DNA of 64,000 nt. Origin: an uncultured Luminiphilus sp. Lineage in GTDB: Bacteria; Pseudomonadota; Gammaproteobacteria; Pseudomonadales; Halieaceae. Shown here piece by piece: positions 1-64,000 of the stretch (the first letter of the stretch is position 1; every line of letters starts with the position of its first letter). Where the stretch lies: NCBI GenBank assembly GCA_943789425.1, contig CALSUB010000013.1:1-64000 (forward strand). Direction: 5' to 3'. The position numbers and the translations under genes were made by a program. Below the pieces are notes generated by a model. The model did not search any database. It was not told the DNA's origin and worked only from the letters and a program-made list of their open reading frames with translations.

Positions 1-135
1 TATTCCTGAGTGCCTCTCTGAGGGTCAAAACGGAGGGCGGCGGGGGCCTGTTGGCGGCCGGCTTTTGCGCGGGGTACTGCCTCCGCTTGCTAAAGCATCC
101 TACGGAGGCGCTTGGGCTGTCCTTGACCCAATGAG

Positions 136-155
136 ACCGTCTGCCCCACGGTGCG
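136..155. repeat. 20-nt short repeat with hairpin, copy 1
   Basis: These 20 bases recur identically at 2487-2506. They contain a 5-bp inverted repeat, ACCGT...ACGGT, around a CTGCCCC loop. Copy 1 lies just beyond the 3' end of the small membrane protein gene. The purpose is unknown; a fragment of a small dispersed repeat is one possibility. Confidence 0.5.
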
Positions 156-164
156 CGTACGGGG

Positions 165-293
165 CTACTCCTCTTTGTAATCCTCATCAAGGATGCCTTT
201 CGCCTTCAACTCTTTGGTTAGCTTCTCTAGCCGGACAAAGGCCACCAACCCCAACATCCCGAATACAAAACCCACTACGCTCAAACCTTCCAT
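165..293 (-). CDS. 42-residue single-pass membrane protein
   Basis: Short gene. The start ATG (complement of 291-293) is preceded by a near-ideal ribosome site, the complement of TCCTCCT at 301-307. The product starts MEGLSVVGFVFGMLGLVAFV, a glycine-rich hydrophobic helix, followed by a charged tail (RLEKLTKELKAKG) that ends acidic (LDEDYKEE). That layout suits a small inner-membrane protein with a cytoplasmic amphipathic tail. Similar tiny proteins are, from memory, widespread in Gammaproteobacteria, but their function is not known to me. It is transcribed away from the YbjQ-like gene at 465. The strong ribosome site and the clear helix/charged-tail layout are the reasons for believing it is real. 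Confidence 0.72.
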   Translation of the reverse strand: MEGLSVVGFVFGMLGLVAFVRLEKLTKELKAKGILDEDYKEE

Positions 294-464
294 GAGAACT
301 TCCTCCTACTTGTCAAAACAATCCTGCACGCTATGCCTGTCACGTTCAGTCAAACGCTTGGCACGAACGGTCAATCCTTACGCACGCCTATCGCCGACAC
401 TGTGGGCGTCAAGGATGACCACCCCCGCCACGGACGGCTCTTATGAGATTGGAGAGACAAGACA

Positions 465-1040
465 ATGCAGAACTCAAAAGCCGCGAACTGTGCTGAGTGT
501 GGGGTAGAGTCACAAAAGGACTTTTTCTCGAACATTGACCCTAATCCAGTTGCAATGAGCCGTCGCAACCTTTGCCGAGCATGCCATACCAGCCTATTCG
601 GTAACGGTGCGGCAGAGGAAACTGATGAAACTGAAAAGGCGGAAAAAGCACTTCATCTCAGAGCGGGCAATATTCCGGTAACCACTGGATTCACGACTGC
701 AGCGGGACCCATCACCGAGGAGATCGATGTGATTACCTCAGAGTGCGTCTACGGTATCAACGTATTCAAAGACATGCCGGGCGATGTCAGAGACATCGTC
801 GGCGGCAGAGCCAGTGCGCAGCAGAAAGTGCTGAGATACCTGCGTCAAACCTGTCTCGATGAATTAAGAATGAATGCCGCAGAGATTGACGCTGATGCTG
901 TGATTGGGGTTGACCTCGACTACAGCGAAATCAGCGGAGCAAACGGTGGGCTGTTGATGCTGGTCGCCTCAGGAACCGCGGTGAGACTAGACATGGGCAC
1001 TGAACGTTCAAGCGATCACAAAACATGCTTGGACCTGTGA
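465..1040 (+). CDS. YbjQ/UPF0145-family protein with N-terminal zinc-ribbon-like segment
   Basis: A 191-residue protein. The C-terminal half (about residues 75-180) has the hallmarks of the YbjQ/UPF0145 family (putative heavy-metal-binding domain): a GINVFKDMPGDVRDIVGGR stretch, an 'AQQKVLRYLRQTCLDEL' helix and 'DADAVIGVDLDY'. The N-terminus carries CxxC pairs (CAEC near residue 10, CRAC near 38) that could bind zinc, an addition not present in minimal YbjQ proteins. A GGAGAG lies 9-14 bases before the ATG. YbjQ proteins form pentamers but have no established biochemical role. The family call is firm; function is not known. Confidence 0.85.
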   Translation: MQNSKAANCAECGVESQKDFFSNIDPNPVAMSRRNLCRACHTSLFGNGAAEETDETEKAEKALHLRAGNIPVTTGFTTAAGPITEEIDVITSECVYGINVFKDMPGDVRDIVGGRASAQQKVLRYLRQTCLDELRMNAAEIDADAVIGVDLDYSEISGANGGLLMLVASGTAVRLDMGTERSSDHKTCLDL

Positions 1041-1113
1041 TCACTGCCTCACTCATCGCAGTGGCCTATGCCATCTGGATATGAAGAGACTGACAGCCAA
1101 GGAGGACTGAAGA

Positions 1114-1242
1114 ATGGACATTAATTGGATAGAAATGAGTGTTCGGGTGCTATTTTGGGCTCTGGCCTGCTACGTCGCAGCGGAGGCTCTGGGCGGTTCT
1201 GCACTGACCTCCTATCAGACACGCGACAGAAGCGGGGGCTGA
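1114..1242 (+). CDS. 42-residue membrane peptide
   Basis: The ATG at 1114 follows AAGGAGG (1099-1105) at ideal spacing. The product has one hydrophobic stretch (VRVLFWALACYVAAEALGG) followed by a short polar tail (SYQTRDRSGG). It lies 73 bp after the YbjQ-like gene on the same strand and could share its transcript. No homologue is recognised. The ribosome site and hydrophobic profile support it. Confidence 0.5.
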   Translation: MDINWIEMSVRVLFWALACYVAAEALGGSALTSYQTRDRSGG

Positions 1243-1245
1243 GCG

Positions 1246-1338
1246 ATGAAGCACGCCACAGAGCGAGAAGTCATTGAATATCTCTGGCCCAACAAGAGAC
1301 CGGTGAAACGGCGCAATGTCGCGCGTCGTCTTGGGTGA
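1246..1338 (+). CDS. possible 30-residue basic peptide
   Basis: An ATG three bases after the stop of the preceding small gene opens a 30-codon frame. It is strongly basic in its second half (NKRPVKRRNVARRLG). Coupling to the upstream stop and the basic, non-random composition are the only support. It may be the start of a longer gene interrupted by an indel. Function unknown. Confidence 0.25.
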   Translation: MKHATEREVIEYLWPNKRPVKRRNVARRLG

Positions 1339-1535
1339 GCCATCAATAAGAGCGTTATGAACAACAGCAGCGTGACCACAAGGTGTGGTTTGCTAATGAC
1401 ACCAGTTGATCAAACGCCTGCATTCCGCGCCAAAGCCCTTTTAGGCCCTCTGAAACACTAGATGAGGCCAGGTACTTGAGAGTCGAAATTGCCTCAGGCG
1501 AGACACCATAAGGCCTGCCAGCAGCGATACACCTC

Positions 1536-2387
1536 TCACGCTGACTGGAGCTCAGCAGACAGCCAATCTGCAGATTTCTGAATACCACCCAGTGGGAACA
1601 CGTGCACCTTTGAGATATTCGTCTTATCGTCATTTTTCAGCATGAGTTCGAGATCGCTAACTATCTCAACGGGCTCATAAGGTAAAAGTAATTTCGAGAT
1701 ATCTTTGGCTCGTTTCTGCAGCACTTTGAGGGAAGGACCAACACCGCACGAGATGGCAAATTTAATAAGCGTCTGCAACTTTGTCGGACCTGCAATACCA
1801 ATATGTATGGGCAGGGAAATACCGGCATGTTTTAGCGCCGCAGCCCATTCGTATACGGCCGTTGCACTGAACGAAAATTGGGTGACAATTGCCATTTCCG
1901 CGCTAGTTTGATCCGAGAATGCCTGCTTCCACCTCAGCGCATCACCGAGCGGATCACCAGAAGTGCCCGCATCAATATCTTTATTGCCTTCAGGATGCCC
2001 TGCGACATGAAAACGCTTGAAGTGATATTTATCGAATAATCCCGTTTCAAGCAGCTGCATCGAATCAGACAGGGCGCCCTGAGGTGCTTTCGGGCTCCCC
2101 GCCAGCAACAAAGCCTCAGATATGCCCGCTTCACCAGCATAAGATTGAATCCAGTTTTCCAGGGTACTCACGTCCTTCATCAATCGAGCAGGGAAGTGAG
2201 GCATGACTTGATAACCCGATTTCATCAGTCTGGCCGCCGCCGTCAGCATGTCTTTAAAATCGACACCCTCAATGTGTGCCAGATACACTCGCGTATCGGG
2301 TGGAAATAGCGTTTCCAAATTGTCAATCTTAGCCAAAGTCCGAGGCATGACCTCTATTGAAAAGCCCTCTAAAACGCTTGCTGTCAT
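1536..2387 (-). CDS. methylenetetrahydrofolate reductase-like protein
   Basis: A 283-residue protein of the MTHFR/MetF flavoprotein family (E. coli MetF is about 296). It shows the family's TIM-barrel order: an N-terminal 'FSIEVMPRT' segment (usually FEFFPPK/SIEVFP), 'VYLAHIEGVDFKDML', a central 'PHFPARLMKD', 'MAIVTQFSFSATAVYEW' (the QxxF strand), 'LPIHIGIAGPT', and an end close to 'VHVFPLGGIQKSADWL'. The predicted reaction interconverts 5-methyl- and 5,10-methylene-tetrahydrofolate. Next to a corrinoid/pterin methyltransferase locus, the oxidative direction (methyl-THF to methylene-THF) is the likely use. Such degenerate MTHFR proteins recur in C1 demethylation clusters. The gene stands alone on the minus strand with a weak ribosome site (AGGGT). 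The family is clear; the direction is inference. Confidence 0.82.
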   Translation of the reverse strand: MTASVLEGFSIEVMPRTLAKIDNLETLFPPDTRVYLAHIEGVDFKDMLTAAARLMKSGYQVMPHFPARLMKDVSTLENWIQSYAGEAGISEALLLAGSPKAPQGALSDSMQLLETGLFDKYHFKRFHVAGHPEGNKDIDAGTSGDPLGDALRWKQAFSDQTSAEMAIVTQFSFSATAVYEWAAALKHAGISLPIHIGIAGPTKLQTLIKFAISCGVGPSLKVLQKRAKDISKLLLPYEPVEIVSDLELMLKNDDKTNISKVHVFPLGGIQKSADWLSAELQSA

Positions 2388-2486
2388 GACACCAACCCTA
2401 CCCTTCTAGCGCCGCAATTGTGATGGAAACCACTCTTATAGAAACCAGACAATGCGCCTGCAGCCTGTTAAATTTGGGCGAATCCT

Positions 2487-2506
2487 ACCGTCTGCCCCAC
2501 GGTGCG
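2487..2506. repeat. 20-nt short repeat with hairpin, copy 2
   Basis: Identical to 136-155, including the ACCGT/ACGGT stem. It lies upstream of the MTHFR-like gene, in a stretch (2388-2688) where no gene was seen. Confidence 0.5.
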
Positions 2507-2688
2507 TATACAGAGCGGCTCCACGCACGGCACTTCCGCCGCAATCAGACAACCCGTTGTCGCTCTCAGTCGATGACCTGTTGGTTTTTCGCTCTTGACC
2601 TGACGCTTTTGAGGATTTAGGCCCCCTTTTGGCTGCAGAAGGCCTCATCTTTTCTCCGCTGCCTGAAGCCCAGCCTGAACCCTCGATC

Positions 2689-3000
2689 CTATGAAGCAGT
2701 CTCTACGATATCGAAAACCCTGACTGACGGCGCGCCCGTGCAAACCAATGCAACCTCGTACAAGGTGCCGTCCGCTTGCCCAAACTGTCAGTATTTTTGG
2801 CACTCCTCGTTGGAATCCCATCGCACAGTGATCACCCATTTTCGGGGTCTGCCCCGTTGTAGGTCACGTCTATTGTTTGAAATCCGTCAAAGGTTTTAGT
2901 TACTTTGAACTTATCGGTCAGCAATGCGATAAATCCGTCCCGCTCTCCTTCCTTTAAAAACCACTTTAGTAACACGCTGACTGTGATGGCAGTCCCTCTT
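2689..3000 (-). pseudogene. decayed ABM-like (antibiotic biosynthesis monooxygenase fold) protein
   Basis: Read on the minus strand, two frames together give a ~100-residue ABM-like protein. The first part reads ITVSVLLKWFLKEGERDGF and continues to FQTIDVTYNGADPEN. After a frame shift near 2842 it continues as KWVITVRWDSNEECQKY, hits a stop, and carries on with QADGTLYEVALVCTGAPSV. The ATG expected before 'AITVSV' is also altered. One shift, one nonsense codon and a missing start in ~310 bp point to a genuine relic rather than a single base-call error. No function is expected. Confidence 0.55.
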
Positions 3001-3073
3001 GCTTAGTGTTCATCATAGTGTCGATTCATAACAGCGACACTACATTGATGCCGCTAAGCTTGTCGGAGCTGGC

Positions 3074-3232
3074 TTACTCAGCGTCCTCAGGGTCCTCAGA
3101 GAGCGCGTAAACTTTATCAATAATGGCCTCTACTTGAAGCTCTAGCGACGCGTAATCCATTTCGGCGACCAGCTCTAGCTTCAACTCATGAAGCAACTCG
3201 GCAACCTCTTTCAGCGCTTGTTCTGTCGACAT
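3074..3232 (-). CDS. 52-residue acidic, probably helical protein
   Basis: An ATG with an upstream AGAGGT opens 52 codons. The product is MSTEQALKEVAELLHELKLE followed by LVAEMDYASLELQVEAIIDK and a short acidic tail (SEDPEDAE). Leucine/isoleucine spacing suggests an amphipathic helix or a short coiled coil. No homologue is recognised. It lies 74 bp upstream, in transcription order, of the decayed ABM-like gene. The regular hydrophobic periodicity and the ribosome site make it likely to be real. Confidence 0.6.
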   Translation of the reverse strand: MSTEQALKEVAELLHELKLELVAEMDYASLELQVEAIIDKVYALSEDPEDAE

Positions 3233-3811
3233 GGCACACCTCTGGCATTGAAAAATAAACAGAAAGTTTAGCGGAAGATTCAGCGAGTTGCGCCGATTAT
3301 CGACTCACTGCTTCCCCTAAATGACAGTAATACTGATTGCAGGCGGCGTATGCGTGCTAGAGACCAAGACCATGGCCAGGCCCGTCAATGTTATTCCGCT
3401 TTAGATAGACCTCTTTGACTCCACCACACATCGCGATGATGTGAGGGGCAAAGCGCACTATGCGAGCGTGATGAAACCATAAATCTATGCCAACGGCAGG
3501 CTCTGATACTACCGCCAACCGCAGATCTACCTAGGGTTGAAAGGTCGTTGCCCACCTGGGCATCGTAATAGCCTCTAGCGCCGCCTGTAGAGCCGCTAAA
3601 GCCACCCGATACTGCTGGCTCCTGAGCCAAACAGTTCATTGATACAACGCATCTTTGACTGGCGCATTTAAGGCCTTGCGGACGTCTACTTTGTCGGCTA
3701 ATAATGCTCAAAATAAAGCGAGACAGCGCAAGGCTGTCCGCATTTGTGCAGGCCGGTGGCAGTGACGACTCAACCTAGTATCGGCATAGCACCTTTAGGG
3801 AGATACAGAAA
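3233..3811. other. gene-poor stretch before the first MttB-like gene
   Basis: No convincing gene. Minus-strand frames across 3390-3720 carry short protein-like pieces (for example DKVDVRKALNAPVKDALYQ and RVALAALQAALEAI) that are broken by stops and could be a very old relic. They match nothing I recognise. A leader for the gene at 3812 presumably lies near its right end. Confidence 0.3.
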
Positions 3812-5365
3812 ATGGCGAAACGCGCAGGGGGTAGGCAGGCACGAAAAGCCCAGCGAGCGGCACCCTTAGCAGCCAGAAATGAAGCCCGTCCGTCCCGGGT
3901 GAACGAGGCGGTCGTTACCATCCGTTTTCGGACCATGACTTAGCCGCCATCGTCGACAATGTCTTTCGTATTCTCGGCGAGGTGGGGTTCAAAGATGCCA
4001 CGCCGCATTGCATCGAAAAGTGTCAGGCAGTAGGTGCGCTGTGCTCGGCGAGGACGGTCGGCTTGCGGATGCCCAGAGCGGTCGTTGAGAACGCCCTCAA
4101 CGTCGCCAAACGCAATTTAACGCTGCACGCCCAAGATCCTGCCTATGATCTTGGACCTCTCGGGATCCAGAGTCCACTTTGCGACAGCGGGCGCAGCGGT
4201 GATGATTGCCGATTCAGCCAATAATCGATACCGCGAATCCACCACCCGCGATCTCTATGACCTTGCGCGTATTGCTGATAACTGCGAGCACATCCACCTA
4301 TTTCAAAGGATGTGTGTGCTGCGGGACCTCGACAACACCTATGAAATGGACCTCAACACCACCTATTGCTGTGTTGCCGGCACGCGCAAGCATGTCGGCG
4401 CGAGTTGGAGCAATTGTAATCATCTCGCCAAAGCACTTGAGATGCTGCATATCGTCGCCGGTGGTGAAGATCAGTGGCGCGCGCGCCCCTTTGTGAGCCA
4501 GTCAAATTGCTTCGTGGTCCCGCCCATGAAATTCGCCGAAGAAGCCCTCGAATGCCTGAGGGTCGCAGTAGAAGGCGGCATGCCCGTGCTTCTACTCTCA
4601 GCGGGCCAAGCAGGCGCCACCACACCCGCGACCCTCGCCGGTGCAGTGAGTCAAGCGTGGGCCGAGTGCTTGGGCGGTCTCGTTTATGTCAACGCCATCA
4701 AACCCGGTGCACCCGCTATCATTGGCGCATGGCCTTTTGTCTCCGATTTGCGCACGGGCTCCATGAGTGGCGGGTCACCCGAGCAAGGGACTGATTTCTA
4801 GTGGCTGCGCGCAATTAGGGCTGCACTTTGATCTTCCCTTTGGAACCGCCTGTGGCATGACCGACGCCAACATGCCCGACTTTCAAGCAGGCGCAGAGCG
4901 TGCCCACACGCTAATGCCACCGGCACTGGCCGGGGCCAATCTCATCTATGAATCGGCGGGCATGTACTCAAGCTTGTTGGGGGTGTGCCCCGAGAGCTTA
5001 TACTCGATAACGATGTGCTCGGTGCCACGCTGCGCGCAGTGCGGGGCATTGAGGTCAATGAAAGCACTCTGGGGTTTGCCGATCTTGCCGAAGTCTGCCT
5101 GGGCGAGAAAGGTCACTATTTAGGGTCTGATCACACCTTAGCCGTGATGCAAAGTGAGTACCTCTACCCCGAGGTGGGCAATCGCTTTAGTCCAACCGTG
5201 TGGGAGCAATCTGACAAGCCGCTGGCGCTAGACAATGCCATTCGAACGCGCGATGAAATCCTCGCCAACTATGTGCCAAGCCACATCAGCCCAGAAGTCG
5301 ACGCAGAGATTCGCGCCAAGTTTCCCATTCGGTTAATCACCGAGGACTTATTGCAAAGCGCCTAA
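3812..5365 (+). pseudogene. MttB-family (COG5598, non-pyrrolysine) methyltransferase, multiply frameshifted
   Basis: Joined across frames, this encodes a ~515-residue trimethylamine-methyltransferase-family protein. It has a basic N-terminus (MAKRAGGRQARKAQRAA), then YHPFSDHDLAAIVDNVFRIL, DLDLSGSRVHFATAGAAV, DLARIADNCEHIHLFQRM, VLLLSAGQAGATTPATLAGA, SGGSPEQ, AACGMTD-type 'GTACGMTDANMPDFQAG' and YLGSDHTLAVM. MttB family members move a methyl group from a quaternary or tertiary amine to a corrinoid protein. No amber codon falls where pyrrolysine would sit, so it belongs to the non-Pyl branch. Breaks lie near 3908, 4045-4065 (a compensating pair), 4155, 4790 and 5000. This is the most damaged gene in the window, so real decay is possible, although the intact residues between breaks are well conserved. 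It may be a second substrate-specific methyltransferase alongside the copy at 10909. Confidence 0.75.
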
Positions 5366-5525
5366 CGCAGACGTCAGCAGCGCCATAAGACTGGCTACTC
5401 TGTTGCAGTCACTGTTGGACAAACCGCGGGATGAGCCGCTGCATGAGTGGCTCGGGGACACCTTAGAGTGCGCGCCGGATCACGGCCCGCGCTCCAACCT
5501 GAACGTCCCTGCATTCCCGTCGCTG

Positions 5526-7972
5526 TTAACTGCGGATTTTTGAATTCTCTGGGTCATAAAGTGGCCGCAGCGATACTTCAGCCGCGATTTTTTCGCAGGC
5601 CACTTCCACCTCATAGTGCTCCCTCAAGGACGGCTTCGGCCGCCTCACCCGGGATAGCACTGACGTAACCCAAACCAACCGCCCCGCCTAAAGTGTGCCC
5701 GTAGGCACCCGAGGTGATGTGGCCCACCAGTGTGCCGTCCCGCCATATGGGTTCATTGTGGTACATCAGTGGTTCAGGGTCCTTCAACCGGAGCTGCACC
5801 AAGTGACGTGAGAGTCCTTTTTCGCGCTGCTCGAGTAGCGCTTCTCGCCCCACAAAGCCGCCTGGCTTATCCCACTTCACGACAAAATCGAGGCCCGCCT
5901 CCAAGGGCGAGTCCTCATCAGTAATATCGTGGCTCCAATGACGATAGGCTTTTTCGGTGCGCAGAGAGTTCAGCGCGTGGTAACCGGCATGAGCCAGACC
6001 CCATTCAGCTCCCGCCGCCACGATACGGTCATAGGTGTCCTGCATGAACTCCGTCGGGATGTAGAGCTCCCATCCCAACTCGCCAACAAACGTAATCCGC
6101 GACGCGCGCACATAGCCATAGCCCAGTTCAATCTCGCGACTGGTAGCAAAGGGAAACCCCTTGTGGCTCATGTCGTCAGGGGTCAACGACTGCAAGAGAT
6201 CGCGCGCCTTGGGGCCCATGATCGAGATGACGCCCAATCCCCGAGGTGACATTCGTTAAAACACAATGGGCGTCGTCGGGGATATGACGCTTAAGCCAAT
6301 AGAAATCCCGCACCTCTGTCTCGGCGGCGCTCACAATCATAAACGCGTGCTCGGTGAGTCGCGTCACGGTCAAATCGGCTTCAATCCCGCCGCGCTCGTT
6401 CAGCCATTGGGTGTACACGACCCTGCCCGGCGCCACATCAATATTATTGGCGCAAACGCGATTTAACACCGCCACGGTGTCGCGACCCTCGAAGCGAAAC
6501 TTCGCAAAAGACGACTGGTCAAATAACGCAACACCCTCGCGCACCGCGCGATGTTCTGCAGCGGAATGTTCAAACCAGTTCTGTCTGCCATAACTATAGT
6601 CATAGACCGGCTCGACGCCCTTCGGCGCATACCAGTTGGGTCGCTCCCAGCCGTAAGCTTCACCGTGGCAGGCACCCGCAGCGCGCAATCGATCATGGAT
6701 AGCGGCTTTACGAACGCCGCGAGCCGTCTCGTATTGGCGATACGGATAGTGTGTCGCGTATAGGAGACCGAGACTTTCGCCCACCCTCGATTGCAAATAG
6801 CGCCGGTTGCGCTGGAACGGCATGTTGCGCCGAACATCCACCTCCCACAAATCTACCGGGGGGCGCCCATCACGAATCCATTCGGCGGTCACCTTTCCCA
6901 CTCCGCCAGCAGATTGCAAACCAATTGAATTGAGCCCCGCTGCAACGAAGCAATTTTTCAGCTCCGGTGCCTCGCCCAGGTGGTAACGCACGTCGGGCGT
7001 AAAACTCTCAGGACCACAGAAAAATTTCTGAATACCCGCACGTTCAAGCGCCGGGAATCGCTTCATGGCGTCGTGCAGCACCGGCTCAAAATGATCAAAA
7101 TCACCGGCGATCTCATCAAAGCAAAAGTCCTCCGAAATACCGCCCATTCCCCAAGGCTTCGCACTCGGCTCAAAGGCGCCTAACAGCAGCTTACCGGCAT
7201 CATACTTATAGTAGGTGCAGGCATCGTAATCCCGCAGCACGGGTAAATCAGGGTGTAACCCCTCGACCGATTCAAACAGCACGTAATAATGTTCGCAGGC
7301 GTGCAGCGGCAGGTTCACGCCGACCGTAGACGCCAAATCTCGCGACCACATGCCGCCGCATATGACCACGTATTTTGCCTGTATCTCGCCCCGATCAGTG
7401 CGCACACCGGTGATCTGCCCTCCCTCATGGAGGATCTCGTCGACCTTGGTATGGGTTGCAATGCGAACACCGCGACCCTTAGCCCCTTTCGCTAAGGCCT
7501 GCGTAATGTCGACCGCATTGGCGTAACCATCAGAGGGAATATGAATGCCACCAAATAAGTCATCCGTCTGAATCAGCGGGTAGCGTTCAGCAATCTCTGC
7601 TACCGAGAGCACGTTCACTTCGAGGCCAAACACCTTAGCCATGGAGGCACTGCGCTTGAGTTCCTCAAAGCGTTCGGCGGTCGCCGCAATCGACATCGAG
7701 CCACACTGTCGGTAGCCCGTCGCCTGCCCCGTCTCTGCCTCTAGTCCTCGATACAATTCACTCGTGTACCGTGCCAGCTTGGTCATATTGATCGAGCTGC
7801 GTAACTGTCCGACTAAGCCTGCCGCATGCCAAGTCGTGCCGCTGGTCAGCTCTTTGCGCTCTACCAACACCACGTCTTGAATACCGGCTTCAGCGAGGTG
7901 ATAAGCGACTGAGACGCCAATCACGCCGCCGCCAATCACAACCACCTCACAACGATCGGGTAAGGGCGTCAT
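5526..7972 (-). CDS. dimethylglycine/sarcosine dehydrogenase-like FAD-GcvT protein (B), frameshifted
   Basis: About 814 residues when joined. The N-terminal FAD-dependent oxidase domain has GGGVIGVSVAYHLAEAG (residues 14-30) and 'SGTTWHAAG', with the histidine near residue 49 that in this family holds FAD covalently. The C-terminal half is a GcvT/aminomethyltransferase folate-binding domain (GLGVISIMGPKARDLL, GELGWELY, NSLRTEKAYRHWSHDI). Such proteins oxidise N-methyl groups of dimethylglycine, sarcosine or related amines and pass formaldehyde-level carbon to THF. Two breaks were found, at a C4 run at 6239-6242 and near 5617. Beyond the second, the frame continues through YEVEVACEKIAAE and LRPLYDPENSK to a stop at 5526. 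The start ATG overlaps the upstream paralogue's TGA by one base, implying coupled translation and perhaps a two-enzyme sequence. Confidence 0.85.
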
Positions 7973-10395
7973 CAGCTCATCAACCGCTGATTAGTCGGGT
8001 CATAAGCAGGATCAGTGAGCACTGTCGCTTGGCATCGAGCATCCAGCAGACCCACTTCTAACCGCGTCCCCAACACCGCTTGCGCCGGCGGTACATATCC
8101 AAAACCCAGACTCTGTTCTACCGCATAACCATAGCCACCCGAAGTGGTCACACCGACGCAGTCATCGCCGACAAATATCGGCTCGCCCCCCCGGACATCT
8201 GCATTCATAGCGTCCACCGAGAAGTAGACGAGCCGCAGTGGCCCGGCCTCCTGGGTTTCGGTGGCTGACTTACCAATAAAGTCATCTTTTTTATCATTAA
8301 AGAAACGCGCCATATCGGCCTCGAGCATCGTAACCTCATTAGTGAGCTCGGCACCCCAGCCGCGATAGGCTTTTTCCATGCGCAAGCTATTGAGTGCGTA
8401 CAAACCAAAGTTAGCAATACCATGTGCTTGGCCCGCCGCCCACACTGCGGCGTAAAGCGCTTCGAGATCTGCCATTTGCGGGTGCAACTCCCAGCCCAAC
8501 TCGCCCACATAGTTTATCCGCAGTGCCAGCGTCTTGACGCCCGCGATGTCGATCTCTTGTGCGCTGCGCCAAGGGAAAGACGCGTTATCCAGCGGCGTAT
8601 CCGTCAGTGTTGCGAGTAACTCCCGAGAACGCGGACCGGCCACAACCATCACGCCTCGTTGCTCGGTGGCATTGGTAATCTCAACCGCTTCGCCCTCCTC
8701 CCGCTGCTGCAACAAGTGATCCAAGTCACGCAGTTCAGCGCTAGCCGCCGATAACAAGTAAAAGTGATCCTCGGCGATTCGCGTGACGGTGGCCTCCCCT
8801 AAGATACGGCCCTGACGCGATAAGAAGTGTGCCAAGGCCATACCGCCGTCGCGTTTGGGCATGCGATTCGCCAACAGCCGGTTTAAAAACGCCTCGGCGC
8901 CGGCGCCGCGGACCGTATATTTTGCGAATCCGGTCATATCGATCACACCCACCCGATCTCTGACTGCTTCGCACTCCGCTCGCACCACCTCAAACACATT
9001 ATTGCGGCGGTAGCTGCATTCCTCTTCGCGGCCATCAAGGGAAAACCATTGCGGCCTTTCCCAACCAAATGTCTGCGTAAAAACTGCGCCTTGTTCTGCC
9101 AGCTTGGCATGCAGCGGACTCAGCCGGCAGTCCCGCGCCGCCGAAAATTCCTCTCCCGGTAACGGCGTGGCGTAGGTCAGTCCATAATCTTGGAAGCCCT
9201 TTTCCCGCATATAATGCCGATCGGCAAAGTCTCCAAACCGCCTCGGGTCGAACCCTGTCATATTGATTTCAGCGTCACCATGAATCATCCACTGGGCGAG
9301 ATACTTCCCGCACCCGGCCCCCTGAGCAATACCAAACGAGGAACCACAGCAGAGCCAAAAGTTCTCTAGGCCCGCAACAGGGCCCAGCAGTGGCGGGCCA
9401 TCCGCCGAATGAGGAATGGCGCCATTAACGATGCGTTTGATACCCGCTTCTAACATGGGCGGCATGCAGTTCATGGCCCGCTCAAGCCAAGGCATTAACC
9501 GGTCCAGATCGTCCGGAAATAACTCACTGTCCGAGGACCAAGGCGGCAGCCCGTCCGGACCCCAGGCCTCGGTCAGTCCGGTGGATTCATAAATACCAAT
9601 CAGGCCTGATTTCTGTTCTTGCCGAATATAAGCCGAGGCATAGGGGTCACGCATGACCGGGAATTCTTCATCGCGATCGATAAACTCTTGAATCGCGCCG
9701 GTGACAATATAGTGGTGTTCCATATTGGCAATCGGCACATCGGCGCCGACCATCTGTGCCACCTGGCGAGCAAAACTGCCCGCCGCATTGACCACGATCT
9801 CTGCCGTGACCTTGCCCAGTTCGGTATCGACCTCCCACTCGCCGGAAGGCAAACGATTGATATCGGTCACGCGGTTATGACGCACGATTTTGACGCCCAT
9901 ATCGGTGGCGCCGCGGGCCATCGCGTTGGTGAGCCCCGAGGGGTCAGCGTGGCCATCGTCTAATGTCCAAGCGCCCGCTATGACGCCATCGATATCGTAA
10001 AAGGGATTGAGTTCTTTAATCTTTGCCGCGTCGATGATTTCCATGTGGAAACCGACGTTGTCAGCGATACCCTTCATATAATGAAACCAGTCAAGATCGG
10101 CTTGTTGACGCGCGACACGAATGCCGCCAGACGCATGCCAACTCACATATTGGCCGGTCTTTTCTTCCAGCGTCGGATACAGCCTATTACCGTAATCGTG
10201 GATCTTGGCTAGATTGTAATTGCTCACCAAACTCGGGCACTGGCCTGCGGCATGCCAAGTCGATCCCGAGGTCAATTCCCCCTTCTCGATCAACATGACA
10301 TTGGTTTCACCTTCTTCGGCGAGATGGTAAGCCAACGCCACCCCCATAATGCCGCCGCCAACAATCACGATTCGGGCTTGTGAATTCATGGACAT
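7972..10395 (-). CDS. dimethylglycine/sarcosine dehydrogenase-like FAD-GcvT protein (A)
   Basis: An intact 807-residue protein. It has an N-terminal Rossmann motif (VGGGIMGVALAYHLAEEG), then SGSTWHAAGQ with the predicted flavin-linking histidine (residue 48), and a C-terminal GcvT domain (NRMPKRDGGMALAHFL, VAGPRSREL, YVGELGWELHPQ, NSLRMEKAYRGWGAEL). The predicted role is oxidative N-demethylation of a secondary or tertiary amine with transfer of the C1 unit to THF. Two in-frame ATGs lie six bases apart (10395 and 10389). The AAGAAGGG ribosome site sits at normal distance from the second and is too close to the first, so 10389 may be the true start. It is the first gene of the A-B operon and is divergent from the corrinoid operon at 10909. 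The substrate cannot be fixed from sequence. Confidence 0.9.
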   Translation of the reverse strand: MSMNSQARIVIVGGGIMGVALAYHLAEEGETNVMLIEKGELTSGSTWHAAGQCPSLVSNYNLAKIHDYGNRLYPTLEEKTGQYVSWHASGGIRVARQQADLDWFHYMKGIADNVGFHMEIIDAAKIKELNPFYDIDGVIAGAWTLDDGHADPSGLTNAMARGATDMGVKIVRHNRVTDINRLPSGEWEVDTELGKVTAEIVVNAAGSFARQVAQMVGADVPIANMEHHYIVTGAIQEFIDRDEEFPVMRDPYASAYIRQEQKSGLIGIYESTGLTEAWGPDGLPPWSSDSELFPDDLDRLMPWLERAMNCMPPMLEAGIKRIVNGAIPHSADGPPLLGPVAGLENFWLCCGSSFGIAQGAGCGKYLAQWMIHGDAEINMTGFDPRRFGDFADRHYMREKGFQDYGLTYATPLPGEEFSAARDCRLSPLHAKLAEQGAVFTQTFGWERPQWFSLDGREEECSYRRNNVFEVVRAECEAVRDRVGVIDMTGFAKYTVRGAGAEAFLNRLLANRMPKRDGGMALAHFLSRQGRILGEATVTRIAEDHFYLLSAASAELRDLDHLLQQREEGEAVEITNATEQRGVMVVAGPRSRELLATLTDTPLDNASFPWRSAQEIDIAGVKTLALRINYVGELGWELHPQMADLEALYAAVWAAGQAHGIANFGLYALNSLRMEKAYRGWGAELTNEVTMLEADMARFFNDKKDDFIGKSATETQEAGPLRLVYFSVDAMNADVRGGEPIFVGDDCVGVTTSGGYGYAVEQSLGFGYVPPAQAVLGTRLEVGLLDARCQATVLTDPAYDPTNQRLMS

Positions 10396-10908
10396 ACCCT
10401 TCTTCCCCCGTTCTTATGCGATGGAGGCTACAGTGTGATTTTGGACCGCGTCAATGCATTGATAACGTCTCGATCTTAAGCCGGCAGTCGCTAATGGTCT
10501 TGGCAAATGCGGGCAGCGTGGGGCTAAGAGATACACAAATCGCTCAGTCGGCGAGGTGCCCTCGGGGTGGGCCCAGAGCCAATCCCAGTCCCTCCCGAAA
10601 ATCACCGGAACCCGTGATCTTTTGCACCTCCACAATTTCGTGCTCAAGGTGTCGTTTTTGGTTCTTAAGGTGTCGGTTTGGGCATAGCCTCTTCGCGGCA
10701 ACAACGCCACAGTAGCGCCCATTGCAAGCGGGTTTTTCGGGCTTCTTTTTGGGCCTCAGTAACGCTGTTCGCAAGGAGTGATTCGGTTACTATGAATAAT
10801 GCGAATCGGGCCTCAATCTGGCCACGGAGTGACAGTCAGCCGGTGCCTCAATGAGACCGAATGTTGCAGAGCACGAGGCGGACAAGGCCTCTTGATGGAA
10901 GCGGTGGA
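10396..10908. promoter_or_regulatory. divergent control region between dehydrogenase A and the corrinoid operon
   Basis: 513 bp without a credible gene. It must contain promoters for both divergent operons. The clearest structure is a direct repeat, AAGGTGTCG at 10646-10654 and again at 10667-10675, exactly 21 bp (two helical turns) apart, described separately. Confidence 0.6.
10644..10676 (+). promoter_or_regulatory. candidate AraC-type operator, site A
   Basis: A 33-bp element with half-sites AAGGTGTCG repeated at 21-bp spacing, the geometry typical of AraC-family dimers on tandem half-sites. 25 of 33 positions match the element at 24819-24851 upstream of dehydrogenase C. The first half also matches the divergent region at 17.9 kb (CAAGGTGxCG). 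It points toward the corrinoid operon about 230 bp downstream. The likely ligand is the GlxA/AraC regulator at 21018-22050 (inference). Confidence 0.5.
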
Positions 10909-12453
10909 ATGAGCGAGCGAGCGAGCAGACGAAAAGGCGGAGGTCGAGCTGGACGAAGAGAGGCTCGCGCCGATAGCTGCGCCCGCCACCGCACCTTTTA
11001 TCGAGCGAAAGATTCCCTACGTTGAGATTCTCAGCGAAGAAAACCTTGAGCTGATCGAGCACAACGCTGACCGACTGCTGAGCGAAATTGGCATCGACTT
11101 TCTCGACGACCCGGAAGTCTTAGATTTATTTCGCGAAGCCGGTGCAGAGGTCGACGGGACGCGGGTCCGGTTCCCAGCGGGGATGTGCCGGCAAATCATT
11201 CAAGCCAGCGCGCCAAGCGAGTATGTGCAACATGCGCGAAACCCCGCTCGCAGCGTGACCATTGGCGGTAAGCGCACCGTGCTGGTGCCCGCCTATGGCC
11301 CTCCCTTTCGTGCACGACATCGACAAAGGCCGACGCTACGCCACCATCGAAGATTTTGAGAATTTCGTCAAACTCGCTTACATGGCGCCAGGGATTCATC
11401 ACTCGGGTGGCACCGTCTGTGAGCCCGTTGATCTGCCGGTCAACAAGCGCCACTACGACATGCTGTATAGCCACTTTAAGTATAGCGACAAGCCCCTGAT
11501 GGGCTCGGTCACTCATTGGCGCCGCGCTCAAGACTCCGTCGACATGGCAAAAATCGTCTTTGGCGATGAGTTTGTTGACCAAAACTGTGTGCTCACCAGC
11601 TTGATCAACGTCAACTCTCCTTTGGTCTTTGATGGCACCATGCTGGGCTCACTGAAAGGTCTATGCCCGCAATAACCAATCCACGGTGATATCGCCCTTT
11701 ATTCTTGCCGGTGCGATGTCCCCAGTGACGGTTACCGGTACGCTAACTCAAATTCTGGCTGAGGCCCTAGCTGGCATCACCCTGACGCAACTGATTCGCC
11801 CCGGCTGCCCCGTGATTTTTGGCACGTTCGCAGCGGCAGTGTCGATGGCAACTGGTGCGCCTACTTTTGGGACTCCCGAGCCCAGCATGGTGATTTATGC
11901 CGCCGCCGCACTGGCACGCAGGCTTGGCGTCCCCTTTCGGAGTGGCGGCGGACTCTGTGGATCCAAGCTACCCGATGCCCAGGCGGCTTATGAAGCGGCG
12001 AATACATTACAAACCGCGGCACTGGCAGGGGTGAACTTCATGCTTCATACCGCTGGCTGGCTCGAAGGCGGTCTGGCAATGGGCTATGAGAAATTCATCA
12101 TGGACTGCGATCAGGCAAGTATGATTTCGGTGCTCTTGCAGGGCGTCGATATGTCCGAGAATGCGCAGGCGATGGACGCCTTTGCAGAAGTGGGTCCTGG
12201 AAAGCATTTTCTCGGATCAGCCCACACGCTCACTAACTTTGAAACGGCCTTTTATCGCTCGACCGTCGCCGACAACAACAGCTATGAGCAGTGGTCGGCG
12301 GAAGGCAGTTTAGACTCGGCTCAGCGAGCCAATGTCTTGTGGAAAAAAATGCTGGCGGAGTACGAAGCCCCTGAGTTAGATCCCGCCATCGACGAAGCGC
12401 TACAAGCTTTCATGACGACTCAAAAAGCATCTTTCGCCGATCGAGATTATTAA
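10909..12453 (+). CDS. MttB-family (COG5598, non-pyrrolysine) corrinoid methyltransferase, frameshifted
   Basis: About 514 residues after joining. It has an arginine/glycine-rich N-terminus (MSERASRRKGGGRAGRREAR), then PFIERKIPYVEILSEENLEL, IEHNADRLLSEIGIDFLDDP, FVHDIDKGRRYATIEDFENF, YARNNQSTVISPFILAGAMS, 'GAPTFGTPEPSM', 'GLCGSKLPDAQAAYEAANTL' and 'GPGKHFLGSAHTLTNFETAF'. The family transfers a methyl group from quaternary amines (glycine betaine for MtgB, TMA for Pyl-MttB) to a corrinoid protein. Its direct partner, the corrinoid protein, begins 18 bp downstream after a GAGGAGAG ribosome site. Breaks lie near 10960, 11305 (CCCTTT) and 11657 (AAAGG). The intact downstream operon argues for indel errors. 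The substrate is unknown; betaines are the best guess. Confidence 0.85.
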
Positions 12454-12471
12454 AAGAGGAGAGCCACTTCC

Positions 12472-13173
12472 ATGTCAGATGACGAAGACGATATTGTCCT
12501 TTCAGAACTCTCGAATGAGGATCTCGTGCAACAAATGCACGATGACCTGTATGACGGCCTAACGGAAGAGATTGAAGAAGGCACTCGGATTTTGCTGGCA
12601 CGTGAGTGGTCTCCAGAGGACGTGCTCGGCAAGGCATTGGTCGACGGCATGACCATTGTCGGCATCGACTTTCGCGACGGTATCTTGTTTGTTCCCGAGG
12701 TCTTGCTGGCTGCCAACGCCATGAAAGGCGGTATGGCGATATTGCGCCCACTGCTCGCGGAGACCGGTGCCAAGCCTGTTGGCACAATGGTCATTGGTAC
12801 GGTCAAAGGCGACATTCATGACATTGGCAAAAACCTCGTCTCGATGATGCTGGAAGGCGCGGGGTTTGAGGTCTTTGACATCGGCATCAACAACGCCGTT
12901 GAGGATTATTTAGCGGCGATCGAACAGCACAAACCAGACATTTTGGGCATGTCTGCCCTGCTCACGACCACCATGCCTTATATGAAGGTAGTGATCGATA
13001 CGCTGGTCGAAAAAGGACTGCGCGAGGACTATATCGTGCTGGTGGGCGGCGCCCCACTCAACGAGGAATTTGGTCAGGCTGTTGGCGCTGATGCCTACTG
13101 TCGTGACGCAGCAGAAGCGGCGACCACGGCCATCCGCATGGTCAGTGAACGCCGTCTGGCGCAGAGCGCCTGA
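12472..13173 (+). CDS. corrinoid (B12-binding) methyl carrier protein
   Basis: An intact 233-residue protein of the MtbC/MttC type. The N-terminal helical cap domain (residues about 10-95, 'LTEEIEEGTRILLAREWSPE', 'FVPEVLLAANAMKGGM') is followed by the Rossmann-like cobalamin domain with GDIHDIGKN. Its His116 is the predicted lower cobalt ligand (DxHxxG). 'MSALLTTT' (the SxL motif) and 'VLVGGAP' (the GG motif) complete the signature. It should accept methyl from the MttB-like protein and pass it to the pterin-dependent methyltransferase encoded at 14241. The N-terminus is unusually acidic (SDDEDDIVLSELSNED). Confidence 0.93.
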   Translation: MSDDEDDIVLSELSNEDLVQQMHDDLYDGLTEEIEEGTRILLAREWSPEDVLGKALVDGMTIVGIDFRDGILFVPEVLLAANAMKGGMAILRPLLAETGAKPVGTMVIGTVKGDIHDIGKNLVSMMLEGAGFEVFDIGINNAVEDYLAAIEQHKPDILGMSALLTTTMPYMKVVIDTLVEKGLREDYIVLVGGAPLNEEFGQAVGADAYCRDAAEAATTAIRMVSERRLAQSA

Positions 13174-13184
13174 CCTTCTCGGCG

Positions 13185-13815
13185 ATGATGGGAGCCACTC
13201 TAATCATCGCCTGCGGCGCACTCGCGCGGGAAATTGACGCGCTGAAGCGCGCCAATGGATGGGACCAGCTGCAGGTGCAATGTCTTGACGCCGCCCTGCA
13301 CAACCGCCCTAAATCGATTCCCGCCAAAGTCGAGGCTTTGCTCGAAAAGCACTTTCATCAATACGAACGCGTCTTTGTGGCTTACGCCGACTGTGGCACT
13401 GGCGGTGCACTGGATACGGTGTTGGCGCGATGGGGCGTCAGCCGTCTCCCCGGCGCTCACTGTTACGAGGTCTTTGCGACGTCACCCGTGTTCCATGCGC
13501 TTGCAGCCGCAGAGCCCGGCACCTTTTACTTGACCGATTTCTTAGCCCGACACTTTGACCGATTGGTCATCGAGGACCTAAAACTGGATACGCACCCAGC
13601 ATTACAGGACATGCTCTTTGGTCATTACCAGCGAGTCGTCTACCTGGCCCAAACAGACGATCCAGACCTCCGCGCCAAAGCGCAAAAAGCGGCAGACCGA
13701 TTAGGGCTCTGCTTTTGAGGTGCTCGAGACCGGATTAACAGCGTTGCAAGCCGCATTAGCCCCGCAAGTTCTTCACTTTGATCATGACCGTGAGGCCCAC
13801 CATGCAACGCATTGA
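13185..13815 (+). CDS. DUF1638 protein, frameshifted
   Basis: About 209 residues after joining across a T4 run at 13713-13716. It shows features of DUF1638: an N-terminal 'LIIACGALAREID', 'LQVQCLDAALHNRPKSIPAK', 'VFVAYADCGTGGALD', 'HCYEVFATSPVFHAL', 'GTFYLTDFLARHFDRLV'. The true C-terminus (EVLETGLTALQAALAPQVLH) lies in the next frame and ends at 13815. The conserved cysteines and histidine (ACGA, ADCGTGG, HCYE) suggest a metal or corrinoid-related function, but none is established. DUF1638 genes commonly travel with MttB/corrinoid genes. It begins 11 bp after the corrinoid gene and overlaps the next gene by 14 bp, so it is an integral operon member. Confidence 0.8.
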
Positions 13816-14111
13816 TATTTTGTGGCGCGATATTCCCTCGCAAGTCCTGATTAAGCGTGGCCGAGATCGTGGTAAGTACATGCTGAGCGCGCGCTTCCAA
13901 GAGGCGATAGACCGCGCTGCCATGCGAGCCGGCAAGGGCGGCAGTGACGCCTACCTCGATGAATGGCGACGGGTCACCACCGCGATAGAGGCCGAAGGCG
14001 CACTGGCAGATATCGCAGCCGCAACTCGGTCAAGCAATTGAAGCGCAGTACTCTGACGAGGACATCACCCGGCTTGCCAAGCAAAATGGCTACGCTGAGC
14101 CTAACTCATGA
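13802..14111 (+). CDS. PF13769 'virulence factor' domain protein, frameshifted
   Basis: About 102 residues after joining across a break near 14025. 'DILWRDIPSQVLIKRGRDRG', 'ELxxRFQEAIDRAAMRAG' and 'GSDAYLDEWRR' mark the small PF13769 domain, which carries the family name virulence factor without biochemical basis. The C-terminus, EAQYSDEDITRLAKQNG, continues to 14111. Its start overlaps the DUF1638 gene. I recall such proteins in C1-transfer operons beside corrinoid proteins and pterin methyltransferases, so a helper role in demethylation (for example chaperoning or electron transfer) is more plausible than virulence. Confidence 0.75.
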
Positions 14112-14240
14112 GGTCGGCCAGACGCGGGTCCCTATGCAGGCGCAATGGCTCAACGTATTTTACAAATCAATAAAAACCGCACCGCCACCTTCATTCCTAT
14201 TTTCTTCTTTCATTACTATTTTCTGCATTAGGCGATCCTC

Positions 14241-15146
14241 ATGACAATAACGACGATTAGTTCAGCCACTCGGGAAGTTCATATGGGCTTCGATCAACGC
14301 TTTGTGATTATTGGGGAGCGGATCAATCCAACCGGTCGCAAAATTTTGGCCGAAGAAATGAAAAATGGGGACTACAGCCGTGTCGAGTCTGACGCGCTGG
14401 CGCAGGTTGCAGCGGGCGCCCACATGCTCGATGTCAACGCGGGGATTCCGCTGGCGGATGAGCCACGTATTTTGGCGGAAGCCATTCAACTGGTTCAGTC
14501 GATCACCGATGTCCCACTGAGCATTGATTCCTCTATCGTCGAAGCACTGGAGGCGGGTCTTGCCGTTTATCAGGGAAAAGCACTGGTCAATTCAGTCACG
14601 GGTGAGGATGAAGTGCTAGAGCGGGTGCTACCCTTGGTCGCCAAACACAAGGCGGCTGTTGTGGCGATCTCTAATGATGAGACCGGTATCTCAGAGGATC
14701 CCGACGTGCGCTTCGCGGTCGCAAAAAAATTGTCGAGCGCGCCGCTGACTACGGGATACCCTATAGCGATATTGTTGTGGATCCCCTCGTGATGCCAATT
14801 GGTGCGATCAATACTGCCGGCTTGCAGGTCATGGCGCTGGTGCGACGCCTGAGAGAGGAGCTCAAAGTGAATACCACCTGTGGCGCCTCTAACGTGAGCT
14901 TTGGTCTGCCTAATCGTAATGGCATTAACTCGGCCTTTCTTACCATGGCGATGGGTGCTGGCATGACCTCCGCGATTACCAGCCCCATGCATCCAGAAGT
15001 GATGCAGGCTGTGCGCGGTGGCGACGTTATGATGGGGCATGATCCCAACTGTACGCATTGGATTCGCGCCTATCGTGAACCCGCTGCTGAGGGTGAGGGG
15101 ACGTGGTGGCAGAGCTGGACGATCGGGACGTCGTAGGAGCGCGTGA
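14241..15146 (+). CDS. methyltetrahydrofolate:corrinoid methyltransferase (pterin-binding), frameshifted
   Basis: A ~301-residue pterin-binding TIM barrel related to AcsE, MtgA and the MetH pterin domain. It shows 'FVIIGERINPTGRKILAEEM', 'GAHMLDVNAGIP', 'DVPLSIDSSIVEALEAGL', 'ALVNSVTGE', 'DIVVDPLVMPIGAINTAG', 'NTTCGASNVSFGLPNRNGIN' and 'MAMGAGMTSAITSPMHPEV'. It should move methyl from the corrinoid protein to THF, giving methyl-THF for the MTHFR/formate branch. One break lies at A7 (14723-14729), where the family needs one more base. A second near 15097 brings back an arginine/glycine-rich tail ending at 15146. The start at 14241 is chosen because residues from TTISSATREV onward match the family. 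129 bp separate it from the preceding gene. Confidence 0.88.
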
Positions 15147-15149
15147 ATC

Positions 15150-17181
15150 TTGGGTGAAAGCGATGTCAAAGTGCTCTTCATGCCCTCGGGAAGACGGGGG
15201 TTTTTTCCGCGCGGTACGCCTCTTTTAGACGCTGCACGGAGCCTAGGCGTCGACATCGACTCGGTCTGTGGTGGCCGAGGACTCTGCGGGCGCTGCCAAA
15301 TCAGTTGCGTGACGGGGTCTTTTGCCAAACACCAAATCGAATCCGACGTCGATCACCTCTCCCCTTTCTGCGCGACCGAGGTCAAATTTGTCGAGCGAAA
15401 AGGCCCTTTAAAAGAGGGCCGTCGGCTCAGTTGTCACACCACACTACTCGACGATGCCGTCATCGATGTGCCCGCTGAGAGTCAGGTGCACCGGCAGATC
15501 GTGCGCAAAGAAATGGAATCTCGCGATATCCGTCTCGATCCCGCTACACGGCTCTACTACGTGCAGATTGGCGAGCCGACGCTGGAAGATCCCCGCGGTG
15601 AACTGCAACTGTTAATCGAAGCACTCGAAGCCGATTGGGGTGTGACCGGCCTCACGTTGGCCCATTCACAGCTGCAGCAAATTCAGGCGGCACTGACACG
15701 TGAGGATCGCGGTGTCACGGTCGCGATCTATCAGGAGCGCCTGATTACCGGTATCTGGCCGGGGCTGTTTGAGCAGCCGCGGGGTATCGCCATTGACGTG
15801 GGCTCCACCACGGTCGCGGCGCATCTTTGTGATTTAAAAACCGGAGAGGTGCTTGGCCTCTGCCGGCGTGATGAACCCGCAAATTCGCTATGGCGAAGAT
15901 CTGATGAGCCGAGTCTCATATGTGATGATGCACCCCGAAGGTGCAGAGCTGCTCACCCTCGCCATCCGCGAAGCAATCAATGGCCTATTGGTGGAGTTGA
16001 GTGAGCAAGCCTCAGGCGACATCAACGATATTTTAGAAATTGCCCTGGTGGCGAACCCCATCATGCATCATATTTTGCTGGGCATTAACCCGGTCAACCT
16101 CGGCACAGCGCCCTTTGCGCTCACCACCAGCGACCCGATCGACACCCGCGCCATCGAAGTGGGACTGATCGCGCATCCTGAGGCACGACTGTATTGCCTG
16201 CCGTGTATTGCGGGCCATGTGGGAGCGGATGCTGCCGGGGTCATTTTGGCCGAGGCACCCCATCGCGGGGAGGGCATGACACTCGTCGTCGATGTCGGCA
16301 CCAATGCTGAGATCGTGCTCGCCAATCAGGAGCGCCTACTCGTGTGTTCGAGCCCCACTGGACCCGCTTTCGAAGGCGCGCAAATTAGCAGCGGCCAGCG
16401 CGCCACCATGGGCGCCATTGAGCGCGTTCGCATCGACCGAGACACACTGGAGCCGCGCTTCAAATGTATCGGCAGCGATCTGTGGTCTAACGAAGCAGGG
16501 TTTTCAGAGGCGATGTCCGGCCACGGTGTCACCGGTATCTGTGGGTCCGGCATCATTGAAGTGGTGGCGGAGATGTATCTTGCTGGTGTCATCACGCCCG
16601 AAGGTGTGGTCGACGGAAGCTTGACCGAGCAAAGCACCCGGATTCGCCAAGAGGGCCGCACTTGGTCCTATGTGCTGCATCACGCCGAGACGGCGGATGA
16701 ATCTGATGTGGTGATCACCCAAAATGATGTGCGGCAAATCCAACTGGCTAAAGCGGCACTCTACGCGGGTATCAAACTCCTGATGGATGAAATGGGGACC
16801 CCCTCGGTCGATCGAATTCGCCTAGCAGGTGCCTTTGGTAGTCATATCAGTGTCAGTCACGCGATGGTACTGGGACTGATACCTGATTGCGATCTAGAAC
16901 ACGTGACTTCAGCCGGCAACGCTGCCGGTGCGGGCGCCCGCATGGCGCTGTTGGACCGCAACGCCCGACTCGAGATTGCCGATACCATCCGCACGGCGGA
17001 GCGGATCGAGACGGCAGTGGCACCCGAGTTCCAAAGCCATTTTGTCGGAGCAATGGCCCTACCACATCAGAGCGACGCGTTTCCGAATCTGTTCTCTCAG
17101 GTTGACCCACCCAAAGCCAAGACGACCGCACCGGGCGATTCACCTAAGCGTCGTCGTCGAAGTAACCGCTCGAACGGCTAA
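15150..17181 (+). CDS. ferredoxin-ASKHA corrinoid reductive activase (RamA-like/DUF4445), frameshifted
   Basis: About 676 residues. The N-terminal 2Fe-2S domain has CGGRGLCGRCQ and a later 'LSCHT'. A linker is followed by the DUF4445 ASKHA ATPase: 'IAIDVGSTTVAAHLCDL', 'SAGVMNPQIRYGEDLMSRVS', 'LPCIAGHVGADAAG', 'LVVDVGTNAEIVL', 'GPAFEGAQISSGQRA', 'IRLAGAFGSHI' and 'AGNAAGAGARMALLD'. Such enzymes use ATP and a low-potential electron to return inactive Co(II) corrinoid to Co(I). The start is probably TTG at 15150, ten bases after GGAG (15136-15139); the next in-frame ATG falls inside the conserved N-terminus. One break lies at 15853. The arginine-rich tail (KRRRRSNRSNG) is unusual. It is the last gene of the operon. 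Confidence 0.9.
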
Positions 17182-17281
17182 GCGCCGTTACCCGCGAACT
17201 GCAGCCCAAGGGCACGCCAAAGTGTGGGCAACAACGAACAGTTGTAAACCCGCCTCATTAGGGCTGGCTGGCACCACTCAC

Positions 17282-17797
17282 TTAAACTGTCTTGCTGCGA
17301 GCCTCGCGATCATAGACCGCGTCATCTAGGCGACTGCCAAATAACGAATCAGGCATCATCTCGTAGTAGGGGTCGTTGGTTGGCATGGTCCGGCTCCAAT
17401 CCACGCGCTCTGACCGATAGGTCATCTTCCAGATCTCTCCTCGACGCTCGTAGCGATCGAGGTAGCGTCCAGCGACAATCAGGTCCTCAAAGCCACTCTC
17501 GGCTTTCACCTTGTGATACGCCTGAAAATAGACTTCGCCGAAGGCCTCATCACCCTCCACCTCGATCAGCGTATTGCCAATCATGTGCTGATTCGAAATG
17601 TGATCGCTCAGTGCGGTGATCGCAAACTCGATAAAAGTGGGTGCATCGCTGTTGATAAAACCATATTCGCAAAAGGCATTTTCCCAGAATACCGACTGCA
17701 GCAGCTCAGCATCTGTGCGATCAAGTCCCCGCATATATCGACACGACAGCTCGTAGAGCGCTTGTTTGTCCAGCAAGATCTGCAGTGCACGATCCAT
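17282..17797 (-). CDS. SnoaL-like (NTF2-fold) protein paired with a Rieske oxygenase
   Basis: 171 residues with the NTF2/SnoaL_4 pattern: 'LLDKQALYELSCRYMRGLDR', 'DAELLQSVFWENAFCEYG', 'TQHxxxN'-like 'SNQHMIGNTLIEVEGDEA', 'GRYLDRYERRGEIWKM' and 'RVDWSR'. The same fold forms the beta subunit of ring-hydroxylating dioxygenases, but this protein is closer to stand-alone SnoaL_4 members. AAGAGG sits eight bases before the ATG at 17797, which decides the start; the frame is open further upstream but without support. It is divergent from the Rieske alpha gene, with a shared operator-like inverted repeat between them. It probably works on the same substrate or as an accessory subunit. Confidence 0.75.
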   Translation of the reverse strand: MDRALQILLDKQALYELSCRYMRGLDRTDAELLQSVFWENAFCEYGFINSDAPTFIEFAITALSDHISNQHMIGNTLIEVEGDEAFGEVYFQAYHKVKAESGFEDLIVAGRYLDRYERRGEIWKMTYRSERVDWSRTMPTNDPYYEMMPDSLFGSRLDDAVYDREARSKTV

Positions 17798-17879
17798 GAA
17801 TAAAGCCTCTTGATTGGTTTCATCGGATGTCATGCGTGCATCGTCATCCACATTCCTTCCCAGATCAACCGCTATGGTC

Positions 17880-17915
17880 GTGACGCCCAATCGACTGCCA
17901 ACGGCGTCACCTTGT
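17880..17915. promoter_or_regulatory. candidate operator, site C (inverted repeat in divergent promoter)
   Basis: GTGACGCC (17880-17887) and GGCGTCAC (17903-17910) form a perfect 8-bp inverted repeat. The minus-strand half reads CAAGGTGACGCC, matching the first half-site of the elements at 10.65 and 24.8 kb. One half faces the SnoaL-like gene and the other the Rieske gene. Common control with the other C1 operons is inferred. Confidence 0.45.
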
Positions 17916-17996
17916 TTGGCTTGTCGTTCTCTATCGGTCTGCGCATACTGCATGATCTGTAAATGACGACGACGCCCAGCAGGTACCCTCAACACT

Positions 17997-19397
17997 ATGG
18001 CAGATAACGCGCAATCACCCGGCAGTGCCCGGGCCCTCGGCACGTCCATCGCCGACGTATTGGCGTCCGATGCTCGCCCCGCTCCCACGCCACTCACGAC
18101 CCAAGCCTACGAATTCCTCGGCGATGCAGACCTGCCCACACACCGCTACACCTGCCATGATTTTTTTCAGCAGGAAATGTCCGGTATGTGGTCGCGCTGC
18201 TGGCAGTGGGCCTGCCGTGAGGAGCACATCCCTGCGGTCGGAGATCACTATGTCTATGACATTGGGCCTTACTCCGTGATTATCACGCGAGTGGCGGACG
18301 GCGAGATCAAAGCTTTTATCAACAGCTGTACCCACCGCGGGACCCGACTTCTAGGCGAGCAGGGGCCGGGCTCCGGGCAAGGCTTTCACTGTCCGTTCCA
18401 CGGATGGTCGTACGACCTTGATGGCACCCTCAAAGATGTGCCAGGACGCTGGGATTTTCCACATGTTTGCGAAGCAACTCATTCACTTCAGTCCGTCAGG
18501 TGTGACACCTGGCAAGGTTTTATCTTCGTCAATTTTGATATCGATGCTAAACCGCTGCACGAACAGCTGGACGTGATGCCCGAGCATTTTTCGCATTTTC
18601 CGCTGAGTCATCGTCGCATTCGGCTCCATGTACAAAAAGCATTGCCTGCAAACTGGAAGGCCGCGCAAGAGGCATTCATGGAGGCTTATCACAACTTTAC
18701 GACCCACGATGCGCCCACGGGGGCCAATGCGCAGTACGATATTTTTGGTCCTCATGTAAGCCGCTTCATTCATAGTCTTGGCCACTATTCCCCCGAGGCA
18801 CTGTCGGATTACCCCGGGGATAAGTGGCGTGCGCCACCGCTGACCGAGCAGGAACTCCTAGCGGGACTTCCGGTGGAGCAGAGGACACTGGCCGAGGATG
18901 AAACGGCGCGCGCCGTTGGCGCTCAGCAGCTGCGCGAAGCCCTCGGCGCACAACTCAACGTGGATTTTTCTGGCGCTTCCGATAGCGAAATGCTCGACTC
19001 TATCGAATACCACGTTTTTCCCAACGCCTTTTTCTTTCCCGGAATACTGATCTCCATGGCCTATCGTTTTAGGCCCCTTGATAACGACGTGGATCGCTGC
19101 CTATTCGAGATACTCATGTTAGAGCCGCTCGCGGAGGGCGCGACGCACCCCGACCCGCCCGATCCCGTGTATCTTGAGGTCGAGCAGTCATACACAGAGG
19201 TCGATGAGCTCGCTTGGTTAGGCGCCGTCTATGATCAGGACACCAGTAACCTGCAGTTACAGCAACAAGGCCTCAAGAACAGTCGCAAGGGCATTACGCT
19301 GGGGAATTATCAAGAGGCACGCATTCGGCGCTTTCACCTGACCCTCGATCACTATCTGGCGCAAGCCCACCTCGCCGAGGGCAGCAGCGACGGTTGA
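17997..19397 (+). CDS. Rieske non-haem iron oxygenase, alpha-type subunit
   Basis: A 466-residue Rieske oxygenase. The 2Fe-2S ligands are C111 and H113 (CTHRG) and C132 and H135 (CPFHGWSY). The mononuclear iron site shows EAYHNFTTH (H232, H237), with a likely third carboxylate in the late C-terminal 'DELAWLGAVYDQD' region. These enzymes use O2 and electrons from a reductase to hydroxylate rings or N-methyl groups (GbcA and CntA demethylate betaine and carnitine). The surrounding demethylation genes make an N-demethylase plausible, but aromatic substrates cannot be excluded. No reductase gene is adjacent. It is divergent from the SnoaL-like gene. Confidence 0.88.
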   Translation: MADNAQSPGSARALGTSIADVLASDARPAPTPLTTQAYEFLGDADLPTHRYTCHDFFQQEMSGMWSRCWQWACREEHIPAVGDHYVYDIGPYSVIITRVADGEIKAFINSCTHRGTRLLGEQGPGSGQGFHCPFHGWSYDLDGTLKDVPGRWDFPHVCEATHSLQSVRCDTWQGFIFVNFDIDAKPLHEQLDVMPEHFSHFPLSHRRIRLHVQKALPANWKAAQEAFMEAYHNFTTHDAPTGANAQYDIFGPHVSRFIHSLGHYSPEALSDYPGDKWRAPPLTEQELLAGLPVEQRTLAEDETARAVGAQQLREALGAQLNVDFSGASDSEMLDSIEYHVFPNAFFFPGILISMAYRFRPLDNDVDRCLFEILMLEPLAEGATHPDPPDPVYLEVEQSYTEVDELAWLGAVYDQDTSNLQLQQQGLKNSRKGITLGNYQEARIRRFHLTLDHYLAQAHLAEGSSDG

Positions 19398-19488
19398 CTC
19401 GGTCATTTGGGTCTGAGCGCATTCCCCCGTAAACTATGGCGCTCGATTCTGCGTATTAACCTCACACCTCTCCACGGAGCACGTCACT

Positions 19489-20531
19489 ATGAAACTCGGA
19501 TTTCTTCTCGGTTATTCAGGTAAGCAGATTCATATTCCACTGGACCTGATTAAAACAGCCGAGTCCATGGGCTATGACTCAGTGTGGACCGCAGAGGCCT
19601 ATGGCAACGATGCGGTGACCTCTGCCTCTTGGGTGCTCGCCAATACCAGCAAAATCCGGGTGGGTACCGCCATCATGCAAATGCCCGCAAGAACGCCCGC
19701 CATGTGTGCCATGACAGCCATGTCACTCGATCAGCTCTCTGGCGGCAGATTCATTGTCGGTTTGGGTGCATCAGGGCCGCAAGTCGTCGAAGGATGGCAT
19801 GGCGTGCCCTATGGCAAACCGGTTACCCGCACCAAAGAATATATTCAAATCATGCGCGAAATTTTCAAGCGTGAAGGGACCGGTGGAACTCGACGGTAAA
19901 ATGTACCAACTGCCCAACACCGGAGAGGGCACGACTGGGCTTGGTAAGCCACTCAAGTCGATTTTGGCGGCGAGCGACAACATTCCGATTTATACCGCGT
20001 CGATCACGCCCGCTGGATTACGCTGCGCCGGTGAAGTGGGTGACGGCGTTTTCCCCGTCTGGATGGACCCCACAAAATACTCCGTCATCGGTGACTCGAT
20101 CGAGGAAGGGTTTGCCAAAGCAGGCAATGGTAAGAGTCTTAAGGACTTTGATATTGCACCCTTTGTCACGGTGGCAATGAACGATGATCTTGACGCCGCT
20201 TACGACTCCTTACGGCCCTTGGTTAGCACTTTATATTGGCGGGATGGGGGCCAAGAATAAAAACTTTTATCACGAGTACACCACCCGCCTTGGCTATGGT
20301 GACGCCGCTGATGAGATTCAGACGCTCTACCTCAGCGGCAAGAAGCAAGAAGCCGAGGCCAAAGTGCCTAACGAGCTACTCGATGATGTCTCACTGATCG
20401 GTCCTCGCGGGCGCATTATTGAACGCTTGCAGTCTGGAAAGAGGCTGGCAAGCGGGGCGAAGTGGGCAGTATGTTGCTCGGCGTGCAGGATCCCAGAGGT
20501 ACTGGAGCTCTTCGCAAACGAAATGCTGTAA
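19489..20531 (+). CDS. LLM-class flavin-dependent oxidoreductase, multiply frameshifted
   Basis: A ~345-residue luciferase-like (F420/FMN) oxidoreductase: '[20 protein letters not shown]', '[18 protein letters not shown]', '[18 protein letters not shown]', '[20 protein letters not shown]', '[10 protein letters not shown]', '[20 protein letters not shown]', '[10 protein letters not shown]'. It continues in a third frame through [20 protein letters not shown] to '[10 protein letters not shown]'. At least four breaks (about 19876, 20215, 20435, 20500) shift and restore frame, which is more typical of read errors than of decay. The start ATG follows GGAG in 'CACGGAGCACGTC'. It may oxidise or monooxygenate an intermediate of the Rieske pathway. 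Cofactor and substrate are unknown. Confidence 0.8.
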
Positions 20532-20548
20532 GGCGCTGCGTGACCTCA

Positions 20549-20953
20549 ATGATGCAAGTCGATGGCGCCTGCTTGTGCGGCGACGTGACGTGGGAAGCCA
20601 CAGTGGACACCCAGCTGATCGTCGTGTGCCATTGCAGCGATTGCCAAACGGTGGGCGCCTCTGCATTCCAATTTTCGGCGCGCGTCGACCGCAACCAGTT
20701 CGCCCTAACCAACGGCACACTCAGCGCCTACATTAAAACAGCAGAGAGCGGTCAGGCACGAGCCATGAGCTTCTGCGGACGCTGCGCGACAATGCTTCAT
20801 ACCAGCAATACCGATGGCACTGGCCCGCTCTCTCTGAGACTCGGCGGGTGTCGGCAAAAGCACGCGTTAACACCGCAGTTTCAAATCTGGTGCGAATCCG
20901 CTCTGCCATGGGTTGAGGTGGAAGCCAGCGTTAGCCTACCGAAACAGACGTGA
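20549..20953 (+). CDS. GFA/CENP-V-type zinc protein
   Basis: About 134 residues with the GFA fold signature: 'GACLCGDVTWEA', 'CHCSDCQTVGASAFQF' and 'SFCGRCATMLH', giving the paired cysteines that bind two zinc ions. Family founders were named glutathione-dependent formaldehyde-activating enzymes, though many members have other or unknown roles. A role in handling formaldehyde released by N-demethylation would fit the locus (inference). The start is one of two tandem ATGs (20549/20552), 18 bp after the LLM gene. The sequence before this in the same frame is the out-of-frame end of the LLM gene. Confidence 0.8.
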   Translation: MMQVDGACLCGDVTWEATVDTQLIVVCHCSDCQTVGASAFQFSARVDRNQFALTNGTLSAYIKTAESGQARAMSFCGRCATMLHTSNTDGTGPLSLRLGGCRQKHALTPQFQIWCESALPWVEVEASVSLPKQT

Positions 20954-21017
20954 AGCACGCTCTACTCTGAGCGAGACACCACCGCTCGCGAGGCGATAAC
21001 GTCGGTGACTGTCAGCG

Positions 21018-22050
21018 CTAATTCAATAGCTCTGCTTCTTCAGAGGGCAGCTCTGATTCGAAGATCTTGAAGATCTGCGTCTCACCCTGAATGCGATCGC
21101 TCTTAGGGGATACCCCCATGTATTTTCGGTAACAACGACTGAAAGTGTGTGGTGGATACGAATCCACACATCGACGTGATTTCGACAATCGAACGAGACG
21201 TTTGCTTGAGCAGACGGCGCGCCCGGTCGAGTCGTAATTTTAAGTAGTAACGTGACGGGGTACTGTGGAGATGCTTTAAAAACAGTCTTTCTAACTGCCG
21301 TCGGGACAGGCTGACATAATCCGCTAGCTCTTGCAGGGTAATAGGCTCTTCAAGATTAGCCTCCATTAACTGCAACACCTCTTTGAGCTTGGGCTGCATG
21401 TCTGCCTTTCTCGACCACATCGGAATGACCTGCATCTCAGCGTCTGACCGGTGCCGCTCGCAGACCAGCATGTCTGCCACACCATCGACCAGCGATTGCG
21501 GATGCCGCTTGGCGATCATCGCCAACATCATATGCAAAGGAACCGTGCCCCCGGTACAGGTCAATCGATCTCGATCAATCGTATACAAGTGGGAGTTGAA
21601 ATCGATGGCAGGGAACTGTTCGGTCAGCAGCGTTAAGCAATCCCAGTGGGCGCTGCATTGGTACCCGTTCAATAATCCAGCGCTGGCCAGCGCATACGAC
21701 CCCGTGCACAGCGCACCGAGCTGCGCGCCCTTCTGCGCCTGCTTGCGCAGCCAGGCCAAATCAGATCGCTGCACACTCTGTTCAATGTCAATTCCGCCCA
21801 CGACAATCACCAGGTCGAAATCTGCTTCATCCGAAAGGGTGTAATCGAGGGTGACACGAATACCATCACTGCTCACCTGATCTCGCTCTCCTGAGCCAAT
21901 CAAATGCCAGCTATACAGAGCGGTGTCCGAGAGCAAATTGGCAACGCGTAAGGGGTCGATGGCACTGGAGAGTGAGATCAACGTGAATTGATCCATCAAC
22001 AAAAAGCCCACGCGCTTGGGAGGAGCGTTAAACGTCCGCGTGTGCTCCAT
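21018..22050 (-). CDS. GlxA-family AraC-type transcriptional regulator (GbdR-like)
   Basis: About 343 residues. The N-terminal DJ-1/PfpI (class I amidotransferase-like) domain shows 'VGFLLMDQFTLISLSSAIDP', 'FDLVIVVGGID', 'LGALCTGSYALASAGLLNG' and 'CTGGTVPLHMMLAMI'. The C-terminal AraC double helix-turn-helix shows 'ITLQELADYVSLSRRQLERL', 'RYYLKLRLDRARRLL' and 'EITSMCGFVSTTHF'. A break near 21142 truncates the apparent frame. In the right frame it continues as FSRCYRKYMGVSPKSDRIQG and ends at 21018. This architecture is that of GbdR, SouR and CdhR, which sense glycine betaine, sarcosine or carnitine. It lies 33 bp after dehydrogenase C and is a good candidate for the 21-bp-spaced operators. 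Confidence 0.88.
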
Positions 22051-22083
22051 GCTGTCTCTCCAGATTAAGCGATAACCGGTACC

Positions 22084-24654
22084 TCAGCTTCTGACGCGTT
22101 CGTTGGCAGGATCGAGCAGCGCTCGATAGCCGACAGAGACGATTTTGGCCGGAAAGAAACAGCCAAAATACTCCATTAGCACCGTCTCGCCCTCAACAGC
22201 ACGATCAGTGGGGAGGTACCCCATCGCGATATTCTGGCCTAAAGACGGTCCAAAAGCGACACTTGTGGTGTAAGAACGACGCCCATGGGTATCAATGATC
22301 ACTTCTTGGGTCTCTGGATCGAGCAAAGGCCAGTGTCCAACCGGGTAGCGGACCACGCCGTTTTCGTCGGTCGTATCCTCGAGTACCAAGGTACACAGGT
22401 AGGCCGCCTGTTCGGGTAATTCACGCTGAGCCACGTAGGCGTCTTTGCCGTGAAAGTCTGCGGCTTTGACTTTGGGCCGCGATAATCCGGCCTCATAAAG
22501 GTTGTAGTCAGTCTCTAAGTCATCGTTTTGTAGCCGTAAACTCTTCTCCAGACGCCGGCTATTGGCGTAAGTCTCGATACCGACGGGCGTGACATCCAGT
22601 GCGAACAGCGCGTCCCATAAGCCAAGACCCTCGCTGAAGGGGAAGTAAAGCTCCCAGCCTTGCTCACCGACGTAAGAGATACGGAAAGCCCACACCGTCA
22701 CGCCCTGAACGTTGATTTCCTTTGCCGTGGCATAGGGGAACGCGTCGTGGGAGACGCTCTCGGGATCATCCATAAGCTTTTGCAACGTGGCTCGGGCTTC
22801 AGGTCCCCAAAGGCCCAGCGTGGCAATCTGCTCGGTCTGGTCGACGAACGCCACATCACTCAGCGCCAGCTTGTCGCACATCCGCTTCATCCAAATGTAA
22901 TCCCGATGTCCCGTATCACCGCCGCAAATAACCCGAAAGCTGTCCTCGGTGAGACGGATAATCGTTAAGTCGGAGTGAATGCCGCCGGTTTGATCGAGGA
23001 AGTGAGTGTAAACACCCTTACCAATGGGGGTATCGGTACCCACTTTGGCTACTGAGCAAAATTCGAGCAATGCCTCAGCATCCGCACCCACCACATCGAA
23101 AATGGCGAAGTGAGACAAGTTGATCATGCCCACACCGTCACTCAGGGCGAGGTGCTCCGCGTTGGAGACTTCCCAGAAGTGTCGGTTATCCCACTCTGCA
23201 GCGCGCGTCGGTACGCGATCGCGGTAGGTCTGAAGCAACGTGGCTTCATTCGCAGCGTAGCCATAGGCACGTTCCCATCCGGCCACTTCCATGAAGTAGC
23301 CGCCCAGCGCCACTTCGCGCTCATAAAACGGGCTGGTGCGCATTTGCCGCGACGACGCGTAAGGCTCTCGCGGATGGACCGCTGGCGTGTAGATCTTTTG
23401 CGCCACTTCATAACTGCGGTTGCGAATAAACTCATCGGTCAGCTGCACCGGGTAATGGCGCGCGGGATCAACCCCGTGCGGATCCATTTCAGTGCGCCCT
23501 TGGGTCATCCAGTCCGCCAGTAATTTACCGGCGCCCGGGCCGTCTTTTACCCATACGGCCTCGCATAACCAGAGGCCTCGAACGTCTGGTGCCTCACCGA
23601 TAATCGACCCGCCATCCGTCGTGACTGACAGCAACCCATTGAAAGAGCGACGCTCCTCCCAAGGCAAATCCGCCAATACGGGCGTCAGCTCAACGGACCG
23701 CTCAAAGGCCTCGATGACTTGATCCAGCGTCAAATCATTCATAGAAGGCGACATTCGAGCGTCTTCGGGTTCTGAAATCGCCCTCGCCTCAACAATACGC
23801 GGCTCAAAAGGCTCGTAATAACCCCACTCTAATAACCCGCCCTCTGGCGTGGTCGGATCGCCGGTATCGCGCACATAAGCAGAGTTGCCTTGATCGCGAA
23901 ACAACGGATAAACAATGTCTTTGCCCGTGCCCTCAAGCGCATCCCAAGGTCCGAAAAATAGCAGCGGGTGTTCCACAGGCATTAACGGCAATTTAACCTT
24001 TGCCGTCTCTGACACCAGCGAGCCCCAAATGCCGGCGCACAGCACAACGTAGTCCGCCATGATGGTGCCTTTGGCGGTTTTCACGCCCACGGCTCGGCCG
24101 TTTTCGACAATAATCTCTTCCGCGGGGGTATAGGGAAAGGCTTGCAGCTTGCCTGCCGCGACGGCCTCATCCACAAGATCACCCGCGACACTTTGCGATC
24201 GGGGGGTCACGAGGCCCGCGTCGGGATCCCACATGGCGCACTCGATGGTGTCTTCTTCTAGTAACGGAAAGCGCTCTTTGGCTTCTGCAGCAGTGATCAT
24301 GTGTGCGTTGGTGCCAAAGGCCTTACCCGAGGCCACCTTGCGCAGCAGTTCTTGCACTTGGGCATCGTCGCCTTTGCGCGCAACTTCCATACCACCGATC
24401 TCAATAAAATTGCCCCGAGATTTATAGAACTCACGGCTGTAGGTGCTGGTGAAAACCGTTAACTTGTCATGAGAGGTCATGTAACAAAAATCAGATGCAT
24501 GCGAAGTTGAGCCAATGTCCGTTGGTATCGCCGACTTTTCGAGTCCAACGATGTCATCCCAACCGGCTTCGACTAAGTGATGCGCCACCGAGGCACCCAC
24601 AATGCCCCCTTGACCAACGATCACGACTCGCGCTTTTTCAGGTAAAGCTGCCAT
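22084..24654 (-). CDS. dimethylglycine/sarcosine dehydrogenase-like FAD-GcvT protein (C)
   Basis: An intact 856-residue paralogue of A and B with a diverged active site. The dinucleotide loop is GQGGIVGASVAHHLVEAG. The flavin-linking region is 'GSTSHASDF' (histidine 52) in place of 'TWHAAG', so FAD attachment may persist but the neighbouring residues differ. The GcvT half contains 'SYVGEQGWELYFPF', 'NSRRLEKSLRLQNDDL', 'VAFGPSLGQNIAMGYLP' and an end at 'RALLDPANERVRS'. The predicted role is oxidative demethylation of another N-methyl amine. It is the first gene before the GlxA/AraC regulator, with operator-like site B about 165 bp upstream, and follows the formate dehydrogenase operon. Confidence 0.88.
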   Translation of the reverse strand: MAALPEKARVVIVGQGGIVGASVAHHLVEAGWDDIVGLEKSAIPTDIGSTSHASDFCYMTSHDKLTVFTSTYSREFYKSRGNFIEIGGMEVARKGDDAQVQELLRKVASGKAFGTNAHMITAAEAKERFPLLEEDTIECAMWDPDAGLVTPRSQSVAGDLVDEAVAAGKLQAFPYTPAEEIIVENGRAVGVKTAKGTIMADYVVLCAGIWGSLVSETAKVKLPLMPVEHPLLFFGPWDALEGTGKDIVYPLFRDQGNSAYVRDTGDPTTPEGGLLEWGYYEPFEPRIVEARAISEPEDARMSPSMNDLTLDQVIEAFERSVELTPVLADLPWEERRSFNGLLSVTTDGGSIIGEAPDVRGLWLCEAVWVKDGPGAGKLLADWMTQGRTEMDPHGVDPARHYPVQLTDEFIRNRSYEVAQKIYTPAVHPREPYASSRQMRTSPFYEREVALGGYFMEVAGWERAYGYAANEATLLQTYRDRVPTRAAEWDNRHFWEVSNAEHLALSDGVGMINLSHFAIFDVVGADAEALLEFCSVAKVGTDTPIGKGVYTHFLDQTGGIHSDLTIIRLTEDSFRVICGGDTGHRDYIWMKRMCDKLALSDVAFVDQTEQIATLGLWGPEARATLQKLMDDPESVSHDAFPYATAKEINVQGVTVWAFRISYVGEQGWELYFPFSEGLGLWDALFALDVTPVGIETYANSRRLEKSLRLQNDDLETDYNLYEAGLSRPKVKAADFHGKDAYVAQRELPEQAAYLCTLVLEDTTDENGVVRYPVGHWPLLDPETQEVIIDTHGRRSYTTSVAFGPSLGQNIAMGYLPTDRAVEGETVLMEYFGCFFPAKIVSVGYRALLDPANERVRS

Positions 24655-24818
24655 AACATCTCCTACACTCTGTGCTCATACTGTCCGCCCATCGTGCTCT
24701 TGATAGAGCATTTAGGCCGTCATTTTTGACTTATTGTGTGTCGTCCTCGAGGCGCTACGTCCGCTCTCAGTACTGCTGGGCATTGGGCGCTTTCTTCGCA
24801 GACGGCGCTATCTCAAAC

Positions 24819-24851
24819 CCGACACACAGATGACCAAAAGCGTCACCTTGA
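24819..24851 (-). promoter_or_regulatory. candidate AraC-type operator, site B
   Basis: Read on the minus strand, this element matches site A (10644-10676) at 25 of 33 positions, including TCAAGGTG, TTTTGGT and GTGTCGG. It faces dehydrogenase C. It begins just beyond the fdsD stop, so the dehydrogenase C-regulator pair probably has its own promoter here. Confidence 0.5.
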
Positions 24852-24865
24852 ACGCGCTTTTTACC

Positions 24866-25073
24866 TCAAAGTGCTGCCAGCGCCGCATGCACCTCTGCAC
24901 CAATGCAATCGGGCTGGTTTGCGGCGATCTCAGACAGCTCTTTCAGCATCTCAGGGGTCCAAAATTGTTGCATGTGGTGGCTCACCTGCCCCGCGACATC
25001 CTCGCGGCTGGGCACGCCCCCCCGCGATTTGATTCGCCATCCTGACCAAATGTTCCTGGTGATACTCCATCAT
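24866..25073 (-). CDS. fdsD: NAD-dependent formate dehydrogenase delta subunit, frameshifted
   Basis: About 68-69 residues after joining across a run of seven Gs (complement of 25017-25023). The product, MMEYHQEHLVRMANQIAGG then VPSREDVAGQVSHHMQQFW and 'TPEMLKELSEIAANQPDC', has the FdsD pattern (LVxMANQIA...HxxxFWxPxM). FdsD is needed for formation or stability of the FdsABG complex. The start ATG lies four bases after the fdsA stop, in the usual FdsGBAD order. Confidence 0.8.
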
Positions 25074-25077
25074 CGGC

Positions 25078-27887
25078 TCACGCTAACGCTGGCTCAGACA
25101 CGGGCCGAATTTGCACCGCGGTCACTTTATATTCTGGGCAATTGGTCGCCCAATCTGAATTATCCGTGGTAATCACGTTGGTCCCACTGACCGGATGGTG
25201 AAAGGTGGTGTACACCACACCGGCGGGAATATCGTCGCTGATGCGCACCCGCATTCGCGTTTCACCAGCACGACTGGCAATTTCGACCCAGTCGCCGTCT
25301 TTCACACCGCGGGCTTCTGCATCGGCCTCGTGAATATCGAGCAGATCCTCAGAATGCCAAACGACGTTATCGGTTCTGCGCGTTTGGGCACCCACGTTGT
25401 ATTGACTCAGTATGCGGCCAGTCGTTAACAGCAAGGGGAACTTACGCGTCGATCGCTCATCAGTTGGTACGTAAGGGGTGGTCATAAACTGCCCCTCGCC
25501 ACGAACAAATCGGTCTTTGTGCATGATCGGCGTCCCACTCGGCGCCTGGTCGTTGCACGGCCATTGCACGCTGCCCAATTCGTCCAGCAGGTCAAAGGAC
25601 ACGCCGGCAAAGGTCGGGGTTAGTTCAGCAATCTCATCCATAATTTCGGCCGCACTCTCGTAAGGCATGGGGTACCCCATCGCCTCACTCAGGGCGCAGG
25701 TTGCCTCCCATTCTGACCGTCCTGTGCGAGACGTCATCACGGGTCGCACACGGTTAATACGCCGCTCTGCGTTGGTAAAGGTGCCGTCTTTTTCCAGAAA
25801 CGACGTACCCGGGAGGAACACGTGGGCAAACTGCGCCGTCTCGTTCAAAAAGAGGTCCTGGACGATGACGCAATCCATCGCGGTGAGTGCCGCGGCCACA
25901 TGCTGTGTATTGGGGTCCGATTGCGCAATATCCTCGCCCTGAATATAGAGCCCTTTAAAACGTCCACTGACGGCAGAGTCGAGCATATTGGGGATGCGCA
26001 TGCCGGGCTCTTCCCGCAGCGTGACACCCCAAATCTGTGAAAACTGCTCGCGGACGGTATCGTCAGAGACGTGGCGATATCCCACAAATTCGTGGGGGAA
26101 CGATCCCATGTCGCAGGAACCTTGCACGTTATTCTGGCCACGGAGCGGATTCACGCCCACGCCGAGGCGGCCAATGTTTCCGGTCGCCATCGCCAAATTC
26201 GCCATGGCCATGACCATCGTCGACCCTTGAGAATGTTCCGTAACCCCCAAGCCGTAGTAAATGGCGCCATTACCCGCCGTCGCAAATGCCCGTGCCGCCG
26301 CACGCACTGACGTGGCGGGGACACCGGTCACCGCCTCTAGCGCTTCTGGGCTGTTCTCAGGCAGACGAATAAAATCTTCCCAGGCCTTAAACGATGCACG
26401 ATCGCAGCGCTCTGCCACAAAAGCTTCGTCGATCAGTCCCTCGCTGGCGACCACGTGAGAAACGGCATTGAGCACGGCCACATTCGTGCCGGGTAAGAGT
26501 TGCAGGTGATGCTCTGCACTCACGTGAGGCGACCGCACGAGATCAATCGAACGGGGATCAATCACGATCAGATCTGCCCCCTCTCGAAGCCGACGCTTCA
26601 TGCGCGAACCAAAAACAGGGTGCGCATCAGTGGGGTTGGCGCCAATCACCATGATCGCGTCGGCATGCTGTACCGACGCAAAGTCTTGGGTGCCGGCGCT
26701 GGTGCCGAAGGTCTGCTTGAGACCGTAACCGGTGGGTGAGTGGCAAACCCGAGCGCAAGTGTCGACATTGTTAGTGCCAAATGCGGCGCGGACCATTTTC
26801 TGCACGACATAGACTTCTTCGTTGGTGCATCGTGAGGAAGTGATGCCACCTATCGCATCCACCCCATGACTGGCCTTGATGGCATTAAAACGATCGGCCG
26901 CAAAACCAATCGCCTCCTCCCAACTGACCTCCCGCCACGCTGCATCGATACTGTCTCGGACCATCGGCGTGGTAATGCGATCCTGATGCTGCGCGTATCC
27001 CCAGGCGAAACGACCTTTTACACAAGAGTGCCCAGCATTAGCACCGCCTTCCTTATCGGGCACCATGCGCACCACCTCATCGCCCCGCAACTCGGCGACG
27101 AAAGAACAGCCCACGCCACAGTAAGCGCAGGTGGTTTTGACCTTGCGACTGGGCACGCCCTAACTCAATGACGCTTTTCTCTTGCAAGGTGGCCGTGGGA
27201 CACGCCTGAACGCAGGCGCCGCAAGACACACACTCGCTCTCTAAAAAGGGTTGTTGCTCACTCGGTGATACGCGCGAGCCAAATCCGCGACCTGCGATCG
27301 TGAGTGCAAACGTCCCCTGCACCTCTGAACACGCGCGGACACAGCGACTGCAGACGATGCACTTACTGGTGTCAAAGGTGAAATAGGGGTTGGACTCGTC
27401 CTTGACGCCGTCGAGATGATTCTCGCCTTCTGTGCCGTAGCGAACATCACGCAAGCCGACTGCACCGGCCATATCCTGCAGCTCGCAGTCACCGTTAGCG
27501 GGGCAGGTTAAACAGTCTAGAGGGGTGATCTGAAATGTAAAGCTCCATCACCCCTTTTCGTAACTTGTCGAGGCGAGGGGTTTGTGTCTTGACCGACATA
27601 CCGTCTTGGCATGGCGTCGTGCAGGAAGCGGGCGTGCCATTGCGGCCCTCAATCTCGACCAAGCACAACCGGCAGGAGCCAAACGCCTCTACGTTATCGG
27701 TCGCACACAACTTAGGAATGTTGGCGCCGGCGATGGCGGCCGCGCGCATCACCGAGGTCCCTTCGGGCACAGTCACCGGCATACCATCGATATGGACGGT
27801 GACCTCAACTTCAGAATTTATCGCAGGCGTACCATAATCCTGCGACAGATCGAGTTGAGCGGGGTCAAACTGCTGAACCATATTCAT
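25078..27887 (-). CDS. fdsA: NAD-dependent formate dehydrogenase alpha (molybdenum) subunit, frameshifted
   Basis: About 935 residues after joining. The N-terminal 2Fe-2S domain shows 'LCATDNVEAFGSCRLCLVEI', then the NuoG-type and 4Fe-4S segments 'LDCLTCPANGDCELQDMAG', 'CIVCSRCVRACSEVQGTFAL' and 'CVSCGACVQACPTATL'. The molybdopterin domain starts 'KVKTTCAYCGVGCSF', with the catalytic cysteine in 'DTCARVCHSPT' and the C-terminal 'TTGRILSQYNVGAQTRRTDN'. It oxidises formate to CO2. Breaks lie near 27158 and 27520, each one extra base. The start at 27887 (MNMVQQF) follows the fdsB stop by ten bases. The frame remains open to 27911 upstream but would overlap fdsB. Confidence 0.92.
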
Positions 27888-27897
27888 TGCATCACCC

Positions 27898-29451
27898 TCA
27901 ACCCGTGGCAATCACGGGTGATTGAAAATCTTCTGGAAATTGATTGATTGCGCTGAGCACCGGATTGGGCGTCAAGCCACCCATTGCGCAGAGCGAGCCT
28001 TGCGTCATCACATCGCACAAATCACGGAGCAGCGCTGTATTCCCCGCGACATCTTGCCCAGCACGAATCTTGTCAATGGTCTCAACGCCGCGGACGGCTC
28101 CTATTCGACAAGGCGTGCATTTTCCACAGGATTCCTCGACGCAGAAATCCATCGCAAAACGCGCCTGCTCAGCCATGTTCACGGTCTCGTCAAACACAAC
28201 GATACCGCCGTGACCGATCATGCCCCCCGCTTCTGCCAATGCCTCATAGGTCATCGCCACATCGAGCTTGTCATCGGGCAGATAAGCGCCCAGTGGTCCG
28301 CCAAGCTGGACTGCCCTGATCGGTCTACCTGAGCGAGTCCCGCCGCCAAAATCCGCGACCAATGCGCGTGCGGTAATTCCAAAAGCGGTCTCTACAATGC
28401 CACCGTGAGCGATATTACCCGCCAACTGGAATACCTGCGTCCCCAGGGAGCGTTCCTGCCCCAATGCGGCATAGGCCTCCGCGCCGCGGGCCAGAATCGA
28501 CGGCACGCTAGCAATTGTCAGGACGTTATTGATCACCGTAGGCGTGCCAAACAGGCCCTTGATGGCGGGCAGTGGCGGCTTAGCGCGCACCATACCGCGC
28601 CGCCCCTCAAGGCTTTCTAGCATCGCGGTCTCTTCGCCGCACACATAAGAGCCCGCACCGACCCGAATCTCGACATCAAAGTTGAGCTCAGAGCCCAAAA
28701 TACCCTCGCCCAGCCAGCCCTGCTCCCGGGCAATCCAGATCGCCGCCTGTAGGGTGGCGATGGCGTCAGGATACTCTGAACGCAGGTAGACCAGCCCCCG
28801 GTCAGCACCCACTGCGTGGGCGGCAATGGTCATGCCCTCCAGCAAGCAAAAGGGGTCTCCCTCCATCAGCATTCGGTCGGCAAAGGTGCCGCTATCGCCC
28901 TCATCGGCGTTGACACAAATATATTTATGGGCTGCCGCAGACGGTGATTCACCAGCGTGCGGTGCCGGCGATTGATCCGCCACTGTGCGCCACTTAATGC
29001 CAGCCGGAAAGCCCGCGCCGCCGCGTCCGCGCAGCCCGGAATCCGTCACGGCCTGTACGACATCACTGCCACTCATGGCGAGTGCATTTTTCAGACCGGA
29101 GAGACCACCGTGAGCGAGATAATCCTCTGGGTCGATCGGATCAGTGACTCCAACCCGCTCATAGATCCAACGATTTTGGCGCGCCAGATAATCGATCTCC
29201 TCCACCACACCGACATATTGCGTGCTCTGCTCATCGGGCAAGCCAGCCTCGATCTGGGCGGCGGTCATATTCGCCCAGCCCACCCTGGCGCCATGTCGCG
29301 ATTCGGCACGCTCCACCAGCGGCTCCATCCACAGCATGCCGCGACTCCCATTGCGGATGACGGTTTCACCGCGGCCCTCGAGCGCCAGGGCGACCGCATC
29401 GGCACCCATGGAGCGAGCCGCCGCGTCGCGGGGTACAAACCAGATACTCAC
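27898..29451 (-). CDS. fdsB: NAD-dependent formate dehydrogenase beta (NuoF-like, NADH/FMN) subunit
   Basis: An intact 517-residue NuoF-type flavoprotein with a short thioredoxin-like N-terminus. The NAD-binding 'GLRGRGGAGFPAGIKW', FMN-binding 'ICVNADEGDSGTFADR', 'GAGSYVCGEETAMLESLEG' and the 4Fe-4S 'ESCGKCTPCRIG' are all present. It carries electrons from formate to NAD+. The start overlaps the fdsG stop by four bases (ATGA), consistent with a translationally coupled operon. Confidence 0.94.
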   Translation of the reverse strand: MSIWFVPRDAAARSMGADAVALALEGRGETVIRNGSRGMLWMEPLVERAESRHGARVGWANMTAAQIEAGLPDEQSTQYVGVVEEIDYLARQNRWIYERVGVTDPIDPEDYLAHGGLSGLKNALAMSGSDVVQAVTDSGLRGRGGAGFPAGIKWRTVADQSPAPHAGESPSAAAHKYICVNADEGDSGTFADRMLMEGDPFCLLEGMTIAAHAVGADRGLVYLRSEYPDAIATLQAAIWIAREQGWLGEGILGSELNFDVEIRVGAGSYVCGEETAMLESLEGRRGMVRAKPPLPAIKGLFGTPTVINNVLTIASVPSILARGAEAYAALGQERSLGTQVFQLAGNIAHGGIVETAFGITARALVADFGGGTRSGRPIRAVQLGGPLGAYLPDDKLDVAMTYEALAEAGGMIGHGGIVVFDETVNMAEQARFAMDFCVEESCGKCTPCRIGAVRGVETIDKIRAGQDVAGNTALLRDLCDVMTQGSLCAMGGLTPNPVLSAINQFPEDFQSPVIATG

Positions 29452-29939
29452 AATGCCTCCCCTGTTGCTTGAGCCTGTGTCACGGCGGCTTTCAGCCGCG
29501 CAACATCAGCACAGCCCATTAACTCGCCGTCGACCAGCGCCGCAGGACCCAATGCGCAGTTACCCAAACAAAAAATGGGCTCATCGACACCCGTGAGCCC
29601 TGCCAGTACTGCGTCATCACCGCAGGCGGCAGCCCAATCGGTTTTCAACTCGCGGCCACCCACCGCCTGACAGGCCTCGGCTGCACACAGCCGCACCGGC
29701 ACCGCAGGGGGCGGGGTATCGCGAAGATCTGCATAAAAAGTGAATACACCGTGTGCGTCGGCGCGGGAAACATTGCAAGCCTTGGCTATCATGCCCACGG
29801 CGTCACCGGGCACATAACCAAAGTGTGCCTGCACCGCCTGCAGACACAGCAGCACTGGACCAGGCTCTGCTGCGACAATAGGCGCGATCAGTGCTTCGGC
29901 CGCCTCAGCCTGCCATTCTGGATAACGTGAGTGATTCAT
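29448..29939 (-). CDS. fdsG: NAD-dependent formate dehydrogenase gamma (NuoE-like) subunit
   Basis: 163 residues. A helical N-terminus (EALIAPIVAAEPGPVLLCLQ) precedes 'FGYVPGDAVGMIAKACNVSR', 'VFTFYADLR' and the thioredoxin-like 2Fe-2S domain with CAAEACQAVGG and CLGNCALGPAAL. It is the NuoE equivalent of the FDH complex. It overlaps fdhD upstream by four bases and fdsB downstream by four. Confidence 0.92.
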   Translation of the reverse strand: MNHSRYPEWQAEAAEALIAPIVAAEPGPVLLCLQAVQAHFGYVPGDAVGMIAKACNVSRADAHGVFTFYADLRDTPPPAVPVRLCAAEACQAVGGRELKTDWAAACGDDAVLAGLTGVDEPIFCLGNCALGPAALVDGELMGCADVARLKAAVTQAQATGEAL

Positions 29940-30775
29940 GGCGCGACGCGATCTCCCCCAGCATAAACATTCAGGCGGTCATCCCGGGTAAACCCGACCA
30001 ATACCAGGCCATGGGCCCTAGCCAGATCTACTGCCAGTGTTGTCGGCCCGGATACCGCTACAATCGCCGCCAGGCAAGCTCTGAGCGCCTTGGCAACAAT
30101 CTCATAAGAGACCCGACCACTGACCACCAAAGTGTGATCGGTGAGTGGGTAGTCCTCGCTGAGGAATGCACTCCCGATCACTTTATCCACCGCATTATGG
30201 CGCCCTACATCTTCCCGTACCACCTGTAAAATACCATTCGGCGACACGATCGCTGCGGCGTGCAAAGACCCCGTCAGCTCAAACATTTTCTGTTCGCCGC
30301 GCATCGCTTCCACCCACGCGTGTGCATCCTGAGGCGTGAGCTGCCAGCCCTCGGTCTGCAGCATCGCGCGGGGTTGAGGCGTGGCTTCAATGACCTCGGC
30401 ACTGCAAATACCGCAGGAGCTCGAGGTGAGGTAAGCCCGAGGCTTCGGAATATCGACCGATGGCGCCACGCTCAACGAGACCGTATCGACCGCTTCCTCT
30501 ATTCCTCGCGCCCGTGACGCCGCTGCCCCGTCGCGCTCAATCTTCACTATTTGACCGCGCGCCGTGAGATCGGTCTCGCTACCAAGCCAACCCACCGCAA
30601 GGTCCTCATCGTGACCCGGCGTGCGCATGGTCGTCGCGAGCACTTTGCCATCGACTGCTATCGACAGCGGCGCTTCGACCACGACAGGGTCAAAGTCTTC
30701 TTGCGATATTGCGCCGGACGCCGTGACGGCGCTAACGCGCCGCACCGGTCGGGGATCCGTCGCGTGGGACGTCAT
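29936..30775 (-). CDS. fdhD: formate dehydrogenase accessory sulfurtransferase
   Basis: A 279-residue FdhD-family protein. It shows the 'TMRTPGHDEDLAVGWLGSE' segment, the CxxC sulfur-transfer loop 'TSSSCGICSAEVIE', 'HAAAIVSPNGILQVVREDVG', 'RHNAVDKVIGSA' and 'VVSGRVSYEIVAKALRACLA'. FdhD passes sulfur from IscS to the molybdenum cofactor before insertion into formate dehydrogenase, which matches its place between fhs and fdsG. Its ATG overlaps the fhs TGA by one base. Confidence 0.93.
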   Translation of the reverse strand: MTSHATDPRPVRRVSAVTASGAISQEDFDPVVVEAPLSIAVDGKVLATTMRTPGHDEDLAVGWLGSETDLTARGQIVKIERDGAAASRARGIEEAVDTVSLSVAPSVDIPKPRAYLTSSSCGICSAEVIEATPQPRAMLQTEGWQLTPQDAHAWVEAMRGEQKMFELTGSLHAAAIVSPNGILQVVREDVGRHNAVDKVIGSAFLSEDYPLTDHTLVVSGRVSYEIVAKALRACLAAIVAVSGPTTLAVDLARAHGLVLVGFTRDDRLNVYAGGDRVAP

Positions 30776-32459
30776 CAGAAAAGGCCTACGATTTGTCCGT
30801 TAACCACGTCGATCTTCTCACTTGCTGGCGCCTTGGGCAGACCTGGCATGGTCATCACATCGCCACAAATCGCCACCACAAAACCGGCGCCAACCGAGAG
30901 CCGCACTTCGCGGATATCCATCACGTGGTCGGTCGGAGCGCCCTTGAGCGCAGGGTCGGTCGAGAACGAGTACGGCGTTTTGGCAATGCATACAGGCAGA
31001 TGGCCATAACCGCCATCGGTGAGTTCCTTGATGCGCTCACGCACCTTGGTATTCGCGGTGATTTCACTCGCGTGATAAACCTTGGTCGCCACTGCTTCCA
31101 GTTTCTCCCACAGCGAGAGCTCCGCCGAGTAAACAAAAGAATCGTGAGGCTGATTGGCCGGCGTGGCATCGGCGTCACAGATTTCGGCCACCATGTGCGC
31201 CAGGTCAGTTGCTCCCGCACCCCCATTCGCCCAGTGACTCGATAGGGCCACTTTGACGCCCAGCGCCTTGCAATGCTCCATGACCAGCTCGACCTCTGCA
31301 TCCGTGTCGGCGACAAACTGATTAATCGACACCACTGCGGGCACGCCGTAGTTCTCGCGCAGGTTGTTGATGTGCCGGTTCAAGTTGGCAAGCCCCGCCC
31401 GCAGCGCCGGCAGGTTTTCTTGTGTCAGGTCCTCGCGCGCGACACCACCATGAAACTTCAGGGCACGAATCGTCGCGACCAGCACACCGGCCGACGGGCG
31501 AATGCCCGCCGAGCGGCACTTAATATCAATAAACTTCTCAGCGCCCAGGTCTGCGCCAAAGCCAGCCTCGGTCACCACGTAATCCGCGAGTCGAAGTCCG
31601 GCCATGGTGGCGATTACGCTGTTGCAACCGTGGGCAATATTGGCAAACGGCCCACCGTGCACGAACGACGGCGTTCCCTCGAGGGTCTGCACCAGGTTGG
31701 GCGCCAATGCGTCCTTCAGCACAGCGGTGAGTGCGCCCTCCGCCTTCAGGTCTGATGCCGTCACCGGCTCACGCTCGCGGGTATACGCAACCACAATCCG
31801 CCCAAGGCGTGTTTTCAGGTCGTCGAGATCCGTCGCCAGGCAGAAGATCGCCATGATTTCAGAGGCCACCACAATGTCGAAACCGTCCTGACGGGGGTAC
31901 CCATTGCCGGGGCCACCGAGGGATACAGTGATATCGCGCAGCGCGCGGTCATTCATGTCCAATACACGCTTCCAGGTGACGCGGCGCACATCAATGCCCA
32001 GCGCGTTGCCGTGATGAATGTGATTGTCGAGTAGCGCGGACAGCAGGTTATTGGCCACACCGATTGCATGCAGATCACCGTTGAAGTGCAGGTTGATGTC
32101 TTCCATCGGAATCACCTGCGCGTAACCACCGCCCGCTGCACCTCCCTTCATCCCGAACACCGGGCCCAGTGACGGCTCGCGCAGGCAGATGACAGCGTCT
32201 TTTCCAATGTGCCGCAGCGCATCCCCCAAACCCACAGTCGTAGTGGTCTTACCCTCACCTGCCGGCGTTGGACTGACGGCGGTCACCAGAATCATACGAG
32301 CACTCTGCGCACCGGCTGCTCGAGCAGCCAATTTAAATTGACCTTGCCTTTTATCCGGCCATAAGGCTCGAGCGCCTCATCGGGTATCTGCAGCTTATCC
32401 GCGATCTGCGTAATAGGGTGAGGCGTTGCCGCCTGAGCGATTTCAATATCCGATGCCAT
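30775..32459 (-). CDS. fhs: formate-tetrahydrofolate ligase, frameshifted
   Basis: About 561 residues after joining. The N-terminus ([20 protein letters not shown], '[14 protein letters not shown]') joins across a break near 32335 to '[20 protein letters not shown]', with the ATP P-loop. '[20 protein letters not shown]', '[20 protein letters not shown]', '[17 protein letters not shown]' and '[20 protein letters not shown]' follow. The enzyme interconverts formate, THF and ATP with 10-formyl-THF. Beside formate dehydrogenase and demethylases it probably runs toward formate plus ATP. The start at 32459 is chosen because GGAG lies nine bases upstream; ATGs at 32465 and 32474 are too close or have no such site. 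Confidence 0.92.
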
Positions 32460-33286
32460 GTGCATGTGCTCCAATGGAGTGGTTCAAGTTTAGGACTATT
32501 TTTAGTAATTGGGAGTCGCGATTCGGCGAGATCGATGACTTGTTAATGCCGAGCAGCCTTCCTCAGCGATCCCTGCCAACAAAAGGCTTACCGTGGCAAC
32601 GGGCTCGGTTGATAACTGACTACTCGGTCTCCCAGGATTGCGATGCTGCTTTATCATTATTCTCCTCCCCCACCGATACGCCCAAGGGCGCCTTGCCACA
32701 ATGAAGATCGGGAGCCCTTGTGAATTTTCTCTGGACAGATCCGCCATCGCTCTGCCCCCCAGCGGGCGCCATTATTGTGAGATTGTCAGGGCATGGCAAA
32801 CGCTAAAAAGCGCAAAATCACCCCCCGGTAAAAAGTGTCGTTTTTTGATGCACCCATGTCGTTCCAGAGCCCACTTATTTGGCATTTTTTGGTTTATTTC
32901 GACGCGCATCCTCTCATCTGAAAACGAGCACTCATAAGGGGAAGTTGGGTGAACGTGGCGGAGCGCCGGTGACTGCTTCTCACATTGCCTTTTGCGCGTC
33001 TGCCTGCCCCGCAGGCGGCTTTGCACATCCAGAAGGAATCACGCACGCAGCGGGCGATCATCGAGCCCTCACTATTGATCCGAATAGCCGCACTGTCACG
33101 GGCAAAAGGTAGATTGGGCATTAATCAGTGATTCATTGCGCAACTGTCGCTAAATGCTATTGCCACAGAGCGCCAGTTCTGTAGTGTGGTGTTGATTCAC
33201 CGCGACGCGCTCCCCATGACCTAAAGCAGAGGCTTTGGTATGCGAATATCACGCTCACTAGAAAAACCATTTACGGAGATTTCCAT
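32460..33286. other. 827-bp non-coding stretch upstream of fhs and the DUF1254 gene
   Basis: This divergent region must hold promoters for the fhs-fds operon and the lipoprotein gene. Frames of up to 99 codons exist but have no recognisable domain, ribosome site or composition to support them. GCCTGC...GCAGGC (33002-33016) is a 6-bp hairpin without a T-run. No copy of the 33-bp operator-like element was found here. Nothing else is seen. Confidence 0.4.
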
Positions 33287-34365
33287 ATGATCAAGTCGCT
33301 CTTTACTGTTGCACTGGGTCTGAGCATTGCACTAACGGTTGCCTGCTCACCCAAAACGGAAGAGGCCTCGGCGCCGCCGACAACCGCCACTGATGACGGG
33401 CCCAATCTTGCCGCCCTTCACGCCGACGACATGGGCGAGAAGATTCCGGTGACGCTCGAGAACTATGAGGTCGCAGAGAGCGACTTGGCGTTCTACAACG
33501 TTACCAAGCTCGTTGGGATGAATACCTTCTTTCACTTCCCTACCGGCGCGTTTGATCTCGACAATCAAACCGTTGTGAGAATGAATCGAGACACTTACTA
33601 CAGCGCGGCTGTCATCGACACAACACAGGGTGCCTCCATCACCATCCCCGAGACCAATGGCCGCTATCTGTCAGTGATGGTGGTCCAGAATGACCACTAC
33701 ATTGATGAAGTATTTCTCGCGCCGGGCACCCATGAGATCACCAGTGAAACGGAGTTTGCGATGGTGGCAATGCGCATCCGTGCCAATCAGAGCGACCCCG
33801 ACGATGATGCGGCGATCGCCGCACTGCGCGCCGGCGTCAAGTTGGAAGTGGGTGGCAACGGCTCGCACACGTGAGACCCAATTACGATATGGAGCAGCTG
33901 GTCGCGTTGCGCGATGAGCTAACCGTAGAGGGCACCAAGCTGGGCACTCTGATGGGCATGCAAGGCGCACACGGCACGATCGAGCCGACAATGCATTTGT
34001 ATGGCACTGCTATCGGCTGGGGGCTTTTACCCGATGCACAGGCGCAGTACTTGGGCTCTCCCAAGTTCAACAACGACGGCTGCTACATGGCCTCCTACCC
34101 TTCTCCACCCTTTAACGATCCGGGGTTTTTCTCAATCACTATGTATGACGCGGAAGGTTGGATCTACAGAGAAGACGGCATCCTGAATGAGTTCAATATG
34201 ACCTTAAATGAGGACGGCTCTTTTGATGCGTACTTTGGCGAGTGTGGTGACGTCGACAACCACCTCCCGACCGTTGAGGGCTGGAACTACATTCTTCGCA
34301 TCTATGAGCCCAAACTAGAAGAGCTAGAGAACTTCCGGCTCCCCGAGATGATAAAAATCAGCTGA
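33287..34365 (+). CDS. DUF1254/DUF1214 lipoprotein-like protein, frameshifted
   Basis: About 358 residues after joining across a break near 33865. A hydrophobic N-terminus (LFTVALGLSIALTVAC) looks like a signal peptide, probably lipid-modified at the cysteine, though TVAC is not an ideal lipobox. The first half has DUF1254 features (FFHFPTGAFDLDNQTVVRMN, 'RDTYYSAAVIDTT') and the second DUF1214 features ('GWGLLPDAQAQYLG', 'GFFSITMYDAEGWIYREDG'). The biochemical role is unknown; the family is often periplasmic. The gene has a GGAG ribosome site and is followed by the amidohydrolase. Confidence 0.75.
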
Positions 34366-34501
34366 TCATCCGGTCTGAGCACGTGGGCACCGAGTAGCGT
34401 GCCCGCGCGCTCGGTCTTTTTAAGCGCCGGCGTATCGGCTACCCTTCACCCCTCGAAAAACCATGCCGTAGCACACGACAGAACGCTCAGGGGGCAACAC
34501 C

Positions 34502-36371
34502 GTGACACAGAATTGGGATCTATTGATTCAAGGCGCCAAGGTATTTGATGGCAGTGGCGCATTGCCGCGTATTCAAGACGTGGCCGTGCGTGATGGCAAG
34601 ATTGCGGCGCGGGGCGACGACCTACCCGCCAACGCCGCGTCGGAGGTAGTGGATGGCAGCCAGCAGTGGCTGGTCCCGGGCATGCTCGATATCCACACCC
34701 ATTTGGATCTCGAAGTCGACGTAGAGCCCGCCCTACCAGAGGTAGTGCGCCATGGCACCACTACGGTACTGGTCGGTAACTGTAGCCTCGGCACCAGCTT
34801 TGGCACTCAGCAATCCGGGGAGCAAGAACCCATCGTGGACTGCTTTACCCGGGTCGAAAACATCCCGAAAACCGTACTGCGTAAAGTCGCTGAGAAGATC
34901 ACTTGGGATAACACCGGCGACTATATGGACCACTTCGACAACATGCCTCTAGGACCGAATATTGCCGCCTTTGTGCCGCATTCGATGCTACGCGTGGAAG
35001 TGATGGGCCTCGAGGGCAGCGTGAGTCGCAAGCCCACTGAGGCAGAGCTCTGCAAAATGGAAGAGATGCTCGAAGCCGCTATGCTACAAGGCTATATGGG
35101 CCTCAGCACCGATGGCCTGCCTTTTCACTATCTCTCGAACGATCCCAACACCGACAAACGCATCCCAACCCAGTTCGCGAGTTTTAAAGAACTCCGCCGC
35201 CTGCTTAAGATCGTGCGCAAGTATGACCGGGTATGGCAGACCACCCCCATCATTGAAAACCGCTTGATGGCGCTTTTTTACTTTACGCTCACCAGCGGGC
35301 GCCTCTTCGGCAAGCCATTAAAAACCTCAGCACTCTCTGCGATGGAAATGACGGTGGCACCCAAGACCGCCAAGCTGTTTTTGAATGTCGCGAAACTGCT
35401 CAACACCCGCCTCTTCAAGGGCAAGCTGCACTTTCAGGCGCTGGGCACCAACTTTCGCGTGTGGTCCGACGGCATCGTGAGCCCGCTTTTTGAGGAAATG
35501 AAATCAACCGCCCAATTGATCGCGAAAGAGTACGAGGATCGCGAAGGTCGCATGGCACTGCTCAATAACCCCGAATGGGTGGCGCTGTATCGCAAGGAGT
35601 GGATGCATGGCCGAACCGGTGGCGACTTCGCCAGTTGGAAAACCAGAAAAGGCTTTCCGGATTCGCTGGTGATTCGCGACGGTAGCCTGCTGATTTTCGA
35701 CGGCGCGCCCGTGGCTGAATGGGATGGCGAGTCCATGGCCGATGTCATGGCCAGGGTTCAGCGGCACCATGGTGGCGATAGTGAGGCAGCGCGTTCTGAT
35801 GCAGAGCGCGAGGCTTTTGATCGGTTTCCGAAAATGCTGGGTGATGATGCCGACTTCATGTTGCACATGATGCGCACCTACGACAAAAGCTTTCGTTTTT
35901 ACGCCGACATTGGCAACAAAGGACAATAAAGCCACGCTGGGGTTTTTGCTCGATGAGCAAGCCCTGCCCGGCTTTAATGATTCTGGTGCGCACATCACCA
36001 ATATGGCGTTCTTTGATTCCAATCTGATGTCGCTCAAGCTGGCCAAAGAACAAGATGAAGCCACGGTGGCACGCATGGTGCAACGGCTGACCTCGGAGCC
36101 TGCCGAGATCTTTGGGCTTGATGTCGGCACGCTCGAGATTGGCGCCCAGGCCGATATGGTGCTCATTAATCCGGATGCACTCGATGGCTGGCAGCCTGAC
36201 CAGACTCGCAAACTGGAATACCGCGAGATCTTTGGTCACCAGCAAATGGTGAATCGGCCCGAAGGCATTGTGGATTCGGTGTTCATTAAAGGTGTCATGG
36301 CGTGGAAGGACGGCATGGCGCAAGCTGCTTTAGGAGCAGAAACGTTGGGCCGCGCTCTGAGGGCGGCCTGA
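34502..36371 (+). CDS. amidohydrolase, N-acyl-D-amino-acid deacylase type, frameshifted
   Basis: About 622 residues. 'DLLIQGAKVFDGSGALPRIQ', 'LVPGMLDIHTHLDLEVDVEP' (the metal-binding HxH) and 'VRHGTTTVLVGNCSLG' are typical D-aminoacylase/dihydroorotase-superfamily segments. After a break near 35919 the frame continues 'NKATLGFLLDEQALPGFNDS' (metal-binding aspartate in GFNDSGAH), 'LTSEPAEIFGLDVGTLEIGA' and 'ADMVLINPDAL'. It probably hydrolyses an amide or cyclic amide; the substrate is unknown. Its length exceeds the usual ~490 residues because of an insertion in the middle (about residues 220-330). Confidence 0.82.
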
Positions 36372-36481
36372 GGCGATCCTGACTCTTTGCCAACGTCTGC
36401 CATCAACTACTGGGCTTTGACAAACTCCGGACGATACGTTGAGCTGGGGCTCTGTTCTGACTTGGACATGACATTAAGGGT

Positions 36482-38059
36482 ATGAGTGCCCCTGAGCAAT
36501 ATTTTACCTTCCTCAACATGAGGCGCACACGAGCGCGCTACGTGAAAACCGGGCGCTGGGTCGGGCTCATCGGCCTGAGTCTGCTCTTGGTCGCGTGTGC
36601 CTCGGCCCCTATGGTCAACGACAAACCCTCGAGCTATTTTAACGATCGCGAGGCAGTCGAGTCGCCGCTGACAGCTCTCGCATCAGCGCATCCTCGCTCC
36701 GGCGTTAGCCTGTTAGCGGATCCCGACGAAGCCCTCCAAAGCCGGCTGCATCTTGCAGCCCTCGCACAATCCACACTCGATCTTCAGTACTACCTTTGGC
36801 AAGGGGACGACAGCGGGCTGGCGCTCACGTACGAGGTGTTGCGCGCGGCCGAACGGGGTGTGCGGGTGCGGATTCTGCTGGACGATATTTACCACTCAGG
36901 GCGAGACAGCGCCTACCAAACGCTGGATTCTCACCCCAATGTGGAGGTTCGCCTTTTTAACCCCATGGGGAACCGGGGCTCGGTCAAACAGATGAACTAC
37001 GCCGTGGGTAAATCCACCTTTAATTACCGCATGCACAACAAGATTTTTCTGGTGGATGGCGTAGCGGCCATCCTCGGTGGTCGTAACATTGGCGACGAAT
37101 ACTTTGGGCGCGATGCCAGTTTTAATTTTCAAGACATGGACGCCATCGTCGTTGGCGAGGTCGCGGGCGATGCCGGCGGCGCCTTTGACCTGTTCTGGAA
37201 CGCGGAGCTCGCGATCCCGGTTGCCGTGTTCAATCAGCGAACGAGCCAAACCCTCACCGAGGAACAGATGGCGCGGTTAGTGGCGGCGCGTGAGCGGGTG
37301 AGGCCTGCCATGGAGCAAAATCAAGAAACGACAACCAGGGCGGACTGGTTACAGCGCTTTGCCAGCGACCTTTTGTGGACAGAGGCAGAGATTCTGGTTG
37401 ATCGTCCAGATCGGAGCAGCGAATTTCCCGATTCAGCGTTCACGACGTTCACGGGTGATGCTCATGCTCAGCCACGGGAGTCGGCTGTTATTCAAACCGC
37501 ATATCTGATTCCCAACGGACCAACGCTGACTCATTTGCGGCAGTTCGTTGCGCAAGGCATCGACATTCGCATCCTGACCAACTCGGCACAATCGAACAAT
37601 CACAGCTCAGTGCATGCCTACTATGCACCGTATCGCCAAAAACTCCTCGAGGGCGGGGTCGATTTGTACGAGTTGCAGGGAACGGGCAGCCTGGCGGCCT
37701 ATCTCGACCGGGCGGGCGAAGATGCACATGCTGGCTTACACACCAAGGCCATGGTCATTGACGATCGTGTGGCGGTAATTGGTTCTTACAATATGGACCC
37801 GCGCTCGCGGGTCTGGAATTCGGAGATTGCTCTGGTGGTGGAAAACCGTGATTTTGCGGCCGAGGTGCTAGCCGAGATGGCGCGTGATTTTGCTCCCGAG
37901 GCCGCCTGGCGGCTGTCGCTCGATGACGCCGGAGCGTTGGTGTGGAGTGGCGTGTCAGATGGCGAGCCGGTGCAACTCCAAAAAGACCCGGGCAGCAGCC
38001 GGTGGGATCGTTTTCTCTGGAGCATGATGCGCATCTTCCGCCTCGAAAACGAACTTTGA
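36482..38059 (+). CDS. phospholipase D-family lipoprotein (cardiolipin synthase ClsC-like)
   Basis: 525 residues, intact. A lipobox 'LLLVAC' (C39) after a basic N-terminus predicts a lipoprotein. Two HKD motifs are present: H185-N-K187 with D192 (HNKIFLVDG) and H420-T-K422 with D427 (HTKAMVIDD), followed by 'GSYNMDPRSRVWNSE'. This layout matches ClsC/YmdC-type phosphatidyltransferases that make cardiolipin from PE and PG, or related phospholipases D. ATG 36482 and in-frame ATG 36518 are both possible starts. The neighbouring NAPE-PLD-like gene also suggests phospholipid remodelling. Confidence 0.88.
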   Translation: MSAPEQYFTFLNMRRTRARYVKTGRWVGLIGLSLLLVACASAPMVNDKPSSYFNDREAVESPLTALASAHPRSGVSLLADPDEALQSRLHLAALAQSTLDLQYYLWQGDDSGLALTYEVLRAAERGVRVRILLDDIYHSGRDSAYQTLDSHPNVEVRLFNPMGNRGSVKQMNYAVGKSTFNYRMHNKIFLVDGVAAILGGRNIGDEYFGRDASFNFQDMDAIVVGEVAGDAGGAFDLFWNAELAIPVAVFNQRTSQTLTEEQMARLVAARERVRPAMEQNQETTTRADWLQRFASDLLWTEAEILVDRPDRSSEFPDSAFTTFTGDAHAQPRESAVIQTAYLIPNGPTLTHLRQFVAQGIDIRILTNSAQSNNHSSVHAYYAPYRQKLLEGGVDLYELQGTGSLAAYLDRAGEDAHAGLHTKAMVIDDRVAVIGSYNMDPRSRVWNSEIALVVENRDFAAEVLAEMARDFAPEAAWRLSLDDAGALVWSGVSDGEPVQLQKDPGSSRWDRFLWSMMRIFRLENEL

Positions 38060-38278
38060 TGTGCGCAACAGGCCTAAGCGAATCGCTCGACTCGACACTT
38101 TATCTGCTGGCAATTTGATCTGCGGGCAATCTGATCTACGGCTAATTTGGCCGGTAAGCGACCAAACGATGGGCTAGCTTGCCGCTCGATAGTCAGCAGA
38201 GCGTGCGCTTGGCTGATCCTCAACCCGCATCGGCGCGTATCGCTACATTCATATCGGTAATCCATACCGTTAATCAAG

Positions 38279-39343
38279 ATGTCATCACCTATGCCTTTGA
38301 CCCGAGCGTTCTGTGTTGTCCTGTTGCTGGTGGGTTGTGCCAGTCATGAGGGACTCACGAAAGATAATAAGGAATGGCCTTTGAACACCCACTACGACGG
38401 CAAGCACTTCAACAATACCAACGGTTCAGACAAGGCGGCTGGGGATATCGCCAAGTTCTTGTGGCAAAGCCTCTGGAGTGAAAAACCCTGGCCTAAAACC
38501 GTCGACAACGCATCCGCCGATCCGCTGGTAGCACGTGTGACCGACGGCATTCGCGTTACTTATATCAACCACGCTACCGTTTTGATTCAGGCCGCAGGGC
38601 TCAACATTCTCACTGACCCGGTCTGGTCGAAAAGGGTCAGCCCAGTGACTTTCGCGGGACCCAAACGCGTCCGTGCGCCCGGTGTTTCGATCGACGCCCT
38701 ACCGGAGATTGATTTGATCTTGGTGAGCCACAACCACTATGACCACCTCGATACCGCGAGCCTGAAAAAGCTACGCGCGCAGCAAGAGAAGGAACCGGTG
38801 ATCGTGTCGGGGCTCGGCAACGCCAAGCTCCTCAAAAAACAGGGTTACCCCAGTGCGCTAGAACTCGATTGGGGTGACCACGTGAGTGTCGGTTCCGCCA
38901 CCGTGCACTTTGTGGAGTGCCAGCATCGCTCCGGGCGCGGCGTGACAGACCAAATGAAGACTCTGTGGGGCTCATTTGTGGTGGAGACCCCCGCGGGCAA
39001 CCTCTACTTTGCTGGCGACACGGGCTACTCGCCTCACTTTAAAGCTCAGGGCGAACGCTATGGGCCTTTTGCCTTAAGCCTACTGCCAATCGGTGCCTAC
39101 GAACCCCGCTGGTTCATGAAAGACATCCACTTAAACCCTGAAGAAGCGGTGCTGGCACACCAGGATCTCAACAGCCAACAAAGCCTAGGCATTCACTTTG
39201 GGGTGTTCCAACTCACTTGGGAAACGATAGACCAACCGGTGATCGATCTCGAGCACGCACTCCGCCAGCAGCAGGTGCCGCAAACCGCGTTTTGGGTAAT
39301 GGAACCCGGAGCATGGAAAATGGTAATGCCGTCGGGTCAGTAA
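38279..39343 (+). CDS. metallo-beta-lactamase-fold lipoprotein, NAPE-PLD-like
   Basis: 354 residues with a lipobox (LLLVGC, C20) and a metal-binding HNHYDH motif (H151, H153, D155, H156). 'GIRVTYINHATVLIQAAGLN', 'LTDPVWSKRVSP', 'GPKRVRAPG', 'LYFAGDTGYSPHF' and 'SLLPIGAYEPRWFMKDIHLN' are characteristic of bacterial NAPE-PLD relatives. The mammalian enzyme releases N-acylethanolamine from N-acyl-phosphatidylethanolamine; bacterial substrates are less certain. It follows the PLD-family lipoprotein on the same strand (219-bp gap). Confidence 0.85.
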   Translation: MSSPMPLTRAFCVVLLLVGCASHEGLTKDNKEWPLNTHYDGKHFNNTNGSDKAAGDIAKFLWQSLWSEKPWPKTVDNASADPLVARVTDGIRVTYINHATVLIQAAGLNILTDPVWSKRVSPVTFAGPKRVRAPGVSIDALPEIDLILVSHNHYDHLDTASLKKLRAQQEKEPVIVSGLGNAKLLKKQGYPSALELDWGDHVSVGSATVHFVECQHRSGRGVTDQMKTLWGSFVVETPAGNLYFAGDTGYSPHFKAQGERYGPFALSLLPIGAYEPRWFMKDIHLNPEEAVLAHQDLNSQQSLGIHFGVFQLTWETIDQPVIDLEHALRQQQVPQTAFWVMEPGAWKMVMPSGQ

Positions 39344-39417
39344 CCGCAAAAATTCGCTGTGTCGCCGAGAATTAACTGCGCTACGCTATCAGATATTGAA
39401 AGACCGGTTAATGTGCG

Positions 39418-39996
39418 ATGCCCGAATCACCCTTACTCTGCTCGTCGCCAGACACGTGGCTGATTTGCGTGATGGATAACTTCGATCAATTTTTGCTGGA
39501 TCATGCGGCCGCTGAAAAAAAAGCGGCGGGTATGGCGCTATCCATGCTGTCTCACTATCCCGATCGAACGCGACTCGTGACCGCCATGTCGGAACTTGCG
39601 GTGGAAGAAATGGTGCACTTTCGCGAGGTCATCAAACATATTCAACAGCGCCAACTGCAATTGGGTGCCGATAAAAAAGATCCCTATGTCAATGAAATCC
39701 GCAGCTGGATTAGATCCGAGTCAGAGGTCTACTTGCTCGATCGATTACTGACGGGTGCGGTGATTGAAGCGCGGGGCGCAGAGCGATTCGCCCTGGTCGC
39801 GACAGCGTTACCGAGTGGCGAATTACAGCGTTTTTATGCCTCCCTTGCGCGCTCTGAGGCGCGACACTTTTCGCTGTTTCTCGACCTAGCGCATGAATAC
39901 TTTACGGCAGAGATGATCGATGCCCGCTGGCAGGAGCTGCTGGTTGCCGAAGCGCGGTGCCTGCAAACCTTGCCAATCAGGGCGGCGCTTCACTGA
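39418..39996 (+). CDS. miaE: tRNA-(ms2io6A)-hydroxylase
   Basis: 192 residues. A ferritin-like di-iron helical bundle with repeated acidic/histidine metal-ligand segments: 'ELAVEEMVHFREVIKHI' (ExxH), 'GAVIEARGAERFALVA' and 'ARSEARHFSLFLDLA' (ExxH). MiaE hydroxylates 2-methylthio-N6-isopentenyladenosine at tRNA position 37 in an O2-dependent reaction. The true start may be ATG 39472 (MDNFDQFLLDHAAAEKKAAG), which begins where most MiaE proteins do; the upstream 18 codons are not typical. Confidence 0.9.
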   Translation: MPESPLLCSSPDTWLICVMDNFDQFLLDHAAAEKKAAGMALSMLSHYPDRTRLVTAMSELAVEEMVHFREVIKHIQQRQLQLGADKKDPYVNEIRSWIRSESEVYLLDRLLTGAVIEARGAERFALVATALPSGELQRFYASLARSEARHFSLFLDLAHEYFTAEMIDARWQELLVAEARCLQTLPIRAALH

Positions 39997-39998
39997 GC

Positions 39999-41291
39999 AT
40001 GACGCAGCGCCGCGCGATCGATCAGTACCTCGCGCAGTACGCGCTGCTACCAATGGGTTGCCCCGAGCTCGAGAGCGAATGGCAACACGTTATGGTGCTA
40101 CCGTGCTTCGATGAAGACCCCCTCTTCATCCATCGCTTTGCGCAGAGTTTTAAAACCGCCTCTCTCCTGCTCATACTGGTCATCAATCGTCCCGTCTCCA
40201 GTACTCCAGAGGCCAATCAAGCGGTCAAAACGGCGCTGGCTGCCCTGCCCAGTCATCCCTTGCAACTTGGTTTCAACCTGCATGAGGTGAATCCCTCTTT
40301 TTCGATACTGAGTATTGACCTAGAGGCACTCGAAGGCGCGACACCCTGCAATCAAGGTGTGGGGCGTGCCCGCCGGGTCGGCTGCGATGTGGCACTCACC
40401 TTGATTGATCGTGAGACCGTGAGCTCACCTTGGATTTATTCCACCGATGCCGACACCGAGTGGGACGCAAGCCTGCTCTCACGCACGTGGCCGAGTGAGG
40501 CGAGCGCGGTATCCCTGCCCTTCACCCATCGCGCCACGGAGGATCCAGCACTCTCTCACGCAACCCTCATTTATGAGCTCACAATGCATCACTACGTACT
40601 GCACCTGCAGGCCATTGACTCGCCCTATGCCTTCCATACTCTGGGCAGCAGCTGCGTCATCCACAGTCACGCGTATGCCGCAGTCCGCGGCATGCCGCTG
40701 CGCAACGCAGCCGAGGATTTTTACCTGCTCAATAAGCTGGCCAAAGTGGGACCGGTTCATTGCGCGCGCGGTGCTGGCGTCAGCATTACCTCACGACAAT
40801 CGAACCGAGTGCCCTTTGGCACGGGTCCTGCGGTGGGGCGGTTAATGGACGCTAAAGACCCTTGCGAGGTGCCGCTCTTTTATCACGCTGACTGTTTTGC
40901 GGTACTGGGACAATTGCTGCAACTTTTTTGGCACTGGAGCAATGAGCCCGAGACCGACACGCAAGCGCAATTGACCGAGCATCTGGGTACTGCTGTCGGC
41001 GCCGATCTGCAACGCCTCCTGACTCAATGGGGTTACCAAAAGGCCCTGCGACACATTCATCAAGCGGGCCGATCTGACGCGGCACGTCGGCAGCATATCC
41101 ACACTTGGTTCGACGGATTCAAACTGCTCAAGGTCATCCACCTACTGAGGGATCATCACTTCCCCAACCTCACGCTCAATGAAGCCATGCGCTTACCAGA
41201 CCAATGGCCGGGCACCCATGCCAGCACCCCAACTGCGCTTCGTGACGCGATCTATCAGCATTTTGGCTGGACCGAATCAAACAGTAGGTAG
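39999..41291 (+). CDS. glycosyltransferase-like protein downstream of miaE
   Basis: About 430 residues, starting three bases after the miaE stop and therefore probably co-translated. 'HVMVLPCFDEDPLFIHRFAQ', 'ASLLLILVINRP' and 'GVGRARRVGCDVAL' resemble the nucleotide-sugar-binding half of GT-A glycosyltransferases. 'WIYSTDADTEWDASLLS' contains the DxD metal motif, and 'ESSCVIHSHAYAAVRGMPLR'-like and 'AAEDFYLLNKLAKVG' resemble the acceptor/catalytic region (ED). A sugar-transfer role is predicted; donor and acceptor are unknown. A connection with tRNA modification cannot be shown. Confidence 0.7.
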   Translation: MTQRRAIDQYLAQYALLPMGCPELESEWQHVMVLPCFDEDPLFIHRFAQSFKTASLLLILVINRPVSSTPEANQAVKTALAALPSHPLQLGFNLHEVNPSFSILSIDLEALEGATPCNQGVGRARRVGCDVALTLIDRETVSSPWIYSTDADTEWDASLLSRTWPSEASAVSLPFTHRATEDPALSHATLIYELTMHHYVLHLQAIDSPYAFHTLGSSCVIHSHAYAAVRGMPLRNAAEDFYLLNKLAKVGPVHCARGAGVSITSRQSNRVPFGTGPAVGRLMDAKDPCEVPLFYHADCFAVLGQLLQLFWHWSNEPETDTQAQLTEHLGTAVGADLQRLLTQWGYQKALRHIHQAGRSDAARRQHIHTWFDGFKLLKVIHLLRDHHFPNLTLNEAMRLPDQWPGTHASTPTALRDAIYQHFGWTESNSR

Positions 41292-41614
41292 CCACGCTAA
41301 CCGACCTCGTTAAACTGGACGCTTTGTGCCATGCACGATAGCCGTGGATACCCTTATTCACACAGAGTGCCAGAGACTTTTTCGTGAAGTGGTGAAACGT
41401 CGCTTCTGGCCTTCCCAGACAGTGCACACTCAAGGCCGCGCAGTATTACGGTAGTGTCCTTCGCGAGCAAAGCGGTAAAACCCAGCCGATCTGAACTGGC
41501 CAGTTCCGTTTTATCATCACCAGAGCGCGGACGGCTCGCTCCGCCGGTCATTTCCTTCTATGCTCTGTACGTCCCATACTGCGGTATCACTGTCCGGCTC
41601 TACTGGAGGCAACA
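41292..41614. other. 323-bp intergenic stretch
   Basis: No gene or RNA recognised. It presumably carries the promoter of the DUF885 gene, which has GGAGG ten bases before its ATG. Confidence 0.4.
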
Positions 41615-43363
41615 ATGCGCCCCGCACGGCTTCTACTCACACTCGGATTATCGCTGATACTTGCTGGGTGTCACGATCCTTCACCGACAACACCAGAGAC
41701 CAGCCCTATCGAAGCCCTTGCCGACGAGTATCTGGCGGCGTGGATGGAGCAGGACTCACTCATGGGAACCTACTATTCGATCGAGGGGTCACGGCATGAT
41801 CGGCTGCCCGATAACTCCTTAGCGGGATTAACCGCATGGCAACAACACGAAGATGCCTGGCTGGCGCGTTTTGAAACGATAGAGAAGCCCGCTGAGGTGG
41901 GGAGCCGCGATTGGGTGACCTACGGTCTGCTCAAGGATGAACTTGAGGCCTCGCGGGCCTTGCGGGTCTGCCGCAACGAGCTGTGGCAAGCGAGCACCAC
42001 CACCAGCTGGCATACCTGGGTGCCTTTTGTCTTTGATCTACAGCCGGTCGAGACACCAGAGTTAAGGGCGCAAGCACTGACACGGCTCGCCGCCGTACCA
42101 GCTTATATCGACAACGAGATTGCGAATCTCCGCGAGGGTCTGACATTGGGTTATAGCGCACCCCGCGTCACCGTAGAGGCCGTGCCACGACAGGTGCGCT
42201 CACTGATTGCGCGGGACAGCATTTTTCTCGGCCCTGGCCAGCGCACTGACGATGCGGCCTTCAAAGCCTCAGTCGAGGCGATTTACACTGAAGACATCGT
42301 GCCCGCACTCAACCGCTACGCTGACTTCATCGAGAACGACTATCTTGCCCAAGCTCGAGCGGCATTGGCGGTCTCAGACAATCCCAACGGTGAGGCTTGC
42401 TACCCCGCCCTAATCCAATCATTCGTCACCAAAGCGGTGCCGGCTGACGAGATCCACGCAGTGGGGCTCGAGCAGGTGGCCAAGATACGAGAAGAAATTC
42501 AAGTCACCATGGACGAGCACTTTGGCGGCGGAGATGTCTCTGAATTTCTGCGTCGGGTCAACGAGGACCCTGCCTTCACCTTTGAGTCAGAAGACGCCGT
42601 GCTCAAGTACTCCACCGACGCGTTAGACGCCGCCAAAGCAGCGATGCCTCGAGCCTTCGGCACACTGCCTAAGGCCGACGTGCTGGTGAAACCCTACCCC
42701 GAGTTTGCGGCGAGCGGCTCCGGCGAGTATCACTCTTCCTCAGAGGACGGTACCCGCCCAGGCATCTTTTATATTGCCGTCACCGACCCTGCGGGTCGCT
42801 CCAAATCGAATCAGCTCGCCACGCTACATCACGAAACCTATCCCGGGCACCACTTGCAGGGTGCAATTGCGTTGGAACTGGGTGACACCCAGCATACGCT
42901 AGCTCGGTATTTATGGAACTCGGGCTACGGTGAGGGGTGGGCGCTCTATTCGGAGCGTCTGGCCGATGAGTTGGGTCTGTACCCCACCCCCCTCGATCGT
43001 ATCGGTCTGTACTCCGATCAGATCGCGAGAGCCTCGCGACTGGTCATGGACAGCGGCCTGCACACGATGGGTTGGACGCGCCAACAAGCGGTCGACTACA
43101 TGATGGACAACTCGGGCTGGGCGGCGGTGGATATCCAAAACGAGATTGATCGCTACATCTCATGGCCGGGTCAGGCCACCTCCTACATGCTCGGCATGAT
43201 TGAACTGCGTCGTCTGCGCACCTTGGCAGAATCGAGATTAGGTGAGGGTTTTGATCTACGGGGCTTCCATGACCGCGTGGTTAGCATGGGGAGTATCACG
43301 CTGCCCATGCTCGAAGAGTCTGTCACCGACTGGATTACCGAGGAACAAGGCGCCGAGCAATAG
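41615..43363 (+). CDS. DUF885 lipoprotein (putative metallopeptidase)
   Basis: 582 residues. The N-terminus (RLLLTLGLSLILAGC, C19) is a lipoprotein signal. The family motif HHETYPGHH (405-413) includes an HExxxxH-like zinc site. It is followed by 'NSGYGEGWALYSERLADELG' with the downstream glutamate, and the C-terminus has 'WPGQATSYMLGMIELRRLR'. DUF885 proteins are related to thermolysin-like/carboxypeptidase peptidases and are often periplasmic. Substrate unknown. The ribosome site is GGAGG. The gene converges on the sterol desaturase-like gene with seven bases between. Confidence 0.88.
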   Translation: MRPARLLLTLGLSLILAGCHDPSPTTPETSPIEALADEYLAAWMEQDSLMGTYYSIEGSRHDRLPDNSLAGLTAWQQHEDAWLARFETIEKPAEVGSRDWVTYGLLKDELEASRALRVCRNELWQASTTTSWHTWVPFVFDLQPVETPELRAQALTRLAAVPAYIDNEIANLREGLTLGYSAPRVTVEAVPRQVRSLIARDSIFLGPGQRTDDAAFKASVEAIYTEDIVPALNRYADFIENDYLAQARAALAVSDNPNGEACYPALIQSFVTKAVPADEIHAVGLEQVAKIREEIQVTMDEHFGGGDVSEFLRRVNEDPAFTFESEDAVLKYSTDALDAAKAAMPRAFGTLPKADVLVKPYPEFAASGSGEYHSSSEDGTRPGIFYIAVTDPAGRSKSNQLATLHHETYPGHHLQGAIALELGDTQHTLARYLWNSGYGEGWALYSERLADELGLYPTPLDRIGLYSDQIARASRLVMDSGLHTMGWTRQQAVDYMMDNSGWAAVDIQNEIDRYISWPGQATSYMLGMIELRRLRTLAESRLGEGFDLRGFHDRVVSMGSITLPMLEESVTDWITEEQGAEQ

Positions 43364-43370
43364 CGAGTCG

Positions 43371-44213
43371 TCAGCGCTCAGGATAAGACTTGCTCAGCAG
43401 CCCCACTGCCTGCTCGCTGGGTGGCCGTAACCACAGCCCACACAGATCGGTTATAGAGCGGGCTGATAGCGAATCACGAAACAGTTTGAGCCATGCGCTG
43501 AACGCAATGCGGAGCGGATTGTACGTATTAATATTGGTGCGCAGGCCATACTGCACGCGTGCCATCTCGGGCTCGAAAGTGCCGAATAGTCGGTCCCAAA
43601 TAATCAAAAAATTACCGTAATTCTTGTCGACGTACTCGGGATTCGAGCCGTGGTGTGCACGGTGGTGCGAGGGCGTCACAAACAGCCACTCTAGCGGCGC
43701 CCAGAGCTTTTTGAGCACTTCGGTGTGGGTCCAAAAACCATAGAGCGTGGCGATTGCGCCAGCACTGGCCACCACCAGCGGATCAAAACCGAGTAACGGC
43801 AACGGCCAGTAGAAGAGTGCCTTGGTAAACGGTCCGGTGGGCGATTGTCTGAGCGCGGTACCAAGATTCATGTGCTCGCTGGAGTGGTGCACCACGTGCG
43901 CGCACCACAAAAATCGCACCCGGTGCTGAGCGCGATGGTAGCCATAAAACACAAAGTCAATCGTGACGAAGGTCAGGAGCCAACCCCACGGCCCAGCGGC
44001 CACCTCAAACACCCGAAACTGATAGAGCCAAAAGTGCAGCCCAATCAGCGCACCACCGATGGCAAGGCGCACCGCGATATTAATACCCAGCTGTGACATC
44101 GAGCCGGCAAAATCTTTGAGGGCGTAAACGTTGTGGCCGCGCAAGCTGGTCACGGTGGCCTCCGCCACCATGAGCAACGCAAATACGGGCAATGCCATCA
44201 TCATCAGATCCAC
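43371..44213 (-). CDS. sterol desaturase/fatty acid hydroxylase superfamily membrane protein
   Basis: 280 residues with several membrane helices and the histidine clusters of the di-iron membrane hydroxylases: 'DFVFYGYHRAQHRVRFLWCA' (HxxxH), 'HVVHHSSEHMN' (HxxHH), 'FWTHTEVL' and 'FVTPSHHRAHHGSNPEYVDK' (HxxHH), then 'YGNFLIIWDRLFGTF'. Members hydroxylate or desaturate lipids using O2; the exact lipid is unknown. The start ATG is in 'MDLMMMALPVFAL'. Confidence 0.88.
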   Translation of the reverse strand: MDLMMMALPVFALLMVAEATVTSLRGHNVYALKDFAGSMSQLGINIAVRLAIGGALIGLHFWLYQFRVFEVAAGPWGWLLTFVTIDFVFYGYHRAQHRVRFLWCAHVVHHSSEHMNLGTALRQSPTGPFTKALFYWPLPLLGFDPLVVASAGAIATLYGFWTHTEVLKKLWAPLEWLFVTPSHHRAHHGSNPEYVDKNYGNFLIIWDRLFGTFEPEMARVQYGLRTNINTYNPLRIAFSAWLKLFRDSLSARSITDLCGLWLRPPSEQAVGLLSKSYPER

Positions 44214-44270
44214 AGGTGAAGTGTAACGAAGACTGGGGCGCTTGTGATAACTGACTCAGTTGAGCGTGTT

Positions 44271-44468
44271 CTATTTTTTAAAGCGCTTCCAAGTACCGCC
44301 GTACTGGTAAGTCTCGGGACATTTCACCTTCAGCGCGTTGAGACAACGAGCGCATAAAAAGCGCCACGCGCTGAAGCGCCCGGCTCGGCATCGATAGAGG
44401 GTTGGCGTTTCAGCTGAACAGCTCTCGCACAATTTAGATCGTTGTCGCACGGCAGCGCTCGACGTCAC
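44271..44468 (-). CDS. small zinc-ribbon-like protein
   Basis: 65 residues, GTG start. CESCSAETPTLYRCRAGRFS and 'FLCARCLNALKVKC' give two CxxC pairs for zinc, and the C-terminus 'YQYGGTWKRFKK' is basic. It lies between the desaturase-like and DUF6607 genes on the same strand. Function is unknown; it could bind nucleic acid or serve as an accessory. Confidence 0.6.
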   Translation of the reverse strand: MTSSAAVRQRSKLCESCSAETPTLYRCRAGRFSAWRFLCARCLNALKVKCPETYQYGGTWKRFKK

Positions 44469-44495
44469 TCGTCAACATCAGGGTTCGAGACAACG

Positions 44496-45653
44496 CTAGT
44501 CTGTCACCGCCAACCCACCCACAGTGACATAGCGGCTCAAAGTGTCCGCAATCGCAGCATCCGTCTGCTCGACCGTGTCAAAGGATTCGTCTGCCATGTT
44601 AAACAAGGCCATAAACAGTGGGACTCCCTCCACCGATTTGACGAAGTGGAAGGTGGATTCGTTGCGATACAGGGCTGTCCAATAGCCTCTAACACGCGAC
44701 CAAAAAGGCCCCGTATTGCGCCAGTAGTCGTCCCCCGCGCTGAAATCGTATCCCACTATCCGGTCATAACGTGACAATCCCGCTTCGCGAGCCAAATAGG
44801 GTTGCTCAGAACGGGGATCGTTGCGGTCATCCAGCACCAATTTCAAGGCGTCCTCTTCTTGGGTCCAGCCATGAGGCGTAATGGTGATCCGGTGCGATCC
44901 GAACAGCGTCTGATAATCATCTCGGACACTGAACTCGCGCCGAGGCAGCGGGCGCCGGCGGTCATCCGATTGCCAAAAAGAAACGCCCTGCGTGTGAGTC
45001 CAACGCCCAATGGCCTCGTAACGCGGCGAGTCGTCTACCTGATAAACGGTTTGGGTCCACGTGCCCGCGGTTGCCGTGGCATCTAAGCCCTGCCGCTCGA
45101 ACGCCCCATTACCCTGGAACGCATGCACCGCAGTATCTTGATACTGCCAGTCTTGTCGCCAATGTTTCACCACCATGGGCTCGGACAGCGTGCCGTCCTC
45201 GGTCGCAAAGTGCATGACAATAATGTGCTGGAGACTGATAAATTCTGGCTCGTCGGCGACTACGTACACACGCTCGGTGCCCCAACTCTGATAGGGCGCT
45301 CGCGATTCGTAATTAGGGGTAAAGCCCACTGTCTCAATAAAATCAAAGCTCGTTCGATACGCTCCAGCCATCGCCAAAATAGCCTGCCGGTCGCGGCCCA
45401 ATCGAGTCAGCTCGGTAGACTGGAGTTGTTGGAAATCGGCGGAGACCTGTTGATCGAGCACAACGGCTGGTCCCGACGTTGTGCCCCCGCGAGGCTTCAT
45501 CGCGTCGACATCAGAAAACATCCATGAGTAGGTATACTGACGCGGCGCGGGCTTATCATCGGAATTTAATGCGTCTTCCGCCCACAGACTCTGTACCACG
45601 AGTAACGCGCTCATCAGCGACAGAGCTGATTTTTTCATGATGGGGTATCGCAT
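44496..45653 (-). CDS. DUF6607 exported protein
   Basis: 385 residues. The N-terminus 'MKKSALSLMSALLVVQSLWA' is a signal peptide, preceded by four to five residues if the ATG at 45653 is used; GGAGAG lies five bases before that ATG and favours it. The mature part contains 'YTYSWMFSDVDAMKPRGGTT', 'LAMAGAYRTSFDFIETVGF', 'QSWGTERVYVVA', 'KHWRQDWQYQ', 'QTVYQVDDSPRYEAIGRWTH' and 'VGYDFSAGDDYWRNTGPFWS', the pattern of DUF6607. The family has no established function. It lies in the same orientation as the Fur-box gene at 46672, so an iron-related role is possible but unproven. Confidence 0.75.
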   Translation of the reverse strand: MRYPIMKKSALSLMSALLVVQSLWAEDALNSDDKPAPRQYTYSWMFSDVDAMKPRGGTTSGPAVVLDQQVSADFQQLQSTELTRLGRDRQAILAMAGAYRTSFDFIETVGFTPNYESRAPYQSWGTERVYVVADEPEFISLQHIIVMHFATEDGTLSEPMVVKHWRQDWQYQDTAVHAFQGNGAFERQGLDATATAGTWTQTVYQVDDSPRYEAIGRWTHTQGVSFWQSDDRRRPLPRREFSVRDDYQTLFGSHRITITPHGWTQEEDALKLVLDDRNDPRSEQPYLAREAGLSRYDRIVGYDFSAGDDYWRNTGPFWSRVRGYWTALYRNESTFHFVKSVEGVPLFMALFNMADESFDTVEQTDAAIADTLSRYVTVGGLAVTD

Positions 45654-45753
45654 GACTGCTCTCCTCAGGTATGACCAATAACGCTAGTCGAACTCAGCGC
45701 GTGAAAAAACAACCCACGACTCGGCTGGGTCGCTCGATTGCGACCTCTTTCGA

Positions 45754-46077
45754 CTAACCGGAAAATGCACGAGTCGCGCTGACGACGCCTCCCGGCGTTT
45801 CTCCGCGCAGATAAGCCAACATCGCGTCGGCATCTGAGCGCTCAAAGGGCTCTTCCACGGCGTCATCTTGCAATCCTTCTTCGGCAAAAACCGTCGTAAT
45901 TTGACTGTCCTTTGCCAGCAAGGCGTAGCGCCACGATCGAGCCCCAAAGCCCAGATTATCCTTACCTACGAGCGCGCCCATTCTTCTCGCAAAGGTGCCA
46001 TTACCGTCAGGGAGCATCTTGACCTTGCCAACATCGATCGATAGTGCCCACTGTCGAATGACAAAAGCATCGTTCAC
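45754..46077 (-). pseudogene. 3' fragment of a peroxiredoxin-5-like gene
   Basis: 107 codons from a GTG that correspond to the C-terminal two thirds of a Prx5/AHP1-type peroxiredoxin: VNDAFVIRQWALSI, 'MLPDGNGTFARRMGAL', 'GFGARSWRYALLAKDS'. The N-terminal half with the peroxidatic PGAFTxxC segment is missing. Just upstream a short 'TLPNVTFYLRE' piece resembles the family's very first residues, so an internal deletion is likely. It cannot be an active peroxidase as it stands. Confidence 0.7.
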
Positions 46078-46204
46078 GCAAATAAAACGTGACGTTGGGT
46101 AGCGTGCCGGTCTTTTTCAAAACGGTGCTCCAGTGGTTTTAAAGCGTCGCAATAGCACTGCTAGTTCACCCCACCGCTCACCGAACTGGGCGGCAGAGTG
46201 CGGC

Positions 46205-46672
46205 TCAGTGTGCAATCGCTTTGGAATTTTCTACGTAACGACTCATCGCTAACTGCACAGTTGGCGTGATGTGTGTGGGTATATCGCGCAAGCTCATCAG
46301 GTGGTGGCAGGCATTGAGCGCCGCTTTGCGCAAGTAACCATTAGCCATCACGCGCGATAACGTGTGAGCGGTGGAGCTCACCACCTCGGTAGCAAGCTGT
46401 GTTTCCCCTCTGTTGATCAGACACACATATAGGGCTGCCGTCGTGTCTGTCAATATGGCGAGGGCGTCCTCCGTGACTTCATGCTCTCGGAAGAAAAGCT
46501 TCCCCGCGACGAATGCCTTGATCAGCTGCGGCTCTGCCGCAGTCAACTGACAGCCCTTAATCGCGGTAATGCCGGAGTCCAAACAGCCCAACCAGACGCG
46601 AGCCGCAAAAAAACCACATCCCCGCATCGCTTGCCAATGCTTCTCACAAAAACCTTCGCGGTTATCCGACAT
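46205..46672 (-). CDS. unrecognised 155-residue protein under a Fur box
   Basis: ATG at 46672 (MSDNREGFCEKHWQAMRGCG). The frame also runs upstream through the Fur palindrome to 46732, which is not a believable start. The sequence is mainly helical, with cysteines and histidines near the N-terminus (CEKHW, RGCGF, LGCLD, KGCQL) and later 'ALNACHHLMSL'. Metal or haem binding is conceivable. No family recognised. The Fur operator begins 37 bases upstream of the start, so transcription should rise when iron is scarce. It lies 5' of the peroxiredoxin remnant and DUF6607 on the same strand. Confidence 0.65.
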   Translation of the reverse strand: MSDNREGFCEKHWQAMRGCGFFAARVWLGCLDSGITAIKGCQLTAAEPQLIKAFVAGKLFFREHEVTEDALAILTDTTAALYVCLINRGETQLATEVVSSTAHTLSRVMANGYLRKAALNACHHLMSLRDIPTHITPTVQLAMSRYVENSKAIAH

Positions 46673-46708
46673 CAGAATTGCTCTTTTCAACCATTGAAAA
46701 GTGATACT

Positions 46709-46727
46709 AATGATAATGATTATCATT
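46709..46727. promoter_or_regulatory. Fur box (perfect 9-1-9 palindrome)
   Basis: AATGATAAT-G-ATTATCATT is a perfect inverted repeat. It overlaps GATAATGATTATCATTTGC (46712-46730), which matches the classical 19-bp Fur consensus at about 16 positions. It is placed to control the minus-strand gene starting at 46672. Confidence 0.88.
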
Positions 46728-46856
46728 TGCAATAGTATTGCGGCGGTGACTCAGTATTCCTCCGCTGATTGGGCGAGGCAGTCCGAGGAGCCGGAGCTCA
46801 CTGTCCCCTGAGCGCTAGCGATGCTGACTGAGGAAGATGACAAAGCGCACCAAATG

Positions 46857-47819
46857 CTAACCCCACAGTTCAGGGTCTGGTGGCGCGATAACCCCTCGCA
46901 CGATGGACAGTGGCGGCTCAACATCGTCGAGCTGCCAGAGTGGGCCATCGAGATCGACAAAATCAGCCCCTTGGGCCACCAACAGCGCAGGCGCCATTGC
47001 CAGAGACGAGCCCAGCATATTGCCCACCATGATTCTTTTGCCGTAGCGACGGCACCACTCCCGCATCTTTAATGCATCGGTCAAACCACCGCACTTGTCG
47101 AGCTTGATATTGATGGCATCGTAACGGTCCGCCACGGCCTCGAGCTCCACGCTACTCTGACAAGATTCGTCAGCACACACGGGCACCGGATACTTGAGAT
47201 TCTCAAGTGCTCGGTCTGCACCCCGCGGAAGCGGTTGTTCCAGTAACGCGACACCACAACGGGCCAGATCATCCCCCAGCGCCATCAGCAACTCGTTACT
47301 CCAGCTTCCGTTGGCGTCGATCACCAGCTGCGCATCGGGACGGGCAGCACGAATCGCCGCAAGGCATTCAAGGGGCGAGTCTGCGTTTAATTTCAGTTTC
47401 AGTCGCTGCAACTCCGGCACTGCACTCGCCTGCCGCGCCATCTTTTCCGGGTCAGCTAGGGATAGCGTGAATAGCGTGCTGACTGGCTTTAGCGAAATAC
47501 CCGTCAGCCCGCTAATACCGCCGGCCGATTGCTTCGCCTTAAGATCCCAGAGCGCGCAGTCGAGACCATTTCGACTGCCCCCAGGTGGCAGCAGGTTCTG
47601 GAGCAATTCGCCGTCGAGTTCAGCAATGGTGGCGGGGTCCAGCGCTGCCAGCTCAGCCTGCAGGCTCTCGACCGTCTCATTCAAATAATCCACACCCATG
47701 GTCTCAGACCGGCCAGATATCCCGCCTCGGGATACCGTCACCTGCAGCACCTGAATCGCGTCGATCACCTCGGCGGCCGTGATAAACGGCGCCTTTAAGT
47801 GCCATTCCTTGAGTTCCAT
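46857..47819 (-). CDS. dipeptide epimerase (enolase superfamily)
   Basis: About 320 residues. It has the muconate-lactonizing-type active site: KLKLN (KxK), 'LVIDANGSWS', 'LLEQPLPRG', 'PVCADESCQS' and 'INIKLDKCGGL'. These features match L-Ala-D/L-Glu epimerases and related dipeptide epimerases, which help recycle murein peptides. ATG 47819 (MELKEWHLKAPF) starts where family members do. A GTG six codons upstream (47837) keeps the frame open, but neither start has a strong ribosome site. Confidence 0.87.
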   Translation of the reverse strand: MELKEWHLKAPFITAAEVIDAIQVLQVTVSRGGISGRSETMGVDYLNETVESLQAELAALDPATIAELDGELLQNLLPPGGSRNGLDCALWDLKAKQSAGGISGLTGISLKPVSTLFTLSLADPEKMARQASAVPELQRLKLKLNADSPLECLAAIRAARPDAQLVIDANGSWSNELLMALGDDLARCGVALLEQPLPRGADRALENLKYPVPVCADESCQSSVELEAVADRYDAINIKLDKCGGLTDALKMREWCRRYGKRIMVGNMLGSSLAMAPALLVAQGADFVDLDGPLWQLDDVEPPLSIVRGVIAPPDPELWG

Positions 47820-47837
47820 TTTCAGTTTCAGGTTCAC

Positions 47838-48338
47838 GGCGGACGCACCCAGAAAGGAGAGTTGAGACTATATCGCATCACCCATGCTCGCCGGCTCACC
47901 CTGTCGCAATCGGTCTGACGCCAGCTTCTTCGCTACACTGCGCGATGCGCCATCACCGAAGAACAGGCTAAAGCCCCTCGGCATTTTTCAAGAGAAGGGT
48001 TCTATTCGAACTTCACTTACCCTGATGTGACGACCGATAAGCCGATACCGATTGGCAGATACCGCAGAAAACCTTGCCGCACTTTATGTCGCCATTATTT
48101 CCGGCATGAAACATAGCTGGCATGAACTGGAGGGAACTGGAGGGACACTGGAGTGAGTGATGGCGAGATATCACTGTCTCTGAATCCCAGCAAAGGGCAC
48201 CTCGCACCGCTAATAGGTGACAGGCCCCACCGCCCAAGACGCGCCTAGGCGCTTGCTCACAGCGTCAGTGCCGCGCACACTGGAGCTGAAAAAAGTAGAC
48301 TGATAGCCAGATTAAGTCGTGGGGTCGGGAGACAGCAT
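47838..48338. other. 501-bp intergenic stretch with possible TetR relic
   Basis: No intact gene. Plus-strand frames contain AITEEQAKAPRHFSREGFYS (about 47950-48010), like a TetR recognition helix (SRxxFYxxF). A second frame has LADTAENLAALYVAIISGMK (about 48053-48112), like a TetR C-terminal helix. Together they suggest an old, internally deleted TetR gene. Around 48123-48153 GGAACTGGAG/GACACTGGAG is a short tandem repeat. The promoter of the Rieske gene at 48339 should lie at the right end. Confidence 0.3.
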
Positions 48339-49685
48339 ATGAACGCCGAACAGCCACTCAACCAACAGGGCCAAAAGTCCTACAGTGGCACCATCAAGAA
48401 TTTCTCTAAGGAGCGTTACATCAGCAGCGACTGGTCCGCTCGCGAATGGAACGCGGTGTGGACCAAAAGCTGGCTCGCCGCCGTGCATGTTTCAGACCTC
48501 AGGGAGCCCGGCGATTTCGTGGTCTTCGACCTCGGCCCAGAGAGCGTGTTGCTTACCTGCAACGCTCAAGGGAACGTACAGGCTTTTTACAACGTCTGTC
48601 AGCACCGCGGAGTTCGCCTGGTCACTGATCATACGGGCAATACCGAGAACTTTCGCTGCCCTTACCACAGCTGGCGCTATGACACCGACGGTGACTTGAT
48701 CTATGCCCCGCATCAGGACGGGTTTCAGGAGGGATTGCCGACTCAGACCCTCTGCCTGCCTGCCGTGCGCTGCGACAAAGCGCTGGGGTTTTACTGGATT
48801 AACCTCGACCCTAACGCCGAGCCGCTAGACGCCTTTTTAAAAGAGATGGTCTCGATCATGGGACACTACGAGTTCGAAAACCTGACACTGGTGCAGGACC
48901 AGACCGTTTCCATCAACTGTAACTGGAAGGCTGTGGTTGATAACTTCAGTGAGCTTTACCACGTGCACTACCTCCACCCCCAGCACCGACGCTTTGTCGA
49001 TTGCACCGAGTCGCTGAGCGAGTGCTACGAAGGTGGCCATACGCGAGTCTGGGTGCCCGGCGCCAAGACCGACTCTCTGTTTTCAACACCCGATAAACCG
49101 ACCGATCTGCTCACGATGCAGCTTCAAGCCTTCGGTTTAGACGCTGAACAATACGAAGGCAAGGTGGATGAAATACAGGCGGCGATCCGGATGGCCAAAC
49201 GGGCCCTAGAAGAAAAAGAACCCTTTTACGGAAACTTCTCAGACGAGGAACTGACCGACGTCATTCAAACCAACGTCTTTCCCAATGCCATTCTCACCTA
49301 CCAGCCCGAGATGTTATGGCTACTGCGGCTGCGCCCCCATGCCACCGACCCAAACCAGTGCTACCTCGACAAACTTTCTTTTGAGCGCTCTCCCCGCGAC
49401 GCAGCAGATCGCCCCCCCGAAAGCACCGATGATCTGCAGGAGAAGCGTACCGAACACACCGGTAAGACCAACCGACCTGAGCGCAACTGCTTTGATTACT
49501 CCGACGTCATCACGGGTAGTGCGACCATGACCGATACCATTGACCAAGACCTCTCGCTGCTCGCTCACGCCCAAAAGGGGATGCACTCCGAGGGCTTTCA
49601 AGGCCCGTGGCTGAATGAAATCGAATGTCGGGTGAGCCACTTCCACGAACATCTCGACACTCTCATCCGTCACTCCGAAAACTAG
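48339..49685 (+). CDS. Rieske non-haem iron oxygenase (second)
   Basis: A 448-residue Rieske oxygenase. The 2Fe-2S ligands are C87/H89 (CQHRG) and C107/H110 (CPYHSWRY). The mononuclear iron site is in 'VVDNFSELYHVHYLHPQH' (H208, H213). It is only distantly related to the oxygenase at 17997. It starts after a GGGAGACAG leader and ends nine bases before the SLC13 permease, so the two are probably co-transcribed. Its substrate may be imported by, or related to, that permease. No reductase is adjacent. Confidence 0.87.
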   Translation: MNAEQPLNQQGQKSYSGTIKNFSKERYISSDWSAREWNAVWTKSWLAAVHVSDLREPGDFVVFDLGPESVLLTCNAQGNVQAFYNVCQHRGVRLVTDHTGNTENFRCPYHSWRYDTDGDLIYAPHQDGFQEGLPTQTLCLPAVRCDKALGFYWINLDPNAEPLDAFLKEMVSIMGHYEFENLTLVQDQTVSINCNWKAVVDNFSELYHVHYLHPQHRRFVDCTESLSECYEGGHTRVWVPGAKTDSLFSTPDKPTDLLTMQLQAFGLDAEQYEGKVDEIQAAIRMAKRALEEKEPFYGNFSDEELTDVIQTNVFPNAILTYQPEMLWLLRLRPHATDPNQCYLDKLSFERSPRDAADRPPESTDDLQEKRTEHTGKTNRPERNCFDYSDVITGSATMTDTIDQDLSLLAHAQKGMHSEGFQGPWLNEIECRVSHFHEHLDTLIRHSEN

Positions 49686-49694
49686 AAGAGAGTC

Positions 49695-51479
49695 ATGCAC
49701 GCGATCACGCTACAACAGGGACTCTTGTTCTCACTGATTGGCACCCTCTTTATTTTTTTAATCTGGGGGCGCTATCGCTACGATCTCGTGGCCTTTGGCG
49801 CCCTATTAATCGCCTACCTTATCGGTGCTGTTTCAGTTGACGAGGCCTTCTCAGGGTTCGGTCATCCTGCGGTCATTATCATTGCACTCGTGCTGATCAT
49901 CAGTCGGGGGCTGTATCTGTCGGGCGCCATCGAATTCATGGCGAGTGCTCTGCTAGACAGTACCCGAAGTATTGGTCGGCATATCTCCGTGATGGCTGGC
50001 GTCTCAGCCGCACTCTCAGCCATCATGAACAATGTCGCAGCGCTCGCTTTACTGATGCCTATCGATCTGCAAGCAGCCGATAAAGCTGAGCGCAGTCCGA
50101 GACTGACCCTCATGCCACTGTCTTTTGCTTCGATCTTGGGGGGCATGATTACGCTAATCGGCACGCCTCCTAATATTGTGATTGCCACCTTTCGCCAAGA
50201 GGCACTCGGCGAACCCTATACGATGTTTGATTTTGCGCCCGTCGGTTTGGTGGTCGCGTTGGTCGGCATCGCCTATGTGGCGCTGATCGGTTGGCGGCTT
50301 ATTCCCCATGAGGGCAGTAACACGCGACGCCCGTCAGCCGTGGAGGAGCTCGAGCGCTATCTGGTGGAACTCAGAGTCCCGACTGACGCTAAGGTCGTCA
50401 ATCAGCGACTGCGTGAACTGGATAAAGAAGCTGACGAGTGTGGCGTCCAGATTTTGGGGCTCATCCGCGGTGCAAATCGGCTACCAGGTATGGCGGCACA
50501 TGAAATGCTCGTGGCAGAGGATCGTATTGTGGTCGAGGGTGGCCCTGATGCCATCGATACGTTCGCGGGTGCAGTGGGCCTCAGCTATGCCGACTCAGAT
50601 CGACCTTCTAAAGCGTTATCCGGCACGACGGTCATGCGCGAAGTCGCCGTGCCAGAAACGGCTCGAATGGTAGGCCGGTCTGCGTCGTCACTGCGCCTCC
50701 GATACGGCAGAGGCGTCATCTTGCTCGGTATTGCTCGGGGTGGTCGTAAGCTGCGCGACCGTCTACGCGAAACAAAAATTGAAGCCGGTGATTTATTACT
50801 CCTACTGGGCCCTGAGGACACACTCGACGACGTCATTGAATGGCTCGGGTGCTTGCCGCTAGCGCCCCGTGGCCTGGACGTCATCCAACGTGATAAAGCG
50901 TGGCAGGCGATCCTCATTTTCGCGGGCGCGATCGGGTTAGCCAGCCTCGAATTACTGTACTTACCGATGGCACTGGGATGCGTTGTGGTGCTCTACGTCG
51001 TTCTCGATATCGTTCCACTTTCGCAGGTCTACGAGTCAATCGAATGGCCAGTGATCGTTTTGCTCGGCGCGATGATCCCCATTAGCGTTGCCCTCGAAGC
51101 GAGTGGCGGCACCCAATTGCTCGCGGATCTTTTTTTAGCGGGTACGGCAGGCTGGCCCGTCATGCTCATTCTCGCAGCGTTGATGCTAGTCACGATGACC
51201 CTGTCTGATGTCCTCAACAATGTGGCAACTGCCTTAATTGCCGCACCAATCGCATTGGATGTTGCCCAACAATTAGGCGTCAGCCCCGACCCATTCCTGA
51301 TGGCCGTTGCGGTAGCGGCTTCTTGCGCGTTTCTCACCCCCATTGGCCATAAAAATAATACGCTCATCATGGGGCCCGGCGGATACCAGTTTGGCGATTA
51401 TTGGCGCATGGGCCTGCCACTGGAGCTATTGGTGGTGGCCACATCGCTTCCCATGATTCTCCTCGTCTGGCCACTCTGA
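49695..51479 (+). CDS. SLC13/DASS-family permease with TrkA-C domains (probable sulfate importer)
   Basis: 594 residues. Two blocks of membrane helices flank a cytoplasmic insert of about residues 200-385. The insert contains two TrkA_C-like segments ('LRELDKEADECGVQILGLIR', 'GRSASSLRLRYGRGVILLGI', 'GDLLLLLGPEDTLDDVIEWL'). 'GMITLIGTPPNIVIATFRQE' and 'CAFLTPIGHKNNTLIMGPGG' are the repeated SNT-type motifs. Bacterial proteins with this build import sulfate or other anions. The adjacent cysC and sat make sulfate most likely. Confidence 0.88.
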   Translation: MHAITLQQGLLFSLIGTLFIFLIWGRYRYDLVAFGALLIAYLIGAVSVDEAFSGFGHPAVIIIALVLIISRGLYLSGAIEFMASALLDSTRSIGRHISVMAGVSAALSAIMNNVAALALLMPIDLQAADKAERSPRLTLMPLSFASILGGMITLIGTPPNIVIATFRQEALGEPYTMFDFAPVGLVVALVGIAYVALIGWRLIPHEGSNTRRPSAVEELERYLVELRVPTDAKVVNQRLRELDKEADECGVQILGLIRGANRLPGMAAHEMLVAEDRIVVEGGPDAIDTFAGAVGLSYADSDRPSKALSGTTVMREVAVPETARMVGRSASSLRLRYGRGVILLGIARGGRKLRDRLRETKIEAGDLLLLLGPEDTLDDVIEWLGCLPLAPRGLDVIQRDKAWQAILIFAGAIGLASLELLYLPMALGCVVVLYVVLDIVPLSQVYESIEWPVIVLLGAMIPISVALEASGGTQLLADLFLAGTAGWPVMLILAALMLVTMTLSDVLNNVATALIAAPIALDVAQQLGVSPDPFLMAVAVAASCAFLTPIGHKNNTLIMGPGGYQFGDYWRMGLPLELLVVATSLPMILLVWPL

Positions 51480-51611
51480 TCACAGCCGATACGATTGCGA
51501 ACCCTGCTGACCCCAGACCGGTAGTTGCAACGCGCCCTTAAATTTAAAGGCGGCCTTTATAGCGGCTGCGAGAGCGCGTACACTGCGGCTTCTGTTTTAG
51601 GACCACTCCCG

Positions 51612-52235
51612 ATGAGCGAGCAAAAAGCCACTAACGTCCACTGGCACGATGGCGAAATCAATCGACCCGATCGTGCACAATTACTGGGCCATGGTGGCGC
51701 CACGTTGTGGTTCACCGGACTCAGTGGTTCGGGTAAGAGCACCATCGCCGTCGCACTGGAGCAAGCACTTTATCGGCGGGGCGTCCTAGTCTACCGCCTT
51801 GATGGCGATAACATTCGGCTTGGTATCAACAAGAACCTCGGTTTCAGCGCCGAGGATCGTGCTGAAAATATCCGGCGCGTTGGCGAGGTGTCCAAATTAT
51901 TTGTGGATGCCGGCATCATCGTACTCAGCAGCTTTATCAGCCCATATTTAGTCGACAGGCAGCTAGTGCGTGAGATGCATGAGACCGATGACATGCCTTT
52001 TGTCGAGGTCTTTGTGGACTGCAGTCTCGCCGCCGCAGAAGAGCGCGACCCAAAAGGCCTTTATAAAAAAGCACGTGCGGGCGAAATCAAGAACTTCACT
52101 GGCATCGACGACCCCTACGAGGCACCTGAGGCGCCCGAAGTGCATTTGCACACCGATCGGCAGTCGCTCGAAGAGGAAGTCAACATTCTGATGGGTTTAC
52201 TCGAAGCACGGGGATTGATTCCCACCGCACCGTAA
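51612..52235 (+). CDS. cysC: adenylylsulfate kinase
   Basis: 207 residues starting [16 protein letters not shown]. The P-loop GLSGSGKST spans residues 36-44. '[20 protein letters not shown]', '[17 protein letters not shown]', 'SSFISPY' and '[19 protein letters not shown]' match APS kinase. The product, PAPS, is used for sulfate reduction or sulfation. The frame is open upstream to 51525, but the ATG at 51612 begins at the family's N-terminus. It precedes sat by 62 bp. Confidence 0.94.
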
Positions 52236-52297
52236 TTTTTTAAGTCCCCGGGAATTCCCCAGCACTGCCCACACCACTGAATGAGACGAGAGATGAT

Positions 52298-53500
52298 ATG
52301 GCTTTGATTGCACCCCATGGCGCAGATGCGCTTCGCCCTGTAATCGTTGATGCGGCCCGGCGGGCAGAGCTCGAAAGTGAAGCGGAGACCTTGCCCTCGA
52401 TGATGGCGAGCTCGGCTGCCGCTGCCAATGCAGTGATGATGGCGGCGGGATACTTCACCCCCCTGACCGGCTACATGAATCGGGCTGACGCCCTATCTGT
52501 GGCAAAAAACATGACCACATCCGAGGGTCTTTTTTGGCCCGTTCCGGTGATGAACCTTGCCGAGGGCGCCACGGTAACAGCGGGCCAGCGCTTGGCCTTA
52601 ACCGACCCCAATCGCGAGGGGCATCCGGTGTTGGCGGTCATGACGGTTGACGCGGTTGAAACACTGTCCGATAACGATATGGCTATCATCTTAGAGAATG
52701 TATTTAGAACGGATGACCCCCAGCATCCTGGCGTTGCCGCCATGACGGCACAGGGCCGAACGTTAATATCAGGACCCATTGAGGTCCTCAACTTCTCTTA
52801 CTTTGAAGAGGACTTTGCGGAGACCTTTCGCACGGCGATGAGCATCCGAGAAGAGATTGCTGAGCGCGGCTGGGAGCGAGTGGTCGCTTTTCAGACACGT
52901 AACCCCATGCACCGCGCCCATGAGGAACTGTGTCGCATGGCGATGGAGGACCTCTCTGCGGATGGCGTTTTGATCCATATGCTGCTCGGCAAGTTAAAGC
53001 CGGGAGATATTCCTGCAGACGTTCGCGATGCCTCGATCCGCAAGATGGTGGACTTATACTTTCCGGCCAATACCGTCATGGTGACCGGTTATGGCTTTGA
53101 CATGCTCTATGCGGGGCCCAGAGAGGCAGTACTGCATGCTGTATTCCGTCAAAATGCAGGATGCACCCACCTGATTGTCGGACGAGATCATGCGGGTGTC
53201 GGCAGCTACTACGGGGGTTTTGACGCCCAAACGATCTTCGACGAGGACGTACCCGAGGGTGCTCTGGCTCTGGATATTTACCGTGCCGACCACACCGCCT
53301 TCAGTAAAAAACTCGATCGGGTGGTGATGATGCGGGACGCTCCTGATCACAGCCCCGAGGATTTCGTCCTGTTATCAGGAACGAAAGTGCGTGAAATGCT
53401 CGGTCAAGGCATTGCACCGCCTCCCGAGTTTTCTCGCCCGGAAGTGGCAGAAATCCTAATGGCTTACTACCAAGAGCTGGATGGTCATTCGGCAACCTAG
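52298..53500 (+). CDS. sat: sulfate adenylyltransferase (homo-oligomeric ATP sulfurylase)
   Basis: 400 residues. It contains QTRNPMHRAH (199-208, with the HxxH nucleotide motif) and GRDHAG (295-300), and the 'GFYTPLxGYM'-like 'GYFTPLTGYMNRADAL'. This is the single-subunit Sat class, not CysDN. It makes APS from sulfate and ATP, feeding cysC 62 bp upstream and using sulfate from the SLC13 permease. The start ATG follows GAGACGAGAGATGAT. Confidence 0.95.
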   Translation: MALIAPHGADALRPVIVDAARRAELESEAETLPSMMASSAAAANAVMMAAGYFTPLTGYMNRADALSVAKNMTTSEGLFWPVPVMNLAEGATVTAGQRLALTDPNREGHPVLAVMTVDAVETLSDNDMAIILENVFRTDDPQHPGVAAMTAQGRTLISGPIEVLNFSYFEEDFAETFRTAMSIREEIAERGWERVVAFQTRNPMHRAHEELCRMAMEDLSADGVLIHMLLGKLKPGDIPADVRDASIRKMVDLYFPANTVMVTGYGFDMLYAGPREAVLHAVFRQNAGCTHLIVGRDHAGVGSYYGGFDAQTIFDEDVPEGALALDIYRADHTAFSKKLDRVVMMRDAPDHSPEDFVLLSGTKVREMLGQGIAPPPEFSRPEVAEILMAYYQELDGHSAT

Positions 53501-53519
53501 TGGCATGCCCTCACGGTGA

Positions 53520-53553
53520 GTCCACCCTGAGGGTGCTCTCCGCGTGGGTGGAC
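53520..53553 (+). terminator. hairpin after sat
   Basis: GTCCACCC (53520-53527) pairs with GGGTGGAC (53546-53553) around an 18-base loop, starting 19 bases after the sat stop. There is no T-run, so it could be a 3'-end stabiliser or attenuator and not a classic terminator. Confidence 0.3.
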
Positions 53554-53620
53554 TATTGCAGACTCTGGTTGTCTTCGCTCTGATGTCGCGCCCTGTTTGA
53601 CTGCACGCTAGTTCCCTTTG

Positions 53621-53695
53621 CTCTTGCTGACTGTGCTCTTGCTGACTGTGCTCTTGCTGACTGTGCTCTTTCTGACTGTGCTCTTTCTGACTGTG
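53621..53695. repeat. five tandem 15-bp repeats
   Basis: The unit CTCTTGCTGACTGTG occurs three times, followed by two copies of CTCTTTCTGACTGTG. Copy number is an exact multiple of three bases, so frames are not disturbed. A minus-strand frame would give EHSQQ repeats but has no other sign of being a gene. Confidence 0.85.
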
Positions 53696-53801
53696 CTCTG
53701 ACCTGATTCGCGCATTCCTCCTGCACACCGGTTTAACGCCGATGGCTTCGCTGGGTACCCGCTCACCCATTTTGCACTCAGTTAATCGCCTCACTTAAGC
53801 G

Positions 53802-53964
53802 CTACCAGACGCCCTGCTTCTTATTGGCGCGTCGGGTCAAAGCATTGGCGCGTCTCGACAATGCGTTGGCGCCAGTCGCGCGCATAATCTGTTCATCAAT
53901 GCATTGCAATGCGCTGACAGGCTCTGCAGACCCAGCGCCCATTACGGTTCATTGATGTTTTCAT
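53802..53964 (-). CDS. possible ~53-residue cysteine-containing protein, frameshifted
   Basis: ATG 53964 follows AGGAGT at good spacing. The product begins MKTSMNRNGRWVCRACQR and, one base out of frame, continues ALQCIDEQIMRATGANALSR with a basic end (RRANKKQGVW) at a stop at 53802. The pattern CxxC...C followed by a basic helix suits a tiny zinc- or RNA-binding protein. No family recognised. The frame break (near 53905) lowers confidence. Confidence 0.4.
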
Positions 53965-53979
53965 GAGTGACTCCTTTTT

Positions 53980-54002
53980 GCCCCGCTTGCGGGGCTTTTT
54001 TT
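53980..54002 (+). terminator. rho-independent terminator
   Basis: GCCCCGC (53980-53986) and GCGGGGC (53989-53995) form a strong stem closed by a short loop and followed by seven Ts (53996-54002). It is oriented for plus-strand transcripts, probably the Rieske-SLC13-cysC-sat unit. Confidence 0.85.
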
Positions 54003-54034
54003 AACCCTTGTTAGGCTGTACGCAAGGAATAGCA

Positions 54035-54529
54035 ATGGACAAAGCAACTTACTTTCAGTCCGTATACGAAGCACAGTTTACGCTCGGCAAAAAAATGGGC
54101 GCCGCTGTGAGTGCGCAAATCCTCGCTCTGGAAGCGTTTATTCAGCGCAGCGCTCACTGGCATTTTCGATGGTGGCCCATTGTGGGTATCACACCCAACG
54201 CCTGGTCAATGCTGCAACAACGTGCCACGGAAAAACCCAGCACGGGTATCATCAGTAATCGCGGCTTGATCCGAGCACACCGCTATAACCGCGAGGCGCG
54301 CAGCCGAATGCTCTTTGAACGGAATGCTCCTCTGCCCGAGGCATGGCATTTTTATGAGTCACGTGAAGCCACAATACTGGCGCTCACCGAGGAACGAGAA
54401 AAGATCACCGACACAAAGTGGTTGGCGCTCGACCCGCACATCTTGGGACAGCAGAGTAGCGCCGTACCAACCATCACGCGAAAGCGCTATGCCGCAATGC
54501 AATTAGCGCTGCGACAAGAAGCGGCGTGA
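54035..54529 (+). CDS. unrecognised 164-residue protein
   Basis: ATG 54035 follows AAGGAAT, a usable ribosome site. The longer frame from 54008 would begin inside the terminator's T-run side and is unlikely. The sequence (MDKATYFQSVYEAQFTLGKK, 'SAHWHFRWWPIVGITPNAW', 'RAHRYNREARSRMLFE', 'APLPEAWHFYESREATI') is rich in aromatic residues, histidine and arginine, without a signal peptide or membrane span. No domain recognised. Confidence 0.55.
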   Translation: MDKATYFQSVYEAQFTLGKKMGAAVSAQILALEAFIQRSAHWHFRWWPIVGITPNAWSMLQQRATEKPSTGIISNRGLIRAHRYNREARSRMLFERNAPLPEAWHFYESREATILALTEEREKITDTKWLALDPHILGQQSSAVPTITRKRYAAMQLALRQEAA

Positions 54530-54610
54530 GTTGTCGACCGGGGCGACGACGATAGCCCTCAGCGCCAGGATTTTCTCCTAGGCCCACACTGCTGACTGGC
54601 CTCCCCAATA

Positions 54611-54632
54611 AAAAAACATTTGTTTGTTTTTT
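54611..54632. other. AT-rich inverted repeat
   Basis: AAAAAACA and TGTTTTTT (8 bp, perfect) flank a TTTGTT loop. It may serve as a bidirectional weak terminator after the gene ending at 54529 or as a protein-binding site. Confidence 0.4.
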
Positions 54633-54652
54633 CGCTTTATGCACTAAAAAAA

Positions 54653-54681
54653 TTGACTACCAGTGGTACCGTAGGCTGATA
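54653..54681 (+). promoter_or_regulatory. candidate promoter with operator palindrome for the RidA-PhyH pair
   Basis: TTGACT (54653-54658) resembles a -35 box, with a weak -10 candidate TGATAA about 18 bases on. Between them TACCAGTGGTA (54658-54668) is a perfect 5-1-5 palindrome, a typical place for a repressor such as a GntR-family protein. No such regulator is adjacent. Confidence 0.35.
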
Positions 54682-54767
54682 AGCAGTGACTAGAACCCGA
54701 GTGGCCTTGCGATAAATCTAAAAACCTGCCGTCCTCATACGAAGATAAAGCACTGGAGCTAAACCCG

Positions 54768-55160
54768 ATGACCCTACAAAAAAAACTTCACCGCAGCGGA
54801 CCCTATGCCGATCTATTCAGTCAGGGCGTTCAAGTGGGCAACACCCTCTACCTCGCCGGTCAGGTAGGTATGGATGATGGTGGCTCAGCCCCTGAGGACC
54901 TGTTATCACAAATGAAACTCGCTTATCAGAACGTAGCGTCTGTTCTCGCAGAATTCGGGGCTGGCATGGATAACATCGTCGATGAAACCTGGTTCGTAAC
55001 CGACGTCAATGACTGTATGGCTCAGGTCGAGGCATTGTTTACCGAGCGACATAGGATCTATGGCAAGGCGCCTGAAGTCAGCCAGACCCTAGTACAAATT
55101 GGGGCGCTAGTGGACCCGGCGCTAAAAATCGAAATCAAATGCATCGCTGTACTCGGATAA
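54768..55160 (+). CDS. RidA/YjgF-family protein
   Basis: 130 residues with the trimeric RidA fold: 'GPYADLFSQGVQVGNTLYLA', 'GQVGMDDGG', 'DLLSQMKLAYQNVASVLAEF' and 'KIEIKCIAVLG'. Founding members hydrolyse reactive enamines/imines to ketoacids. The catalytic arginine expected near residue 105 ('VSQTLVQIGAL') is not obvious, so it may belong to a non-deaminase subgroup. It precedes the PhyH-like gene by 15 bp; an oxygenase-linked clean-up role is possible. Confidence 0.85.
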   Translation: MTLQKKLHRSGPYADLFSQGVQVGNTLYLAGQVGMDDGGSAPEDLLSQMKLAYQNVASVLAEFGAGMDNIVDETWFVTDVNDCMAQVEALFTERHRIYGKAPEVSQTLVQIGALVDPALKIEIKCIAVLG

Positions 55161-55175
55161 ACAGGAGTCACCCAC

Positions 55176-56075
55176 ATGCCTGAAATCAGACACTTTGCCA
55201 TGGGCACCGACGCGCAAACCATTGCAGATGCGATTAAACAAGATGGCGCAATCATTCTCGATGACGTCATCAGCGCGGAATTCATTGCCGAACTCAGGGA
55301 CGAGACTGACCCTTATATGGAGGGATCTAATCTCGGCGTTGACGATTTTGCCGGTTTTAAGACGACACGCACCGGTGGCTTGATGGTGCGCTCAGCAAAA
55401 TGTCGCGAACTGATCGCTCACCAAGATATCCTCGCGGCATCTGAGCTTTTTTTAAAACCCTACTGCCAGAGGGTGCAACTGCATCTGACACAGATCATTC
55501 GCATCAGTCCTGGTGAAACTGCGCAACTGATCCATCGCGATCGCTGGGCTTGGGGTAAGCACCTTGCGCACGTCGAACCTCAGTTCAATACCATCTGGGC
55601 GATTACCGATTTCACCTCTGAGAACGGTGCGACTCAGGTTGTGCCGGGCAGCACCCAGTGGGCTGACGATGTGCACATTAGCCCGGGTCAGATCGCGACA
55701 GCAGAAATGAAAGCCGGCTCTGTACTCCTTTATTCGGGATCGGTTTTTCATGGTGGTGGCGAAAACCGCAGCAAACATGATCGCATCGGTATCAACATTA
55801 CCTATACGTTAGGTTGGTTGCGCCAGGAGGAAAATCAATACCTGACGTGCCCTCCAGAGATCGCTAAAGATCTCGCCCAACCGCTTCAAGAATTAATCGG
55901 TTACTCGATGGGCCAATATGCCTTGGGTTACTTCACCCCCCCGGGTCAACCGGGTGAACACCCTGAAATCGTGCCCCCACAATATGCGCTTGGACATAAC
56001 GTTGAGGCTAGCACGCTAGGCACTTCGGACGAATTGGACGCGCTGCAGGCGGAAATTGGCATACCGTCAGACTGA
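55176..56075 (+). CDS. phytanoyl-CoA dioxygenase family (2-oxoglutarate/Fe(II)) oxygenase
   Basis: 299 residues. Iron ligands are H120 and D122 (HRD in 'QLIHRDRWAWG') and distal H192 in 'LLYSGSVFHGGGENRS', with R198 likely binding 2-oxoglutarate. 'AITDFTSENGATQVVPGSTQ' is typical of PhyH proteins. It hydroxylates a small molecule of unknown identity. RBS AGGAG. It is co-transcribed with the RidA-like gene. Confidence 0.88.
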   Translation: MPEIRHFAMGTDAQTIADAIKQDGAIILDDVISAEFIAELRDETDPYMEGSNLGVDDFAGFKTTRTGGLMVRSAKCRELIAHQDILAASELFLKPYCQRVQLHLTQIIRISPGETAQLIHRDRWAWGKHLAHVEPQFNTIWAITDFTSENGATQVVPGSTQWADDVHISPGQIATAEMKAGSVLLYSGSVFHGGGENRSKHDRIGINITYTLGWLRQEENQYLTCPPEIAKDLAQPLQELIGYSMGQYALGYFTPPGQPGEHPEIVPPQYALGHNVEASTLGTSDELDALQAEIGIPSD

Positions 56076-56134
56076 ATGCCATCGTTTACCGTTGATCGGT
56101 TACACTCGAGGTGCCTTCTGACACTGAGCATCCT

Positions 56135-56317
56135 ATGGACTGTCCGGTCAGCACCTACTCCTTTTTCGAAAGGCTTATAGAATGCGGCCTGTATGGCTTT
56201 AGCGCTCTGCAAGTCTTGATGCTAGTGGTCCTTGGGTTGATCGGCGCGACCTACGCCCTTTGGGAACATCGCAAGCAATTGCAGGCAGAGCGCGACGAGA
56301 AAACGGATCGGTTCTGA
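56135..56317 (+). CDS. 60-residue single-pass membrane protein
   Basis: MDCPVSTYSFFERLIECGLY leads into a hydrophobic helix (LQVLMLVVLGLIGATYAL) and a charged tail (WEHRKQLQAERDEKTDRF). No family recognised. It lies 59 bp after the PhyH gene. The clear helix/charged-tail layout supports it. Confidence 0.5.
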   Translation: MDCPVSTYSFFERLIECGLYGFSALQVLMLVVLGLIGATYALWEHRKQLQAERDEKTDRF

Positions 56318-56420
56318 GTTACCCGGCCGGCTCCTAAATAGGCCCGGCAGACCTCAAACGCCTCTGCCAGCGGCGCTTCGCCACAACCCGCCACTGCCTG
56401 ACAGCATCCGCACACAACGC

Positions 56421-56445
56421 AAAAAAAATCCGGCCAGAGCCGGAT
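56421..56445 (-). terminator. rho-independent terminator
   Basis: On the minus strand ATCCGGC and GCCGGAT pair around a four-base loop and are followed by eight Ts (complement of A8, 56421-56428). It sits 26 bases after the stop of the exported-protein gene at 56472. Confidence 0.88.
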
Positions 56446-56471
56446 CGATCGCTTTGATTCATGGGGCTGGC

Positions 56472-56879
56472 TTACTGCATGGTCAACACGTGTGAGGAGA
56501 GGTCATCTGCAGAACCGCAGGTGACTTCCATCACAGCAAACTGGGCCTGCCATTCTTTATCGGCGGCCTGCCATGCCAGAGCATTATTCATTGATTCAGC
56601 AGAACCATGCACATCGACAGACACCACTGCACCATCTTCATGGAGTGCGGGCGCCGCAGAGTAGGGGTAAGGCGAGGCATCACGCTCATAAGCAATCAGT
56701 GCTTTAAGGAGCGACAGTCCAGCATCAGCGTCCGCACAGGGCCAGTGATACACGACCATGACTTGGCCCGGTTGCGCGGCAAGCATCATATGATTGCCCT
56801 TTTCATGGTGACCGGCACTTGCGAAACCGGGTATCAACAGGATTGCGATCAGTAATGTAGCGCTTTTAAACAGTGTCAT
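56472..56879 (-). CDS. small exported protein
   Basis: 135 residues. A signal peptide (LFKSATLLIAILLIPGFASA) is followed by 'GHHEKGNHMM', a histidine-rich start that could bind metal. The mature part has 'VMVVYHWPCADADAGLSLLK' and 'WQAQFAVMEVTCGSADDL', two cysteines suggesting a disulfide. No family recognised. It has its own downstream terminator. Confidence 0.7.
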   Translation of the reverse strand: MTLFKSATLLIAILLIPGFASAGHHEKGNHMMLAAQPGQVMVVYHWPCADADAGLSLLKALIAYERDASPYPYSAAPALHEDGAVVSVDVHGSAESMNNALAWQAADKEWQAQFAVMEVTCGSADDLSSHVLTMQ

Positions 56880-56933
56880 AACATCTCTCCGTTATTCAGT
56901 CGTGAGTTTCTATCGTTGAGCGCAAACTGCTGC

Positions 56934-57178
56934 TTAGCGCGGGTCCTGATACTCGTAATAGCCGTCGGTTGGGATCATAACGTGTGCGCCAGGCGTTCCG
57001 GGGAACATGACATGGGGCGCGCCGCTGTTGAAATCATCCGTCATACCATCGAGCAAGGTAGGGTGGGTAACAGCATGAAACCTTTCCTCGTATTGCTCAT
57101 CATTTTGTTCACCGTATTTCCCTTTCGTTAGTCACTTTGTTGCGGCTGCATTGGAGTCTGCTGGCGACGCCCCCGCAT
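56934..57178 (-). CDS. possible ~81-residue protein, frameshifted
   Basis: ATG 57178 follows GGAGGG (complement of 57181-57186). The start reads MRGRRQQTPMQPQQSD. A base missing near 57130 restores an open frame with NDEQYEERFHAVTHP, 'TLLDGMTDDFNSGAPHVMFP' and 'GTPGAHVMIPTDGYYEYQDP', ending at 56934. The composition is protein-like and lacks stops for 66 codons. No family recognised; the frame break makes it uncertain. Confidence 0.4.
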
Positions 57179-57238
57179 AATCCCTCCAAAACGGCTTTAG
57201 ACTAGGGAAAAATAGGTCGCCACAAACACCAACTGCCA

Positions 57239-58243
57239 CTACAGGCTCACACAAATCTTGCCAAAGTGCTGCTGTGACTCCTGATAACGAAAGGCCTCCG
57301 CCAGCTCGGGTAATGCGAAGGTTTTATCAATAACCGGTTGCAGATCATTGGCCTCGACTGCGGCAATCATGTCGAGGTGGTCTGCCCGACTACCGACGGT
57401 GATACCGCTCAAGCGACCATTTTTCCTCATTAACTCACCCGTGGGCATCTCGCCGGCCCAGCCGGTGAGCACGCCAATGAGACTGATGCAGCCATCGATC
57501 GCCAAGGCATTAATAGATTGTGGCAAGTTGCCCGGGCCCCCGACTTCGACCACTAAATCCACGCCACATCCGCCTGTCAGTTCAAACGCCTGTTCACCCC
57601 AGTTGGCGTGCTCTCGGTAGTTGATGAGGTGTTCGGCACCCAGCGCGCCCAGCCGCTCAAGCTTGGCATCGGATGACGAGGTGGCAATAACACGGCAACC
57701 CATCATGCGGGCAAATTGCAGCGCCACCACCGATACACCACCACTCCCCTGCACTAATACCCAGTCACCGGGTTTGAGATCTGTCTCGACCACGAGTGCG
57801 CGCCACGCGGTTAACCCCGCGCAGGTCAGCGTTGCCGCTGCCGCAAAATCGAGATGAGCAGGCATTCGACTGAAGGCAGAAGCCGGCATGGTGACGCTTT
57901 GCGCCGCAAAGCCATCAACATGGTCACCCGGAACACCCAGCAGGCTTGGCAGGCTGGGGCGGCCCGATGGCCAATGAGGAAAAAAGTAACTCAGCACGCG
58001 ATCACCCACCGCATAATCAGAGACGCCCTCGCCCACTGCCGTGACGACACCCGCACCATCGGACATCGGAATGCGGCCATCCGCCGCAGGAATCATTCCG
58101 ATCACCACCGCATAATCGTGGAAGTTCAATGAGGTGGCTTTGACCTCGACCTGCACTTCGCCGAGGCCAGGCGCTCGTGGCGTGATCTCATTGAGCTGTA
58201 GTTGGTCAAGCCCCCCCGGGGCAGAAAGCTGCATTGCTTGCAT
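57239..58243 (-). CDS. zinc-independent MDR oxidoreductase (NAD(P)-dependent)
   Basis: 334 residues of the medium-chain dehydrogenase/reductase superfamily: 'KATSLNFHDYAVVIGMIPAA', 'GRIPMSDGAGVVTAVGEGVS', 'LTCAGLTAWRALV', 'VLVQGSGGVSVVALQFARMM', 'GCRVIATSSSDAKLERL'. The dinucleotide loop is GSGGVS. The structural-zinc cysteine cluster is absent, so it is closer to quinone-oxidoreductase-type MDRs. The start at 58243 is set by AGGAG five bases upstream. Confidence 0.88.
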   Translation of the reverse strand: MQAMQLSAPGGLDQLQLNEITPRAPGLGEVQVEVKATSLNFHDYAVVIGMIPAADGRIPMSDGAGVVTAVGEGVSDYAVGDRVLSYFFPHWPSGRPSLPSLLGVPGDHVDGFAAQSVTMPASAFSRMPAHLDFAAAATLTCAGLTAWRALVVETDLKPGDWVLVQGSGGVSVVALQFARMMGCRVIATSSSDAKLERLGALGAEHLINYREHANWGEQAFELTGGCGVDLVVEVGGPGNLPQSINALAIDGCISLIGVLTGWAGEMPTGELMRKNGRLSGITVGSRADHLDMIAAVEANDLQPVIDKTFALPELAEAFRYQESQQHFGKICVSL

Positions 58244-58483
58244 AAGCACTCCTATTGCTTCGTTGTATCAATCAAAAAAACTATCGCACCTTCTCAGACT
58301 GTATCCTGCGCATTGCGGGAATCTGTCATCGCCACAGTGGATCGGTAAACCACGTATTGAACGGCGAGGCGCCGTGTCTCTGCTAAGCTATCACCAATTA
58401 CCATCGTCAACCAAGACATGGCCAACGACCGGATCATGTCGCAATGCGTCCATTTTATGGCGCCATCGAGCTGAGAAACCGTC

Positions 58484-59404
58484 ATGACCAAACTAGCACA
58501 ACTGCGCACCATGACCACTGTCGTTGCCGACACGGGAGATCTTGATGCCATCGCCAAGCTCAAACCGACCGATGCCACCACGAACCCCTCACTGTTATTA
58601 AAAGCCGCTTCACTGGCAGAGTTCAGGGAATCGATCATCCAACTACAAACCGGTTCTCTGCCTATCGATGATCGGGTCGACCAATTTGCGGTGGCGGTGG
58701 GCTCAGAGGTCAATCGACTGATACCAGGCGTGATCAGTACAGAAGTGGACGCGCGACTCTCCTTCGATACAGACGCGACCATCGCCAAAGCTGAGAAACT
58801 CATTGAACTCTATGACAAGGCCGACATTAGCGCCGATCGAGTACTGATTAAAGTCGCTGCAACCTGGGAAGGTATCCGAGCGGCTGAAGCGCTAGAGCAA
58901 CGAGGTATTCACTGCAACGCCACCCTCATCTTCAGTTTCGAGCAGGCCTGCGCCTGTGCAGATGCAGGCGTCTTTCTGATCTCACCGTTTGTGGGACGTA
59001 TTACCGATTGGTACACCGCGCACACCGACTTGGTCATAACGGATCCATCGCAAGATCCCGGCGTGCAATCTGTCACCCGGATTTACAACCACTTTAAAAC
59101 ACACCGCTACGACACCGTCGTGATGGGCGCCAGCTTCCGAAATACGGGACAAATAGAAGCCTTAGCGGGCTGTGACCGGCTGACGATCAGTCCCACTCTA
59201 CTGAGCGAGCTAGCGGCTGACGACGGCACGCTGCCCCGTCAGTTGCAGGACACCGGTACACACCTGCCGCGACCAGAGCGACTCAGTCACAACGCGTTTC
59301 TCTTCGCCAACAGCCAAGATGCGATGGCGAGCGACAAGTTGAGCGATGGGATCCGACGTTTCGTAGCCGATCAAGAACAACTCGAGGCGCTGCTGGCCAG
59401 TTAG
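58484..59404 (+). CDS. tal: transaldolase
   Basis: A 306-residue class I TalB-type enzyme. The Schiff-base lysine is K123 in '[15 protein letters not shown]'. '[13 protein letters not shown]', '[12 protein letters not shown]', '[20 protein letters not shown]' and '[12 protein letters not shown]' are all typical. It moves dihydroxyacetone units in the non-oxidative pentose phosphate pathway. It is slightly shorter than E. coli TalB (317). Confidence 0.95.
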
Positions 59405-59427
59405 CAGGGCAAATGACCGAGCCCTGC
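59404..59427 (+). terminator. hairpin after transaldolase
   Basis: GCAGGGC (59404-59410) pairs with GCCCTGC (59421-59427) around ten bases, right at the stop codon of the transaldolase gene. There is no T-run. It could be a rho-independent-like or mRNA-stabilising structure. Confidence 0.3.
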
Positions 59428-59558
59428 GATGAGGGCCTCTAATCAGAAGAGTGGGACGACATCAGCACACCGTGACGACCGCCCATTGAACTGGTGGCGA
59501 GACTCATCCCACGCATCACATCGCAGCCTCGTCCCAGTGCATCGCAGCGTGCCCTGCC

Positions 59559-60935
59559 TCACTCCAGAATGGCGGGTAATTCTTTTGCGAGGGCCATTCG
59601 TTGTTTGACTGCCTGGCCAGTGAGCGCAAAGCCCAGTAGATCGCCCTCACTGGAACGAAAGAGCGCTTTGATATCGGGCGCGTCACCCTCAAAAGACCAT
59701 TCTCCCTCGGCATCGCGCTCCGGCGGCGACACCACAATCGGGCACGCCGGCGTTTTGATGGCCACCGGCATCGCCGGGTAACTGACCTGCGTGGGTTCTC
59801 CTGCCAAGGTGGCCGCGAGGGCCCGCGCCGCCGCCATCAACGGTGCTACGTAGACCAGCACGTGTCCCGCCACCTCCGCGCAATCCCCCATGGCGTAAAC
59901 ATGTGGTGCACTCGTCTGTAACAGACGATCTGTCACGATGCCGCGCTGAGTCTGCAGGCCAGCCTCGTTAGCCAATGTCGTGCGAGGCCGCACACCAACC
60001 GCGCAGAGCACCGCATCCGCCTCAATCGTCTCTCCATTATTGAGGGATACGACGTAACCTGTCTCGCTCCGGTTCACTTCGGTTGCCAGTGGCCCAAAAT
60101 GAAACGTGGCGCCCTTTTCTTCCAATGCTGCTTGCACCGCCCGCCCCGATGGCTCGGGCAACAAGGTCGGCAAACACCAGCCCATGGGATCCACAGCTTC
60201 CACGGAAAAACCGCCATTGAGGAGATCATTCGCAAATTCGCAACCGATCAAACCCGCGCCAATAATGGCAATCTTTTTAGCGCCTCGAGACGCCAGTAAA
60301 TCCTGAAAACGCCGATAGTCGTCGAGATCGTTGACGCCCAGAACGTCATCCGCCGCATCGCCCCCAATTGGTGGGCGGATTAATTCAGCACCCAACGCCA
60401 GCACGAGCTCCGAATAACCCACTGATTCACCATTATCGAGCTGAACGGTTTGGGCATCGGTATCGATTTTGGTGATTTGTGTTCGCGTGCGCACCGTCAC
60501 CGACAATTGCTCAGCGAGCTCCGGAGCCGTTTGCGCCGTAAGCTTATCTGCCGAGAGATCTTTGGTGTAGCCGGTGGAGATCATTGGTTTTGAGTAGCCC
60601 TCGCCGCCATCAGACGTCAGGACTGTAATCGCGACCGCGTCATCTTTACGGCGCAACTCGCGCACCAAGCCGTAGCCCGCCAGCCCCGATCCGATGACAA
60701 CAACGTGGCGGCTTTGCGCTTCACTCTGCCCATCAGTGCTGGCATCAGTGTCTTCTGACACCTCATCTTCGGAACCGGGAATCAGCTCGAAATCATCTTT
60801 GCCTACACCGCAGTCAGGACAGGTCCAGTCGTCAGGTACGTCTTGCCACTTTGTACCGGGTGCAATGCCGTCATCTGGCCACCCCTCTTTCTCATCATAA
60901 ATCAGTCCGCAGACGATGCATTCCCATCGAGCCAT
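59559..60935 (-). CDS. rubredoxin fused to rubredoxin (NAD+) reductase
   Basis: 458 residues. The N-terminal rubredoxin has CIVCG (C6, C9) and CPDCG (C39, C42) around iron. An acidic linker (SEDEVSEDTDASTDGQSEAQ, about 54-75) is followed by a FAD/NAD oxidoreductase domain: FAD motif 'VVVIGSGLAGYGL' (79-91), NAD motif 'IAIIGAGLIGCEFAN' and 'HVYAMGDCAEVAGHVLVYV'. It passes electrons from NAD(P)H to rubredoxin within one chain, for use by an alkane hydroxylase, by an oxygenase or in oxidative-stress reduction. In many bacteria the two are separate proteins. Confidence 0.92.
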   Translation of the reverse strand: MARWECIVCGLIYDEKEGWPDDGIAPGTKWQDVPDDWTCPDCGVGKDDFELIPGSEDEVSEDTDASTDGQSEAQSRHVVVIGSGLAGYGLVRELRRKDDAVAITVLTSDGGEGYSKPMISTGYTKDLSADKLTAQTAPELAEQLSVTVRTRTQITKIDTDAQTVQLDNGESVGYSELVLALGAELIRPPIGGDAADDVLGVNDLDDYRRFQDLLASRGAKKIAIIGAGLIGCEFANDLLNGGFSVEAVDPMGWCLPTLLPEPSGRAVQAALEEKGATFHFGPLATEVNRSETGYVVSLNNGETIEADAVLCAVGVRPRTTLANEAGLQTQRGIVTDRLLQTSAPHVYAMGDCAEVAGHVLVYVAPLMAAARALAATLAGEPTQVSYPAMPVAIKTPACPIVVSPPERDAEGEWSFEGDAPDIKALFRSSEGDLLGFALTGQAVKQRMALAKELPAILE

Positions 60936-61055
60936 GTGCGCTTTTCCTATTTTGTTCGTCTCTCGACAATCGATGCGCGGACAGGTCCCACGCCGTGCGC
61001 GATTGTCGCATTTACCTCACGGCTACGGCGTTGTCTGCCCGCCTTGCCGCATTGA

Positions 61056-63153
<2,098 letters not shown>

Positions 63154-63413
63154 TCATTGTTGGTAGCAGGTGAATAGAGGACGCAAGATAGCGCAGCCTG
63201 AGGAGTGAAAACAGTAGTTTGAGGGGGTTTTACCCATGACCATCGCGCAGCTCGGAGCGTTCGGGCACGCCCCTCGCGACACTGATCACCTGCTCACGCT
63301 GATTAGAGCGTCCCGCTTATCCGCGGACTTGCCGATTCTTTCCTTATTTTGTATGGCTTGTTAGACACAAATACAGTAAAACTATTAGCACATTAGCGGT
63401 ATTACTCAAGACG

Positions 63414-64000
63414 ATGGACAGAACAGTACTACTGACATTGGGACGCTTTCCTAAGGCACTCACACTCGCCCGAGGACTGCATCGCCAAGGGGCTCGGGTT
63501 ATTGTGGCGGACCCTCTGAAACGTCACATCTGCTCGGTCAGTCGCGCCGTCGCCAAAAATTATCAAGTTAGCGCCCCCAACGACGATCTCCTTGCGTGGC
63601 AAACGGAGTTGCTCGCGATTATCGAATCCGAGCACATCACCGACGTCATTCCCGTTTCGGAGGAAATCTGCCACGTTGGTAATCTCGCGACCCTGATACC
63701 CGATACAGTCCGCTACCTCGGCCCATCAGCGCAATGGTTAGATCAATGGCATGACAAACTGGATTTTGTAGCTCATGCCATTAATCGAGGCGTCACCGCA
63801 CCCTCGGTCTACGTGGCAACTGATCCTGATACCCGCGGACTACTCAGGCAAACCGACTGTGTGCTCAAACCACGGAGAGGTTGCTCGGGGACTGAGGTCT
63901 CTTTTATCCGCCGAGGCAGCGCACTGCCCACAGCATCAGCCGACATGCTACTGCAACGCAAGGTAGAGGGGAGTCACTTGTGTACCCTGAGCTGGGTAAA
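63414..64000 (+). CDS. ATP-grasp protein, N-terminal part (runs off the window)
   Basis: Partial: 195 codons from ATG 63414 with no stop before 64000. It starts MDRTVLLTLGRFPKALTLAR and contains 'GARVIVADPLKRHICSVSRA', 'VIPVSEEICHVGNLATLIPD', 'WHDKLDFVAHAINRGVTAPS' and 'LKPRRGCSGTEVSFI'. This is the preATP-grasp and ATP-binding loop order of carboxylate-amine ligase proteins with a CPSase-type fold. The ligase substrate is unknown. Confidence 0.7.
   Translation, partial: MDRTVLLTLGRFPKALTLARGLHRQGARVIVADPLKRHICSVSRAVAKNYQVSAPNDDLLAWQTELLAIIESEHITDVIPVSEEICHVGNLATLIPDTVRYLGPSAQWLDQWHDKLDFVAHAINRGVTAPSVYVATDPDTRGLLRQTDCVLKPRRGCSGTEVSFIRRGSALPTASADMLLQRKVEGSHLCTLSWV

What the first reader, a model, noticed from the sequence alone, without database searches (positions are those of the whole stretch)
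10909..17181. Complete corrinoid demethylation operon in a probably aerobic gammaproteobacterium
Six genes in order: MttB-like methyltransferase, corrinoid carrier (His116 motif), DUF1638, PF13769, pterin-dependent methyltransferase and ferredoxin-ASKHA activase. Spacing is tight, with overlap at 13802-13815 and a 3-bp gap at 15147-15149. That is everything needed to move methyl from a quaternary amine to THF, including ATP-driven corrinoid repair. Known systems of this kind are mainly anaerobic, while the neighbours here (Rieske oxygenases, PhyH, MiaE) are O2-dependent.
Basis: partly seen in the sequence, partly recalled or inferred. Interest (0 to 1): 0.75.

Follow-up and report, generated by a model that had tools for sequence, protein, structure and literature searches.

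The report
Aerobic B12-dependent glycine betaine demethylation operon
A marine, oxygen-breathing bacterium carries a vitamin-B12-dependent gene set that most likely strips a methyl group from the common osmolyte glycine betaine; the same kind of system was described in marine bacteria in 2025, so this is a good new example rather than a surprise.

Summary
Five of the six are interrupted by eight single-base frame breaks, but relatives carry intact copies and dN/dS is at most 0.088: most likely assembly errors. The biochemical reading holds; the "surprise" does not. Mausz et al. 2025 (PMC12478193) showed MtgC and MtgD essential for glycine betaine use in aerobic Ruegeria pomeroyi and reported the genes in marine Gammaproteobacteria; Price et al. 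2018 (PMC5764234) linked the activase and DUF1638 to B12 reactivation. Added here: glycine betaine is the likely substrate (conserved predicted contacts, GbdR-like regulator, dimethylglycine/sarcosine-dehydrogenase-like, MetF2-, Fhs- and FDH-like neighbours); a second, divergent MttB lacks three of four contacts; CobS is absent from 37 of 37 same-genus genomes; PF13769 ("virulence factor") and this MtgC occur in the same 15 of 276 class genomes, adjacent in 14, so PF13769 looks like an undescribed part; DUF1638 has five invariant Cys/His. Verdict: new member of a known kind.

The parts
10909..12453 (+). MttB1 = MtgB-type quaternary amine:corrinoid methyltransferase (513 aa in L039, L040, L041, L053, L057); three frame breaks here
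   Evidence: PF06253 in 3 pieces; PDB 4yyc E=4e-220, 2qne/9yce (MtgB) ~1e-126 for the intact relative L041; predicted betaine residues present in the window pieces
12472..13173 (+). MtgC corrinoid carrier, 233 aa, intact; GDIHDIG motif with His116
   Evidence: PF02607 + PF02310; 100% aa identity in G012; 80% to four Ruegeria loci; motif in alignment
13185..13815 (+). DUF1638 protein (209 aa in L038, L039, L040), one frame break; Cys10, Cys33, His39, Cys70, His92, Cys93 present
   Evidence: PF07796; conserved Cys/His; motifs in the window piece
13802..14111 (+). PF13769 'virulence factor' protein (about 102 aa in relatives), one frame break
   Evidence: PF13769 55.9 bits; same 15 of 276 class genomes as MtgC
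14241..15146 (+). MtgD-type methylcorrinoid:THF methyltransferase (301 aa in L038/L039), two frame breaks
   Evidence: PF00809 and NF005719 in two pieces
15150..17181 (+). RACo/RamA-like ASKHA activase with N-terminal 2Fe-2S domain (CX5CX2C), one frame break
   Evidence: PF00111, PF17650, PF17651, PF14574; Cys motif
3898..5365 (+). MttB2: second, divergent MttB-family gene, several frame breaks; lacks three of the four predicted betaine residues, so probably another substrate
   Evidence: PF06253 pieces; intact 515-aa copy in L041; 26% identical to MttB1; alignment to MtgB
5611..7972 (-). FAD/GCV_T dehydrogenase (dimethylglycine/sarcosine dehydrogenase-like), frame-broken in its C-terminal part
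   Evidence: DAO + FAO_M + GCV_T; 814-aa intact homologues in L040 and L041; breaks
7972..10395 (-). second FAD/GCV_T dehydrogenase, 807 aa, dimethylglycine/sarcosine dehydrogenase-like
   Evidence: DAO + FAO_M + GCV_T + GCV_T_C
1536..2387 (-). divergent MetF-like gene (MetF2 type) that would oxidise methyl-THF
   Evidence: no Pfam match at E<=0.001; weak TIGR00676 hit, 21 of 294 bits; 56% identical over 278 aa to the gene between PF13769 and mtgD in Pseudorhodobacter turbinis
21103..22050 (-). GbdR-like regulator of glycine betaine metabolism
   Evidence: NF052371 437 bits, just under its 480-bit cut-off
22084..24654 (-). third FAD/GCV_T dehydrogenase, 856 aa
25078..29939 (-). formate dehydrogenase gene group (only the molybdopterin subunit at 25078-27156 was HMM-tested; other subunits named by eye from the ORF list)
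   Evidence: PF00384/PF01568/PF04879; other ORFs
29936..30775 (-). FdhD formate dehydrogenase accessory protein
   Evidence: TIGR00129 148 bits, over its cut-off of 141; NF001943 234 bits, under its cut-off of 269
30775..32331 (-). formate-THF ligase (Fhs)
   Evidence: PF01268 814 bits

Best explanation
The operon is an aerobic MtgBCD glycine betaine demethylase. MttB1 (MtgB) transfers a methyl group from glycine betaine to cob(I)alamin on MtgC, giving dimethylglycine. MtgD moves the methyl from MtgC to tetrahydrofolate. When the cobalt is oxidised to cob(II), the 2Fe-2S/ASKHA activase, helped by DUF1638 and perhaps PF13769, reduces it back at the cost of ATP. Methyl-THF is oxidised by the MetF2-type enzyme; dimethylglycine and sarcosine are demethylated by the FAD/GCV_T dehydrogenases; the C1 units leave through Fhs and formate dehydrogenase as CO2. 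B12 is probably imported. Shown here: gene content, order, conservation, key residues, lack of CobS in the same-genus genomes held. Inferred: substrate, direction of flux, roles of DUF1638 and PF13769, B12 import.
For: All six families by Pfam HMM. Four residues predicted to bind betaine in D. hafniense MtgB (Y94, N199, R309, H345; PMC6855144, passages) are conserved in MttB1 (alignment; motifs in the window itself; at least 95% of 42 relatives). GbdR-like regulator. Dimethylglycine/sarcosine-dehydrogenase-like genes, Fhs and FDH in the same window. MetF2-type gene. BCCT transporter on the same contig with the glycine betaine BCCT model as its best NCBIfam match, under cut-off. MtgC, DUF1638, PF13769, MTHFR, pterin and ASKHA genes next to glycine betaine ABC transporter genes in Azoarcus pAZKH. 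Genetics and proteomics of the R. pomeroyi system (PMC12478193).
Against: No biochemical test on any gene of this organism. The fifth predicted contact (F353) is Gly in MttB1, with a Trp nearby instead; the residue list comes from docking, not from a ligand-bound structure. The two NCBIfam MtgC models score far below their cut-offs (198 of 370; 168 of 310). The MetF2-type gene has no Pfam match and GbdR is under its cut-off. As assembled, only MtgC of the six is uninterrupted. No methionine-synthase acceptor domain (PF02574) was found in this 80%-complete genome, so the dual role shown in R. pomeroyi is unsupported here.
Confidence: 0.8

Rival explanations
1. The module demethylates another quaternary amine (for example proline betaine, carnitine, gamma-butyrobetaine or a choline derivative), and glycine betaine demethylation is done elsewhere, for example by a Rieske GbcAB oxygenase.
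For: MttB-superfamily members differ in substrate, and E. limosum encodes 42 of them (PMC12155760, passages). Two Rieske oxygenases in the window match the GbcA model far below its cut-off (94 and 130 of 670 bits); for the one at 48339 it is the best NCBIfam match. F353 is not conserved.
Against: Four of five predicted betaine contacts conserved; GbdR-like regulator and dimethylglycine/sarcosine-dehydrogenase-like neighbours; the closest homologue in the PDB with a named substrate is MtgB (the nearer 4yyc is only 'putative').
Confidence: 0.12
2. The main role is methionine synthesis (split MetH: MtgC + MtgD with MtgE), not catabolism.
For: [quoted passage not shown] pomeroyi, and their counterparts in P. 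inhibens too. 17 of 23 same-genus genomes with MtgC show no MetH-length frame, many of them incomplete (read).
Against: No PF02574 acceptor found in the window's genome, 80% complete; the operon begins with MttB, a donor-side enzyme, and sits with betaine-catabolic genes. The other six of the 23 have MetH beside MtgC.
Confidence: 0.05
3. The operon is a decaying pseudogene cluster: the frame breaks are real.
For: Eight single-base frame breaks in five of six genes.
Against: dN/dS 0-0.088 in all ten pieces compared, intact genes in relatives, similar breaks in neighbouring genes.
Confidence: 0.03

Closest known systems
Aerobic MtgBCD(E) of Ruegeria pomeroyi DSS-3 (Mausz et al. 2025, PMC12478193)
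   Same: MtgB (PF06253), MtgC (PF02310), MtgD, RamA-like activase, DUF1638 and MetF2; MtgC is 80% identical to that of four loci from three other Ruegeria species (R. pomeroyi itself was not in the list); genes for the later demethylation steps near mtgBCD in marine Gammaproteobacteria are reported there
   Different: One operon here, dispersed in R. pomeroyi; PF13769 lies in the operon here and a search of that paper for 'virulence factor' found nothing; no MtgE found in this incomplete genome; a second divergent MttB is present (several PF06253 genes per genome are reported there too)
Split methionine synthase with B12 reactivation proteins of Phaeobacter inhibens (Price et al. 2018, PMC5764234)
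   Same: MtgC/MtgD-type subunits, DUF4445 (RACo-type) activase and DUF1638
   Different: There the acceptor is homocysteine; here a donor methyltransferase (MttB1) leads the operon
Anaerobic MtgB/MtgC of Desulfitobacterium hafniense and Methanolobus vulcani (PMC6855144, passages)
   Same: Non-pyrrolysine MttB family; four predicted betaine contacts kept
   Different: The two curated MtgC models score below cut-off
Sinorhizobium meliloti Ak57 pSymB (L155) and Azoarcus KH32C pAZKH (L154) gene groups
   Same: MtgC, DUF1638, 'virulence factor', pterin methyltransferase and ASKHA protein in that order; S. meliloti also has a divergent MttB gene and bmt nearby
   Different: MTHFR genes lie inside those groups, and in S. 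meliloti other genes too; in the window the MetF2-type gene sits 8.5 kb upstream of MttB1; no MttB gene in the 12.6-kb Azoarcus stretch read

Membership tests
Aerobic MtgBCD glycine betaine methyltransferase | PF06253 methyltransferase without pyrrolysine | tested here: met
   PF06253 122/177/408 bits; no in-frame TAG in the C-terminal piece; pyrrolysine-type model at most 195 of 525 bits for a piece
Aerobic MtgBCD glycine betaine methyltransferase | MtgC of the roseobacter type, distinct from anaerobic MtgC | tested here: met
   80% identity to four Ruegeria loci, 38% to Acetoanaerobium, below both NCBIfam MtgC cut-offs; judged by identity only, no tree built
Aerobic MtgBCD glycine betaine methyltransferase | MtgD pterin-binding methyltransferase | tested here: met
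   PF00809 over cut-off; NF005719 best but under cut-off for the two pieces
Aerobic MtgBCD glycine betaine methyltransferase | RamA-like activase and DUF1638 | tested here: met
Aerobic MtgBCD glycine betaine methyltransferase | MetF2 paralogue | tested here: inconclusive
   window 1536-2387 is 56% identical to the gene between PF13769 and mtgD in P. turbinis, but has no Pfam match and was not compared with SPO1862 itself
Aerobic MtgBCD glycine betaine methyltransferase | MtgE homocysteine module for the dual function | tested here: inconclusive
   no PF02574 in the own genome, 79.6% complete; 50 of 58 genomes of the relatives set have some PF02574 protein, MetH and other homocysteine methyltransferases included
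Aerobic MtgBCD glycine betaine methyltransferase | glycine betaine demethylation in vivo or in vitro | not testable with these tools
   needs bench work
Pyrrolysine MttB trimethylamine methyltransferase | in-frame amber codon for pyrrolysine and TIGR02369 score over cut-off | tested here: not met
   (the score is for frame pieces)
Anaerobic-type MtgC (NF047995/NF047996) | score over the curated cut-off | tested here: not met
   168 of 310 and 198 of 370 bits
RACo-type corrinoid activase | N-terminal 2Fe-2S domain, linker, middle and ASKHA C-terminal domains | tested here: met
   (Raco_middle split by a frame break); CX5CX2C motif

The most novel reading that the evidence does not exclude
PF13769, annotated 'virulence factor', is in proteobacteria a dedicated part of the aerobic corrinoid methyl-transfer machine. 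Together with DUF1638, an alpha/beta protein with an invariant Cys/His set near the predicted strand ends, it would form an undescribed metal- or corrinoid-handling unit that loads, shields or re-reduces MtgC so that the cob(I) chemistry can run in air.
Probability: 0.4. Interest if true: 0.55.

Novelty: new member of a known kind. Interest (0 to 1): 0.3.

Why it matters
It extends a recently described B12-dependent route for a major marine osmolyte, as one operon, to a gammaproteobacterial genus that looks unable to finish B12 synthesis; the window's own genome also has bacteriochlorophyll genes. It points to two conserved proteins without a known function (DUF1638, PF13769), one carrying a misleading 'virulence' name, as testable parts of how a super-reduced cobalamin enzyme survives oxygen.

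Tried and rejected
Pyrrolysine MttB: rejected (no amber codon in the C-terminal frame piece, model score far below cut-off). Pseudogene reading: rejected as unlikely. Fold-based clue to DUF1638 and PF13769: the models are confident (pLDDT 94.2 and 92.7), but Foldseek against the PDB gave no match at E<=0.001 for either, and DUF1638 has no clear sequence relative in the PDB (best E 0.52). Model coordinates were not in the Python box, so whether the Cys/His residues cluster in space was not tested. The first dN/dS run, against L040, was saturated at synonymous sites for four of eight pieces and was repeated against L039. No tree of MttB or MtgC was built.

Against the PF13769 reading: it is not confined to MtgC genomes, since the control Bacillus subtilis has a match over cut-off. 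Paracoccus aminovorans plasmid IV (L157) has the operon without it in the 18.6 kb read. Of the 80 MtgC loci, 32 show none by HMM within the stretch held; by their titles 28 are Rhodobacterales, one another alphaproteobacterium and three Gammaproteobacteria (L091, L093, L119). In Pseudorhodobacter turbinis it lies with mtgD and a MetF instead of with MtgC.

Literature: PF13769/pfam13769 is in 0 papers of the held library, DUF1638 in 3; two further searches gave nothing on PF13769 and corrinoids. The library holds open-licence papers only.
Full report
Observation. The six genes are present at 10909-17181 on the + strand in the order given. Pfam: MTTB (three pieces), B12-binding_2 + B12-binding, DUF1638, PF13769, Pterin_bind (two pieces), and Fer2/RACo linker/middle/RACo C-terminal (two pieces). 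NCBIfam models point the same way for the MttB, corrinoid, pterin and activase genes, but every score lies under its cut-off, several queries being frame pieces, and there is no NCBIfam match for DUF1638 or PF13769. The window is contig C13:1-64000 of an 18-contig, 1.70-Mb, 79.6%-complete genome.

Frame breaks. Only mtgC is an uninterrupted frame. Aligned with an intact close relative (L039), the operon shows eight single-base frame breaks in five genes. Single-base differences also occur in the neighbouring MttB2 and SDH1 genes (against L040, a more distant relative) and at 17835 and 17951 (against L038). Seven relatives listed by ORF carry full-length genes except at contig ends (lengths from the first possible start codon: MttB 513-546 aa, MtgC 231-238, DUF1638 201-251, PF13769 101-123, MtgD 298-317, activase 673-678; cut by a contig end: MttB of L038 and activase of L040). 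dN/dS between window and L039 is 0-0.088 in all ten pieces compared. The most economical reading is assembly error over genes under strong purifying selection.

What it is. MttB1 (intact copy in L041) matches PDB 4yyc (E=4e-220; I recall, not from a call, that this is the S. meliloti protein) and the D. hafniense MtgB structures 2qne/9yce (about 1e-126). From the alignment I read that the four residues proposed by docking to bind glycine betaine in MtgB (Y94, N199, R309, H345; PMC6855144, passages) are kept as Y129, N233, R343 and H379 in L041 numbering; I inferred that the PDB chain is numbered one higher than the paper. Each is at least 95% conserved in 42 MttB1-type sequences, and all four motifs are in the window's own pieces. 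F353 is replaced by Gly, with a conserved Trp four residues after the His. MtgC has the D-x-H-x-x-G corrinoid motif at H116. The activase has the CX5CX2C 2Fe-2S motif.

Setting. Between the operon and a second MttB gene (3898-5365) lie two FAD/GCV_T dehydrogenases that I read as dimethylglycine/sarcosine dehydrogenase-like; a third is at 22084. A regulator at 21103-22050 scores 437 bits to GbdR (cut-off 480). Fhs and an FDH molybdopterin subunit are at 25-32 kb, with FdhD between them. The gene at 1536-2387 has no Pfam match and only a weak MetF match, but is 56% identical to the gene between PF13769 and mtgD in Pseudorhodobacter turbinis. A BCCT transporter (best NCBIfam model: glycine betaine uptake BCCT, 384 of 650 bits) lies on the same contig. 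MttB2 is 26% identical to MttB1 and in the alignment with MtgB lacks the Tyr, Arg and His of the four, so its substrate is probably different.

Organism. COX1 is an uninterrupted frame. bchG and bchP, over their cut-offs, lie on the same contig, which suggests an aerobic anoxygenic phototroph. The best named match of MtgC is a Halieaceae MAG (87%); the placement is tentative, since records near the window's genome may be left out of that list. CobS is absent from 37 of 37 same-genus genomes, the window's included, two of them single-contig and 98% complete; 11 of the 58 genomes in the whole set have it, all outside the genus. A PF01923 adenosyltransferase is absent from the own genome. B12 import is therefore likely; BtuB was not searched.

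Distribution. Of these, 61 loci are at least 18 kb long; by tblastn DUF1638 is near MtgC in 57 of 61, PF13769, MtgD and the activase each in 34, an MttB in 26, all five in 24 (19 shorter loci not counted). In the genus, 23 of 37 genomes have this MtgC, counting two split or cut copies and one fragment (read). In a class sample of 276 genomes, MtgC (E<=1e-60) is in 15 and PF13769 over its cut-off in 15, the same 15 (one further genome has a sub-cut-off PF13769 hit). By coordinates they lie within 1.5 kb in 14 of 15; in G183 they are on different contigs. DUF1638 is in 23, among them all 15. The genomes are related, so these are not 15 independent events. Controls: of 14 named genomes, PF13769 is found in B. 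subtilis and DUF1638 in Methanosarcina acetivorans. On plasmid records, 8 of 8 with PF13769 also carry an MtgC of at least 70% identity, but 7 of the 15 records with MtgC at 60-80% show no PF13769 on the same replicon.

Known or not. Mausz et al. 2025 (PMC12478193: introduction, results and discussion sections read; outline and passages) show that MtgC and MtgD are needed for glycine betaine use and for methionine synthesis in R. pomeroyi, with RamA, DUF1638, MetF2 and two PF06253 proteins more abundant on N-osmolytes, and report genes for later demethylation steps near mtgBCD in marine Alpha-, Gamma- and Deltaproteobacteria. Price et al. 2018 (PMC5764234: passages) tie the DUF4445 activase and DUF1638 to B12 reactivation and say that they have no specific proposal for DUF1638. 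The finding is thus a clear member of a known kind.

What remains open. DUF1638 has five Cys/His that are invariant in 49 of 49 aligned relatives (C14, H43, C74, H96, C97 of L070), plus C37 at 90% or more (in the fuller set of 79 all six are at 95% or more). In the predicted alpha/beta model most of them fall at or just after strand ends, which suggests a site, but distances were not measured. PF13769 has an invariant W-R and other residues in 34 of 34 aligned sequences. Neither model matches a solved fold at E<=0.001. No paper in the held library names PF13769.

Methionine. The own genome shows no PF02574 domain and no PF01717 match; the near relatives G012 and G032 have one PF02574 protein of 312 aa each and PF01717 proteins of 381 and 368 aa (open-frame lengths). 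With 69-83% completeness this is only a hint that this sublineage differs from the R. pomeroyi model.

Noticed in passing
window 3898-5365; intact in L041:3588-5135: Second, divergent MttB-family gene (26% identical to MttB1) lacking three of four predicted betaine residues; 5 such full-length genes, against 56 MttB1-like ones, in the 105 loci scanned. Substrate unknown.
   Followed up: partly
G000:C13:104.5-108 kb (L151): bchG and bchP on the same contig as the operon: aerobic anoxygenic phototrophy genes.
   Followed up: partly
G000-G036 (same genus): No CobS in 37 of 37 genomes: the genus appears to be a B12 auxotroph, although 23 of the 37 carry the MtgC of a B12-dependent catabolic system.
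   Followed up: partly
G000, G012, G032: Neither MetH nor a ~340-aa PF02574 protein found in these three related genomes (80, 83, 69% complete); two of them have PF01717 (MetE-like) frames of 368-381 aa. The methionine synthase of this sublineage is unclear.
   Followed up: no
L039, L040, L041 versus window 14111-14241: Some relatives carry an extra gene between PF13769 and mtgD, a PF02219 MetF where tested (L039), absent from the window, L038 and L059; other loci carry a different, MetF283-type gene in that slot: a replaceable MetF2 slot.
   Followed up: partly
window 17997-19397 and 48339-49685: Two Rieske oxygenases whose weak matches include the glycine betaine monooxygenase model (94 and 130 of 670 bits); true substrates unknown.
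   Followed up: no
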